DNA of 47,253 nucleotides from the NCBI GenBank assembly GCA_003171065.1, contig PMXQ01000094.1:1-47253 (forward strand), in the 5' to 3' direction. Source of the stretch: Chloroflexota bacterium (lineage in GTDB: Bacteria > Chloroflexota > Limnocylindria > Limnocylindrales > CSP1-4). How positions within the stretch are numbered: position 1 is the stretch's first letter; each line of letters begins with the position of its first letter. The notes below the pieces were generated by a model. That model was not told the DNA's origin, ran no database searches, and saw only the letters and a program-made list of their open reading frames with translations. Both the position numbers and the translations under genes were made by a program. Shown one piece after another: positions 1-47,253 of this stretch.

Positions 1-1276
1 CTAGGACGCCCAGCGCGAGCCAGGTGCCGAACGTGGTGCTGATGATGCTCCAGATGAGCATCACGGTGACCAGCACCATCTCGAACAGGATCGCCCAGAC
101 CGGCGAGTGGGTCCGCTCGTTGACCTCGGACAGCTTCTCAGGAAGCAGCCGATCGAAGGACCAGGCGAACCAGGACCGGATCGGCATGTAGGTGTTGCCG
201 ACCATCGCAGGCAGGCTCCAGAACAGGAACGAGCCGACGATCAAGAAGGTGAGGATCGGCGCGTTGTATACCAGCGCCGCCAGGAAGTGATACCAGGGCC
301 CTGTCGGGACCAGGTAGCCGGACGTGGCCGAGTTGACCGCGACCATGAAGTCGTAGCCGGTCACCTTGAACAGAAGCATCACGCCGACGACGATGAAGAT
401 CACGTCCCAGGCGAGCGCCCCGAACATGATGGTCAGCTGGCGGGCGCGGTTGGCAGCGCTCTTGAGCTCGCCGCTCAGGTACACCGACCACCAGTTCCAC
501 ATCATGAAGGTCATGATCACGAAGACGGACGGGAGTGTGGCGTTCATGTTGCCTGCGTCCGGCCCTGATCCGGGGGTGACCCCGGCGTTGCTGATGAGGG
601 TCGCGGCGGAGGGGCTGCCGTACGTGGCGCTGACCGAGTTGAAGTTGTTTACGAAGTCAGTGTGGCTGCCGAAGACCAGCACGATGAAGGCCAGGAACGT
701 GCCGGCGGAGGCGATGATCCAGAAGGCGTTCTGCCAGCGGAAGGTCGTCCGCAGGCCGGCCACGAGGATCGCCCCCATCAGGACGACCATGACCATGGCC
801 CCGACGAAGACCCAGTGGGTGTCCGTCTGGAAGCTGTTGCCCCAGTCGATCAGAGTGTGATTGTTGAAGGTGATGCCCAGGGTCGCCAGAATCGGGCCGA
901 GCGCGTAGACCGGGAAGTAACGAGCCCAGAACGTGGCCCCGATCGTGGCCGACAGCGCCGCCCCGAAGTTGGAGACGAGGGCCAGCGGCGGGGAAAGGAT
1001 GCGGCTCACCCAGACGTAGTCGCCGCCCGTGCGAGGCATGCTCGACGCCAGCAACGCCATCATCAGCAGCACGGGGATGTTGATGATGAAGGAGATGATC
1101 GTCGCCCACACCAGGTCGGAGCCTGGGAATGCCGATAGGGCGAAGAAGACTCCCCAGGCCAGCGTGGCGCCGACCGGTGCCGAGAACACGGCATTGAAGA
1201 TCGTCGCGTCGAGGGCGTTGGCCTCCCTTACGAGGCCGGTGCTCTGGCGGACGAAGAGCTGACTACCTCCTGCCAC
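1..1276 (-). CDS. APC-superfamily permease (C-terminus outside window)
   Basis: Multi-spanning inner-membrane transporter of the amino acid-polyamine-organocation (APC) type. About 425 codons are visible and the C-terminus is cut by the window edge. Many hydrophobic segments are seen. A conserved-looking MPRTGGDYVWVSR lies at residues 80-92, and this loop motif is typical of bacterial APC permeases. The start is a GTG at 1276, six bases after a perfect AGGAGG (complement of 1283-1288); an in-frame stop just upstream fixes this start. It diverges from a DeoR-regulated sugar operon, and the two promoters overlap around one inverted repeat. It may therefore import the substrate of that pathway, which would fit an amino- or nitrogen-containing compound better than a plain sugar. 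The substrate cannot be read from the sequence. Confidence 0.85.
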   Translation of the reverse strand, partial: MAGGSQLFVRQSTGLVREANALDATIFNAVFSAPVGATLAWGVFFALSAFPGSDLVWATIISFIINIPVLLMMALLASSMPRTGGDYVWVSRILSPPLALVSNFGAALSATIGATFWARYFPVYALGPILATLGITFNNHTLIDWGNSFQTDTHWVFVGAMVMVVLMGAILVAGLRTTFRWQNAFWIIASAGTFLAFIVLVFGSHTDFVNNFNSVSATYGSPSAATLISNAGVTPGSGPDAGNMNATLPSVFVIMTFMMWNWWSVYLSGELKSAANRARQLTIMFGALAWDVIFIVVGVMLLFKVTGYDFMVAVNSATSGYLVPTGPWYHFLAALVYNAPILTFLIVGSFLFWSLPAMVGNTYMPIRSWFAWSFDRLLPEKLSEVNERTHSPVWAILFEMVLVTVMLIWSIISTTFGTWLALGVL

Positions 1277-1361
1277 TCGTCACCTCCTGGCGGTCCTCGC
1301 GAGGATCGCTATTCCGGCCGAGGAAGGGCTGTTGCCCGGGCCTCCCAGCGGGGTCCGCCGC

Positions 1362-1391
1362 TTGACAGTCATTCGGCCCACGGGATAGTAA
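1362..1391 (+). promoter_or_regulatory. Candidate promoter of the DeoR operon
   Basis: A perfect TTGACA (1362-1367) is followed by an 18-base spacer and TAGTAA (1386-1391). The expected transcription start would be near 1398, inside the left arm of the inverted repeat. This arrangement suits autorepression by the DeoR-type regulator encoded immediately downstream. Confidence 0.5.
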
Positions 1392-1415
1392 ACACAATCG
1401 CACACCTAGCGTCAA
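1385..1415 (-). promoter_or_regulatory. Candidate promoter of the APC permease
   Basis: Read on the minus strand: TTGACG (1415-1410), a 19-base spacer, then TACTAT (1390-1385). It overlaps the opposing plus-strand promoter and contains the left arm of the inverted repeat at 1397-1404. The long spacer makes it a weak sigma-70 match. Confidence 0.4.
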
Positions 1416-1431
1416 TCAAGTTATGTGCGAT
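1397..1431. promoter_or_regulatory. Inverted-repeat operator candidate in divergent promoter region
   Basis: ATCGCACA (1397-1404) and TGTGCGAT (1424-1431) are perfect 8-bp inverted arms with a 19-base gap. They lie between the permease and the DeoR-type gene and overlap both candidate promoters. DeoR-family repressors commonly bind such repeats next to their own gene. That this regulator binds here is inference. Confidence 0.55.
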
Positions 1432-1506
1432 ATCATCACCCGAGATGTTCGAGTGTGTGAGCGTTTCGGTCGAGACGGGAACGCCCCGAGCTTGGAAGAC
1501 TCCCCA

Positions 1507-2316
1507 ATGCCACTGGCCGCAGACCGCCGCGTGAAGATCCTGGAGCGAGTCGCAGATGGCGAATCGATCCAGGTCGCAGATCTGGCCCGCGAATACCGCT
1601 GCTCGGAGATGACGATACGGCGCGACATCACGCGCCTGGAGCGCGACGGTTTCCTGCGCCGCACCTACGGCGGAGCCACGGCCCATCTCACCCGCTCCCT
1701 AGACGTGGCCTTCAACGCCCGCGCCCTGGCCAACGCCCGCGAGAAGCGGCTCATCGCTCTCGCCGCGGTCGGCCTAATCGAGGATGCCCGCCTGATCTAC
1801 ATTGGCATCGGCACGACCGCGGAGCACTTCGCCCGGTATCTCCCGGCCCGGGCCGATCTCACCGTGGTGACCGGCTCGCTGCCGATCGCCGGTCTGATGG
1901 GGACGCGCCCATCGCGCGCCGTCGTGCTGGGCGGCGACGTCAGGCGCGACGAGCTGAGCTGCGTCGGTCCTGCCGCTCGCGCTACGCTGGAGCGGTACCG
2001 CTTCGATCTGGCCGTGCTGGGCACGGCCGGATTGACTGTCCGTTGGGGCCTGACCGACCTCAACGATGAGGAAGCCGAGATCCACCGGGTCGCGATCGAG
2101 AGAAGCGAGCGCCTGATGGTTATCGCCGACGGGTCGAAGATCGGGCAGGCGGCCAGCGCCATGGTCGCGTCGGCTCAGAGCATTCATACCCTCGTTACCG
2201 ACGCCACCGCTCCAGCGGAGGAGTTGGACGCGCTTCGGTCCCTGGGCATGACAGTCGTTGTCGCAGTCGCCGGGAACCGCCGGCGGACGGAAGAGGACGA
2301 GGCAGCGGAGGCCTGA
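1507..2316 (+). CDS. DeoR/GlpR-family transcriptional repressor
   Basis: Cytoplasmic sugar-responsive repressor of 269 residues, the normal family length. The N-terminal winged helix includes RRVKILERVADGESIQVADL and the DeoR recognition-helix motif CSEMTIRRDI, followed by LERDGFLRRTYGGA. The C-terminal part is the DeoRC sugar-phosphate sensor domain (IYIGIGTTAEHFARYL, GSLPIAGLM, LGGDVRR, ADGSKIG). The ATG at 1507 was preferred because the upstream in-frame ATG at 1423 lies inside the operator-like repeat and would add 28 residues foreign to the family. It is the first gene of a plus-strand operon and stops eight bases before the next start. The likely effector is a phosphorylated sugar made by the FGGY kinase of the operon (inference). 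Confidence 0.93.
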   Translation: MPLAADRRVKILERVADGESIQVADLAREYRCSEMTIRRDITRLERDGFLRRTYGGATAHLTRSLDVAFNARALANAREKRLIALAAVGLIEDARLIYIGIGTTAEHFARYLPARADLTVVTGSLPIAGLMGTRPSRAVVLGGDVRRDELSCVGPAARATLERYRFDLAVLGTAGLTVRWGLTDLNDEEAEIHRVAIERSERLMVIADGSKIGQAASAMVASAQSIHTLVTDATAPAEELDALRSLGMTVVVAVAGNRRRTEEDEAAEA

Positions 2317-2323
2317 GATCAGC

Positions 2324-3139
2324 ATGAGCACCCTGGACCGCATCTTCGGAGTCAAGAAGCCCATCGTCGCGATGCTCCATCTGCCCGGTCTGCCGGGACG
2401 TCCTTTTCATGACGTCGAGGGTGGGCCGGATGCAATCCTGGCCCCGGTGGCACGTGATCTCGATGCATTGCAGGAAGCCGGCGTCGACGGCGTGCTCTTC
2501 TGCAATGAGAAGGACTACCCGTATCAGGTCAAGGTGGGCGTGGAGATCGCGACGGCGATGGCGGCGACCGTCGGCCGACTGCGCGAGCGCATCCGCGTCC
2601 CCTTCGGCGTCAACCTGCTGTGGGACCCGGTTGCCAGCCTGGCGGTCGCCCGGGCCACCGGCGCTTCGTTCATCCGCGAGGTGCTGACCGGCGTCTACGA
2701 GTCGGACCTGGGCATGATCGCGCCCAGCATCGGCGACATCTCCGGCTATCGGACCGCCATCGGTGCCACGAACGTGGCCCTCTTCGACAACATCTCGCCC
2801 GAGTTCAGCAGCCCTCTGGGGACGCGGAGCGTGGCCGATCGAGCCCGGGGCGCCGCGTTCATGGGCATGGACGCGATCCTCATCAGCGGTTGGGCGGCCG
2901 GCAGTCCGATGGCCATGGGCGACCTGATCGCGGCCAAGCAGGCGGCTCCGGAGACGCCGATCATCGCCAACACGGGCGTCACTGCGGATCGGATCCCGGA
3001 GATCCTCAAGGTCGCCGACGGGGCGATCGTCGGGACAGGCCTCAAGGTGGACGGCATCACCTGGAACGCCGTCGATCCCGATCGCGCCCGACGCCTGATG
3101 GACGCGGTCCGCCGGGTCCGCGCCTCGGCTGGCGCCTGA
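2324..3139 (+). CDS. BtpA/SgcQ-family TIM-barrel protein
   Basis: 271-residue protein of the BtpA/SgcQ family (PF03437), a phosphate-binding TIM-barrel fold. Visible features are the opening KKPIVAMLHLPGLPG, GVDGVLFCNEKDYPY, PFGVNLLWDP, SFIREVLTGVYESDLG and a C-terminal phosphate-site-like ADGAIVGTGLK. BtpA was first linked to photosystem I stability in cyanobacteria. Homologues such as E. coli SgcQ sit in sugar operons with DeoR-type regulators, and their catalytic role is poorly defined. Here it lies between a DeoR repressor and a sugar kinase, so a metabolic role on a phosphorylated sugar is more likely than any photosynthetic role. The start is eight bases after the preceding stop. Confidence 0.88.
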   Translation: MSTLDRIFGVKKPIVAMLHLPGLPGRPFHDVEGGPDAILAPVARDLDALQEAGVDGVLFCNEKDYPYQVKVGVEIATAMAATVGRLRERIRVPFGVNLLWDPVASLAVARATGASFIREVLTGVYESDLGMIAPSIGDISGYRTAIGATNVALFDNISPEFSSPLGTRSVADRARGAAFMGMDAILISGWAAGSPMAMGDLIAAKQAAPETPIIANTGVTADRIPEILKVADGAIVGTGLKVDGITWNAVDPDRARRLMDAVRRVRASAGA

Positions 3140-3150
3140 CGGCTCAAACG

Positions 3151-4104
3151 ATGGCGGGCAAGACACGGCTCTACTTCGTCACCGACCTGCACGGGTCCTC
3201 GAAGTGCTTCCGCAAGTTCATCAACGGCGGTCCCGCCTACGGCGCCGACGTCATGGTCCTGGGCGGTGATCTCGCCGGCAAGGCGATCCAGACGATCGTG
3301 CGCGGGCCCGGCGGCAAGTTCAGCTGCAGCTTCATAGGCACCAACTACGAGCTCGAGGACGGGCCCGATCTGACTGCCCTCGAGAAGCTCATCGAAGATC
3401 ACGGCTACTACCCCTATCGGGCCGAACCGGGGGAGCTCGAGGCGCGCAAGGCAGCGGGCACACTCGATGATCTCTTCCTCCGCCTCATGCGCCAGCGCCT
3501 CGAAGGCTGGCTGACGCTCGCCGACGAACGCCTGCGGCCCACCGGCAAGCGGCTCTTCTTCATGCTCGGCAACGACGACCCGCCGCCCCTGGCCGAGTTG
3601 CTGAACCGGGCCCCCTGGGGCCAGAACGACGAGGGCAAGGTCATCTGGCTCGACGACGACCACGAGATGATGTCCTGGGGCTTCTCGAACATCACCCCCT
3701 GGCACAGCTACCGCGAGCAGACCGAGCCTGAACTGGCGATCTCGCTGGACAAGCTGGGGAGCCAGCTGACCCATCCCGAGCAGGCGATCGTCAACGTCCA
3801 CGTCCCGCCCTTCGACACCCAGCTCGACGACGCGCCGGTGCTCGACGAGAACCTGCAGGTCCAGCAGGTCCTGGGCCAGGTCAAGATGGCGCCGGTCGGG
3901 AGCACGGCGGTGTGCGACTTCTTGACCGCTCGCCAGCCGCTCCTTGGTCTGCACGGCCACATCCACGAATCGACGGGTATCCGGCGCCTGGGTCGGACGA
4001 TCGCCATCAATCCCGGCAGCGACTACTCGACCGGGACGCTGAACGGCGCGCTGATCACACTGGAGAAGGACAAGGTCTCGGCCCATCAGCTCGTACGAGG
4101 GTGA
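3151..4104 (+). CDS. Calcineurin-like metallophosphoesterase
   Basis: 317-residue cytoplasmic metallophosphoesterase with no signal peptide. The dinuclear-metal motifs are in order: DLHG with D12 and H14, GGDLAG with D40, GND at about residues 140-142, and GHIHE at about 269-273. The ATG at 3151 follows the BtpA-family stop by eleven bases, and the gene ends one base before the kinase start, so it belongs to the operon. Long insertions between the second and third motifs are charged and not recognised. It could dephosphorylate a pathway intermediate or hydrolyse a phosphodiester; the substrate cannot be inferred from sequence. Pairing of a phosphoesterase with an FGGY kinase in one catabolic operon is unusual. 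Confidence 0.85.
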   Translation: MAGKTRLYFVTDLHGSSKCFRKFINGGPAYGADVMVLGGDLAGKAIQTIVRGPGGKFSCSFIGTNYELEDGPDLTALEKLIEDHGYYPYRAEPGELEARKAAGTLDDLFLRLMRQRLEGWLTLADERLRPTGKRLFFMLGNDDPPPLAELLNRAPWGQNDEGKVIWLDDDHEMMSWGFSNITPWHSYREQTEPELAISLDKLGSQLTHPEQAIVNVHVPPFDTQLDDAPVLDENLQVQQVLGQVKMAPVGSTAVCDFLTARQPLLGLHGHIHESTGIRRLGRTIAINPGSDYSTGTLNGALITLEKDKVSAHQLVRG

Positions 4105-4105
4105 G

Positions 4106-5716
4106 ATGTCCGCTCCGGGCGACCTGCTACTGGCGATCGACGTCGGAACCTCCGGCGCGCGCGCCCTGGCGTTTGACCTGGACGGGCACCTGCTCCTCGA
4201 GGTCCGCCGCGGTTACCCGATCGTCACCCCGGCACCGGGCTGGGCCGAGCAGGACGCCGCGCTCTGGCGGGCGGCGGCGCTGGGGGCGCTGGGCGAGGCG
4301 ATCAGGCGGCTGAAGGTCGGCGCCGCGGTCGGCGCCGCGGCCGGTGCCGGCGCCGGTGCCGGTGCCGCAGTCGGCGCCGCGGTCGGCGCCGCGGCACGCT
4401 CGAGTGGCGGCGCGCGCCATGACGTCCGCATCCGCGCCATCGGGCTGACCGGCCAGTGCCCATCCATCGTGCCGGTGGATCGTCACTGCGAGCCGCTCGG
4501 ACCCGGGTTGATGTACCGCGACAACCGCGCCACGGCCGAGGCGGCCGAGATCCGCGAGCGCTTCGGCGACGAGCGGATCCATTCGCTCACCGGGCACCTG
4601 CCCGCGGCCTTCCACATCGCCCCGAAGATGATGTGGTTGCGCCGCCACCGGCCCGAGATCTGGGCAAGAGACCCGCTGTTCCTCCAGCCGCGCGATCTGG
4701 CGGCCCATGCGCTCACCGGAGTCGCCGCCACGGACGGCACCCACGCCGCGGCGACGCTGCTCTACGACCTCCACGCCGGCCGCTGGAGCGCGGAGATGCT
4801 GGCGGCGCTGGCAATCGACCCGGGGGCGGTTCCGCCAATCCGGCGCTCGGCCGAGGTGATCGGTGAGCTACGGCCGGCCCTGGTCAGGCGGTTCGGATTG
4901 GCGCGGCCGGTCCCCGTGGTCCTGGGCGGCGCCGACTCGCAGGCCTGCGCTCTGGGGGCCGGCGTCGTGGAGCCGGGGCCGGTCAGCGAGATGGCCGGCT
5001 CCTCAACCTGCCTCAATTCCGTCGTCCTCGAGCCGCTCGCCGAACTGCTCATCACGCACTACCCGCACGTGATTCCTGGGCTGTTCACGACCGAGACGGG
5101 GATCAACACGACCGGCGCGGCGGTGGCGTGGCTGGCTGACCTGCTGTACGGCGGGCGCTCCGGTCATGCTACCGGGCGCGACTACATTGCTCTCGACGCC
5201 GAGGCGGCGTCAGTTCCCGCGGGCGCCGACGGCGTGCTGGCGCTGCCTGTCCTGGGCGACGGCGAGCGCACCGACGTCGATCTGCGAGCCGCCTTCTCGG
5301 GAATCTCGCAGCGGCACGGCCGCGCGGTTCTGGCCCGGGCGATGCTGGAGGGCGCGGCTTTCGCGATCCGTGGCCAGCTGGAGCTGCTCCGCCGAGCCAG
5401 CGCCCCCGTCACGGAGCTGCGCGTTTCGGGTGGCGACACGCGGCTGGCAACTTGGAATCGGATCAAAGCAGACGTCACGGGGCTCCCGGTCCGGCCGATC
5501 CCCGGCGACGCCGCCGGCACCGGAGTGGCGATGCTCGCCGGGCTCGGTGCCGGAGTCTATCGGAACGTTGACGAGGCTATCGCCCGCTGCGTCCGGCCCG
5601 ATCCGCCGATCGAGCCCTCTGCTATGACGCGCTCCACGTACGACGAGGCCTACGGCGCCTACACGCAGCTGGCGACCTCGGCGGTCGTGCGGCGTCGCGG
5701 CGAATCCGGCGGCTGA
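4106..5716 (+). CDS. FGGY-family carbohydrate kinase
   Basis: 536-residue ATP-dependent sugar or polyol kinase with the ASKHA fold. The N-terminal FGGY domain opens LLLAIDVGTSGARALAFD and continues with GWAEQD and IGLTGQ. The C-terminal domain has GGADSQACALGAG, INTTGAAVAWLA and the adenosine-binding region SGGDTRLATWNRIKADVTG followed by GDAAGTGVAMLAG. It resembles the xylulose/erythritol-kinase side of the family, but substrate cannot be assigned. An Ala/Gly/Val insert at about residues 70-97 is low complexity and absent from typical members; it lies in a surface region between beta strands. Its ATG follows the phosphoesterase stop by one base, so translation is probably coupled. Confidence 0.92.
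   Translation: MSAPGDLLLAIDVGTSGARALAFDLDGHLLLEVRRGYPIVTPAPGWAEQDAALWRAAALGALGEAIRRLKVGAAVGAAAGAGAGAGAAVGAAVGAAARSSGGARHDVRIRAIGLTGQCPSIVPVDRHCEPLGPGLMYRDNRATAEAAEIRERFGDERIHSLTGHLPAAFHIAPKMMWLRRHRPEIWARDPLFLQPRDLAAHALTGVAATDGTHAAATLLYDLHAGRWSAEMLAALAIDPGAVPPIRRSAEVIGELRPALVRRFGLARPVPVVLGGADSQACALGAGVVEPGPVSEMAGSSTCLNSVVLEPLAELLITHYPHVIPGLFTTETGINTTGAAVAWLADLLYGGRSGHATGRDYIALDAEAASVPAGADGVLALPVLGDGERTDVDLRAAFSGISQRHGRAVLARAMLEGAAFAIRGQLELLRRASAPVTELRVSGGDTRLATWNRIKADVTGLPVRPIPGDAAGTGVAMLAGLGAGVYRNVDEAIARCVRPDPPIEPSAMTRSTYDEAYGAYTQLATSAVVRRRGESGG
4315..4395 (+). repeat. Low-complexity GCC/GGC-rich repeat inside the FGGY kinase
   Basis: Imperfect short repeats of the type gtcggcgccgcg encode a run of Val-Gly-Ala-Ala units in frame. 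The tract looks like replication-slippage expansion that keeps the reading frame open. Confidence 0.7.
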
Positions 5717-5747
5717 CGGCACTGCACCCAGAGAACGGAGTTCGAAC

Positions 5748-6662
5748 ATGCGACTCGAGCTCGGGATCAACACCTGCTTCGCGGTCAAGCGCTGGCCCCG
5801 TGCGGCCGATTGGGCACCGATCGTCCGAGACCGGCTGGGCCTGAGACTGGTCGAGCACTCGTTCGACCTGGTCGACCTTGCCGGCGGCTCGATCCCGGCC
5901 CAGGCCGCCGAGGTGACGGCCGCCGCCCGGCAGTTCGGCCTGACGGTCCGTTCGACCTTCACGGGGCTCGCCGCCTATTCGTCGAACCTGCTGCTGAGCC
6001 CCAACCTCGACGACCGCGCCCACGCCCAGGAATGGTTCGAGCGGGCGATCGTCTTCAGCGAGGGCGTCGGAGCGGTCGCGACGGGCGGGCACGTCGGAGC
6101 CTTCTCGGTGAGCGACTGGCACGATCCGGTACGGCGACCGGAGCGATGGGAGGGACTCCGCGCCGCCCTCCATCAGCTGGCTGCGCAGGCGCATGCCCAC
6201 GGCCAGGAAGCTCTCGTCGTGGAGAATCTGGCCGCGGCCCGCGAGCCCTCGACCATGGCCATGATCCGGGACCTCTTGACCGAAGGAGACGGCGGCCACG
6301 TTCCGATTCGCCTGGCCCTGGACGTCGGCCACATGTGCGTCGCGGGCACGTCGGGAGCCGAGCGCGATCCCTATGCCTGGTTGAGCGAGCTCGGTCGCGA
6401 GACCTTCGAGATCCAGCTCCAGCAGTCGGACGCTGAGGGCGACCACCACTGGCCTTTCACGCCGGCGGCGAACGCGCGCGGCCGCATCGAAGCGGATCGC
6501 GTGATCGACGCTCTCGGCGAGAGCGGGGTCGAAGATCTGCCTTTAGTCCTCGAGATCATCCCGGCCTTCGAGCAGGACGACGCTGCGGTCCTCGACGACC
6601 TGGCCGCCTCGGTCGACTACTGGCTCGAAGCGCTGGGCCGGCGGAACGTTCTGGCCTTCTGA
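5748..6662 (+). CDS. EryC-like TIM-barrel sugar isomerase/epimerase
   Basis: 304-residue protein of the xylose isomerase-like TIM-barrel family (PF01261). Candidate metal or active-site residues lie in LVVEN (about 160), LALDVGHMC (about 192), IQLQQSD (about 222), HHWPFTP and LEIIPAFE (about 269). The overall pattern recalls EryC-type tetrulose-phosphate epimerases of erythritol catabolism (from memory, no search). A GGAG eight bases before the ATG supports the start. It is the last gene of the DeoR operon. Its 3' end overlaps the convergent mgtA gene by 46 bases. With the kinase, it suggests phosphorylation then isomerisation of a small sugar or polyol (inference). Confidence 0.88.
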   Translation: MRLELGINTCFAVKRWPRAADWAPIVRDRLGLRLVEHSFDLVDLAGGSIPAQAAEVTAAARQFGLTVRSTFTGLAAYSSNLLLSPNLDDRAHAQEWFERAIVFSEGVGAVATGGHVGAFSVSDWHDPVRRPERWEGLRAALHQLAAQAHAHGQEALVVENLAAAREPSTMAMIRDLLTEGDGGHVPIRLALDVGHMCVAGTSGAERDPYAWLSELGRETFEIQLQQSDAEGDHHWPFTPAANARGRIEADRVIDALGESGVEDLPLVLEIIPAFEQDDAAVLDDLAASVDYWLEALGRRNVLAF

Positions 6663-9376
6663 CGGGCGATCGCTTCGGGTCGCTGCGCCTCGCGCCGGTC
6701 GAAGATGCGCTTGACGATCTCGATGAGGGTCAGGTAGGCGACCACCAGGACGACCAGCAGCGGCCAGAACTGCCACGGCAACGCCCCAAAGCCGAGCACC
6801 GATCCGAGGGGACTGACGGGAATGATCACGGCTGCGGCGAGAGCCGCCACAATCGCCGCCCCGAGCTGCCTGCTGGGCCGGCTCCGCCAGAACGGCGTCA
6901 TGCGGGTGCGGATGACCAGAACCACCAGTATCTGGGTGAATAGCGACTCGACGAACCAGCCCGTGTGGAACGAGCTCTCGTTCGCGGCGCTGGTGCCGAG
7001 CATGAGGAGCAGCACGCCGAAGGTGGCGTAGTCGAAGACCGACGAGATCGGTCCGAAGACGATCATGAAGCGTTCGATGGCGTGCACGTCCCAGCGGGCC
7101 GGCTCGGCTTGCACGTCCGCGTCCACGTTGTCCGTCGGAATCGCCGTCTGGGATGCGTCGTAGATGAGGTTGTTGAGCAGGATCTGGCTGGGCAGCATGG
7201 GCAGATACGGCAGCACGAGCGCGGCCCCGGCCATGCTGATCATGTTGCCGAAGTTGGAGCTGGTGCCCATGCGGATGTACTTGAGAGTGTTGGCGAAGGT
7301 GCGGCGGCCCTCCGTCACGCCCTGGCTGATCGCCGCCAGGCTCGGCTCGAGGAGGATGATGTCGGCCGCGGAACGGGCGACGTCTGTCGCGTTGTCGACG
7401 CTGATGCCCACGTCGGCCACGTGCAGCGCCGGGGCGTCGTTGATGCCGTCGCCCATGTAGCCGACGACGTGCCCGGATTCCCGCAGAGCGCGGATGACCT
7501 GGAGCTTCTGGTCGGGATCGACGCGCGCGAAGATCGTGGTGCGGGGCGCCCGGGCCACCAGCGCGGGGTGGGTCAGCTTGCGCATCTGGTCGCCGGTGAG
7601 GACGCCGTCGACTTGCAGCCCGACCAGCTCGGCTACATGGCGGGCGACCAGATCGTTGTCGCCGGTGATGATCTTGAGGGCGATCCCCTGGTTGGCCAGG
7701 TCCGCAATCGCCTGTCCGACGTCCGGCTTGGGCGGGTCGCTGAAGAGGATGACGCCCTCGAAGGTGAGGTCGCGCTCGAGCCGAGATGCGTCGGCAAGGG
7801 CGACGGCTGCCGTCGGAGCCGGAGCCGTCGCGGCGGAAGTCGAGGCCTTCGCGGCGGAAGTCGAGGCCTTCGCGGTGGAAGTCGAGGCCTTCGCGGCGGA
7901 AGTCGAGGCCGCCGCGGCGGAAGTCGAGGCTTGCATGCCGGTCAGCTCATCCGGCCGCAGCACTCTGGAAGCCACCGCGACGAGCCGGAAGCCGTCGGCC
8001 GACGAGCCGTTGACGAGCTTGGCCAGCCGATCGTGCTCGGCCTTGTGAATCGATCGCGCCGTGTGGTCCTCTCGGACGCTGCTCGAAGCGGCGACCACGG
8101 CCTCCGGCGCGCCCTTCGTGATCAGCAGCGGCGGCTCGTCGCCGCGCCGGACGACCACGCTGAGCATCCGCCGGTTGAAGTCGTAGGGCAGTTCCGCGAG
8201 CTTCTTGTACTTTCCCAGATCGGCCGGCTTGGGCGCGCTTGCCAGCACCGCGGTGTCGAGCGGATTCTGGAAGCTCGATTCGAAGTAGCTGTTCAGGTAG
8301 GCCAGCCCGAGCGCCGCGGACGCTTCTCCGGCGTCGTCCTTGTCGATGCCGACGGCCTTCACCAGCTCGAGCTTGCCCAGCGTCAGGGTGCCTGTCTTGT
8401 CCGTGCAGAGGACGGTGACGCTGCCCAGGTTCTGTATCGCCGGCAGCCTCTTGACCAGGACGCCGTGCGCGGTCAGGGCGCGCGCGCCGCGGGTCAGGTT
8501 GAGGGTCACGATGGCCGGCAGCAGCTCGGGCGTAAGACCGACAGCCAAGGCAATGGAGAAGAGCAGGGCGTCGAAGAGCGGCCGCTGCCGGGCCACGTTG
8601 ATGGCGACGACGCCGACCACGAGGATTAGCGTGACCCGGCCGATCAGCAGGCTGAAGGCGCGGACGCCATGCTGGAAGTCGGTCTCGGGCGCCCGTTCGG
8701 CAAGCCGGTGGGCGATTGCCCCGTAGCTGGTCCTCGCGCCGGTGGCCGTGACGAGGGCCGTTCCCGTGCCGCTCACCACGCTCGTCCCAAAGAAGGCCAG
8801 CCCGGCTCGATCATCCTCTTTGTCCGGATCGAGCACGCCGGGCCGAGGCGTCTTGAGCGCGGCGGCAGACTCGCCGGTCAGCGACGACTCGTCGATGAAC
8901 AGGTGGTTGGCATCGAGCAGGCGCGCGTCCGCCGGCACGATGTCACCCGCGCCAAGTACCACGACGTCGCCGCGGACGACGTCGTGGATGAGGATCTCCT
9001 GCTGCTTGCCGTCCCTGACTACCGTGGCGCGCAACGCCAGGCGAGCCTGGAGCGCGGCCACGGCCGCCTCGGAGCGGGCCTCCTGGACGAAGCCCAGGAG
9101 CGCGCTCATCACGACGATGGCCAGGATGATGCCGGCCTCGACGCGATCGCCGACGATCAGGCTGACCACGCTGGCGGCTACGAGGATCAGAACCAGCGGA
9201 CTGGCGAACTGGCTGATCAGGACCCGCAGAGGTCCGCGGCGTCCCTCGCTGCCCAGGGCGTTGGGACCGTCCTGGCGAAGTCGTTGGGCCGCCTCGGCCG
9301 AAGTCAGGCCGCCGGATGCTGTCGAATCGTCGGGCGAGGCCGCGGATGCCTGAGGTACGGACGGCTGGGTAGTCAT
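6617..9376 (-). CDS. mgtA: Magnesium-translocating P-type ATPase (MgtA type)
   Basis: 919-residue P-type ATPase of the IIIB/MgtA group, importing Mg2+ across the cytoplasmic membrane. The actuator motif LTGES, phosphorylation motif CTDKTGTLT (Asp near residue 325), nucleotide-domain KGAPEAV and hinge motif GDGINDAPAL are all intact. Hydrophobic pairs lie before the actuator and after the hinge (for example RTFANTLKYIRMGTSSNFGN). The ATG at 9376 has an upstream CGGAG at good spacing; the longer open frame upstream has no homology-like content. A 21-bp minisatellite inserts five ASTSAAK-like units into the nucleotide-binding region. The gene is convergent with the TIM-barrel gene, overlapping it by 46 bases, and divergent from the uracil permease. 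No Mg2+-sensing leader was recognised. Confidence 0.95.
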   Translation of the reverse strand: MTTQPSVPQASAASPDDSTASGGLTSAEAAQRLRQDGPNALGSEGRRGPLRVLISQFASPLVLILVAASVVSLIVGDRVEAGIILAIVVMSALLGFVQEARSEAAVAALQARLALRATVVRDGKQQEILIHDVVRGDVVVLGAGDIVPADARLLDANHLFIDESSLTGESAAALKTPRPGVLDPDKEDDRAGLAFFGTSVVSGTGTALVTATGARTSYGAIAHRLAERAPETDFQHGVRAFSLLIGRVTLILVVGVVAINVARQRPLFDALLFSIALAVGLTPELLPAIVTLNLTRGARALTAHGVLVKRLPAIQNLGSVTVLCTDKTGTLTLGKLELVKAVGIDKDDAGEASAALGLAYLNSYFESSFQNPLDTAVLASAPKPADLGKYKKLAELPYDFNRRMLSVVVRRGDEPPLLITKGAPEAVVAASSSVREDHTARSIHKAEHDRLAKLVNGSSADGFRLVAVASRVLRPDELTGMQASTSAAAASTSAAKASTSTAKASTSAAKASTSAATAPAPTAAVALADASRLERDLTFEGVILFSDPPKPDVGQAIADLANQGIALKIITGDNDLVARHVAELVGLQVDGVLTGDQMRKLTHPALVARAPRTTIFARVDPDQKLQVIRALRESGHVVGYMGDGINDAPALHVADVGISVDNATDVARSAADIILLEPSLAAISQGVTEGRRTFANTLKYIRMGTSSNFGNMISMAGAALVLPYLPMLPSQILLNNLIYDASQTAIPTDNVDADVQAEPARWDVHAIERFMIVFGPISSVFDYATFGVLLLMLGTSAANESSFHTGWFVESLFTQILVVLVIRTRMTPFWRSRPSRQLGAAIVAALAAAVIIPVSPLGSVLGFGALPWQFWPLLVVLVVAYLTLIEIVKRIFDRREAQRPEAIARQKARTFRRPSASSQ
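7830..7934 (-). repeat. Five-copy 21-bp tandem repeat inside mgtA
   Basis: Units at 7830-7850, 7851-7871, 7872-7892, 7893-7913 and 7914-7934 share gcggcggaagtcgaggc plus four more bases. Units 1 and 2 are identical, unit 3 has one change, and units 4 and 5 differ at the end. They encode Ala-Ser-Thr-Ser-(Ala/Thr)-Ala-Lys-like heptads on the minus strand without breaking the frame. Confidence 0.92.
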
Positions 9377-9658
9377 GTGGCTCCGATGCTGACCTTCGGG
9401 TGGCCGCGATCCAATGCCCAGTCCATGACCCCGCGGCGCGGCCTGCCTGCCCGTATATTGCCAGCATGGGCCCGGCAGGGCACGCGCCGCCGGGCATGGG
9501 GACGAATCGCCCAAGTTGCCCACCGTTTACCCACACAAGGCTACGCCGCGGGCGCGCGAGAGCCGGCCCTTTTTGCGACCCTAATCGGACGCCCGGGTGC
9601 CCTGACGCAAGGGACCGTCACGCCCGGGGGAGAGCTCTTAGGTCGGAGGAGGTCGCTC

Positions 9659-10990
9659 ATGGCTGCTGCCATCGGGTATGTCCGTGGCATGTTCCAGTGG
9701 ACCGTCAAACGGGAAGGCATCATCGCCCCGGACGAGCGGCCGCCGGCCGGGCAATCGGTGGCGCTGGGCATCCAGCACATCTTCGCCATGTTCGGGGCGA
9801 CGGTGCTGGCGCCGATCCTCATGGGTTTCAACCCGAACACGGCCATCTTCTTTTCTGGCATCGGGACGCTGATCTTCTTCGTCTTCGTCCGCGGCCGCGT
9901 TCCGAGCTACCTCGGCTCGAGCTTCTCGTTCATCGCCGTCGTCATCTCGGCTGAGGCCATCGGCGGCGGTCACAACATCGCCGTCGCCCTAGGCGGCATC
10001 GTCGCCTGCGGTGCGGTATACGCAGTGATCGGCCTGATCGTCATGGCGGTCGGCTACAAGTGGGTCGAGTTCCTGATGCCTCCGATCGTGACCGGTGCGG
10101 TCGTCGCGGTCGTCGGCCTGAACCTTGCCGGGTCCGGCGTCGGATACATGACCAACGGTCGCGCGGCCGGAGACAACTTCGGCATCCTCGTCGGCATCAT
10201 CACCGCCCTCGCGGTCGCGATCGTCGCCGTCTACGCCCCCGGAATGCTGCGCCGGCTGCCGATCCTGATCGGCGGCATCTTCGGCTACCTCCTGTACGGC
10301 CTGCTCTCGAACATCCTCCATTTCGGCGGCCCCTACATCGACCTCAACTCGATCGGCGCCGCTCCCCTGATCGGCTGGCCGGCACTGACCGCGCCGACGT
10401 TCGACATGCATGCCATCACGCTAATCGTCCCCGTCGCGATCGTGCTCGTGGCCGAGAACCTTGGCCACATCAAGGCCGTCGCCACTATGACTGGGCGCGA
10501 CCTGGATCCGTACATCGGGCGAGCCTTCCTCGCCGACGGCGTCGCAACCATGATCTCTGGCTCGGGCGGCGGCACCGGCGTCACCACCTATGCCGAGAAC
10601 ATCGGCGTCATGGGCGTCACCAAGATCTACTCCAGCCTCGTGTTCGTGATCGCGGCCGTAGTAGCCGTCCTTCTCGGCTTCTCGCCGATGTTCGGAGCCC
10701 TCGTGCTCTCCATCCCACAGGCCGTCCTCGGCGGCATGGCCATCGTCCTGTTCGGACTGATCGCGACCACTGGCGCGCGCATCTGGGTCGAGAACAAGGT
10801 CGACTTCACCGACAACAAGAACTTCATCACGGCCGCCGTTGCCCTCACGCTCGGCGCCGGCAACCTGGTCATCACACAGGGCGACTTCTCGGTCGGCGGC
10901 ATCGGCACCGCCTGCATCGCCGCGCTGCTGCTCTACCAGATCCTCAACAAGTTCGGGATGGGCAAGAAAGAGGAGGCACCCGCCTCCTGA
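9659..10990 (+). CDS. uraA: Uracil permease, NCS2 (UraA) family
   Basis: 443-residue nucleobase:cation symporter of the NCS2 family in the inner membrane. It shows the family opening LGIQHIFAMFGATVLAPI, the QSVALG and GSSFSFIAVV segments, the substrate-region VAENLGHIKAV and the signature SGSGGGTGVTTYAENIGVMG. This NIGVMG form is typical of uracil rather than purine transporters. GGAGGAGG lies about six bases before the ATG. It converges on upp, encoding the enzyme that traps imported uracil as UMP, and both genes end at a shared hairpin. That pairing supports a uracil-uptake role. Confidence 0.94.
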   Translation: MAAAIGYVRGMFQWTVKREGIIAPDERPPAGQSVALGIQHIFAMFGATVLAPILMGFNPNTAIFFSGIGTLIFFVFVRGRVPSYLGSSFSFIAVVISAEAIGGGHNIAVALGGIVACGAVYAVIGLIVMAVGYKWVEFLMPPIVTGAVVAVVGLNLAGSGVGYMTNGRAAGDNFGILVGIITALAVAIVAVYAPGMLRRLPILIGGIFGYLLYGLLSNILHFGGPYIDLNSIGAAPLIGWPALTAPTFDMHAITLIVPVAIVLVAENLGHIKAVATMTGRDLDPYIGRAFLADGVATMISGSGGGTGVTTYAENIGVMGVTKIYSSLVFVIAAVVAVLLGFSPMFGALVLSIPQAVLGGMAIVLFGLIATTGARIWVENKVDFTDNKNFITAAVALTLGAGNLVITQGDFSVGGIGTACIAALLLYQILNKFGMGKKEEAPAS

Positions 10991-11009
10991 GTCAACCCCT
11001 CGCAGAATC

Positions 11010-11063
11010 GAAGCGGGCGGCCCCGGCTTTCGCACAAGCGATCGCCGCAAGGCCGCCCGCTTC
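11010..11063. terminator. Shared bidirectional terminator between uraA and upp
   Basis: Perfect 13-bp arms GAAGCGGGCGGCC (11010-11022) and GGCCGCCCGCTTC (11051-11063) flank a 28-base loop, between the two convergent stops at 10990 and 11084. The right side is followed by a TCTTTC tract. Confidence 0.7.
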
Positions 11064-11083
11064 TCTTTCGCGAGGAACTGGGG

Positions 11084-11758
11084 CTACCCCGCCCGGCCCG
11101 TCCCGAACTGGCGGTCGCCGGCGTCGCCCAGGCCCGGCATGATGTAGCCGTGCTCGTTGAGCTGCCGGTCCACGGCCGCGCAGTAGATCTCGACGTCGGG
11201 ATGGGCAGCGGTCACGACGTCGACGCCTTCGGGCGCCACGATCAGGTTGACCAGTTTGATCCGCGTCGCGCCCCAGCGCTTGAGGACCTCGATCGCCGCC
11301 GTGGCCGATCCGCCGGTGGCGAGCATCGGATCCAGGATCAGGCACAGGTCCACCGTCGCCGAATCCGGCAGCTTGTTGTAGTACTCGACCGGCCGCAGCG
11401 TCCGCTCGTCGCGGAAGAGGCCGAGGTGCCAGACCTCGGCCGTGGGCATCAGCTCGAGCATGGCGTCGACCATGCCCAGGCCGGCCCGCAGGATCGGCAC
11501 CAGGCCGATGCGCACGCCCAGCTCGTGAGCGTCGGTCGTCTCGATGGGCGTGGTGACGGTGAGGGGGCGGACCTCTACATCGGCCAGCGCCTCGTAGCCG
11601 AGCAGCCACGATAGCTCGCGGACAACTTCGCGGAACTTCTTGGGCTCGGTCCTCTCGTCCCGCAGGATCCGCAGTTTGTGAAGGATCGCGGGATGCCGCG
11701 ACACGTGAAGCGTCGGCCAGGCGTTATCGCGGACCGGCAACGGAGAAGGTTCGGGCAC
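11084..11758 (-). CDS. upp: Uracil phosphoribosyltransferase
   Basis: Cytoplasmic salvage enzyme converting uracil and PRPP to UMP. Its 224 residues are slightly longer than the usual ~208-210, mainly at the N-terminus. Typical features are [16 protein letters not shown], the [10 protein letters not shown] loop, and the PRPP-binding stretch [13 protein letters not shown], followed by the uracil-site [16 protein letters not shown]. The start is a GTG at 11758 with GAGGAG about seven bases upstream. It faces the uracil permease gene across a shared terminator, forming a complete uracil salvage pair. Confidence 0.96.
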
Positions 11759-11942
11759 TTGGTTCTCCTCCTTGACGCGTTCGACCGCTATTGGCGCCTA
11801 TCGTACGAGCAAGGCCACTGCATGCGCTCGGCGCCCGGGCGTGGCCACTGGCCACGGCCACGGCCGGGACGGCGGAGCGGGGCGGGCCAGCTGGGGCGCC
11901 GAGCTACGGCCAGGGGCGTGGCCGGTCCGGGGCGGCTGAAAC

Positions 11943-12914
11943 TCAGCCGATCGGGGCCGAGCCACGGCCGAAGGGTCGGGGCAAATGCTGGAGGTCGCCG
12001 GCCAGCTCCGACCAACCGCCACTCAGCACCTCGCGAACCTCACCCCACCTCCGCACTCCCAGCAGCGGCAGCGTGCCGAGCATGATGCTCAAGCCGCCGT
12101 ACCAGAGCGCCGGCAGGGCGAGCATCGCCGAAACGGGCACCGTCCAACGGTGGTTCCTGCGGGCGCCCCACACGACCAGAACGACGGCGAGCGGGAAGCG
12201 CACCAGGAACGGAACCGGGACTGCGGCCCAGGTCCCGTTCTTGCCGGCGTTCGAAACGAGGACGTCGCGCCACGCCAGCCACGCGTTCGGCTGGATCGCC
12301 GCCGAGACCGCCACGACCGCGACCGTCGCGGCGAGAGCGATCGCCAGCGCGCGCCATTCGCGGCGAACCGCGAACCAGAGCAGGCCGATGCCAGGTGTGA
12401 CCTTGGTGAGCAGGACGAATGCCCAGGTCGCCGGCCAGCGGAACCCGAGGACGATCGCCAGCGCGATGAGCAGCTCGATGTTGCCGCCCCAGATCTCCAT
12501 CAGGCCGAAGAAGACGAGGCCAAGGAGGATGAGCCGCGGCCCGGTCAGGTAGACCATCGCGGCCATCAGGATCGCGGCCCAGATGGCCATGAACAGCTGC
12601 CACGGCAGCAGCCGAATCGGCTGCAGGATCTGCAGGAAGGCAGGCGAGTACGGATACGCGATCTGATCGGTCCAGGTCGAATTCACGTACGGGTTCGAGA
12701 GGTCCGGAGCCCAGTAGCAGCGCGCGTCCATGCCCGAGCCGGCGAGGCGGCCCCACGGTTCGGCGAAGTAGACGATGCCGATCCAGGCGGCTGCGAGGGC
12801 GATCAGCCCGGCGACCACGACGACCGGCACGCGGCGCCCGGCGAGCGCGACCATGCGCTCGTTCGAACTGCTCAGTTGGCTCTCCTCTGCGCTGGCTCCC
12901 GCCCTGCCGGCCAT
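11943..12914 (-). CDS. GT87/DUF2029-like polytopic membrane glycosyltransferase
   Basis: About 323-residue hydrophobic protein with 8-10 predicted membrane spans, resembling the alpha-mannosyltransferase GT87 (DUF2029) family, which uses polyprenyl-phosphate sugar donors on the outer face of the membrane. Loop features include DARCYWAPD after the first span and AYPYSPAFLQIL, which match the early acidic and aromatic loops of this family. The start is uncertain: ATG at 12914 is used, GTG/ATG starts at 12944 and 12851 are possible. It lies on the same strand as the aminomutase-like gene, separated by a small tandem repeat. Two further relatives occur at 30.3-32.6 kb. Substrate is unknown. Confidence 0.72.
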   Translation of the reverse strand: MAGRAGASAEESQLSSSNERMVALAGRRVPVVVVAGLIALAAAWIGIVYFAEPWGRLAGSGMDARCYWAPDLSNPYVNSTWTDQIAYPYSPAFLQILQPIRLLPWQLFMAIWAAILMAAMVYLTGPRLILLGLVFFGLMEIWGGNIELLIALAIVLGFRWPATWAFVLLTKVTPGIGLLWFAVRREWRALAIALAATVAVVAVSAAIQPNAWLAWRDVLVSNAGKNGTWAAVPVPFLVRFPLAVVLVVWGARRNHRWTVPVSAMLALPALWYGGLSIMLGTLPLLGVRRWGEVREVLSGGWSELAGDLQHLPRPFGRGSAPIG

Positions 12915-12959
12915 CCTAGCACCGGGTCGACTGCCGGGCGCCACGCCCTACGCTCGCCG

Positions 12960-13001
12960 GCCGGCGATCGACCCGCCGGGGCCGGCGATCGACCCGCCGG
13001 G
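12960..13001. repeat. 21-bp direct tandem repeat
   Basis: GCCGGCGATCGACCCGCCGG plus one G occurs twice in tandem (12960-12980, 12981-13001) and a partial third copy follows. It lies between the glycosyltransferase start and the stop of the aminomutase-like gene. Confidence 0.85.
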
Positions 13002-13021
13002 GCCGGCGCGTCGCGGCTCGA

Positions 13022-14692
13022 TCAGGTCAGGCCGGCCAGGAGCCGGGCGCTCGAGGTGGGGCCGGTGGCACGCTCGACGACCGCGCCGCGGCCGAATGGT
13101 TCGGCCTCGTGGCCGCGTCCGGCGGGCCCGAGCACACTCCCCCACCCTTCGCCGGCGAGACGCTCCAGCGCAGCGTTCGCGGCGCGCAGCGTCCGCGTCG
13201 CCAGCTCCGCCGCATCTCCGTGCAACGCTCCGTCGCCCAGCGCCGCCCGCAGAGCTGCGGCCGTCGAAGCGGCCGCTCTCAGATCCGCGGCGGATTCGGA
13301 GACGCTGCCTGCGGCCCTGTCCCTGACCACGAGCGATGCCGCGGCCCCCGAGAGCGCCGTCACGAGGGCCGAGGTTCGGCCGTGTGGCTGGCTGTCGGCC
13401 CGTGGCTCGCCGAGAACGAGGCGGTGGCCCGGAAAGACGAGGCGCCGCAGCCAGGCCTGGACGAGGATCGCGCGCGCGTTGCCGTCCCCGACGACCCAGT
13501 CCGGCACCGCGCCCAGCAGCAGCCGATCCGCGGCGAGACCGTCGGCGAGAGCCAGCTCCACGCCCAGGGCCTGAAGTGCGAGGGCTCGTCCGGCCCGCGT
13601 CGCGGCCTCGGAAGGAATGCCGCTCGCCAAGTCGGCGCCGAGCGCCAGCGGCCCGGGGCCCATAACGACCCGGCAACCGGCCCGCGCGTGAAGCCAGTGC
13701 GCAAAGGCGTGGTCGGCCAGCGCGCGCTCCGGATCGACGTTTTCCTCGACGATCTCGCGGATCGGATCGGCCTCAACCAGGTCGATCCGCTCGAAGGCAG
13801 CCACGACGGCCTGCTCGGGCGCGGCGAAGGCGGAGGTAACCGTCATCAGGCTGGCGTAGCAGCCGCGTTCCGCGGCCGCGTCATCGGCCGCTTTCCGAAG
13901 CGCGGCCAGACCCCGCTGACTGCCGGCCGGGACCTCGTCGCGCTCGAACCGCTGCGGGGGTGCCGAACGCGCCCAGGCGCCGCGACGCCGACCGGTCAGT
14001 CGCTCGACGGACCCACGAGCGCCGGATCTTCTGCCGCCCTTGCCCGACCGCCCCTCGACCTCGAAGAGCCCGGGCGTCTCGAGGCCCGCATGCCGCCGGG
14101 CCTCGGCGAATTCCCAGCTGGCCGGCACTCGAATCTGGACGACGTCGGCACCCTCCCCGACGAGCGCCTTCGTCTCCTCTGCTGCGGGCCCCACCTCGGC
14201 CGCCTGCAAGGCCACTCCCAGCCAGGGCTCGCCGGCCAGCCCCAGCACGTCCCGCATGTCCCGGGCGGCGGTCCTGTTGGCGTCGAATCGGGCCAGTGCC
14301 GCGGCCAGCAGCCGCGACGCGTGCGCCTCGGCGGCTGCCAGTCGCCCGGGTCGGTCCAGAAGCTCGGCCTCGAGCCCGAGGTCGATCGCGCCCGAGGCCA
14401 CCTCGAGCCCGAGGTCTCGAGCGGACAGGTCGTATTCGAGCAGGGCCACGGCGAACGGCAGGATCACACCTCTGGCCAGCCGGTCCCGATCGGGGCTGCA
14501 GTACCGCTCCGCCATCGATGCGGCCAGCGGGTGGCCGGCTCGATCCAGGCCGTCCACACCGACCATGCGCAGCATCGCGCGCTCCTGCGCGATCGTGGCC
14601 GAGCGGCGCGCCGCGGGAGAGAGTCGCGCCGCCAGATCCGCCGCGCGCCGGCGAACGGCCTCGACCTCGCCAGAGACGGTGCTACCGCTCAC
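13022..14692 (-). CDS. Divergent lysine 5,6-aminomutase alpha-subunit (KamD) homologue
   Basis: 556-residue protein aligning by eye along most of its length with KamD/LysAM alpha subunits (~516 residues), TIM barrels that carry adenosylcobalamin and help bind PLP. Matching stretches include RMVGVDGLDRAGHPL, LVGEGADVVQIRVP, LRKAADDAAAERGCYASLM and AFERIDLVEADPIREIVEEN. The usual CNYCSGLCMPE-like segment is replaced by MTVTSAFAAPE, so catalytic competence is doubtful. A charged Gly/Arg insert lies near residues 215-260. No beta subunit (KamE), reactivase or lysine-pathway genes are nearby. The GTG start has GAGGTG five bases upstream. It could be a true mutase with remote partners, or a repurposed barrel. 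Confidence 0.65.
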   Translation of the reverse strand: MSGSTVSGEVEAVRRRAADLAARLSPAARRSATIAQERAMLRMVGVDGLDRAGHPLAASMAERYCSPDRDRLARGVILPFAVALLEYDLSARDLGLEVASGAIDLGLEAELLDRPGRLAAAEAHASRLLAAALARFDANRTAARDMRDVLGLAGEPWLGVALQAAEVGPAAEETKALVGEGADVVQIRVPASWEFAEARRHAGLETPGLFEVEGRSGKGGRRSGARGSVERLTGRRRGAWARSAPPQRFERDEVPAGSQRGLAALRKAADDAAAERGCYASLMTVTSAFAAPEQAVVAAFERIDLVEADPIREIVEENVDPERALADHAFAHWLHARAGCRVVMGPGPLALGADLASGIPSEAATRAGRALALQALGVELALADGLAADRLLLGAVPDWVVGDGNARAILVQAWLRRLVFPGHRLVLGEPRADSQPHGRTSALVTALSGAAASLVVRDRAAGSVSESAADLRAAASTAAALRAALGDGALHGDAAELATRTLRAANAALERLAGEGWGSVLGPAGRGHEAEPFGRGAVVERATGPTSSARLLAGLT

Positions 14693-14791
14693 ACGTCACC
14701 TCGCCCTGGGCCGCTCTCCTGCGGTTTGGTTGCAGGGTACCTTCCCCGGGTCCCAGACGGCACTGGACCGACGCCCCGCGTGAGGCTCGGC

Positions 14792-15523
14792 CTAGCGAAT
14801 ACGCAGGTATGACGGATATGCCGCTGTGTCGTAGGCAACAAGCATGGCATTCTGGCCGGCGTTGGAGGCCTCAACCTTGACCTCGAGCTGGTGGCCGACC
14901 GCGAGGGTGTAGGTGCCGGTGACGGTGACCGGGATCGCCCGCAGGTAGAACGTGGTGCGACCCACGGGGTACGTGTAGGTGTCCGTGGCGTTGGCGATCG
15001 CGACATAGGTGCCGCCCGTGGGGTTGTAGTCGCGCAGGTAGGCGACCAGGACTCCGGCATGGTTCGCGGCCGTCGTGTCGGTCGCGGCCCAGATGTCCAA
15101 TGTCACGGTTCCACTGAGAGTCATCGCCGCGGTGAGCGCCGCCGTGCGCCAGTTCTCGTAATCGCACACGGTCGCCTGGGTTGGACTCGGCGCGGCACGG
15201 GTCAGGCGCCGTCCGGCACGGGCGACGCAATCGGTCGAGTACTGATAGAGCGTCGCCGCGGTGGGAACCGTCGCGTTCATGGCCAGGTTGATCTGGGCGG
15301 TGGTGTTGGCGGTCGGCGGAGTGGGGTTGTTGTGCAGGTAGAAGGCCCAGGTCCCGCCGCTGAAGGTGTTGGCCGCCGCGGCCTTCGACTCGGTGAAGAG
15401 GGCGAGGCTGGATCCGGCCTGGGCCAGCAGCGTCGCAAGTGCGAGCGTCACGACGAGCGGCACGCGAAGGCGACGCAGGCTGAACGGCGGCGAGTACGTG
15501 ACTCGCCCGGTGACCACCAGCAT
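14792..15523 (-). CDS. SipW-cognate exported protein with signal-peptidase-derived N-terminus
   Basis: 243-residue exported protein. The hydrophobic signal segment [19 protein letters not shown] leads into SLALFTESKAAAANTFSGGTW, the signature of substrates cut by SipW-type signal peptidases (TIGR04088 class). The mature part is Thr/Ala-rich and beta-like with few charges; no enzyme motif is seen. The first residues, around VTGRVTYSPPFS, match the signal peptidase upstream ([11 protein letters not shown]), suggesting fusion to a remnant of a lost signal-peptidase copy. The ATG at 15523 is 13 bases after the preceding stop; an overlapping ATG at 15574 is possible. It is probably a surface or fibre component, last in the operon. 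Confidence 0.75.
   Translation of the reverse strand: MLVVTGRVTYSPPFSLRRLRVPLVVTLALATLLAQAGSSLALFTESKAAAANTFSGGTWAFYLHNNPTPPTANTTAQINLAMNATVPTAATLYQYSTDCVARAGRRLTRAAPSPTQATVCDYENWRTAALTAAMTLSGTVTLDIWAATDTTAANHAGVLVAYLRDYNPTGGTYVAIANATDTYTYPVGRTTFYLRAIPVTVTGTYTLAVGHQLEVKVEASNAGQNAMLVAYDTAAYPSYLRIR
15361..15475 (-). repeat. Signal-peptide DNA repeat, copy 1
   Basis: 115 bases encoding the signal peptide and LALFTxSKAAxANTF motif; 106 of 115 bases match copy 2 at 15881-15995, counted by eye. Similarity ends abruptly on both sides and the mature coding regions are unrelated. Confidence 0.88.
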
Positions 15524-15536
15524 CTGTCCGGACGCG

Positions 15537-16004
15537 CTAGTGTCCATACAGGCTGCAGACGATGGTGCCCCCACCGGTCGCGGTGTTCGTGCCGTCCGTC
15601 GCCGTGACGGTCACCGGCAGATCGGTCCTCTGTTGGACACCAGCCCCGTCTATGCAGTTCTCCTCGAACGACGTGTTGAACGACCCGTCCGCGGCAGAGG
15701 TCGGGTTCAGGCCATAGTCGCCGAGAGGGATCCAGCCGCCGGTGCCGAACTCGTAGGCGATGATGACGATCTTCAGGCCGGGCAGGAAGCCCGTCCCGCT
15801 GATCGTGTCAAGCAGGTAGCCGTCGCCGCTGGGCGCGACCTTGCTGGCGAACGACACGTTGGGGCCCCAGGTGCCCGTGCTGAAGGTGTTGGCGGACGCG
15901 GCCTTCGACGCGGTGAACAGGGCAAGGCTGGATCCGGCCTGGGCAAGCAGCGTCGCAAGTGCGAGCATCAGGACGAGCGGAACGCGAAGGCGACGAACGC
16001 TCAT
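15537..16004 (-). CDS. SipW-cognate exported protein
   Basis: 155-residue exported protein starting [20 protein letters not shown], followed by [21 protein letters not shown], a SipW-type cleavage context. The mature region has two Cys (FEENCIDG near the middle and TIVCSLYGH at the end) that could form a disulfide outside the cell, and a [14 protein letters not shown] stretch of beta-sandwich character. Its ATG overlaps the signal-peptidase stop by four bases (ATGA) after a GGAGG, so peptidase and substrate are translationally coupled. Signal-peptide DNA is 92 percent identical to the next gene's while the mature parts differ. No family is assigned to the mature domain. Confidence 0.78.
15881..15995 (-). 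repeat. Signal-peptide DNA repeat, copy 2
   Basis: Second copy of the 115-base block described at 15361-15475, in the same orientation and reading frame, starting 520 bases further along. Confidence 0.88.
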
Positions 16005-16582
16005 CCAAGCCTCCCCATCCGCAACGCGTCCAGGGTCCTCGCCAGCTCGCACTCGTACGGTTCCTGTTCCTCTCTGACCGCGTGCTGCTCCAGGTCCTCG
16101 ATCAGCCAGATGCACAGCAGCATGGTGAAGGCCAGTGAGAAGATCGCTAGTACGCCCGTCGGGATGGTCAGCATGTACAGCAGGAACCCCAGGAAGGGCA
16201 ACGAGTACGTGACCCGCCCGGCGACTTCGGATACCGGCTGGAGCGGCGTGTCGGGGTGACCGACCGCGTCGCCCTGGGTTTCGATGTAAAGCCCGCCCGG
16301 CAGGGTGACGATGCGGTCGATGCGGTGGGTGTAGGCGGTCCCCCCGGGCGACTGCACGGTGACTACATCGCCGACCTTGAGGTCCTGAGGCTGAACCCTG
16401 GTGATGTCGACGACTGCCCCCAGCGGGATTGCCGGCGACATCGAGGAGCCCCGGATGACGACCATCCGATGGCCGACGGCGGGGCCGATGTTGGCGGCAA
16501 GAACGAGGGAGAGGACCGACATCACGAGTGCGATGAGGGCCAGATCGAGCAGCCAGCGCGTCAGTCGCAGTGCTGTGCTCAT
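16001..16582 (-). CDS. SipW-like (ER-type) signal peptidase I
   Basis: 193-residue membrane protease, family S26. N-terminal membrane span ([19 protein letters not shown]), then the Ser nucleophile box [15 protein letters not shown], substrate-binding GDVVTVQSP, and the ER-type general-base motif [10 protein letters not shown], where His replaces the Lys of ordinary bacterial leader peptidases. The C-terminal half has [20 protein letters not shown], a second span and a charged cytoplasmic tail. SipW and archaeal/ER enzymes share this His form. It lies between three SipW-cognate proteins, and is inferred to mature them. AGGGA precedes the ATG; the stop overlaps the next start. Confidence 0.92.
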
Positions 16583-16614
16583 CGGTCCCTGCTTGTCCTT
16601 CCTGATTGCCGAAC

Positions 16615-16652
16615 CGCCGGCCGTGACCCGTCGAGACGAGTCACGGCCGGCG
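16615..16652 (-). terminator. Strong hairpin between TasA-like gene and signal peptidase
   Basis: Perfect 13-bp arms CGCCGGCCGTGAC (16615-16627) and GTCACGGCCGGCG (16640-16652) with a 12-base loop that itself contains CGTC/GACG. No U-run follows on the minus strand. It sits within the operon, so it may attenuate read-through or protect the upstream mRNA, giving more exported protein than peptidase. Confidence 0.6.
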
Positions 16653-16672
16653 TCGGTGCAGCCGAAGCGCTA

Positions 16673-17275
16673 CTAGTTGTTCGCCGTCTGCTCGGCATAG
16701 AAGGTGAAGGTCATCGTGGTCGATGCACCCTCGTAGGCGTTTACTGTCAAGAGCGGAAGCGTCGCCCGGAAGCAGAGGGTCTCAAAGAGACCCGCGCCCA
16801 ACATGCGGCCGCCGTTCGGGTGGGTCGCGAAAGTTCCGATCAAGTTGCCTTCGAGGTACGGGACCACGCCGCTGAACAGCGAGGTGCCGGTGAAGGCCGT
16901 GCACGTCGTGCCGCCGACGGCATCCGGCTGGCGGATGGTGACCGTGATCTGCGAGGCCAGGCCCTTGCTGTCCGTGTTCGTGGCGGAGCCAGAGACGGCG
17001 TAGCGCATCTGCGCGGTTCCGGTGTTGGTCACGACGACAGAACCGTTGACGGTGTCGCCCGGCATCATCGTGACGTCGCTCAAGATCGTCGCCGCCGGGT
17101 TGATCCCGATGTGGATCGTGCCGGTGGTGAACGTGTTGGCGGCAGCGGAGACGCTGTCGGTGAACAGGGCCAGAGACATGGTTGCGCCAGTGGCGCTTAT
17201 GAGTGCGGTCCCCGCCATCAGCAGGGCAAGCAGGCCTCGCCTGCGGCGGTGGTGGGTATTCTTCGTGCTCTCCAT
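16673..17275 (-). CDS. TasA/CalY-like SipW-cognate exported protein
   Basis: 200-residue exported protein resembling TasA/camelysin (PF12389) biofilm-fibre subunits in size and architecture. A basic run (HHRRRR) precedes the hydrophobic segment LLALLMAGTALISATGATM and then SLALFTDSVSAAANTFTTGT. The mature part has the family-like feature PGDTVNGSVVVTNTGTAQMRY and a C-terminal beta strand with MTFTFYAEQTANN. Start: ATG 17275, chosen for an AAGGA seven bases upstream; ATG 17290 is possible. It is first in an operon with a signal peptidase and two further exported proteins. A structured leader and a strong downstream hairpin suggest separate control of its level. Fibre formation is inference. 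Confidence 0.8.
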   Translation of the reverse strand: MESTKNTHHRRRRGLLALLMAGTALISATGATMSLALFTDSVSAAANTFTTGTIHIGINPAATILSDVTMMPGDTVNGSVVVTNTGTAQMRYAVSGSATNTDSKGLASQITVTIRQPDAVGGTTCTAFTGTSLFSGVVPYLEGNLIGTFATHPNGGRMLGAGLFETLCFRATLPLLTVNAYEGASTTMTFTFYAEQTANN

Positions 17276-17290
17276 GTTGCAATCCTTCAT

Positions 17291-17824
17291 CTCACGGCCG
17301 GTGGCCGGTACTTCCGGGCGGCCGGCGGCGGGGGCATCCTGCGAAAGTTGCCTTTTGGCACCGATCGCCGGTTTGTGCCCAGCGCGTTGGCGCCATCAAA
17401 CCCCCGAAATGGGGACCTCACAACCGGACCTCAGGGTTTGCACTGCTGGTACGTTGGTCATCTCAAGTTAAGTAGGTGAATCGCCGATTGCGTTGCCGGC
17501 GCGCACCCTGACCATCGGCTGTCCGGCGGTCCTGCTCTGACTCATGCAACAGGCGGGCGGAGGAGCCGGACCAAAGGGGTACCGGGCCGGGGTTCGAATG
17601 ACGATCCACCCTTGGATCGAGAGTCCGCGGCCCCCGCAGGCCCCCTCTCCTCAAGCCGTCCAGCGTCGAGGCCGATTCTTAGTCCGACAGGCTGTATCCT
17701 CGGCCAGGCAGCCGATGCCTCTGGCCGGGTTCGTCGTGCCCTGCTGCTTGCAAGCTGCCGGCGACGGACCGGCGCGCCGATGGCGTTGCCGTAGCACGCG
17801 TCCGAACGAGGCGGCGCGGAGAAG
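17291..17824. other. Intergenic region between TasA-like operon and PilZ gene
   Basis: 534 bases between divergent genes. The left third holds the structured leader described separately. The remainder (about 17480-17820) has no convincing gene: a T-loop-like GGTTCGAAT near 17590 does not fold into a tRNA. A GGAGAAG just before 17825 is the PilZ ribosome site. No clear sigma-70 promoter was found on either strand. Confidence 0.6.
17370..17440 (-). promoter_or_regulatory. Structured 5' leader with mutually exclusive stems upstream of TasA-like gene
   Basis: Read on the minus strand: CAAACCC (17440-17434), then GGGTTTG (17403-17397), then CAAACC (17375-17370). The middle segment can pair with either neighbour but not both, as in attenuators and riboswitches. 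A CCCC/GGGG hairpin lies inside the first option and a GCGC/GCGC hairpin inside the second. No known riboswitch consensus was matched. The leader ends about 95 bases before the start codon. Confidence 0.45.
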
Positions 17825-18529
17825 ATGATCGAAGCAGACGTAAAGCCGGCCGTTCACGATCAAGTTCTCGTCGAGGGCGAGATCGATGGGGAGGTCGTCG
17901 GCCTGCGCGCGGTCATCGTCAACGTGATGCCGACGAGCCTCTGGCTGGGCCTGGTTCGACCGGATGCCAATCTGGAGAAGCTTCGCCCGGATCAGCCGCT
18001 GCACCTGACGTTCAGGCGCAAGGGAGCGGCGATGGTGGCAGCCTCGACATTCCTGAGCCACCTCGGCGCAAGCCGCTCGCGCCTGTTCTCGATTGAATGG
18101 CCGAACGACTTCCAGCTTGTCCAGCGGCGAGCCCACCTCCGTCTGGACGCACAGTGTCCGGTCGCATACACGGTCACCAGCCAGAGCGAAACCGGTAGCG
18201 CCGGCCTGACCGGAAGGGGGACGACGCGCAACATCAGCGCTGGCGGGATCCAGTTCGTCGTTCAGCCTGGCGAAGTGACGGTCGCCCCAGGCGACGAGCT
18301 CGAGATCAGCATCGGCCTGGGTCTGGACGCAGTCGAGGCGGGGGCGGAAGTGATCCGCGTGGAGGAGATCGCCGAGGGCCGCGCCAGGTCGAAAGCCTCC
18401 GCCAAAGTCCCGATGACGTTCATCGCCGTGCGCTTCATCTCGGTCTCGGAGATGACGCAGGACAAGATCGTGCGCTACATCTTCTCGCTGCAGCGGACGC
18501 GGCGAGATGCCGTTCGCAAGCCCGCCTGA
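17825..18529 (+). CDS. PilZ-domain protein (YcgR-like), c-di-GMP receptor candidate
   Basis: 234-residue cytoplasmic protein with a YcgR-like two-part layout: an N-terminal beta domain (residues 1-95) and a C-terminal PilZ domain. Both c-di-GMP motifs are present: RxxxR in QRRAHLRLDA near residue 100, and (D/N)xSxxG in NISAGGIQF near residue 137. GGAGAAG precedes the ATG. It diverges from the SipW/TasA-like operon, and c-di-GMP commonly controls matrix production and motility, so a regulatory link is plausible but not shown. No flagellar genes are in the window. It converges on pheA, with a short hairpin between them. Confidence 0.9.
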   Translation: MIEADVKPAVHDQVLVEGEIDGEVVGLRAVIVNVMPTSLWLGLVRPDANLEKLRPDQPLHLTFRRKGAAMVAASTFLSHLGASRSRLFSIEWPNDFQLVQRRAHLRLDAQCPVAYTVTSQSETGSAGLTGRGTTRNISAGGIQFVVQPGEVTVAPGDELEISIGLGLDAVEAGAEVIRVEEIAEGRARSKASAKVPMTFIAVRFISVSEMTQDKIVRYIFSLQRTRRDAVRKPA

Positions 18530-18561
18530 CGGGTGCGGCGGGCGACCTGGGCTCGGAACCA

Positions 18562-18584
18562 CCGGATCGCACCGGCGGATCCGG
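18562..18584. terminator. Short hairpin between convergent PilZ gene and pheA
   Basis: CCGGATC (18562-18568) and GATCCGG (18578-18584) are perfect 7-bp arms between the stops at 18529 and 18586. It could serve both strands. No T-run is present. Confidence 0.35.
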
Positions 18585-18585
18585 G

Positions 18586-19482
18586 CTAGTCTTCGGCCGC
18601 TCGGTGGTAGACCCCCGCCACCCTGACCATCACGGCTTCGCGCAGAAGGGAAGCGAGCGCCGCGGCGCAGTCGGGCGACTCGGGGTCCGAGTCCATGTCC
18701 GCCCAGAAGACGTATTCCCAGCGCACGCCCCTGCTCGGTCGGGACTCCAGGCGGGACAGGTTGATCCTGCGTTCGGCGAAGCTGCCGAGGCATCGATACA
18801 GGCTGCCCGGGACGTTGCGGACCGCCCAGACCAGGGTCGTCTTCAGCGGACCCGCCAGCGCCGCCGGGACGAACCACGAATCAGGGAGAGGATCGCGCGC
18901 GAGGACGGCGAATCGAGTCCTGTTGGCGTCGCCGGTCTGGATATCGGCGGCGAGCACCTCCAGGCCGTACAACGGGGCGACCCGAGCGGATGCCACCGCG
19001 GCCCCGCCCATCTCGCGCTTCTCGGCGATGGACTTGGCCGCGCCGGCGGTGTTGTAGCTGGTCAGGACCTGCCAGGGTCGGGAGCGCAGGAACTCGTCGG
19101 CCTGGTCCAGCGCCTGAGCGATGCTGTACACGCGCTCGATCTGGTCGAGCGTCTGGCCCGGCAGAGCCAGCAGGGCAAGCCGAACCGGCACCGTCACCTC
19201 GGCCGCGATCCGGATCTCGTCGAACTTGAAGAGCAGGTCGTAGATCTCGCGCACGCTGCCGCCTGCCGATCGCTCGATGGGGACGACGCCGGCATCGACC
19301 GATCCCTCGTGCACGGCCTCGAAGACGGCCCGCCACGTCGGCATCGCAACGGCCTCCGGAGCGGCGAACGCCGACAGGACGCCGTCCTCCGAGAAGGCGC
19401 CGGGCTCTCCCTGGAACGCGACCCGTGGCGAGGCTTTGGGCGGCTCCGGCGTGGACCGAGCTCCGGACGCTGGCGATGCCAT
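18586..19482 (-). CDS. pheA: Prephenate dehydratase
   Basis: 298-residue enzyme converting prephenate to phenylpyruvate in phenylalanine synthesis. The catalytic domain shows VAFQGEPGAFSEDG, GVVPIERSAGGSV (most enzymes have Asn where this has Arg), YNTAGAAKSIAE and the TRF motif in NRTRFAVLAR. The C-terminal ACT domain carries the Phe-binding ESRP motif in LSRLESRPSRGVRWEYVFW, so feedback inhibition by phenylalanine is expected. No chorismate mutase domain is attached. A very strong GGAGGAGGG lies just before the ATG, 15 bases after the cimA stop. It is the last gene of the branched-chain amino-acid operon, an uncommon placement. Confidence 0.95.
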   Translation of the reverse strand: MASPASGARSTPEPPKASPRVAFQGEPGAFSEDGVLSAFAAPEAVAMPTWRAVFEAVHEGSVDAGVVPIERSAGGSVREIYDLLFKFDEIRIAAEVTVPVRLALLALPGQTLDQIERVYSIAQALDQADEFLRSRPWQVLTSYNTAGAAKSIAEKREMGGAAVASARVAPLYGLEVLAADIQTGDANRTRFAVLARDPLPDSWFVPAALAGPLKTTLVWAVRNVPGSLYRCLGSFAERRINLSRLESRPSRGVRWEYVFWADMDSDPESPDCAAALASLLREAVMVRVAGVYHRAAED

Positions 19483-19497
19483 CGAACCCTCCTCCAG

Positions 19498-21174
19498 CTA
19501 GTCGGGGTGCCTGGGCCGGGCGGCGCCGGCCGCCCCGTTGCCCGGCGCGGCGGTGGTGAAATGGCGCTCGTCGCGCCGCCGCACTTCCGCGCCCGTCTTC
19601 CAGATGGCGTACTCCAGTGAGTCGCACAGGGCCTGGCAGGAGGCCGCGATGATGTTCGTGCCGCTGCCCATCGTCGACCATTCCAGGACGCCGTTGGACG
19701 AATCGATGATGACCCGCGTCTGGGCACCCGTGGCTTCCTCGCTGTCGAGGATGCGGACCTTGTAGTCGACCAGGTGCACCGAGTCGAGCTGCGGGTAGAA
19801 GGCGCCCAGCGCCTTGCGCAGGGCGGTGTCCAGGGCGTTGACCGGGCCGTTGCCGTCGGCGGCGGTGTGGAGCACCTCGCCCGCGACCTCGACCTTGACC
19901 GTGGCCTCCGCGAGCAGCTCGGCGCCACCGCGCTGCTCCACCAGAACGGTGTAATCGCACAGCGCGAAGGGCGGTTCGTAGCCGGCCTTGTGGCGCTTCA
20001 CCAGCAGCTCGAACGACGCCTCGGCGCCCTCGAAGGCGAGGCCCTCGGCCTCGAGCTGCTTGATGACCAGGCTGAGCGCCTTCGGATCGACGCCGTCGAG
20101 CTGCTGGCCGAGCTGTTCCGCCCGGAGCTGCGTGTTGGCCTTGCCGCCGAGCTCGCTGACCACGAGGCGCATGACGTTGCCGACCACGGCCGGATCCACG
20201 TGCTGGTAGGCGCTGCTGGCACGGGCCGTGGCCGAGCCGTGGACGCCGCCCTTGTGGGCGAACGCCGAGCGGCCGACGTACGGCTGGTGGTCGTCGGGCG
20301 CGATGTTGACGATCTCGGCCACGTAGCGGGCCATCTCCGTCAGCTCGCCCAGGCGGCCCGAAGGGACGGGCTCGTAGCTGGTCTTGAGCTCGAGGTCGGC
20401 CAGGATGCTGACGAGATTGGCGTTTCCGCAGCGCTCGCCGTAGCCGTTGATCGTGCCCTGGACGTGACGAACGCCGTTGGCGACCGCGGCCAGCGAGTTG
20501 GCCACGGCGAGCTCCGAGTCGTTGTGGCAGTGGATGCCCCACACCACGTCCGCGGCCCCGCCGGCGTGGTCGCCAGCGAGAGCCGCCATCGTGGCCCGCA
20601 CGATCTCCACGAGTTGGTCGGTCAGTGTGCCGCCGTTGGTCTCGCACAGGACGAGGGTGCTCGCCCCGGCGTCCCTGGCCGCTCGGAGAGTGGCCAGGGC
20701 ATAGGCGGGATCGTCCTTGTAGCCGTCGAAGTAGTGCTCGGCGTCGTACACCGTCTCGCGGCCCGCGGCGGCCGCGAAGGCCACGGAGTCGGCCACCATG
20801 GCCAGGTTCTCTTCGGGCGTGGCGCCGAGGACGTCGCGGACGTGGAGCAGCCAGCTCTTGCCGAAGATCGTCACAACGGGCGTGCCGGCGGCCACGATGG
20901 CGACCAGGTTCGGGTCGGTTTCCGCGCGGTTGGAGCGGTGCCGGGTGGAGCCGAATGCCGCGAGCTTCGCGTTCTTCCATTCGATCGACCGGGCGGCCGC
21001 GAAGAAGTCGACGTCCTTGGGGTTCGAGCCGGGCCAGCCGCCTTCGATGTAAGCCAGACCGAACTCGTCGAGGCGGCGGGCGATCTTGATCTTGTCTGCC
21101 AGCGAGACGACCAGCCCTTCTCGCTGGGTGCCATCGCGCAGTGTCGTGTCGTAGAGGATTACGCGGTCGCTCAT
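19498..21174 (-). CDS. cimA: (R)-citramalate synthase
   Basis: 558-residue Claisen-condensing enzyme joining pyruvate and acetyl-CoA, the entry to the threonine-independent isoleucine route. The DRE-TIM barrel shows [15 protein letters not shown], the metal-site [26 protein letters not shown] and [14 protein letters not shown]-terminal LeuA-dimer-like regulatory domain follows (about residue 400 on). Length and motifs fit the CimA group (TIGR00977) better than 2-isopropylmalate synthase, and both are homologous. Its ATG overlaps the leuB stop (ATGA). LeuBCD can process citramalate as well as isopropylmalate, which explains the neighbourhood. Confidence 0.93.
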
Positions 21175-22391
21175 CGGGCGGCCGCCTTCGCGCCGGCGCT
21201 CGTGATCGCGGCCGCGGCGCTTCCTGCGGCGCCCGCCTCGAGGGCGGCGATCACCGCATCGGCCATGGCCTGCGTCCCGACCTTGCGCTGCCCGGGCTGC
21301 TCACCCGTGGCGGCGACGAGATCCGGAGTGCGGTAGCCGCCGGCCAGCGCCGCGCCGACCGCCGCCTCGATGGCCTCGGCGGCGGCCGCCTGGCCCAGCG
21401 ACCAGCGCAGCATCATCGCGCCGGAGAGAATCGTGGCGATCGGATTGGCGACGTCCTTGCCGGCGATGTCCGGCGCGGAGCCGTGGATCGGCTCGTACAG
21501 GCCGTGAAGCCCGTAGGCGGTCCGGCGCTCGCAGATCGAGGCGGACGGCAGCATCCCCAGCGAACCCGCCAGCACGCTGGCCTCGTCCGAGAGGATGTCG
21601 CCGAAGAGATTCTCGGTGACGATGACGTCGAAGACGGCGGGCCTCTGGATCAGCGTCATGGCGCAGGCGTCCACCAGCCGGTGCTCGACCGCGACGTCGG
21701 GGTACTCGGGCTTGACCTCTTCCACGATCGTCCGCCACAGCCGGGAGGACGACAGCACGTTGGCCTTGTCGACGCTGGTCAGCTTCTTGCGGCGCCCGCG
21801 GGCCAGCTCGAAGGCCAGCTTCACGACGCGGCGGATCTCGCCTTCCGTGTAGAAGAGCGTGTCCACGACCTCGCGGCCGCTGGGGCCCTGGCGCTGCTCG
21901 GAGGGCTTACCGAAGTAGAGCCCGCCGGTCAGCTCGCGCACGATCAGCATGTCGACGCCTTCGAGCAGCGACTCGCGGACCGGCGAGCTGCCGCGCAGCA
22001 CCGGCTGAACAGTGACCGGCCGAAGGTTGGCGTACAGGCCCAGCCCCTTGCGCAGCGCCAGGAGCGCCTGCTCGGGCCGGACCCTCGCCGTGGGATCGTC
22101 GTACTTCGGATCGCCGATCGCGCCGAAATAGACGGCGTCCGCGGCGGCGCAGGCGGCCAGGTCCTCGTCGCGCATCGGCACGCCGTAGGCGTCGATGGCC
22201 ACGCCGCCGATCAGCACCTTCTGCCACTCGAAGGCGAAACCGAAGAGCCGACCGGCGGTCTCGAGCACGCGCCGGCCGCCCGCAATCACCTCCGGGCCGA
22301 TCCCATCACCGGGAACGACGACGAGGCGGTACGTCGCCACTGGGTCGGCCGATGCCGGCGTTGGATCCAGCGGCTGGCCTGGCGTTGTCAC
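21171..22391 (-). CDS. leuB: 3-isopropylmalate dehydrogenase
   Basis: 406-residue NAD-dependent decarboxylating dehydrogenase of leucine synthesis, which also acts on beta-methylmalate in the citramalate route. Motifs: [12 protein letters not shown], the substrate-binding arginines in [31 protein letters not shown], and the metal/NAD site [10 protein letters not shown] followed by [11 protein letters not shown]- and C-termini carry Ala-rich extensions of about 20 and 30 residues compared with the usual ~355-residue enzyme. The start is a GTG at 22391 with GGAGAAG upstream. It overlaps cimA by four bases and is 144 bases from ilvC, a gap holding a strong hairpin. Confidence 0.95.
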
Positions 22392-22420
22392 GGGAGCTTC
22401 TCCACTCTTTCGGGGGCATG

Positions 22421-22442
22421 GCCGGCGGCGCGTGCCGCCGGC
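22421..22442 (-). terminator. Intra-operon hairpin between ilvC and leuB
   Basis: GCCGGCGGC (22421-22429) and GCCGCCGGC (22434-22442) form a perfect 9-bp stem with a four-base loop, flanked by near-symmetric CATG/CATG. There is no T-run. It could modulate read-through from ilvBNC to leuB-cimA-pheA or stabilise the upstream message. Confidence 0.5.
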
Positions 22443-22535
22443 GCCATGTCAGAGATGCGAACGGACCCCGGGGCCCCACCCCGGCCGGGTACGGTGGAAG
22501 GTGCGTTGTCGCTCATCGAGCACCCCCAGAGGCGA

Positions 22536-23576
22536 TCAATCCTTGGACTTGGCCGAGGCCTGCGGCTGGCCGTCGACGACTTCCACGGGATTGAGGAAAG
22601 GCATCGCCTTGCGCAGGCGGGCGCCGACCTGCTCCACCTGGTGGTCGCGACCGGCTTCGCGCATCTTCTTGAACTTCGGCAGGCCGGCCTCGTTCTCGGC
22701 GATCCAGGCCGCCGCAAAGGTGCCGTCCTGGATCTCGTGGAGGACCTTGCGCATCTCCTCGCGCACGCGGGCGTCGATGATCCGCGGGCCGGAGACATAG
22801 TCTCCGTACTCGGCGGTGTCGCTAACCGAGAAGCGCATGAAGTTCATGCCGCCGCGGTACATCAGGTCGACGATGAGCTTGAGCTCGTGCATGACCTCGA
22901 AGTAGGCCAGCTCCGGCTGGTAGCCCGCCTCGACCAGGGTCTCGAATCCGTTCTTGATCAGGCTCGTGACGCCGCCGCACAGCACGACCTGCTCGCCGAA
23001 GAGGTCAGTCTCGGTCTCTTCCTTGAACGTCGTCTCGAGAACGCCGGCTCGGGTTGCGCCGATGCCGCGCGCATATGCGAGGGTGCGGGCACGCGCGGTG
23101 CCGGTCGCGTCCTTCTCCACGGCGAAGAGAGCGGGCACGCCGCCGCCCTGCTCGAAGACCGAGCGGACGAGGTGGCCGGGGCCCTTGGGCGCCACCATGC
23201 CGACGTCGATGCCCTCACCCGGGCGGATGCGGTCGAACCGGATATTGAAGCCGTGGGCGAACATGAGCAGCTGGCCGGCGTGCATGTTCGGCTCGATCGA
23301 CGTCTCGAATACCTTCTTCTGCATGGTGTCCGGGACCAGGATCATGATCACGTCCGCGGCCTTGACCGCGTCCGCGATGTCGGCCGTCTTTAGGCCGGCT
23401 TCGTCGGCAAGGGCTCGGGCCTTGGGGTTGACCTCGACGACGGTTACGTTATAGCCCGAGTCGTGCAGGTTCTGGGCATGGGCGTGGCCCTGGCTCCCGT
23501 AGCCGATGATGGCGATCTTCTGGCCGGCGAGGGCCGTGGGATCTGCATCGTTGTCGTAGTACATGCGCGCGGTCAT
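22536..23576 (-). CDS. ilvC: Ketol-acid reductoisomerase
   Basis: 346-residue class I NADPH-dependent enzyme converting acetolactate or acetohydroxybutyrate to dihydroxy acids. The Rossmann motif [17 protein letters not shown] is near the N-terminus; [20 protein letters not shown] and the metal-ligand region [19 protein letters not shown] are intact, with the second acidic cluster in [16 protein letters not shown]. The C-terminus carries a short Lys/Gln-rich extension. Its ATG overlaps the ilvN stop by four bases, so it is co-translated with the preceding gene. Confidence 0.97.
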
Positions 23577-24214
23577 CGCTTAACTGCCTCCTCGATCGAC
23601 CCGGCACCCCGGGACATCACGACGGTACCCGAGCGGACGAGCTCCTTGATCCCGAACCCGCGAAGGAGCGCGATGATCGCGTCCACCTCGGCTTCGGTCC
23701 CGGTCGCCTCCACGATCAGCGACTCGGCCGCAAGATCCACGACTTTGGCCTTGTACATGTCTGCGATGGTCAGCACCTCGCCGCGATTGCGGTCATCGGC
23801 GCGGACCTTGATCAGCGCGATCTCGTGCTCGACGGTCGGGTCGCTCGTGACGTCCTGGACCTTGAGCACGTCGATGAGCCGGTAGAGCTGCTTGGCCGCC
23901 TGTTCGACCGCCACGTCGTCTCCGCGCAGCGTGAGCGTCATGCGGCTGACCTCCGGCTGGTCAGTGTGACTGACCGCGAGAGTCTCGATGTTGAAGCTGC
24001 GCGCCCGCATCAGGCTGGCGACGCGGTTGAGGACGCCGGGCTTGTTCAGGACGATGGCGACGAGAACGTGACGGTGCGCCTCGCCGTGGCCGGGCAGAGC
24101 CCGCGCGGGCGGCGCGGTGTGGGCCGGCGCCGGGTGGGATGCGGCCGCGCCACCCACGGCCGGTGCGCCGCCTGGATCGGCGCTGCCGCCGGGGGTCGAA
24201 CCGGTGGGGCTCAT
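23573..24214 (-). CDS. ilvN: Acetolactate synthase regulatory (small) subunit
   Basis: 213-residue regulatory subunit that binds valine and activates IlvB. After a Pro/Ala/Gly-rich N-terminal extension of about 48 residues comes the ACT domain [19 protein letters not shown] followed by [12 protein letters not shown]. The C-terminal domain has [15 protein letters not shown] and ends near [12 protein letters not shown]. Typical small subunits are ~160-170 residues, so the extra length is all at the N-terminus. ATG overlaps the ilvB stop (ATGA) and the gene overlaps ilvC the same way. A longer open frame upstream is a shadow of ilvB. Confidence 0.94.
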
Positions 24215-26259
24215 TGGTTGGGCTCCTCGAACTGTTCCTCGAGCAGATCCGACAGGCCCTTGCCGGCCGGCATCATCGGGAAGACGTTCTGTTCCTGGGC
24301 GATGCAGAACTCGATCAGCGCCGGGCCGTCCACGGCGCGAGCCGAAGCGATTGCGGCGTCGACCTGCTCGGGTGAGTCGGCGCGGAAGGCCGCGACGCCG
24401 TACGCCTCCGCGAGCTTGCACCAGTCGGGGCCGAGCAGATGCGAGGAATGGTAGTTGCCTGCGTAGACGAGTTCCTGCCACTGGCGGACCATGCCCAGCT
24501 TGTGGTTGTTGAGAAGCGCGATCCGAAGCGGGATGTGCTCCTGGACCAGGGTCATCAACTCCTGCACAGTCATCTGCAGGCCGCCGTCGCCGACGATGGA
24601 CCACGTTTCCTTGTCGGGCCGTCCCACGGCGGCGCCCATTCCGGCCGGCAGGCCGTAGCCCATCGTCCCGAGCCCGCCGGAGCTGATGTGGCTGTTCGGA
24701 CGGCGGAAGCCGCCGTAGCGGGCCGTCCACATCTGGTTCTGGCCCACGTCGGCGACGATGGTCGCGTCGTGTCCAGTGGCCTCGCCGATGCGACTGACCA
24801 CGAAGTCGGCCGAGAGCTGGCCGTTGCGCCACGCCCCCGAGCCGTGCCACGGTGTCTTCTGCGATTCGGCCCGCCAGGCGGCGATCTCCGCCAGGTAAGG
24901 GGCGCGCGTTTCCGGCGCCACGGCCTCGACCTGCGGGATGAGGGCCCGCAGGACGCGCTTGACGTCGCCCACGATGGGGATCTCCACGGCGACGTTCTTG
25001 CCGATTTCGGCCGGGTCGATGTCGACATGGACGATCCGGGCGTAGGGCGCGAAGGTGGGCACGTGGCCGGTGACCCGGTCGTCGAACCGCATCCCCAGGG
25101 CGATGAGCAGGTCCGCGGACTGGATCGTCTTATTGACGTGCTTCCAGCCGTGCATGCCGACGAAGCCCAGGCTGAGCGGGTTCGTCTCGTCCATGGCGCT
25201 GACGCCCAGGAGCGTGTGCGCCACGGGTATCTGGGCCTTCTCGGCCAGCTCTCGCAGCTCTTCGGTGGCGTCGGCGATCAGGACTCCGTGGCCGGCCAGG
25301 ATGACCGGCCGTTCGGACCTCGCGATCTCCTGGGCCGCCAGCCTGATCTGGCGGGGATGACCCTCGAAGGTGGGCTTGAAGCCGGGCAGGTCGACGCTGT
25401 CCGGGTGCTCGGCCGAGCACTCCCCCATCAGGGCGTCCTTGGTCAGGTCGATATGGACCGGGCCCGGACGGCCGGTACGGGCGATGTGGAAGGCTTCGGC
25501 GAAGACGCGGGGAATCTCGTTGGCGTCGCGGACCAGGTAGTTGTGCTTGGTGCAGGGCAGGGTGATACCCGTGATGTCGATCTCCTGGAAGGCGTCCTTG
25601 CCGAGCAGCGAGCCGACGACATTGCCGGTGATAGCCACGATCGGGACCGAGTCCAGCATGGCGTTGCCAATACCCGTAACCAGGTTCGTGGCGCCCGGGC
25701 CCGAGGTGGCAAGGCAGACGCCGACCTTGCCCGTGGCGCGGGCATAACCTTCGGCGGCGTGGGCGCCACCCTGCTCGTGTCGGACGAGGATGTGGCGCAG
25801 CTCCGGGTAGTCGCCGAGGACATCGTAGAAAGGCAGGACGACGCCGCCCGGATACCCGAAGAAGACCTCCACGCCCTGGCGCAGCAGCGCCTCGCAGACC
25901 GCATCCGCGCCGATGCGAGGCCGCTTCGCGCCGCGCTCGGCCAGGCTCTTGATGTGGAGGCGGTGGCTGTCGGTCAGCATCTCGCGCCGGCCGGCCGAGA
26001 TCGCATCTGCGCGCGGCGTTCCGGCGCCCGGCATGTGGTTGATGCGCCCGCGCTCGGCAGCGGAGTCTCCGGCTGCGTCGCCGGTGCCACCGGCCGTGCC
26101 CCCGGTGCCCTGGGCCGCGCCGCCGGCCCATCTGGCCGCCCCGGCGCCCTGGGCCGCGCCGCCGGCCCATCTGGCCGCCCCGGCGCCGCCGCCCGCCCCC
26201 TGCGTCTTGCCCGATGTCGCCGTCGGCGAACGGCCCGGTCCGTCGTCCGTGGTCCCCAT
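24211..26259 (-). CDS. ilvB: Acetolactate synthase catalytic (large) subunit
   Basis: 682-residue ThDP-dependent enzyme, first of the common branched-chain pathway. The catalytic region begins near residue 112 with ADAVCEALLRQGVEVFFGYP; the ThDP-activating Glu is in RHEQGGAHAAEGYA. FAD-domain VHVDIDPAEIGKN and the ThDP motif GDGGLQMTVQEL with a later NN are intact. The first ~110 residues are low complexity, including a duplicated GAARWAGGAAQG block, and exceed the usual start. ATG 26259 is preferred because GGAAGG lies about eight bases upstream; the alternative ATG at 25980 would give a family-like length. It follows a leader ORF and terminator. Confidence 0.95.
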   Translation of the reverse strand: MGTTDDGPGRSPTATSGKTQGAGGGAGAARWAGGAAQGAGAARWAGGAAQGTGGTAGGTGDAAGDSAAERGRINHMPGAGTPRADAISAGRREMLTDSHRLHIKSLAERGAKRPRIGADAVCEALLRQGVEVFFGYPGGVVLPFYDVLGDYPELRHILVRHEQGGAHAAEGYARATGKVGVCLATSGPGATNLVTGIGNAMLDSVPIVAITGNVVGSLLGKDAFQEIDITGITLPCTKHNYLVRDANEIPRVFAEAFHIARTGRPGPVHIDLTKDALMGECSAEHPDSVDLPGFKPTFEGHPRQIRLAAQEIARSERPVILAGHGVLIADATEELRELAEKAQIPVAHTLLGVSAMDETNPLSLGFVGMHGWKHVNKTIQSADLLIALGMRFDDRVTGHVPTFAPYARIVHVDIDPAEIGKNVAVEIPIVGDVKRVLRALIPQVEAVAPETRAPYLAEIAAWRAESQKTPWHGSGAWRNGQLSADFVVSRIGEATGHDATIVADVGQNQMWTARYGGFRRPNSHISSGGLGTMGYGLPAGMGAAVGRPDKETWSIVGDGGLQMTVQELMTLVQEHIPLRIALLNNHKLGMVRQWQELVYAGNYHSSHLLGPDWCKLAEAYGVAAFRADSPEQVDAAIASARAVDGPALIEFCIAQEQNVFPMMPAGKGLSDLLEEQFEEPNQ
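26104..26187 (-). repeat. 39-bp tandem repeat in the 5' end of ilvB
   Basis: About 2.1 copies with period 39; the clearest unit is 26134-26172. It encodes the duplicated Ala/Gly-rich block in the N-terminal extension of IlvB. One mismatch separates the copies over about 30 bases. Confidence 0.85.
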
Positions 26260-26342
26260 CGCTTCGCCCTTCCTTTCACTGGCACTCGTCTGCTTGCGGC
26301 GCCCCGCACTCGACTTTCGATTCCTGGTCTGGCTAGCTCATG

Positions 26343-26370
26343 AAAAAACCCTCGCCTGCCGGCGAGGGTT
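26343..26370 (-). terminator. Intrinsic terminator/attenuator ahead of ilvB
   Basis: On the minus strand, AACCCTCGCC (26370-26361), loop GGCA, GGCGAGGGTT (26356-26347), then a run of six T. This is a perfect 10-bp stem with a U-tract. It lies 23 bases after the stop of a branched-chain-rich leader ORF and about 85 bases before ilvB, which is the layout of a peptide attenuator. Confidence 0.88.
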
Positions 26371-26392
26371 CTGGTCGTTCGGGCTTGCGTCG

Positions 26393-26599
26393 TCAGCGCT
26401 TGTCCCTGCGTCCAGCCTCCCGCCGGGAGCCGGTAATGAGTACGAATACGCGCTCAATACCGAGCTCGAGGGTGCGAAGTAGACCGAGGAGGGACACGTC
26501 GACCAGGCCGAGGTTCTCGACGGGCACCTGCACGCGACGACCGTCCGACCTGATGGCGACGGCGACGTGGCGGCGGTTCCGGCTGTCGAACAGACCCAA
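26393..26599 (-). CDS. 68-codon leader ORF of the ilv operon (candidate attenuator peptide)
   Basis: TTG start at 26599 with a perfect GGAGG six bases upstream (26610-26606). The 68-residue product has 15 Leu/Val/Ile among residues 30-55, including LGLVDVSLLGLLRTLELGI and VFVLI. Its stop is 23 bases before an intrinsic terminator. A segment just after the VFVLI codons contains CCGGCG (complement of 26421-26426) that can pair with CGCCGG in the terminator's 5' side (26359-26364), so ribosome stalling could favour antitermination. Known leader peptides are shorter (15-35 codons), so a small structural protein is the alternative. No T-box sequence was found. Confidence 0.55.
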   Translation of the reverse strand: MGLFDSRNRRHVAVAIRSDGRRVQVPVENLGLVDVSLLGLLRTLELGIERVFVLITGSRREAGRRDKR

Positions 26600-26653
26600 C
26601 CTGGTCCTCCGTAACAGCGACTACACCGGCTCCTGGTCGAGCGGTGTCTGGCG

Positions 26654-26662
26654 AGTGTATCA
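26654..26662 (-). promoter_or_regulatory. Candidate extended -10 promoter of the ilv leader transcript
   Basis: Minus-strand TGATACACT matches an extended -10 element and lies about 55-63 bases upstream of the leader start codon. A TTGACC occurs only eight bases further upstream, too close to act as a normal -35. Confidence 0.35.
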
Positions 26663-26912
26663 GCAGAGGTCAATCCGTGTCCCCGGCGCCAGTAATGGGA
26701 CCGTGGGACGATCGTACCGGAGGTATCGCCCGCGCCGGCCGCGACTGGAGCCGATCGTCGTTGGGGGGCACGGGTTCGGGCGGCGCGGCGCCGGGCGGCG
26801 CGGGTTCGGGCCCCGGCCCTGGCGGTGCCCGCCACCGGCGCGCTGTCGGTCAAGTCGATCCTGCCCGGATTGACGTACCCATGCTGCATCTCGGGCTCAC
26901 GCGGGGCTGAGG

Positions 26913-27174
26913 TGCCCACCTGGTGGGCATATCGACGTGACCGGACGGCGGAGGTTCGCCACGACGGTCGATTCTGCCCACCAACAGGGCAACTCCGACC
27001 GCAACGACTCCCGGGGATCCGACGGCGCCCGCCGGTGTCGAACGTGCCCAAGATTCCGGGCATATCCGACGCAACGGCCCAGCCGTCAGCCGGCGCTGAT
27101 CCTATATGCCCACCTGATGGGTAATCGGCCCCGCCTGAGCAGCCCGGTCAAGGGCTCTGCCCACCGGTTGGGCA
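26913..27174. repeat. Array of five ~17-bp palindromes with TGCCCA...GGGCA ends
   Basis: Sites: TGCCCACCTGGTGGGCA (26913-26929, perfect 8-bp arms), TGCCCACCAACAGGGCA (26975-26991), TGCCCAAGATTCCGGGCA (27045-27062), TGCCCACCTGATGGGTA (27107-27123), TGCCCACCGGTTGGGCA (27158-27174). Start-to-start distances are 62, 70, 62 and 51. Short flanks of the type ATC-GAC follow several copies. The array fills the gap between the MmpL stop and the ilv promoter region and looks like a multi-site operator. Copies are too diverged and too short for a CRISPR. The rest of the 26600-27215 gap shows nothing else recognisable. Confidence 0.75.
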
Positions 27175-27215
27175 GCATCGACCCCGCTGGTCGCCTCGCA
27201 GTCGCGGCGCGTGCC

Positions 27216-30068
27216 CTACCGTTCAGCCCCGCGCCGGCGGAACGGCCACCAGGCCCACTCCCCGATGAAGGCGGTGATGGCCGGGACCAGCAAGCTCCGG
27301 ACGATGAACGTGTCGATCAGGACGCCCAGCCCAACCGTGACCCCGACCTGGAAGAGCAGCTGGAGCGGCGATGTGATCAGCGCCCCGAACGTCCCGGCCA
27401 GGATCAGGCCGGCCGAGGTGATGACCGTGCCGGTTCGAGCGGAGGCGGCGCGGATCCCCTGCCGCAGCGGCCGAGCGGCGCTTTCCTCGCGGACCCGCGA
27501 CATCAGGAAGATGTTGTAGTCGGAGCCGAGGGCGACCAGCAGGACAAAGACCATCAACGGAATGAAGTAATTGATCCCCGGCTGGCCGAACACGGTCTGA
27601 ATGAGAAACGCCGAGAGGCTCAGGCTGGCCGAGTACGACAGCAGAACCGTCAGAACCAAGTAAGCGGGTGCAGTGAGAGCCCGCAGCAGCAGCACGAGGA
27701 CGATCAGGATGCCCACGATCGTGATCGCGGCGACGCGCAGGAAGTCGGACGAGATCGTGGACTGGACGTCCGCGTACTCGGCGGTCGCACCGCCCACGTA
27801 CGTCGTGGCCCCCGGCCCGAAACTGGCCGCCTGGCCGGCCATCAGCGTCCGCAGCAAGCGAACGGCGTCGAAGGACGTCGTGTCGTACGGGTTGGTGGTG
27901 GTGGTCACATACAGCTGGGTCACGTTCCCGGCGCTGGAGACGTAGGCCGCCGCCAGATCGGGCGGCGCGTACAGGTCACCGGCGCCGAACGCAGCGGCAA
28001 GCTGGCCCAACTCCCCGGGGAGACGAGCACGGGCGGCGGCCGTGGCCTGCTGGGCGGCCAGCTGTTCGGCCGTCGGCGTCGCCGTCGTCGGGCTGAAGTA
28101 GAAGGCGGTCGGCTCGGCCTCGAACCAGGTCTGCATCTGGCGGAAAGCCGACAGGAGCGAAAAGAAGGAAGCGGCGCCCTGGCTGGCCTCGAGGTTCGGG
28201 ACGGCGGCCAGGGCCGCCTTGTAGGCGTCGGTCGAGGTCAGGGCCGGATCGGCCGCGCCGAGCTCGTTCAGGTACGTGTTCAGCTGATCCAGCTGCGCCG
28301 CCAGGTCGCCCGACGAGCCGGAGGCGGCAACCGAGGCGGCGGCCTGCAGCTGGTCGACGATGGCGCCGAGCTGGTTGGCCGCGTTGGCCTGGCTCCTCCC
28401 ATTCACGACGCTCTGCTGGAGAGTGGCCAGATCCGCCTCAGCGGCGGTCAGGGTCGTGCCTGCCACCTTCGGATAAGCCCCGGCCAGCCCGCCAACGTAC
28501 GAGACCGTGGACTCGATCGCCGCCAGAGAGGCGTCGCTCAGCTGGACGTTGATGTCCGTGCTCGGCGGCTGCGCGAAGGCCTGCGCCATCGAGGCCAGCT
28601 GGACGGCGGGCTTCAGGGTGTCCGAAACCTTGCCCTGGCCCGTCGGGTCGACGACGCTGCTCACCGATTGGATATCCGGCGCCGCAGCGATCTTCTGCTC
28701 CAGCTGCCCGATGCGGGTCAGTTCCGCGGGGCTGGCCAGATTCCCGCCCGGCACCTCGACCAGCACGTTGACCGGCATCAGCCGGCCTTCGGCCATGTGC
28801 TGGCTCAGGATCTGGAAACCCACGCGCGACTCGGCGTTGCTCGGCAGTTCCTCCAGGACGTTGAAGTTCTCCTTGAGCTGGGGCAACGCCAGGAGCGGCG
28901 CCGCCAGCGCGACCAGGACGACCGTGGCCAGCAGCCCCGGGCGGTCCGTGATCCGCCGGGCCACCGCCGCCCAGAAACCCTTCTCGTCCGAGCCGGCAGT
29001 CCTGGTCTGCTCGTGGCGCGGCCAGAAGAGCCGCCGGCCGAAGATCGCCAGCAGCGACGGCGTGAGAGTCAGGCCGGCCAGCAGCGTGATGAAGATCGTG
29101 ATGGCCAGGGCCGGGCCGGTCGTCTGGATCATGCCGAAGCTGGCGACGATCATGGAGCTCAGGCCGACGATGACGGTCGCCGCGGAGGCGGTGATGACGG
29201 CGCCGATACGGCTGACGGTAACGCGGACCGCATCATCGTGGCTGTTGCGACCCAATTCCTCTCGGAATCGCGATATCAGGAAGATGGTGTAGTCCGTGCC
29301 GACACCGAAGACGAGCACGACGATGAACGAGTCGAGGACGGAGGAGAGCTGCCAGCCACCCTGGGCCAGGAAACCGAGGAGGCCACGCGAGACGAGGAAG
29401 GCGCAGCCGATCGTGGCCAGCGGCACCAGGGCCGCCAGCGGCGCGCGGTAGATGAGCAGCAGCACCACCACCACGAGCACGATCGTGACCAGGGTCGTGC
29501 TATTCGTGCCCTGCTGGATGGCGTTCAGATAGTCGTGGCCGATCCCGGCCTGGCCGCTGACCTGGGCCACGAGCCCGGGAGGCAGCACGCCCGGCGCGGC
29601 GAGATGAGCCCGTATGGCGTCGACGGCGGAGTTGGTTCGTGGCAGGAACGAGGGCGAGTCGAAATCCACCTGGGCCAGCTCGACCACGCCATCCGTGCTT
29701 CGGAACATCGTGGCCAGGCTGGGAGTGCCCTCGGCGGTGACGTAGCGCAGGACGGCCGCCGGGCGACTCGTCCCTTCGAACCAGGCGCTCAGGCCGTCGA
29801 TGGCGGCGCGGTCCGCGTCGGTCAGGCCACTCTGGCGGGAGAAGACGATCAGCGCCGTCGACGGCGCCGAGTCTTTCGGAAAGGCGGCCGCGAGAACGTT
29901 GAGCGCGGCCAGCGACTCCGCGTTCTTCGGCAGGAAGCTGGTTTCGTCGGCCGACCCGACCTTCGCCAGCGACGGGCCCAGGACCCCGAACGCGATCGCA
30001 CCGAGCACCCAGATGGCAATCAGCACGAATCGGAGCCTGAGCACCAGCCGGCCGAGTCGATCGAACAT
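27216..30068 (-). CDS. MmpL-family RND transporter
   Basis: 950-residue membrane protein with two MMPL (PF03176) halves. A first span (LRFVLIAIWVLGAIAFGVLG) is followed by a ~170-residue extracytoplasmic domain; then a five-helix bundle with the proton-relay-like GVGTDYTIFLISRFREEL. The second half repeats this: a large external domain (~residues 400-750) and another bundle with ALGSDYNIFLMSRVREE. Such proteins export lipids, glycolipids or siderophores, or act in membrane organisation. ATG 30068 has AGGGA upstream and fits the membrane-start pattern; a longer frame to 30155 lacks support. It follows two GT87-like glycosyltransferases and a DDN-type protein on the same strand. Confidence 0.92.
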   Translation of the reverse strand: MFDRLGRLVLRLRFVLIAIWVLGAIAFGVLGPSLAKVGSADETSFLPKNAESLAALNVLAAAFPKDSAPSTALIVFSRQSGLTDADRAAIDGLSAWFEGTSRPAAVLRYVTAEGTPSLATMFRSTDGVVELAQVDFDSPSFLPRTNSAVDAIRAHLAAPGVLPPGLVAQVSGQAGIGHDYLNAIQQGTNSTTLVTIVLVVVVLLLIYRAPLAALVPLATIGCAFLVSRGLLGFLAQGGWQLSSVLDSFIVVLVFGVGTDYTIFLISRFREELGRNSHDDAVRVTVSRIGAVITASAATVIVGLSSMIVASFGMIQTTGPALAITIFITLLAGLTLTPSLLAIFGRRLFWPRHEQTRTAGSDEKGFWAAVARRITDRPGLLATVVLVALAAPLLALPQLKENFNVLEELPSNAESRVGFQILSQHMAEGRLMPVNVLVEVPGGNLASPAELTRIGQLEQKIAAAPDIQSVSSVVDPTGQGKVSDTLKPAVQLASMAQAFAQPPSTDINVQLSDASLAAIESTVSYVGGLAGAYPKVAGTTLTAAEADLATLQQSVVNGRSQANAANQLGAIVDQLQAAASVAASGSSGDLAAQLDQLNTYLNELGAADPALTSTDAYKAALAAVPNLEASQGAASFFSLLSAFRQMQTWFEAEPTAFYFSPTTATPTAEQLAAQQATAAARARLPGELGQLAAAFGAGDLYAPPDLAAAYVSSAGNVTQLYVTTTTNPYDTTSFDAVRLLRTLMAGQAASFGPGATTYVGGATAEYADVQSTISSDFLRVAAITIVGILIVLVLLLRALTAPAYLVLTVLLSYSASLSLSAFLIQTVFGQPGINYFIPLMVFVLLVALGSDYNIFLMSRVREESAARPLRQGIRAASARTGTVITSAGLILAGTFGALITSPLQLLFQVGVTVGLGVLIDTFIVRSLLVPAITAFIGEWAWWPFRRRGAER

Positions 30069-30269
30069 GTGGCTTCCCTGCTGGCTTCCTGGCGCCCGAC
30101 CGGGCGCGCCGCCGGGCGTTCTGGCGGGACGGCGAGTCGGATTGTAGGTCTGCAACGCGGAGCTCGCCGATTCGGCGTTGCCCTGGATCGCCGGCGCGGA
30201 GTGCTGCCGGCGCAGCCGCGGGTTGCCCGCCCGTACCGCGGCGGGGTCTGGAGAATTCGGATCAGGGCT

Positions 30270-31328
30270 CTATTCGGACCGGCCGAGCGCCTCAGGCCGG
30301 GGCGGGCTCGCACGCCCTGAGCGCCGCCACGCGACGAGGCCAACGCGAAGAGCCGCGTAACCGATGGTCGCGAGCGGGGCCATCAAGGGCACGGGGAAAG
30401 CCATGGCGGCCGCGAGGAACGGGTCGACGGGTAGGGCGAACATCGCGTAGTAGTACTGCGTCGTCGGGAAGAGAGCCGGGACGACCAGCCATGCCGAGGC
30501 GCGAACGTCGAACAGGGCCAGAACGCCGAGCGAGATGGCCGTGGCGATGAACAGGGAAGGATTGCCCCAGGCGCTGAGACCGCCACTCGATTCGGCGTTG
30601 ATCGTGTTCTGGACCGTCCCGGCCTGATTCAGGAAGGAGGCCCAGAGCCCTGGAAACACCAGCACCGACGCGCCGATGGCCGCCGCCCCCAACAGCAGTG
30701 CCCGCCACCGGCGTTCGCCCAGGAGTGGCGCGACGGCGACGATCTTGATGACCGAAGCTAGGCCGCCGCCCCACGTTCCGCCGGCAACGAGGAGCGCCAG
30801 AAGAACCACGTGCGGATTTGCGGCGATGACGCCGTAGAGCAGAGGCGGATACGCGATCCAGACGACCGGCAGGCGAAGGGCCCGAACTGCCACGATCGCC
30901 GCTGCCAGGGACAGGGCCAGCCACAGCCAGACGAACGCTTCCTCCGGCAGCAGCGCCAGCGGGGCCAGCAGGATTACCGTCGGCGGCAAGCCCGCATAGC
31001 TGAACACGCGTCCGTTCAGGAGCGCGCCCGCCGCCCACGGGTTCTCGCCCGCGAGCCAGGCGGCCGAGCCGTGGTAGTAGATGCGGGCGTCCACGCCAAC
31101 CGTCTGCCAGTTGAAGCCGACGACGAAAGTCATTAGCCACAGGAAGACGAACGCGCCGGGCAGGAAGAATCCGACCCAGCGTCGCCGGAATCCAGGTTCC
31201 AGATAGGCTCCGGGCGGAGGCGGGGGCGGCGGTTCGGCCAGCGCCTTCCGGATCAGGCGGCCGATGCGGTCGCGCGTGCGATCTGGGGAGGAGCGGCCGC
31301 CGCGCCCGGACTCGGATCGGAGCCGCAT
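30270..31328 (-). CDS. GT87/DUF2029-like membrane glycosyltransferase
   Basis: 352-residue polytopic protein with an Arg-rich, then Pro-rich cytoplasmic N-terminus and about eight to ten spans. The first external loop carries GVDARIYYHGSAAWLAGENP, the conserved acidic pattern of GT87 (DUF2029) polyprenyl-phosphate-dependent mannosyltransferases. A later aromatic loop TTQYYYAMFALP is typical of the C-terminal half. The ATG overlaps the upstream gene's stop by one base (TGATG), so the two relatives are co-translated. A role in building envelope glycolipids is inference from family and the MmpL neighbour. Confidence 0.8.
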   Translation of the reverse strand: MRLRSESGRGGRSSPDRTRDRIGRLIRKALAEPPPPPPPGAYLEPGFRRRWVGFFLPGAFVFLWLMTFVVGFNWQTVGVDARIYYHGSAAWLAGENPWAAGALLNGRVFSYAGLPPTVILLAPLALLPEEAFVWLWLALSLAAAIVAVRALRLPVVWIAYPPLLYGVIAANPHVVLLALLVAGGTWGGGLASVIKIVAVAPLLGERRWRALLLGAAAIGASVLVFPGLWASFLNQAGTVQNTINAESSGGLSAWGNPSLFIATAISLGVLALFDVRASAWLVVPALFPTTQYYYAMFALPVDPFLAAAMAFPVPLMAPLATIGYAALRVGLVAWRRSGRASPPRPEALGRSE

Positions 31329-32626
31329 CACCTGGGCACCGGCGCCGCAATCGCACCGGGAAGGGCCGGCGCCGGCGGCCCTTCGCCCTCACGTGCCGGC
31401 CCGAGGTTCGGTTGAGGGCGCGACCACCGAACCGCGGCGAACAGCACCGCCACGGCCAGCCAGATCGCCACCGGCAGCACGATCGCGGCGTCGCTCACGA
31501 GAAAGGCCGCCATCAACCCCCACGTGACACGGCGCCCGCGCGGCGTGCCGCGGCTGCGAGTCCAGGCCGCCAGGGCGACCGGGATCAGTGCCACGGGGTA
31601 GTGATACCAGGTCACGGGCAGCACCACGAGCGAGGCCACGACCGCCCAGCCAAAGCTCTCCAGCGGGTCTCGAACGAGCCTGGCAGTCGCGACCGTGGCA
31701 ACGAGCGCGAGCACGCCGAACACGACCGCGAGCGGGCGGGCCAGGTTCGAGTCGCCAGCCAGGAGTGCGAGCTGGCTGGCCGGACCGATGTTGACCGACG
31801 AGGCGAGATCGGCATTTCCGCCCGCGCGCAGGTAGTCGAGGTACTCGCGCCAGGGGACAGCGCCGCCAACCACGAGGCTCCAGGCCAGGATCGCGGCGCC
31901 CACCGCGACGGCCGCGCCGATCGCGATCGCGCCGGACCCACGGAAGCCGCGCCTCGCCGGCCGCTCGGCAGCGAGCCAGACCGCGACCGTGGCCGGGTGG
32001 AGCTTCACCGCGGAGGCGACGGCCAGGGCAACGCCGCCGGCCGCCGACGTCATGCGCGAGGGAATGGCGCGACCCGACGCGAGTGTCAGCGCGACGGCCC
32101 CGAAGAGGAGCGGGAACCAGGCATCCACGTTGCCGAACAGGAGCGCGACAGCGAACGGGAAGAAAAACGGCGCCGCGGCGAGGGTGAGCAGCGCAGCGTC
32201 CAGAGAGAGGGCGGCGGGCGCCTGGGCGGGCCGACCGATCGGCCAGCGCGGCAGGAGGGCAGCCATCGCGACCAGGCCGGCTGCGGCGCCCAGGCACCAG
32301 CCCGTCAGGACGAGCCCTGTCGGCAGCCCCGAGATCGGCGCCAGGATCTGCGCCACGACCGGCGGGTAGGAGTAGAAGAGATCGCGAGCCTGGAGCCCGT
32401 TCGCGACCGCGTTAGGGTCGTACGGCGAACCACCCGCAGCCACGCGCTTGCCGGCGTCGAGCAGGAGCTGAAGATCGAAGCCGGCCTCGGGCGGCGTTTT
32501 CGACAGCATCGCTCGCCCCAGGATCGCCAGGTTTGCCCAGCCGATGACGGCCACGATCAGGCAGGCGACCCGAGCAAAAAGGCTACGGGCCGGGTCGGCG
32601 CCAAAGACGCCGGCTTCGGGTTGCAC
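31328..32626 (-). CDS. GT87/DUF2029-like membrane glycosyltransferase
   Basis: About 432-residue polytopic protein. After a first span (VACLIVAVIGWANLAILG), the first external loop includes GFDLQLLLDAGKRVAAGGSP followed by FYSYPPVVAQILAPI, a GT87-like acidic/aromatic pattern. Ten or so spans follow, with SAVKLHPATVAVWL and VLPVTWYHYPVALIPVALA, both common in this family. The start is uncertain: GTG 32626 has GGAG upstream; TTG 32644 overlapping the preceding stop is the alternative; the longer frame to 32809 overlaps the nitroreductase gene. It is translationally coupled to the next GT87-like gene. Confidence 0.8.
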   Translation of the reverse strand: MQPEAGVFGADPARSLFARVACLIVAVIGWANLAILGRAMLSKTPPEAGFDLQLLLDAGKRVAAGGSPYDPNAVANGLQARDLFYSYPPVVAQILAPISGLPTGLVLTGWCLGAAAGLVAMAALLPRWPIGRPAQAPAALSLDAALLTLAAAPFFFPFAVALLFGNVDAWFPLLFGAVALTLASGRAIPSRMTSAAGGVALAVASAVKLHPATVAVWLAAERPARRGFRGSGAIAIGAAVAVGAAILAWSLVVGGAVPWREYLDYLRAGGNADLASSVNIGPASQLALLAGDSNLARPLAVVFGVLALVATVATARLVRDPLESFGWAVVASLVVLPVTWYHYPVALIPVALAAWTRSRGTPRGRRVTWGLMAAFLVSDAAIVLPVAIWLAVAVLFAAVRWSRPQPNLGPAREGEGPPAPALPGAIAAPVPR

Positions 32627-32640
32627 GGGGCGGGCTCCGC

Positions 32641-33402
32641 TCAACGCCCGGCCCGCCCGGCTTTGCGCGCGCGGCCGCGACCCCGCATCCATCGCACGAG
32701 CCACCAGCCGGAGATTGCGACGGGCACGGCCCAGAACCAGCCGCCCGGATCCTCGGGGCCCGCCGCGATGCCGGTGGCCCGCATCCGCACCAGTGGGAGT
32801 CCGTCGCACTTGGCCGAAATCTCCTGGGGCGTCATCTGCCGGGTGTTGCCCATGCCCATGGCTCCGGCCACCACGCCCATGCTGCGCAGCAGCGGCGGCA
32901 GGACGCGCAGGCGTTCGGCGTCGTCCGTGACCTCTTCGGCAATCCCGGAGAACGAGCGCGCGGGAAGGATGACCTCGACCTTCGGGTCCGCCTGGATGTT
33001 CTTGAACCAGTGGGTCTGCCGCCCGAAGCCGGCCATGCAGTAGACGGCGTCGCCGACGATCGCGTAGCCGAGCGGGGCGTCGCGCATCTGCCCGCTCTTG
33101 CGGCCGCGAGTCCGAAGGATCATCAGGTAACCCGTCAGCGGGTTCGACATGTACCTGCCCAGGCCGGCCTTGAGCGCAGGCACGCTGACGTACTTGTTCA
33201 TCGCATTGAAGCCATCGTGAAGCGCCGGCAGGTACGGCTCCATCCAGTCCGGGTACGCGGGCAGGCCCTTACCCCAGGCGCCTTTCGGGGCTTCTGGCGC
33301 GGCGTCCGAGTGATTGCCCTCGCGGCGCGCGCTTCCCGCCTCCGGACCCGGCTTCTCTCCGGCAGCTCCGCCGTTGCCCGCCACTTCCTTCGCCGTCGCC
33401 AT
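32641..33402 (-). CDS. Deazaflavin (F420)-dependent nitroreductase-family protein
   Basis: 253-residue protein with a DDN-family (PF04075) split-barrel domain at about residues 75-215. Visible markers are LKAGLGRYMSNPLTGYLMIL, RTRGRKSGQMRDAPLGYAI and THWFKNIQADPKVEV. Family members reduce quinones or nitro compounds using F420H2. The N-terminus is a disordered charged stretch; the C-terminus has a likely membrane anchor (WFWAVPVAISGWWLVRW) and basic tail. Its 3' end abuts a GT87-like gene, hence a possible operon with the glycosyltransferases and MmpL. Cofactor F420 use is inferred from family only. Confidence 0.85.
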   Translation of the reverse strand: MATAKEVAGNGGAAGEKPGPEAGSARREGNHSDAAPEAPKGAWGKGLPAYPDWMEPYLPALHDGFNAMNKYVSVPALKAGLGRYMSNPLTGYLMILRTRGRKSGQMRDAPLGYAIVGDAVYCMAGFGRQTHWFKNIQADPKVEVILPARSFSGIAEEVTDDAERLRVLPPLLRSMGVVAGAMGMGNTRQMTPQEISAKCDGLPLVRMRATGIAAGPEDPGGWFWAVPVAISGWWLVRWMRGRGRARKAGRAGR

Positions 33403-33524
33403 GCCCCGCCCCTTTCCTGCGTCCGCTGGACGCCGCCAAGGTTAGGCCACGACCGCGGCGGCGACCACCCCTTCTGTGGCTGGGCTACGATTTCAGCACG
33501 CCGGAGCCCCCACAAGGACAAGAC

Positions 33525-36095
33525 ATGCAGGTCGACCGCCACGCCCCCGATAGCCCGATCAGCCCCGAACGCCTGGACGAGCTCCTCCGGGCCCTCGACA
33601 TCGAGGAGAAGGCCGGGCTGACCGCTGGGATCGACACCTGGCACGCCCGCGGCGCGCCCTCGATCGGCCTGGAGCCGATGGTCACGCTGGACGGCCCGAA
33701 CGGCGTCCGCGGGGTGACCTTACCGGCCGGCTCGACCGCCACCTGCACGCCGTGCGGCACCGCCCTCGGCGCGACCTGGGACGTCGATATGGTGCGGGAG
33801 GTCGCAGCCCGGATCGGCGCGGAGGCGAAGCGGGCCGGCGTCCGCTACATGCTCGGGCCGGTGCTCAACCTGGTCCGCTCACCGCTGGGCGGCCGGGACT
33901 TCGAGGCCTACTCGGAGGATCCCGTGCTGGCCGCCATGCTCGGGGCCGCCTACGTCGAGGGGATGCAGTCGGCCGGGGTGGCCGCCACGCCCAAGCATTA
34001 CGTCGCCAACGATTCCGAGACCCATCGAACGTCGGTCGACTGCCGGGTCGACGAGAGGACCCTGCGCGAGGTCTACCTGGTCCCGTTCGAGGCCGCCGCG
34101 AACGCCGGGGCGTGGTCGATCATGGCCGCGTACAACCTCGTGAACGGAATCCATTGCGTGGACCACGACCATCTCGTCGGCGAGATCCTCAAGGGCGAGT
34201 GGGGTTGGGACGGCGTGCTGATGTCCGACTGGCACGGCGCCGACGACACCGTCGCCGGTGCCGTCGCCGGACTCGACCTGGAGATGCCCGGGCCGCCCCG
34301 CTTCTTCGGCCCGGGGCTGGCCGGGGCGGTTCGTCGGGGCGAGGTGAGCGAGGCCGTCCTGGACGACAAGGCGCGCCGGATGCTGCTCCTCGCGGCGCGC
34401 GTCGGGGCGCTGGCCGCGGATCGCGTCGAGGGTGGCGCGGGCGCCGAGGGCGCCGAGGGCGCGGGCGCGCGGCCGCTCGCCGGCCCCGGCCTCGGCGACG
34501 GCGCGCCGCTGGATCCCGCGAAGCCCTGGCACCTTTCCGACACGCGAGCCTCCGCGCTGGTTCGCCGCGCCGCCGCCGAGTCGTTCGCGCTGCTGGCCAA
34601 CGACGGGACGCTGCCGCTCGCGCCGGCCGGCATCCGCAAGCTGGCGGTCATCGGGCCCAATGCGGCCAAGCCCTGCGCACAGGGAGGCGGAGCCGCGCAC
34701 ATCGCCGCCCCGCCCATCGTGACCCCGATCGAGGGGCTGCGGGCCGCGCTTCCGGGAGTGGAGATCATCCACGAACCGGGCTGCCGCATCGACCGGTTTC
34801 TGCCGCCCCTGACCGCGATGGACGTGCACGACCTCCACGGCCAGCCCGGCCTCACCGTCGAGTTCTTCCGCGGCCAGGAGCCGGCCGGCGATCCGGTAGC
34901 CAGCTGGCATGTCGACTCGAGCGAGTTGCACGTGTCCGGCGATCTGCCCAGGGGAGTGGAGGAGGACGACTTCGCCGTCCGCATGTCGGGCTGGCTCACC
35001 CCGACGGAGAGCGGCCCGCATGACATCGAGCTGCGCGGCTTCGGCAGCCGTCGCCTGCGCGTTGACGGTGTCGTCGCGGTCGACCTGTGGGACGCCCGGC
35101 CCGCGGCCGACATTCCGACGGCCCTGTTCGAAAGCAGCCAGGATGGCGGCACGTTCGAACTCCGGGCCGGCGAGCCAGTCCTGATCGTGGCCGAGCTTCA
35201 TTCGGCGACACACTCCCCGCACCAGCTGAAAATCGGCTGCCGGTCCCCACAGGCGAGTGACCAGCTGGAGCGGGCCGTCGCCGCGGCCGCCTCGGCCGAC
35301 GTGGCGATCGTCGTCGTCGGCAACGACGAGGCCTGGGAATCCGAGGGCCGCGACCGCACGACCGCCACTCTCCCCGGCCGCCAGAACGAGCTCGTCGAGC
35401 GCGTGGCCGCGGCCAACCCCAGGACCGTCGTCGTCGTCAACGCCGGCTGCCCGATGGATCTGCCCTGGGCGGATCGCGTCGCCGCCGTCCTGTACGCGTG
35501 GCTGCCGGGCCAGGAGTTCGGCAACGCCCTCGCCGACGTCCTGCTCGGCCGATCGGAGCCGGGCGGCCGCCTGCCCTTCACGATCGCCGCCCGCGAGTCC
35601 GACTACCCTGCGTTCAGCACCACGCCGGGCGAGCGGGAGCAGCTGGTCTACACGGAAGGCGTCAACCTCGGCTACCGCCACTTCGACGCCGAGGGGATCG
35701 AGCCGCGGTTCTGCTTCGGCCATGGCCTGGGCTACACCCGCATCGAATTCGAGTCGCTGGAGGTCACGGCCGACGGCCTGCCCGCGGGCGACTCGGCCCA
35801 GCTGCGCGTTCGGCTGCGCAACGTGGGTAGCCGCCCCGGCAAGGAAGTCGTCCAGGTCTACGTCGCCGATCTAGAGTCGTCGGTCCCACGCCCGCCGCGC
35901 GAACTCAAGGGCTTCACCGCCGTGCACCTGGCGCCCGGCGAAAGCATCGACGTCTCCTTCGCCCTGCAGGATCGCGACCTGGCCTACTGGGACGAGACCG
36001 GCACCGGCTGGCGCATCGAGCCCGGCCGCTTCGAGATCCTGGTCGGCGCCTCCTCCCGCGATATCCGCCTGCGGGCGTCGCTCGAGCTGGACTGA
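33525..36095 (+). CDS. GH3 beta-glucosidase with PA14-like insertion
   Basis: 856-residue glycoside hydrolase family 3 enzyme without a signal peptide, so probably cytoplasmic. The N-terminal barrel has TLDGPNGVRG, RDFEAYSEDP, KHYVANDSETHR and the nucleophile motif MSDWHGAD (Asp235). An Ala/Gly linker near residues 305-325 leads to the second domain (FALLANDGTLPLAP). A PA14-like carbohydrate-binding insert spans about 438-572. The rest of the second domain (GNDEAWESEGRDR, LPGQEFGNALADVL) and a fibronectin type III-like domain (LRNVGSRPGKEVVQVYV) complete the layout. AAGGA lies before the ATG. Likely acts on oligosaccharides from plant or microbial glucans. Confidence 0.95.
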   Translation: MQVDRHAPDSPISPERLDELLRALDIEEKAGLTAGIDTWHARGAPSIGLEPMVTLDGPNGVRGVTLPAGSTATCTPCGTALGATWDVDMVREVAARIGAEAKRAGVRYMLGPVLNLVRSPLGGRDFEAYSEDPVLAAMLGAAYVEGMQSAGVAATPKHYVANDSETHRTSVDCRVDERTLREVYLVPFEAAANAGAWSIMAAYNLVNGIHCVDHDHLVGEILKGEWGWDGVLMSDWHGADDTVAGAVAGLDLEMPGPPRFFGPGLAGAVRRGEVSEAVLDDKARRMLLLAARVGALAADRVEGGAGAEGAEGAGARPLAGPGLGDGAPLDPAKPWHLSDTRASALVRRAAAESFALLANDGTLPLAPAGIRKLAVIGPNAAKPCAQGGGAAHIAAPPIVTPIEGLRAALPGVEIIHEPGCRIDRFLPPLTAMDVHDLHGQPGLTVEFFRGQEPAGDPVASWHVDSSELHVSGDLPRGVEEDDFAVRMSGWLTPTESGPHDIELRGFGSRRLRVDGVVAVDLWDARPAADIPTALFESSQDGGTFELRAGEPVLIVAELHSATHSPHQLKIGCRSPQASDQLERAVAAAASADVAIVVVGNDEAWESEGRDRTTATLPGRQNELVERVAAANPRTVVVVNAGCPMDLPWADRVAAVLYAWLPGQEFGNALADVLLGRSEPGGRLPFTIAARESDYPAFSTTPGEREQLVYTEGVNLGYRHFDAEGIEPRFCFGHGLGYTRIEFESLEVTADGLPAGDSAQLRVRLRNVGSRPGKEVVQVYVADLESSVPRPPRELKGFTAVHLAPGESIDVSFALQDRDLAYWDETGTGWRIEPGRFEILVGASSRDIRLRASLELD

Positions 36096-36510
36096 GCCGG
36101 GCGTCGGGGCGGCGTGGGCGGCCGCGCCGAGCCGGACGAGCGACCCGGGCGAGCGACCCAGCTCGAACGGCCCGGACCGCCCGCAATTCCTCATTACGCA
36201 TGGGGAGAGTGCAAAGTACGGCCGGCGAGGCCGCGAGTCGAGGCGCGGCCGATCGGCCGTGCGGATTCGGCCCCTGATGAACCGTCGTCAGCCGCTCACG
36301 GCTAACCGATGCTCACCGGGGCTCTCGGGGTGCCGGAGTCGGGCCGGCAGCCCCACTTACTACTCACTCCATGCGTGTTGAGGAGATTCGCGTGGCTCGG
36401 GCATCCGCGCGGCTCGCGCGACCCACGGCTCGGCCCCCGTTTGCCTTCATCTGGTAACCTCGATGGCCCCCGTCCGCTGTGAGGCGGGGCAATCGAACGC
36501 GAGTGGAACC
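36096..36510. other. Intergenic region between GH3 gene and leuC
   Basis: 415 bases with no convincing gene. A nine-base direct repeat GAGCGACCC occurs near 36136 and 36151. CCCCCGTCCGC...GGCGGGG just upstream of leuC could form a modest hairpin. No leader peptide rich in Leu and no T-box were seen. Confidence 0.5.
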
Positions 36511-37971
<1,461 letters not shown>

Positions 37972-37972
37972 C

Positions 37973-38602
37973 ATGCCCGAGCCATTCGTTTCGACCACCA
38001 GCCGCGTGATCTCGATCCCGCGCGCCAACATCGACACGGACCAGATCTGCCCGGCCCGCTTCCTCAAGATCACCGACAAAGCCGGCCTGGCCGACGCGCT
38101 CTTCTTCGACTGGCGCTTCACGCCGGACGGGAAGCGGCGCGTGCCGCCGTCTTTCATCGACGAGCCCGTGAACGCCGGACGCCAGATCCTGCTCGCCGGC
38201 GACAACTTCGGCGCCGGCTCGTCGCGCGAGCATGCGCCCTGGGCGCTCCGAGCGTGGGGCATCCGGGCCATCGTCTCGACCAGCTTCGCCGACATCTTCA
38301 AGGGCAACGCCCTGAAGAACGCGCTGCTGCCGGTCGTCGTGTCCGCCGAGCGGCTCGCGGCGCTCCAGGCCCTGATCGCAGCCGAGCCTGACGGCGAATG
38401 GACCGTGGATCTGCAAGCCCAGAAGGTCACGCTGCCCGGCGGCGAGTCGTTCGCCTTCGAGATCGACCCGTTCGCCCGGACGATGATCCTGGCCGGGACC
38501 GACGAGATCGGCTACGTCCGCTCGAAGCTGCCGGCGATCGAAGCCTGGGAAGCGGGCCACCCGGCGCGCATAGACACCCGTGAGGGCATCGCCGCGCGGT
38601 AG
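37973..38602 (+). CDS. leuD: 3-isopropylmalate dehydratase small subunit
   Basis: 209-residue swivelling subunit paired with LeuC. It shows IPRANIDTDQICPARFL, ILLAGDNFGAGSSREHAPWA, and GIRAIVSTSFADIFKGNALKN, the conserved small-subunit sequence. GTGGAGG lies about ten bases before the ATG inside the end of leuC, indicating coupled translation. It is followed by a strong hairpin that probably ends the leuCD transcript. Confidence 0.97.
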   Translation: MPEPFVSTTSRVISIPRANIDTDQICPARFLKITDKAGLADALFFDWRFTPDGKRRVPPSFIDEPVNAGRQILLAGDNFGAGSSREHAPWALRAWGIRAIVSTSFADIFKGNALKNALLPVVVSAERLAALQALIAAEPDGEWTVDLQAQKVTLPGGESFAFEIDPFARTMILAGTDEIGYVRSKLPAIEAWEAGHPARIDTREGIAAR

Positions 38603-38620
38603 CCGCCCACTCCGACGACC

Positions 38621-38649
38621 AGAGGCCCGCCGATCCTCGGCGGGCCTCT
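38621..38649 (+). terminator. Terminator after leuD
   Basis: AGAGGCCCGCCGA (38621-38633) and TCGGCGGGCCTCT (38637-38649) form a perfect 13-bp stem with a three-base loop, 18 bases after the leuD stop. Only TT follows rather than a long T-run. Confidence 0.75.
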
Positions 38650-38682
38650 TACGTTGCGCGGCCAGGTCGCCGCGGTCGTTTC

Positions 38683-38927
38683 TGCCCGGGCAGGCATACA
38701 CATCCGACCTTCGGAGCGTTTCGAACGGTCGGCTGCCCGTTTTCAGATACATATGCGACATGGCGGCGAGTCGGGCGGGGCCGACTCGCCAATCCTGCCC
38801 GTTCGCGAATGCATCCTCGATCGAGAACCGGCGCCGGCGTCGATCGTGTCGCTCCACACGGGCAGCTTCGACGTCGACGGTGGCCATGTGCCATTCGCCT
38901 TGCTCAACGTGTATCTCCAAACGGGCA
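38683..38927. repeat. Intergenic TGCCC/GGGCA motif array with foldback
   Basis: Within the 536-base gap 38603-39138, motifs occur at 38683 (TGCCCGGGCA palindrome), 38734 and 38796 (TGCCCG), then inverted as CGGGCA at 38859 and 38922. Distances are 51, 62, 63 and 63. GCCCGTTTTCAGATACA (38735-38751) and the inverse at 38910-38926 match 15 of 17, giving a 192-bp foldback with an inner perfect hairpin GGCGAGTCGG/CCGACTCGCC (38765-38790). No protein family was recognised in open frames here. It could be a multi-site operator, a structured RNA or a small mobile-element relic. Confidence 0.6.
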
Positions 38928-39138
38928 CGTGGAGGTCCAGATTCGATCGGGCTGTCGCATTTGTCGCTGGACTTGGGCACGATCGACCAATCGATGGCGG
39001 CGCCGCATGAGGTCGACTTCAAGGCCGGCGCTCTGGATCGGCTGAGCCTGCCAGTTGACGCCCCGGGGCCAACGCGAGGCTACACTCTGGACGCGGCCGA
39101 CGCCCTGAACGCGTGCCGCATCTTCAGATTGGTGGTCG

Positions 39139-40887
39139 ATGAACCAGTCGGGCAGGGACGGTCCAATAGTCGCGGACGCGGGGACCGATCGCGCCATCGT
39201 CGACGCGCTGCGCGGACAGGATCTCTCCGGCTTCGAGATCTGGCGATGGCTCGGGTCGGCGCAGAGAATTCCCAGCCGAATCACCGAAGCCCATCTCTAC
39301 CCCACCCTCTACCGCCTCGAGGCGGAGGGCCTGCTCCAGAGCGACTGGCATGCGGGGGAGCGGACCAGGCGCACGTACCGCCCGACCGCGCGCGCCTTGG
39401 AAGGGGGCGACAAACCCGACTGGCCTCCGGCCGGCTCCCGGGTCAACCAGGGCCAGTTCCGAGCGACCGACCGCACGGCGCGTCGACTCGCCAGCCCCTA
39501 CCCCGAGGCCGGCTCATGGTCCATGCCCAGGGATACGGCGTCGACGGCGCTCCCCGTGGCGCCCACGGGCGCAGCCCCCGTGGCCCCACTGGCCGCGGGC
39601 GCGACGGCCTCCCCGCCCGCGCCACGGGCCACGCCCCCGGCCGTGCCCCGGGCCGACCGACCCGACGAGCGCCGGCCGCCAGCCCCGACCGAACCCGACC
39701 CGACATCCGGCGAAAGTGGCCGGCCCGGATGGGCCGCTCTGGCGGCCTACGCGGATGACCTCGGCGCCCGCCTCGACCTGCCCCGGACAGAGCGGGACCG
39801 GGTCCGCCAGGAGATCGCGGATCATCTGGCCGATTCAGCGCAGGCTCTGGAGCAACACGGCTACGGCTCAGAGGTGGCGGCGTCCGAAGCGATAAGCCGG
39901 CTGGGGTCGCCGCGCGACGAGGCCACTCTCATCGAGCAGGCGGAGCAGTCGTCGGGCCGGCTCAACCGCGCCATCCGCCGCGCACTCTTCTTGCTCGTGG
40001 CCGAGATGGTGCTGTGGCTGATCCTTTCGATCGTGGTGCTGGTCGTGGCGCCCGACGTAACCGGCATGGTCGTTTCGATCGGCCGTCTGGTGGGCCTCCA
40101 CCTCGCCGTACTCGAGTCCGCCGAGTGGGGCACCAATCAGGTGGCGATCATGGCGTGTCTGGGGGCGTTCGCCGCCGGGCGTTTGAGCATGGGCATGCTG
40201 GCCCGGATCAGCCGACATGGAGACGCCGCGCTCCGGAGGCCGTGGGCGGTCGGCGGGGCGGCGGGGGTGCTCACCCTGGTTCTGTTCCTCCCCGGCTACC
40301 AGGACGGGCTCACGGTCGCGACCCTTCTGGTCGCGCCCGTCGCCTTCGTCGCAGGTACGCTTCGGCCCCGGCACGCGAACGAGAGTGCCTACAGCCGCCG
40401 GGGTGCCGCCGCAGGAATCCTCCTGGTGGCGATAGTCACCCTTCTGCCGTGCGGCCGGATGTTCGCCTTCGACCCGAACGCGACGCCGGGAACTCCACTC
40501 GCCCAGGGCGGCGGCTCGGTCGAGCTGACGGTGTTCAAGACCGACAGCGAGTCTTGCGAGTATGGGGTGCCCCCGTCGACCGGAAGCGGGGTCGTCACCG
40601 TGGAGCTGTGGCCGGCTTCGACGGACGGGCCGTTCATCGTCGTCGATCGGTCCGCGACCGCAGCCACGATCAGCGTCAAGCCGAACATCGCTAACTCCGA
40701 CACGACCGTCGCGCCGTCCGGCGCTCAATCGGTGGACTTCGGGAAGCTGCCGCCGTACCGCCAGTGGTGGGTCGTGGCGGTGAATACGGCACCGAACGGT
40801 CAACGGACGGCGCTGGACGTGGTCGTTCAGACGGGCGCCCCACCCATGTTCAGCAACGCCCTGAGCTGGCTGGTCTCGAAGCTGTAG
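39139..40887 (+). CDS. PadR-type winged helix fused to HAAS and membrane domain
   Basis: 582-residue protein in four parts. Residues ~18-85: PadR-like winged helix (DALRGQDLSGFEIWRWL, HLYPTLYRLEAEGLLQSDW, RRTYRPTARA). ~90-195: Pro/Ala-rich linker. ~198-255: HAAS-like helical domain (RDRVRQEIADHLADSAQAL, ASEAISRLGSPRDEATLIEQ). Then about five spans (near 280, 334, 369, 390, 422) and a C-terminal ~140-residue extracytoplasmic beta-rich tail. In most bacteria PadR and HAAS-membrane proteins are separate adjacent genes; here they are one chain, suggesting a membrane-tethered one-component regulator. The ATG at 39139 places the helix-turn-helix at the N-terminus. Targets unknown. Confidence 0.78.
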   Translation: MNQSGRDGPIVADAGTDRAIVDALRGQDLSGFEIWRWLGSAQRIPSRITEAHLYPTLYRLEAEGLLQSDWHAGERTRRTYRPTARALEGGDKPDWPPAGSRVNQGQFRATDRTARRLASPYPEAGSWSMPRDTASTALPVAPTGAAPVAPLAAGATASPPAPRATPPAVPRADRPDERRPPAPTEPDPTSGESGRPGWAALAAYADDLGARLDLPRTERDRVRQEIADHLADSAQALEQHGYGSEVAASEAISRLGSPRDEATLIEQAEQSSGRLNRAIRRALFLLVAEMVLWLILSIVVLVVAPDVTGMVVSIGRLVGLHLAVLESAEWGTNQVAIMACLGAFAAGRLSMGMLARISRHGDAALRRPWAVGGAAGVLTLVLFLPGYQDGLTVATLLVAPVAFVAGTLRPRHANESAYSRRGAAAGILLVAIVTLLPCGRMFAFDPNATPGTPLAQGGGSVELTVFKTDSESCEYGVPPSTGSGVVTVELWPASTDGPFIVVDRSATAATISVKPNIANSDTTVAPSGAQSVDFGKLPPYRQWWVVAVNTAPNGQRTALDVVVQTGAPPMFSNALSWLVSKL

Positions 40888-40919
40888 CGCGCCGCCGGGG
40901 TTCAGTCCGGCCGCCGCCT

Positions 40920-40963
40920 TTCGACCGCTTGCTTTCGACCGCCGGCAATTCGACCGCCGGCAT
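40920..40963. repeat. Three-copy ~15-bp tandem repeat upstream of ilvD
   Basis: TTCGACCGCTTGCT (40920-40933), TTCGACCGCCGGCAA (40934-40948), TTCGACCGCCGGCAT (40949-40963). It lies about 100 bases before ilvD and could be regulatory or simple slippage. Confidence 0.7.
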
Positions 40964-41061
40964 TCGGCTGAAGGTGCGTTCGGCCGCTGCTCGTTCGCGG
41001 GTCGCCGGGCCCTAAACTTACGGTGACGACGCACCCGTTCAGTCCGCGGAGAGAACGCACC

Positions 41062-42822
41062 ATGTCGAACGACGCCCCTCGCCCTCTGCCCTACGACCTG
41101 CCCAGCGATCCGGCCAAGCGCCACAGCGCCGCCCTGACCGACGGCCCCGACCGGGCCGCGGCCCGCGGCATGCTCAAGGCCATCGGCTTCGACGACAAGG
41201 CCCTGGCCCGGCCGCTCATCGGCGTGGCCACGACCTGGATCGAGACGATGCCGTGCAACTACAACCAGCGCCGGCTGGCCGAGCACGTCAAGGCGGGCAT
41301 TCGGGCGGCGGGCGGGACGCCGATGGAGTTCAGCACGATCTCCATTTCGGACGGGACGTCCATGGGCACCGAGGGCATGAAGGCCAGCCTCATCAGCCGT
41401 GAGGTCATCGCCGATTCGATCGAGCTGTGCGTCCGCGGTCACATGCTCGACGGCGTCGTCTGCCTGGTGGGCTGCGACAAGACGATCCCGGGCGCCGTAA
41501 TGGCCCTGGGCCGCCTCGACCGGCCGGGCCTGATCCTTTACAACGGCACGATCTATCCGGGCGTGTACAAGGGCAAGCGCGACGCCACGATCGTCACGAT
41601 CTTCGAGGCGATCGGCGCCTACCGCGCCGGCAAGATGACGGCCGAGGAGCTGTACGAGATCGAGTCCGTCAGCTGCCCGGGCGCCGGGGCGTGCGGCGGG
41701 CAGTACACGGCCAACACGATGTCGATGGTCCTCGAGATCCTGGGCCTCTCGCCGGCGGGCCTCAACGGCATCCCGGCCGAGCATCCGGAAAAGGACCGGG
41801 CTGCGCACCGCTGCGGCGAGATCGTCATGGACCTGATCCGGCGCGACGTCAGGCCCAAGGAGTTCGTCACCCGGGCGTCGATCGAGAACGCGATCGCCTG
41901 CGTGGCCGCGACCGGCGGCTCGACCAACGCGGTCCTGCACCTGCTGGCCATCGCCCACGAGTACGGCCTGAAGCTCGACATCGACGAGTTCGGCGAGATC
42001 GCGGACCGGACGCCGAACATCGGCGACCTGGTGCCGGGCGGGCGCTTCGCCGCGGCCGACCTGTTCGAGGCCGGCGGCCTGAGTCTCGTCACCCGCGAGT
42101 TGCTCAAGAAGGACCTGATCGACGGCTCTACGCCGAACGTCGACGGCGGCACGATCGCCAGCGCGGCGGCGGCCACGGTCGAGACGGCGGGCCAGAAGGT
42201 AGTCGTGTCGATCGAGACTCCGCTCAGCCCGACCGGCGGCCTGACGATCCTGCACGGAACACTGGCCCCGGAAGGCTGCGTGATCAAGCTGGCCGGCCAC
42301 GAGCGCCGCTTCCACAAGGGCTCGGCCCGCGTCTTCGACACCGAGAACGCCTGCTACGACGCGGTCCGCAAGCAAAAGATCAACAAAGAGGACGTGATCG
42401 TGATCCGCTACGAGGGGCCGGTCGGCGGGCCCGGCATGCAGGAGATGCTGTCGGTCACGGCGGCGCTGTCCGGCGAGGGCATGGGCGACTACGTGGCCCT
42501 GCTCACCGACGGCCGGTTCTCCGGCGGCACCCACGGGCTGATGATCGGCCACGTGGCGCCGGAGGCAGCGCTGGGCGGCCCGATCGCCCTGGTCGAGGAG
42601 GGCGACGAGATCGTCATCGACGTCGATCGCCACGCCCTGGACCTCAACGTTCCGGCGGCCGTGCTGGAGGCGCGGCGCGCCCGCTGGACTCCGCCGGCGC
42701 CGCGGTACAAGACCGGCGTCATGGCCAAGTACGCCGCCCTGGTTTCGTCCGCCTCCCTCGGGGCCGTCACCACCGGCGAGCGCCTCGCGGAGCGGCTGGA
42801 GCGGTCGACGGCGGCGAAGTAG
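41062..42822 (+). CDS. ilvD: Dihydroxy-acid dehydratase
   Basis: 586-residue Fe-S enzyme producing the 2-keto acid precursors of valine and isoleucine. Conserved cysteines are in [27 protein letters not shown] and [18 protein letters not shown]. Also visible are [35 protein letters not shown] and the C-terminal [22 protein letters not shown] region. GGAGAG lies about nine bases before the ATG. It is a single gene, apart from ilvBNC and leuCD, with a GC-rich hairpin right after the stop. Confidence 0.97.
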
Positions 42823-42840
42823 GGGCGGCGGGCGCCGCCC
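42823..42840 (+). terminator. GC-rich hairpin at the end of ilvD
   Basis: GGGCGGC (42823-42829) and GCCGCCC (42834-42840) pair perfectly with a four-base loop directly after the stop codon; no T-run. Confidence 0.4.
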
Positions 42841-42884
42841 GGTCGCCTGCCGCGTGACCCGCGCCGGCCATCGAGCGGCTCGCG

Positions 42885-42914
42885 CCATCTTGCCCAATTC
42901 CATCTTGCCCAATT
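42885..42914. repeat. 15-bp tandem duplication containing TTGCCCAATT
   Basis: CCATCTTGCCCAATT occurs twice in direct tandem (42885-42899, 42900-42914). The same GCCCAATTCC half-site recurs as a long palindrome at 43063-43091 in this intergenic region. Between them no gene or other structure was recognised. Confidence 0.8.
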
Positions 42915-43062
42915 CCCGCCGCGTGGGAGTCGGGCCGGGACTGTGTGGCCGTCGGGCCCGAATCGGCGGCTGGCCGGGCACCCGACGGTCCAGGTAGGCG
43001 CGGCCCGCGGCCCGGTTGACGCCTGCCCCGCCTCCACCACCTCGTCCACGCGCCAGGGTGCT

Positions 43063-43091
43063 GCCCAATTCCCGGGTCACGGGAATTGGGC
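43063..43091. promoter_or_regulatory. 12-bp-arm palindrome upstream of the M20 peptidase
   Basis: GCCCAATTCCCG (43063-43074) and CGGGAATTGGGC (43080-43091) are perfect inverted arms around GGTCA. It lies 82 bases before the likely start of the peptidase and shares its half-site with the tandem repeats at 42885-42914. It is a good operator candidate. Confidence 0.6.
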
Positions 43092-43172
43092 CAGGCAGCT
43101 CCGCGGCGATGGCACTTCCCGCGCATGTCGGTCATCATCTCCACCGGGCTTTCATTCGGCTCGGAGGCAAGG

Positions 43173-44603
43173 GTGACCGGCGAGATGCGCGCCGAATTCG
43201 ACAGCACGCTTTCCGAGCCCGAGCTGTCGGAGCTCGTCGAACTCCTCCGGGCACTCATTCGAATCAAGAGCGTCAACCCGCCCGGAGACGAGATACTCGC
43301 GGCGCGCCACCTCGAGCAGGTGCTCGCCGACGAGGGCCTGCGGCCCACGGTCGTCGAGCCGTTCCCCGGCCGCGGCTCCATCGTTGCACGCGTCCGCGGC
43401 GACGGCACAGGCGGCGACCCGCTGCTGCTTCTTTCGCACCTCGACGTCGTGCCCGCGGAACCGGCCGGTTGGACCCACGATCCGTTCGGCGGCGATCTGG
43501 TAGACGGCTACGTCTGGGGCCGCGGCGCGATCGACATGAAGAGCATGGTGGCGATGGAGGTGCAGGTCATCCGCCGCCTCGCCCGCTCCGCCAAAGAGGC
43601 CGGCCGCGATCCGGCCGCGGACCCGATCCCAGGCCTGCGCCGCGACGTCATCTTCTGTTCCTCCGCAGACGAGGAGGCCGGAGGATGGCACGGCGCCAAC
43701 TGGCTGGTGAACGAGCATCCCGACTGGCTGCGCGCCGCAGGGGCTCTCAATGAGGCCAGCCTCTGCATGACTTACGGCGGCGCCCGCTTCTATCCGATCC
43801 AGGTGGCCGAGAAGGGCTTCGTCGTCTACAAGATCCACGTCAAGGGCCGCTGGGCCCACGGCTCCGTCCCGACGCCGGACAACGCCGCGGTCCTGGCCGC
43901 TCAGATCGTGACGCGTCTGGCCGAGCCCGGGCCGCCGCGCTTCACCGAGCCGATCGCGGTTTCGCTGGCGCGGGCGATCCCGCACCTGACGGCCCGAGCG
44001 GCCCGCGCGATCCAGGGCCTCATGGCGGACCCGAACGGGCTGACCGCCCCGGAGCCGGGCGCGATCGAGGCGACTCTCCGGGACCTGTGCGACCCGGTCC
44101 TGGCCCGCACCGTCTCGGCCATCATCCACGACACCGTTTCCGTCGGCATCGTCGCGGCCGGGGTCAAGTACAACGTCATCCCCGGAACTGCCTACATCGA
44201 GATCGACTGCCGGACGCTCCCCGGCACCGACGAGCAGGCCATGCGCGAGGAGCTGCGGCGCCGCATCGGAGAGGAGCTGTGGGCACGCATGGACATCGAG
44301 TGCGAGCAGGTTGGGCCGTCCGTATCGGCGCCGCTCGACGGGCCGCTCTACCCGCTCCTCGAGCAGGTCCTGCGCGACCACGACGCCGGCGCCGTGCCGC
44401 TGCCGTTCCTGGCACCGTTCGCGACGGATGCCAAGCACCTGGCCCGCATCGGCGTGCCAACGTATGGCTTCTCGCCGCTCAAGACGGGCCGCGACGATGG
44501 CCTCCTGGCGCTCATGCACGGCGACGACGAGCGCGTAAGCGTCGAGGCCCTGCGCTTCGGCCTGCCGGTGCTCTGGGACGCCGTCTCACGCTTCTGCGCC
44601 TGA
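43173..44603 (+). CDS. M20-family metallopeptidase/deacylase
   Basis: 476-residue M20 (ArgE/DapE/carboxypeptidase G2-like) zinc hydrolase. Metal-site motifs in order: LLLLSHLDVVPAE (His and Asp), WGRGAIDMKSMVAMEVQVI, SSADEEAGGWHGA (catalytic Glu and metal Glu), and a late LMHGDDERVSVEALRFG His. The dimerisation domain lies between (KIHVKGRWAHGSVPTPDNA). The start is GTG 43173, with GGAGG five bases upstream; ATG 43125 in the same frame lacks a ribosome site. Substrate (N-acyl amino acid or peptide) is not determined. It stands alone between ilvD and the hdr genes. Confidence 0.92.
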   Translation: MTGEMRAEFDSTLSEPELSELVELLRALIRIKSVNPPGDEILAARHLEQVLADEGLRPTVVEPFPGRGSIVARVRGDGTGGDPLLLLSHLDVVPAEPAGWTHDPFGGDLVDGYVWGRGAIDMKSMVAMEVQVIRRLARSAKEAGRDPAADPIPGLRRDVIFCSSADEEAGGWHGANWLVNEHPDWLRAAGALNEASLCMTYGGARFYPIQVAEKGFVVYKIHVKGRWAHGSVPTPDNAAVLAAQIVTRLAEPGPPRFTEPIAVSLARAIPHLTARAARAIQGLMADPNGLTAPEPGAIEATLRDLCDPVLARTVSAIIHDTVSVGIVAAGVKYNVIPGTAYIEIDCRTLPGTDEQAMREELRRRIGEELWARMDIECEQVGPSVSAPLDGPLYPLLEQVLRDHDAGAVPLPFLAPFATDAKHLARIGVPTYGFSPLKTGRDDGLLALMHGDDERVSVEALRFGLPVLWDAVSRFCA

Positions 44604-45042
44604 GTGGAGTGGCGGCCTGACCGTCCGGCCCCGAACGAGCCCAATACCGCCCGTTTGGGTCGTACCTCTATCGGTTGCCCCAGCCCCAAGAGCCCAAGAA
44701 CCCGGGCGGGTTGGCCCCCGAGAGGCCGGGTCATGCGGCCCTATCGGCACCCCATCTGGCTTCCGAGAATAGCTATAAGGCAACAGGTGGGCCCGCCTCA
44801 CGCGGTCCGCAAAGTCGGTCTTCGGTCCGTTGCCGCCGAAAGCCGACCCGGAGCGCTCCGGCAGAGCGCAGTGGCGTCCCCACTTCATATCCCGCAACTC
44901 CCGGCCAAACGCTGGATGGTCGTGGCTGAACGGTTCCGCTGTCACCGGACGCTCGCGCACGAGGTAGGCGCGGACGTCCGCCGCGGCGCGTGACCGGCGC
45001 CAGGGCAACCAGGGCCAAACCGGTAATCAAAGGGGCATTTGG
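44604..45042. other. Intergenic region between M20 peptidase and hdrC
   Basis: 439 bases without a supported gene. GTCGGTCTTCGG near 44813 and CCGAAAGCCGAC near 44838 pair at 10 of 12 positions and could form a hairpin. A TATAAG near 44774 is a weak -10 candidate without a convincing -35. AGGGG before 45043 is the likely hdrC ribosome site. Confidence 0.5.
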
Positions 45043-45630
45043 ATGGTCGTGGCTCAGGTCTCATCTCCCGAGGTAGCGGACGCGGGCGTTCGCTTCCTTG
45101 CCGAGGTGGGCGCGAAGACCGCAGGCGTCTCGCGCCTCGAGATGTGCATCCAGTGCGGCTCCTGCGGAGGTTCGTGTCCCTCCGCGGATGCCATGGATCA
45201 CACGCCGCGCAGGCTGTTCGCGCTCATGCGCGCCGGCGAGCGTGACGAGGTCCTCCACAGCAACACACCGTGGATGTGCCTCTCCTGCTATCACTGCGTG
45301 GTTCGCTGCCCGCAGGACATTCTCATCACGGATGTGATGTACGCCCTCAAGGTCATCGCCGAAGAGGAGCACACCTATCCGAACAACGTCGGCCCGGATT
45401 TCGCCGGCGTCTTCATCGGCCAGGCGAGGCGCTTCGGCCGCAGCTGGGAGATGGGCCTGACGGCGCGCCACTACCTGCGCCACTACATCCTGCGGCTGCC
45501 GCGCATGACGCCGATGGCCCTGGGCCTCTTGCGTCACGGTCGGATCGGGATCCTGCCCCACCAGATCCACCAGAAGAAGCAGCTGCAGGCGATCCTGCGG
45601 CGCGCCGATGAGCTGGAGCGAGCTCGATGA
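45043..45630 (+). CDS. hdrC: Heterodisulfide reductase subunit C-like iron-sulfur protein
   Basis: 195-residue electron-transfer protein with two 4Fe-4S sites: CIQCGSCGGSCP near residue 35 and CLSCYHCVVRCP near residue 80, each of the CX2CX2CX3CP type. The C-terminal half is basic and helical, typical of HdrC. It is the first of an hdrC-hdrB-hdrA set with 4-base overlaps. In methanogens HdrC passes electrons from HdrA to HdrB; in bacteria such sets serve other disulfide or unknown acceptors. No methanogenesis genes are in view. Confidence 0.93.
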   Translation: MVVAQVSSPEVADAGVRFLAEVGAKTAGVSRLEMCIQCGSCGGSCPSADAMDHTPRRLFALMRAGERDEVLHSNTPWMCLSCYHCVVRCPQDILITDVMYALKVIAEEEHTYPNNVGPDFAGVFIGQARRFGRSWEMGLTARHYLRHYILRLPRMTPMALGLLRHGRIGILPHQIHQKKQLQAILRRADELERAR

Positions 45631-46628
45631 CCAACTACCTCTACTACCCGGGCTGCTCCATGGAGGGCAGCGGCCGCTCCTATCGGGAGTCCCTCGAAGG
45701 GATCTGTGAGCCCCTCGGAATCACCTTCGAAGAGATCGACGACTGGAACTGCTGCGGCGCCACCGAGTACGTGAGCCTGAGCACGACTCCCGCCTACGCA
45801 ATGATCGCCCGCAACCTCGCAATTGCCGCCGGCGAGAGGAAGGGCACCGAGCCCCTCGTGGCCGCCTGCAGCGCCTGTTACCTCAACCTGGCCAAGACGG
45901 ACCACTACATGGGCCAGCAGCCCGCGCTCAACGCCCGCGTCAACGACGCGCTCGGCGCCGGCGGGCTGCATTACGACCCGGGCACGATCAAGGTCCGCCA
46001 CCTCCTCGAGGTGATCCTCAACGACGTCGGCCTGGACAGGGTCAAGGCCGCCGTCAAAAAGCCCCTCACCGGCCTCAAGGTCGCGCCCTACCTGGGTTGC
46101 ATGGTCCCCCGCCCGGACGTGGACGGCGCCTACACCAACCACGAGCAGCCGAACGATCTCGACCGCCTGCTTCGAGCCCTCGGCGCGGACGTCGTGGACT
46201 ACCCGCTCAAGACCGAATGCTGCGGCGGCCACATGACCCAGGTCGCCCCGAAGGTCGGCCTGGAGCTGATCCGGCGCCTGGTGGCGGAGGCCGAGCGGCG
46301 CGAGGCCGTGATGATGGTCACGGTCTGCCCGATGTGCCAGATCAACATCGACGCCTACCAGGGCGAGATGAACGCCATGTTCCACACTCATTACAAGATG
46401 CCGATCGTGTTCTTCACCCAGCTCATGGCCGTGGCCTTCGGCCTCGAGCCTGGCAAGGCTGGAGTCGGGCGCGAGTACACGAACGCGAAGAAGACCCTGG
46501 TGGCGGCCCTGAAGGCGGCCCCCGAGCTGGCGCTCGCTGCCGCCGGAGCAGCTCCGGCGCACAAGCCCAGGCCCGACAAGCGAGCCCTGCCGATGCCGCG
46601 CATGACCGACAGCGAGGTTGAGGAATGA
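45627..46628 (+). CDS. hdrB: Heterodisulfide reductase subunit B-like protein
   Basis: 333-residue protein with two CCG domains (PF02754). First: YYPGCSMEG, WNCCGATEY and ACSACYLNL. Second: YLGCMVPRP, ECCGGHMTQ and VCPMCQINID. These cysteines hold the noncubane 4Fe-4S clusters that reduce disulfides in HdrB, so the catalytic site looks complete. An Ala/Pro-rich tail of about 45 residues follows the usual end. ATG overlaps the hdrC stop and its stop overlaps hdrA (ATGA both), so stoichiometric synthesis is expected. Confidence 0.94.
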   Translation: MTNYLYYPGCSMEGSGRSYRESLEGICEPLGITFEEIDDWNCCGATEYVSLSTTPAYAMIARNLAIAAGERKGTEPLVAACSACYLNLAKTDHYMGQQPALNARVNDALGAGGLHYDPGTIKVRHLLEVILNDVGLDRVKAAVKKPLTGLKVAPYLGCMVPRPDVDGAYTNHEQPNDLDRLLRALGADVVDYPLKTECCGGHMTQVAPKVGLELIRRLVAEAERREAVMMVTVCPMCQINIDAYQGEMNAMFHTHYKMPIVFFTQLMAVAFGLEPGKAGVGREYTNAKKTLVAALKAAPELALAAAGAAPAHKPRPDKRALPMPRMTDSEVEE

Positions 46629-47253
46629 CCGCCGAACACAACCACCTGCCGGTCGAGGGCGAGATCCGGATCGGCGTATACGTCTGTCATTGCGGCAGCA
46701 ACATCGCCGGCGTGGTCGACGTTGCCGAGGTCACCCGCTGGGCGGCCGAGGAGCTGCGCGACCAGGGCGTCGTCGTCGCCCGCGACTACAAGTTCATGTG
46801 CTCCAGCCCCGGCCAGGAGCTCGTGACCGACGACATCAAGAACCTCGGCCTGAACCGCATCGTGGTCGCCGCCTGCTCCCCTCACCTCCACGAGAACACG
46901 TTCCGCACGGCCACCGCCCGGGCCGGCCTGAACCCGTACCTGTGCGAGCTGGTCTCGATCCGCGAGCAGGACTCGTGGGTCCACACCGACAAGGCCGCCG
47001 CCACGGTCAAGGCCAAGGCCATCCTGGCCGGCGGTGTCGAGCGGGTTCGCCGCAACGAGCCGCTCTCGCCGATAAAGGTCGACATCAACCCGGCCACGCT
47101 GGTCGTGGGCGGCGGCATCGCCGGCATCAGCGCCACACTCGAGATCGCCGACGCCGGCTTCAAGGTGTACCTCGTCGAGAAAGACCCCTCGATTGGCGGC
47201 CACATGGCCCAGTTCGACAAGACCTTCCCCACCCTCGACTGCGCGGCCTGCAT
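46625..47253 (+). CDS. hdrA: Heterodisulfide reductase subunit A-like flavoprotein (3' end outside window)
   Basis: About 209 residues visible, running off the window end without a stop. HdrA N-terminal domain: GVYVCHCGSNIAGVVDV, YKFMCSSPGQELV and AACSPHLHENTFR. From about residue 162 the FAD-binding Rossmann start VVGGGIAGISATLEIADAGF, then IGGHMAQFDKTFPTLDCAAC. HdrA is the FAD subunit that bifurcates electrons in methanogens. Position after hdrC-hdrB with an ATGA overlap supports an HdrABC complex. Later ferredoxin motifs and any fused MvhD-like part lie outside the window. Confidence 0.94.
   Translation, partial: MTAEHNHLPVEGEIRIGVYVCHCGSNIAGVVDVAEVTRWAAEELRDQGVVVARDYKFMCSSPGQELVTDDIKNLGLNRIVVAACSPHLHENTFRTATARAGLNPYLCELVSIREQDSWVHTDKAAATVKAKAILAGGVERVRRNEPLSPIKVDINPATLVVGGGIAGISATLEIADAGFKVYLVEKDPSIGGHMAQFDKTFPTLDCAAC

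Follow-up and report, generated by a model that had tools for sequence, protein, structure and literature searches.

The kamD-like gene of the window, a stretch of 47,253 nucleotides from a Chloroflexota bacterium of the CSP1-4 family (contig PMXQ01000094.1), probably belongs to a family of exapted, cofactor-independent KamD barrels that arose in CSP1-4 from an ancient copy of KamD, the alpha subunit of lysine 5,6-aminomutase. Because five PLP ligands of KamD are lost in all 58 distinct members and a KamE domain is absent, the protein is not a PLP/B12 aminomutase of known mechanism. It would instead work alone, without KamE, PLP or adenosylcobalamin. Two possibilities had been raised when the stretch was first read from sequence alone, namely a barrel repurposed for another role and a new B12/PLP mutase with remote partners. 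Our analyses favor the former; they disfavor the latter, as five PLP contacts are replaced in 58 of 58 members, no KamE domain was detected and the B12 domains are accounted for. If the preferred reading is right, the barrel of a B12 radical enzyme has lost both cofactors and its partner, yet has stayed under selection, and automatic annotation that assigns the name "lysine 5,6-aminomutase" in CSP1-4 genomes would be in error. The protein would then be a concrete case for asking how a mutase barrel gains a new function. The kamD-like family was not described in the literature searched, and the word "aminomutase" was absent from the available part of a paper on CSP1-4 (PMC13212565). Features of the locus are listed in Table 1.

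Table 1 Features of the kamD-like gene and its immediate neighbors in the window
Feature	Position	Strand	Remarks
kamD-like gene	13022..14692	-	556 aa; KamD-fold: N-terminal helices, TIM barrel, C-terminal segment
PASWE, aa 190-194	14111..14125	-	Replaces TTGQS of the KamD PLP-phosphate loop IRTTGQS; Glu194 at the place of Ser189
Arg/Gly-rich disordered linker	13931..14080	-	About aa 205-254; low complexity, variable
GPGPL, aa 345-349	13646..13660	-	Replaces KamD EDN, which contains the PLP-phenol ligand Asn299
GT87-like glycosyltransferase gene	11943..12944	-	Directly downstream of the kamD-like gene; PF09594, 7.8e-8
Upstream gene, probable secreted protein	14792..15574	-	N-terminal hydrophobic segment by eye; PF08530 below cut-off

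Gene, fold and distribution

The reading frame starts with GTG and has the extent first described. PF09043 (Lys-AminoMut_A) is the single Pfam family in the protein (score 96 bits, cut-off 25, E value 2.2e-27, in two blocks), and phmmer matched the protein to the alpha chain of 1XRS (1xrs_A) with an E value of 1.4e-11. Scores were below cut-off for both the KamD equivalog of NCBIfam (NF052384, 90.2 bits against 600) and the D-ornithine 4,5-aminomutase equivalog (NF040743, 11.7 bits against 800). By the NCBIfam standard, the protein is therefore a remote KamD homologue and not KamD. The profile search thus places it with KamD and not in an unrelated TIM-barrel family. A 567-aa antisense ORF (13109-14812, plus strand) overlaps the gene and is taken as a chance GC-rich open frame.

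Over the core of the gene (504-505 codons, six pairs), dN was 0.042-0.192 and dS 0.23-1.13, and the resulting ratio of 0.14-0.18 indicates that the kamD-like gene is real and under purifying selection. The linker (37-51 codons) gave dN/dS values of 0.27-0.96 compared with 0.14-0.18 elsewhere in the gene, and it is much shorter or nearly absent in other genera. In the AlphaFold2 model (26 orthologues in the alignment; pLDDT 87.2, pTM 0.87), residues 211-250 are the sole stretch below 50 (pLDDT approximately 40) and are predicted to be disordered. The Arg/Gly insert recognized in the sequence-only reading is thus present, and it is a drifting disordered linker.

The top three Foldseek matches of the model were three KamD structures. 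VIA-align gave a Z score of 36.0 with 9q1a_C (470 residues, rmsd 2.9) and of 35.4 with 1xrs_A (476 residues, rmsd 3.1). These alignments span residue 2 or 3 to residue 556, and the model resembles KamD in its N-terminal helices as well as in its C-terminal segment. The collinearity with KamD that had been noticed by eye is therefore borne out by the PF09043 match, the phmmer match and the full-length structural alignment; the protein's ancestor is clearly the large subunit of a B12/B6 amino-acid-rearranging enzyme. It shares with KamD (PF09043; 1XRS, 8T0V and 9Q1A) the full-length fold, including the terminal parts, and the scaffold residues, with 23% identity to three Chloroflexota KamD, whereas it lacks five PLP-contacting residues and the KamE partner and carries the extra variable linker. 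The next folds after KamD were OraE, then glutamate mutase and, with other barrels, the small-chain barrels of MCM (Z approximately 18). The barrel is common to the protein and OraE (OraE/OraS, 3KP1; Z 26.4 over 328 residues), but OraE is more distant in sequence than KamD (20% identity) and has its own OAM_dimer and B12 domains, neither of which is found in the 556-aa protein. The likeness to the large chain of glutamate mutase (1CB7 chain B; Z 23.4 over 315 residues, 12% identity) is one of fold, that of a B12-mutase barrel, and a small B12 partner was not identified. Matches to DHPS, IspG and other barrels (Z 17-19) were read as reflecting the common barrel arrangement and not function.

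In a search of 101 genomes, orthologues were present in 47 of 61 genomes of one uncultured Chloroflexota family, taken here to be CSP1-4, and in none of 40 relatives outside it. A scan of genome contigs recovered at least 52 loci, all in MAGs of Chloroflexi/Chloroflexota, Limnocylindrales or, once, Thermomicrobiales, CSP1-4 itself included. A tblastn search of 72,556 plasmid records gave zero matches for the window protein, and a true KamD query matched two of these records. Weak N-terminal PF09043 matches in three genomes (G110, G170 and G349) were set aside; an OAM_dimer domain was found in none of the three, the frame in G110 is interrupted by the contig end, and the ORF overlying the match in G349 is not KamD-like by eye. 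At the start of the G110 contig, from a Chloroflexota genome outside the CSP1-4 family, the contig-edge frame (L053) has a KamD-like N-terminal stretch that scored 28 bits, over the PF09043 cut-off.

Residues of the former PLP site

In lysine 5,6-aminomutase, Arg184, Ser189 and Arg268 contact the phosphate of PLP, Ser238 the pyridine nitrogen and Asn299 the phenol oxygen, Tyr263 stacks on PLP and Tyr236 makes a hydrophobic contact, while in the beta chain PLP and cobalamin are held by Lys144 and His133 (PMC3958899). For comparison at these positions, 74 family rows from two genome collections were reduced to 58 distinct members by removing 16 rows at ≥99.5% identity, and were aligned with three true Chloroflexota KamD and one OraE. 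An Acetoanaerobium KamD from a plasmid-record match served to check the KamD numbering. Arg184, Ser189, Tyr263, Arg268 and Asn299 were all kept in the three true KamD rows, and none of them was kept in any of the 58 members. The position of Arg184 holds Val in 54 members (Thr, Met, Ile and a gap in one each), that of Ser189 holds Glu in 57 (a gap in one), and that of Asn299 holds Pro in 53, Ala in three and Ser in two. The position of Tyr263 is Arg in 25 members and Ala in 22 and is never Tyr, and neither Arg at position 268 nor Tyr at position 236 occurs in any member. Ser238, kept in 23 of 58 members, mostly from the window's genus, is the sole PLP contact surviving in part. On the other hand, the scaffold residues Arg217, Asp221, Tyr230, Glu252, Arg253, Asp255 and Asp260 were kept in all 58 members, and Pro243, Arg274 and Asp278 in 57. 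The Cys-containing core segment of KamD (...LCNYCSGLCMPE...) is replaced by ...LMTVTSAFAAPE... in the kamD-like protein, as had been noted at first reading. Replacement has been selective, affecting the PLP site and leaving the scaffold intact. With Ser189 changed to an invariant Glu and Arg184 to Val, the PLP phosphate pocket would have changed in charge.

Conservation was further examined in a set of 39 members, which omits two sequences cut by contig ends (L025 and L047). No Lys column is conserved, and His328 (38 of 39) is the sole conserved His; neither a PLP lysine nor a typical His/Cys metal site is therefore indicated. Residues that are specific to the family and invariant or nearly so lie in barrel-mouth loops (Pro190, Glu194, the P-x-GSQRGL motif at 255-262, GPGPL at 345-349 and Trp399), and conservation at the mouth clusters after strands 2, 4 and 5. 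The barrel mouth may be used as a new small-molecule site. On average, however, mouth positions have a slightly higher entropy (1.54 bits) than core positions (1.38 bits), and this slightly lower conservation counts against a busy active site.

Gene neighborhood and candidate functions

The kamD-like loci showed two layouts, one in the window's genus and the other in the rest of the family. Neighbors were counted in 18 genus-type and 34 non-genus loci, and 12 further stretches of the same or similar genomes were left out. Antisense open frames among the clusters of conserved neighbors were taken as high-G+C artefacts and were not counted. In 17 of the 18 genus-type loci the kamD-like gene is followed within 140 bases by the GT87-like gene in the same orientation, and the two are syntenic in the genus. 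The gene immediately upstream in the window had homologues in three of 21 loci compared and is not a conserved partner outside the genus. Genes for an S26-type signal peptidase and a camelysin-like (M73) protein lie further upstream; we take the signal peptidase, camelysin-like and probable secreted-protein genes (14792-17290, minus strand) to form a SipW/TasA-like arrangement. At the window end (45043-47251, plus strand), genes for a 4Fe-4S protein and a CCG-domain protein and the start of an FAD oxidoreductase gene presumably represent heterodisulfide-reductase-like HdrC/B/A.

Outside the genus, 30 of 34 loci have a same-strand gene for a MoaD-MoaE fusion upstream of the kamD-like gene, and the other four have less than 370 bases of upstream sequence. 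In one locus (L072) the fusion and the kamD-like gene share one base. Other neighbors in the 34 non-genus loci were a membrane protein (23 loci), an O-methyltransferase (18), a D-aminopeptidase of family M55 (10), an S58 peptidase (6) and a downstream FAD oxidoreductase (4). Those of amino-acid type are a minority feature of these loci and are missing from all 18 genus-type loci. Orthologues thus have conserved neighbors, as the sequence-only reading had proposed to check, namely the MoaD-MoaE fusion outside the genus and the GT87-like gene within it, but these do not include a canonical kamE.

Upstream of the MoaD-MoaE fusion, six loci (L070, L072, L073, L076, L079 and L080) encode an eight-helix membrane protein in which GHWYLVTPKLP and RSMESATGLLYI are invariant across the six sequences. 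No Pfam family matched this companion protein at an E value of 0.01, and the only NCBIfam match scored 13 bits. A fold search with its model (pLDDT 74) gave a weak likeness to chains of alternative complex III, cytochrome bd and polysulfide reductase, with a best E value of 1.3e-3 and none at or below 0.001.

Tentatively, and with somewhat less than an even chance of being right, we suggest that the mutase barrel became an enzyme or ligand receptor that needs neither partner nor cofactor, with a phosphate pocket rebuilt on the invariant Glu, and that this new clade-wide activity of CSP1-4 arose in an operon of molybdopterin synthase and D-peptide hydrolases. Our most likely specific guess, which we hold weakly and consider rather unlikely in itself, is that the protein binds or converts a free amino acid or amine independently of a cofactor. 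This guess comes from a minority of genomes, in which the gene shares a same-strand cluster with the M55 D-aminopeptidase, the S58 aminopeptidase and a gene resembling FAD amine oxidases. An improbable alternative is a role in the synthesis or use of molybdopterin as a partner of the upstream MoaD-MoaE fusion, for which the position of the fusion at 30 of the 34 loci outside the genus, the one-base sharing and the weak likeness of the companion membrane protein to quinone-linked membrane subunits, including the polysulfide reductase chain, all speak. Against this, MoaE (PF02391) was not found in five of five genomes of the window's genus (G000, G019, G011, G002 and G006), although four of these have retained the kamD-like gene, itself under strong purifying selection, and MoaE was present in 10 of 14 CSP1-4 family genomes without the gene. 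As the gene occurs without MoaE and MoaE without the gene, the link between them is not obligatory and the two are separable. MoaC was present in all eight genomes of the window's genus that were tested, and MoaE may have been replaced or have highly diverged there. The guess of an amine or amino acid is weak, as its basis is minority neighbors, and that of molybdopterin has strong but separable synteny behind it.

Partner subunit and B12 domains

The preferred reading, an exapted barrel acting without cofactors, also concerns the partner subunit. The gene had been called an orphan, and no kamE, reactivase or lysine-degradation gene was found among the window proteins given to Pfam (a subset of the ORFs). 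Taken by itself, the lack of a nearby KamE is weak evidence, because true KamD and the KamE domain are on different contigs in two of three Chloroflexota genomes that have both. Absence across the whole genome weighs more. KamE joins the OAM_dimer domain (PF16554) to a B12-binding domain with the Schiff-base Lys. In the window's genome this dimer domain gave nothing over cut-off and a single 13-bit match (E value 0.39). Nor was the domain found in any of 61 genomes tested, 37 of them of the CSP1-4 family and 30 with the kamD-like gene, the window's own included, whereas it was recovered in all three Chloroflexota genomes with true KamD, which served as positive control. The orphan status thus holds genome-wide, and neither a KamE-like gene elsewhere in the genome nor a canonical kamE with its pathway beside the gene in relatives was detected. 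As the window's genome is 88% complete, it could lack a partner gene, but the same gap is hardly to be expected in all 30 relatives together.

B12 domains (PF02310) over cut-off in the window's genome were an MCM-type protein beside a MeaB-like GTPase and a second in a 1391-aa frame, which is probably MetH judging by its length; one further weak match was under cut-off. The genome has one MCM large subunit, and thus no spare B12 domain. Matches of this type numbered one to five each in ten further CSP1-4 family genomes. It is very unlikely that the protein is a PLP-free adenosylcobalamin mutase barrel that borrows from methylmalonyl-CoA mutase its stand-alone B12-binding subunit. Such a subunit is present beside the MeaB-like GTPase, several relatives have two or more such domains, and glutamate mutase and the MCM small-chain barrels are among the nearest folds after KamD and OraE; nevertheless, G000 and G019 each have one MCM large subunit and one stand-alone B12 domain, leaving none spare, and no sequence features point to shared use. 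Least likely is a divergent PLP/adenosylcobalamin aminomutase with a KamE-like Rossmann partner encoded elsewhere, since the complete KamD fold with its N-terminal helices, the separation of true KamD and KamE in two of three Chloroflexota genomes, by which distance as such is normal, and the use of B12 by the host genomes are outweighed by the loss of the five tested PLP ligands in every member, the absence of OAM_dimer from 30 of 30 gene-bearing genomes with a working positive control, and the lack of a conserved lysine.

A separate Chloroflexota genome (G357) encodes an OraS-like and OraE-like pair on contig C98 (L145, positions 8001-20000), in which the OraE-like frame has its own OAM_dimer, and besides this pair it has KamD with a KamE domain on contig C3.

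Follow-up and report, generated by a model that had tools for sequence, protein, structure and literature searches.

A long leader peptide with a conserved N-terminal segment in a predicted ribosome-mediated attenuator of the ilvB operon in one Chloroflexota family

Leader-peptide attenuators of branched-chain amino acid (BCAA) operons are known or predicted in enterobacteria. They are likewise known or predicted in Actinobacteria (PMC1262725), in Corynebacterium, where the upstream open reading frame (uORF) comprises 10–24 codons (PMC10272879), and in Staphylococcus, where the peptide has 26 aa (PMC5794164). The leader peptides of attenuators are usually under 20 residues long and are generally held to be nonfunctional in trans (PMC7298713). 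Such predictions can fail, since regulation was unaffected by mutation of the control codons in the ilvB leader of Streptomyces coelicolor, according to a passage citing that work in PMC1262725. For the Chloroflexota (Chloroflexi), we found no report of an attenuator of this kind in the open literature searched, which is not proof of its absence.

Here, we describe a putative switch placed 5′ of a BCAA operon in an uncultured Chloroflexota lineage. The window, i.e. the whole 47,253-nt stretch of DNA analyzed, derives from a 3.0-Mb draft genome whose closest named relatives are Chloroflexi MAGs, and the genes 3′ of the leader follow the order ilvB-ilvN-ilvC-leuB-cimA-pheA (Table 1). Our analysis makes it highly probable that the locus is a ribosome-mediated transcription attenuator of ilvBNC-leuB-cimA-pheA and that its leader peptide additionally carries an N-terminal segment under protein-level selection; the stalling, termination, and regulation in cells are what the sequences and the folding models predict.

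Table 1. Positions of the leader, its predicted RNA elements, and the downstream genes in the window
Feature	Position	Strand	Remark
Intrinsic terminator, 10-bp stem, 4-nt loop, six U	26343..26370	-	
Predicted antiterminator 3′ strand CTCGCCGG, terminator 5′ arm and loop	26359..26366	-	
Leader ORF, 68 codons, TTG start, TGA stop	26393..26599	-	
Local hairpin CUCCC-GGC-GGGAG	26417..26429	-	Predicted to compete with the antiterminator
Predicted antiterminator 5′ strand CCGGCGGG, codons Ser58–Glu61	26419..26426	-	Beyond VFVLI
Control region, residues 30–55, 15 Leu/Val/Ile codons, several rare (GTA, CTA, CTT, ATT)	26435..26512	-	
N-terminal conserved core, residues 9–26 (RRHVAVAIRSDGRRVQVP)	26522..26575	-	pN/pS 0.37, ilvB-like pS
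Shine-Dalgarno (SD) GGAGG of the leader ORF	26606..26610	-	Six bases upstream of the start
-10-like promoter element TACACT	26654..26659	-	-10-like hexamer 5′ of the ORF in 80/80 homologous leaders
ilvB, acetolactate synthase large subunit	24211..26259	-	First gene of the operon predicted to be controlled
ilvN, ilvC, leuB, cimA, pheA (remaining operon genes)	18586..24103	-	ilvN start approximate

The leader locus and its recurrence in one family

Translation of the leader ORF from the minus strand gives MGLFDSRNRRHVAVAIRSDGRRVQVPVENLGLVDVSLLGLLRTLELGIERVFVLITGSRREAGRRDKR. The initial annotation of this DNA had called a TTG-started ORF with a perfect ribosome site, which is borne out by the GGAGG ahead of the 68 codons, and its count of Leu/Val/Ile in residues 30–55 is matched exactly, at 15. 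Transcription is estimated to begin ~7 nt downstream of TACACT. Eighty homologous leaders, all from one bacterial family, were aligned; each of the 80 has an ORF with a start codon, and in 70 an SD-like motif precedes it. An internal start that would yield a short, classic leader was rejected, as start codons occur there in 10 of the 80 leaders and an SD in only one. In the window's family, some ten leaders resemble those of the sister families, their ORF apparently starting very near the presumed transcription start.

The leader ORF was recovered by protein search in 18 of 20 same-genus genomes and by profile search in ~80 of the 107 genomes of the family, where most of the ORF-less genomes that were checked have no detectable ilvB or a contig end that cuts the region upstream of ilvB. 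Outside the family, a search of 177 genomes of the class returned no more than two partial matches, both borderline (E 0.003 and 0.01), and a sample of 400 from the phylum returned no match at E 0.001. A terminator lies 20–34 nt past the stop codon in all 80 leaders, and ilvB is the next gene in all 77 whose contig reaches that far. This recurrence of ORF, -10 element, terminator, and antiterminator at 80 loci of one family reveals an architecture that exceeds chance. The ORF and stems, which the initial annotation had proposed to look for in related genomes along with the codon cluster, recur at these loci, and the ORF and the terminator, whose separate fates it had named as counter-evidence, stay together in 80 of 80.

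Several further features were observed around the locus. A tandem repeat (ARWAGGAAQGAG-like, window 26100–26200) lies within the N-terminal extension of ilvB, and this extension differs in length among relatives. A 17-bp palindrome like TGCCCACCNGGTGGGCA occurs four times between the ilv promoter and an MMPL transporter gene (window 26913–27174); these copies recur in similar places at locus L005 and partly at L006 and L016, are absent from most relatives, and may represent operator sites or a dispersed repeat. One genome of the set (G064) holds two leader-ilvB copies (L053 and L056) on different contigs, reflecting either a duplication or a mixed bin.

Control codons and the predicted terminator–antiterminator switch

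Half of the control stretch (50%) consists of Leu, Val, or Ile, with a strong bias toward the rare codons GTA, CTT/CTA, and ATT. Within the Leu-rich stretch, Val is encoded by GTA at 51 of the 75 positions in the genus and at 59 of the 120 outside it, compared with 3 of 385 and 6 of 1235, respectively, in ilvB. Codons ending in A or T make up 45% of the Leu/Val/Ile codons of the control stretch vs 11% of its other residues, and 4.4% and 8.3%, respectively, in ilvB; the bias thus targets the Leu/Val/Ile codons and not general base composition. The codons of LITGSRRE (residues 54–61) are frozen at synonymous sites, with a within-genus pS of 0.027 vs 0.44 for ilvB and, in addition, a codon identity of 0.85–0.92 vs 0.62–0.66, a pattern of constraint at the RNA level.

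The stop codon is followed by 22 nt and then by AACCCTCGCC-GGCA-GGCGAGGGTT and six T, so that the 10-bp stem with six U noted initially is present shortly after the ORF. The stem is predicted at -19.6 kcal/mol (z = -5.1), with none of 200 shuffles equally good; a generic terminator scan did not pick it up, which is a limit of that scan. The segment past VFVLI can, as first proposed, pair with the 5′ side of the terminator, CCGGCGGG (26426–26419) with CTCGCCGG (26366–26359). Across the alignment, 90% of cells are paired in this register vs 41–65% in slid registers, while a formal covariation test was marginal because the stem hardly varies.

Taken together, these elements suggest a switch in which the leader ORF would be translated while being transcribed. 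A shortage of charged Leu, Val, or Ile tRNA would stall the ribosome at the rare Leu/Val/Ile codons of residues 30–55, leaving the Ser-Arg-Arg-Glu codons past the last Ile free to pair with the terminator 5′ arm, and with this antiterminator formed the polymerase would read through into ilvB. With an ample supply of these tRNAs, the ribosome would move across the Ser-Arg-Arg-Glu segment, the CUCCC/GGGAG hairpin could reform behind it, and the terminator would then end transcription. To simulate stalls, we computed partition functions for only the RNA that lies ahead of the ribosome, with a 12-nt footprint and before the terminator 3′ arm is made. For all tested stalls as far as the last Ile, the probability of the antiterminator was 0.75–0.92, and at the last several codons 99% of the leaders exceeded 0.5; one codon past the last Ile it was 0.09, and beyond that 0, the codon at which the switch flips depending on the assumed footprint. 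Once the ribosome has reached the stop codon, the antiterminator strand is exposed behind it, and pairing would have to be prevented by the local hairpin or by timing. The CUCCC-GGC-GGGAG hairpin, which occupies the same strand as the antiterminator, is the likely competitor once the ribosome has passed. A larger hairpin over codons LGIERVFVLITG was considered as an anti-antiterminator and was not kept, as it is compatible with the antiterminator in the window.

The locus thus has a leader ORF before a biosynthetic operon, rare and enriched control codons, an intrinsic terminator, and, by register pairing and stall simulation, a mutually exclusive antiterminator that a stalled ribosome would free. 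It departs from the classic ilv or leu leader of ~15–40 residues, in which nothing outside the control codons is conserved, in having 60–77 aa and a conserved N-terminus. The initial annotation's reading as a peptide attenuator is computationally well supported by the joint conservation of ORF, terminator, and ilvB, the rare codons, the frozen antiterminator strand, the stall geometry, and the short leaders of the sister families (below).

The N-terminal segment and its possible roles

The unusual length, in which the initial annotation had seen a hint of a variant mechanism, can be traced to a concrete cause, namely an added N-terminal segment of ~28 residues (RRxVAVxVxxDGRRVxVP) that is conserved as protein. 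In its core, pS (0.41) and codon identity are both as in ilvB, the Gly of the DGRR motif is invariant, and pN/pS, taken from simple pairwise counts with bootstrapping over columns and no phylogenetic model, is 0.37 (95% 0.20–0.62) in the genus and 0.55 (0.36–0.75) elsewhere, a weaker constraint than that on ilvB itself (0.18 and 0.32). Because its amino acid sequence is preserved even though its synonymous sites have drifted as in ilvB, the core is selected at the protein level, and since internal in-frame starts are rare, the segment would be translated before the control codons. A synonymous-site pattern typical of an independent protein had been named at the outset as evidence against attenuation; we found it in the N-terminal part only, and as the C-terminal half displays the opposite pattern, attenuation is not refuted.

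The Gly of DGRR lies 27–36 residues ahead of the last control Ile in 79 of the 80 leaders, most commonly 35. This spacing roughly equals the length of the ribosomal exit tunnel, so that the N-terminal segment would be emerging when the switch is decided. Profile searches of the leader peptide against Pfam, NCBIfam, and PDB gave nothing significant, and an AlphaFold model from 79 sequences was of low confidence, with strands at residues 11–15 and 21–25 (pLDDT 56). In one genome (G130), an ORF before pheA retains the core, has an altered Leu-rich half, and is not followed by a terminator (L089, 389–1628); in another (G106), a weaker match to the core occurs in an orphan ORF from which the attenuator half is absent. 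Neither ilvB nor ilvC was found in these two genomes, both of which are incomplete, and the ilvC search had no positive control; the two cases are suggestive of a core that persists without the ilv genes.

Comparison with the sister families of the class, which mostly have ordinary short ilvB leaders of 24–39 aa, places this segment in context. The leaders of family f2 have 37–39 aa and end in LLIQPRRG or similar, those of f3 have 24–28 aa, and the single leader of f4 has 24–47 aa, its start being uncertain. All resemble the window's leader in their place before ilvB, their Leu/Val/Ile-rich end, and their terminator, and differ from it in being shorter and in lacking the N-terminal DGRR segment. 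In f2 and f3 examples inspected by eye, the segment after the Leu/Val/Ile run is complementary to the terminator arm, in f3 with a different stem sequence, which is better support for the predicted architecture than the within-family covariation. Given these short leaders, the N-terminal segment would most simply be an addition in the window's family, loss elsewhere being the alternative. Several sister-family leaders (L095, L097, L098, and L100–L110) appear to start very near the presumed transcription start and may be translated from leaderless mRNA.

These findings suggest that the N-terminal segment would most likely function as a peptide, whether as part of the nascent chain near the ribosome exit or after release as a small protein. 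We tentatively go one step further, with somewhat less than even confidence, to a dual element gained in one family, in which the C-terminal codons would serve as the RNA switch and RRxVAVxVxxDGRRVxVP would be a functional protein part at the ribosome exit or in trans. A simpler account, which we consider unlikely though deserving of attention, is an attenuator whose long N-terminus is merely a spacer or initiation region with no function as a peptide. The attenuator half alone accounts for regulation, the sister families manage without the extension, and no confident fold was predicted, all as this account would have it; a spacer, however, has no need of a DGRR motif or of conserved amino acids over drifting synonymous sites, and in G130 and G106 the core survives where the attenuator half does not. 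The selection acting on the N-terminus as protein, together with the core-bearing ORFs of these two genomes, could also point to a stand-alone small-protein gene that has a terminator of its own, precedes the ilv operon by chance, and involves no attenuation. This we judge very improbable, since the C-terminal half combines rare Leu/Val/Ile codons with a frozen strand complementary to the terminator, ilvB follows in 77 of the 77 loci that reach it, and leader peptides occupy the corresponding position in the sister families. Finally, a metabolite riboswitch, T-box, or protein-bound leader with an incidental ORF is scarcely credible: some bacterial ilvB genes are under ppGpp riboswitches (PMC10272879), but conservation here is organized by codons, no Rfam family matched the window at its gathering score, and the T-box, ppGpp, and ilvB families were absent from the leader even at E values up to 5.

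Comparison with known systems

The predicted switch is a known mechanism in a new lineage, and its new feature is a domain within the attenuator peptide that is conserved at the protein level. It would extend BCAA attenuation through one Chloroflexota class, with a size series of 24, 37–39, and 60–77 residues in which the window's peptide is about two to three times the length of its relatives, owing to the extra N-terminal segment. If true, a leader of which one half is frozen as RNA and the other conserved as protein would provide an uncomplicated system in which to test whether leader peptides can have functions in their own right.

A precedent for an attenuator leader peptide acting in trans is peTrpL of Sinorhizobium meliloti (PMC7298713), a Trp leader of 14 aa and unrelated sequence, whose trans role is experimental, whereas in the window's family such a role is only suggested by selection. 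The ilv-leu peptide of Staphylococcus aureus (PMC5794164) shares with the window's leader the conserved Ile/Leu codons and a terminator before a BCAA operon, there with mutant support; it differs in having 26 aa and a terminator 52 nt past the stop, in preceding ilvD, and in working with CodY. The ilvBNC uORF attenuator of Corynebacterium (ilvB-II motif; PMC10272879; PMC11857589) belongs to another phylum, its motif has no Rfam match in the window's leader, and its peptide usually has 15–17 residues (10–24), vs 60–77 here, with no conserved N-terminal protein segment reported. It is alike in its Ile/Leu/Val-rich uORF, its terminator and antiterminator, and its position directly 5′ of ilvBNC.
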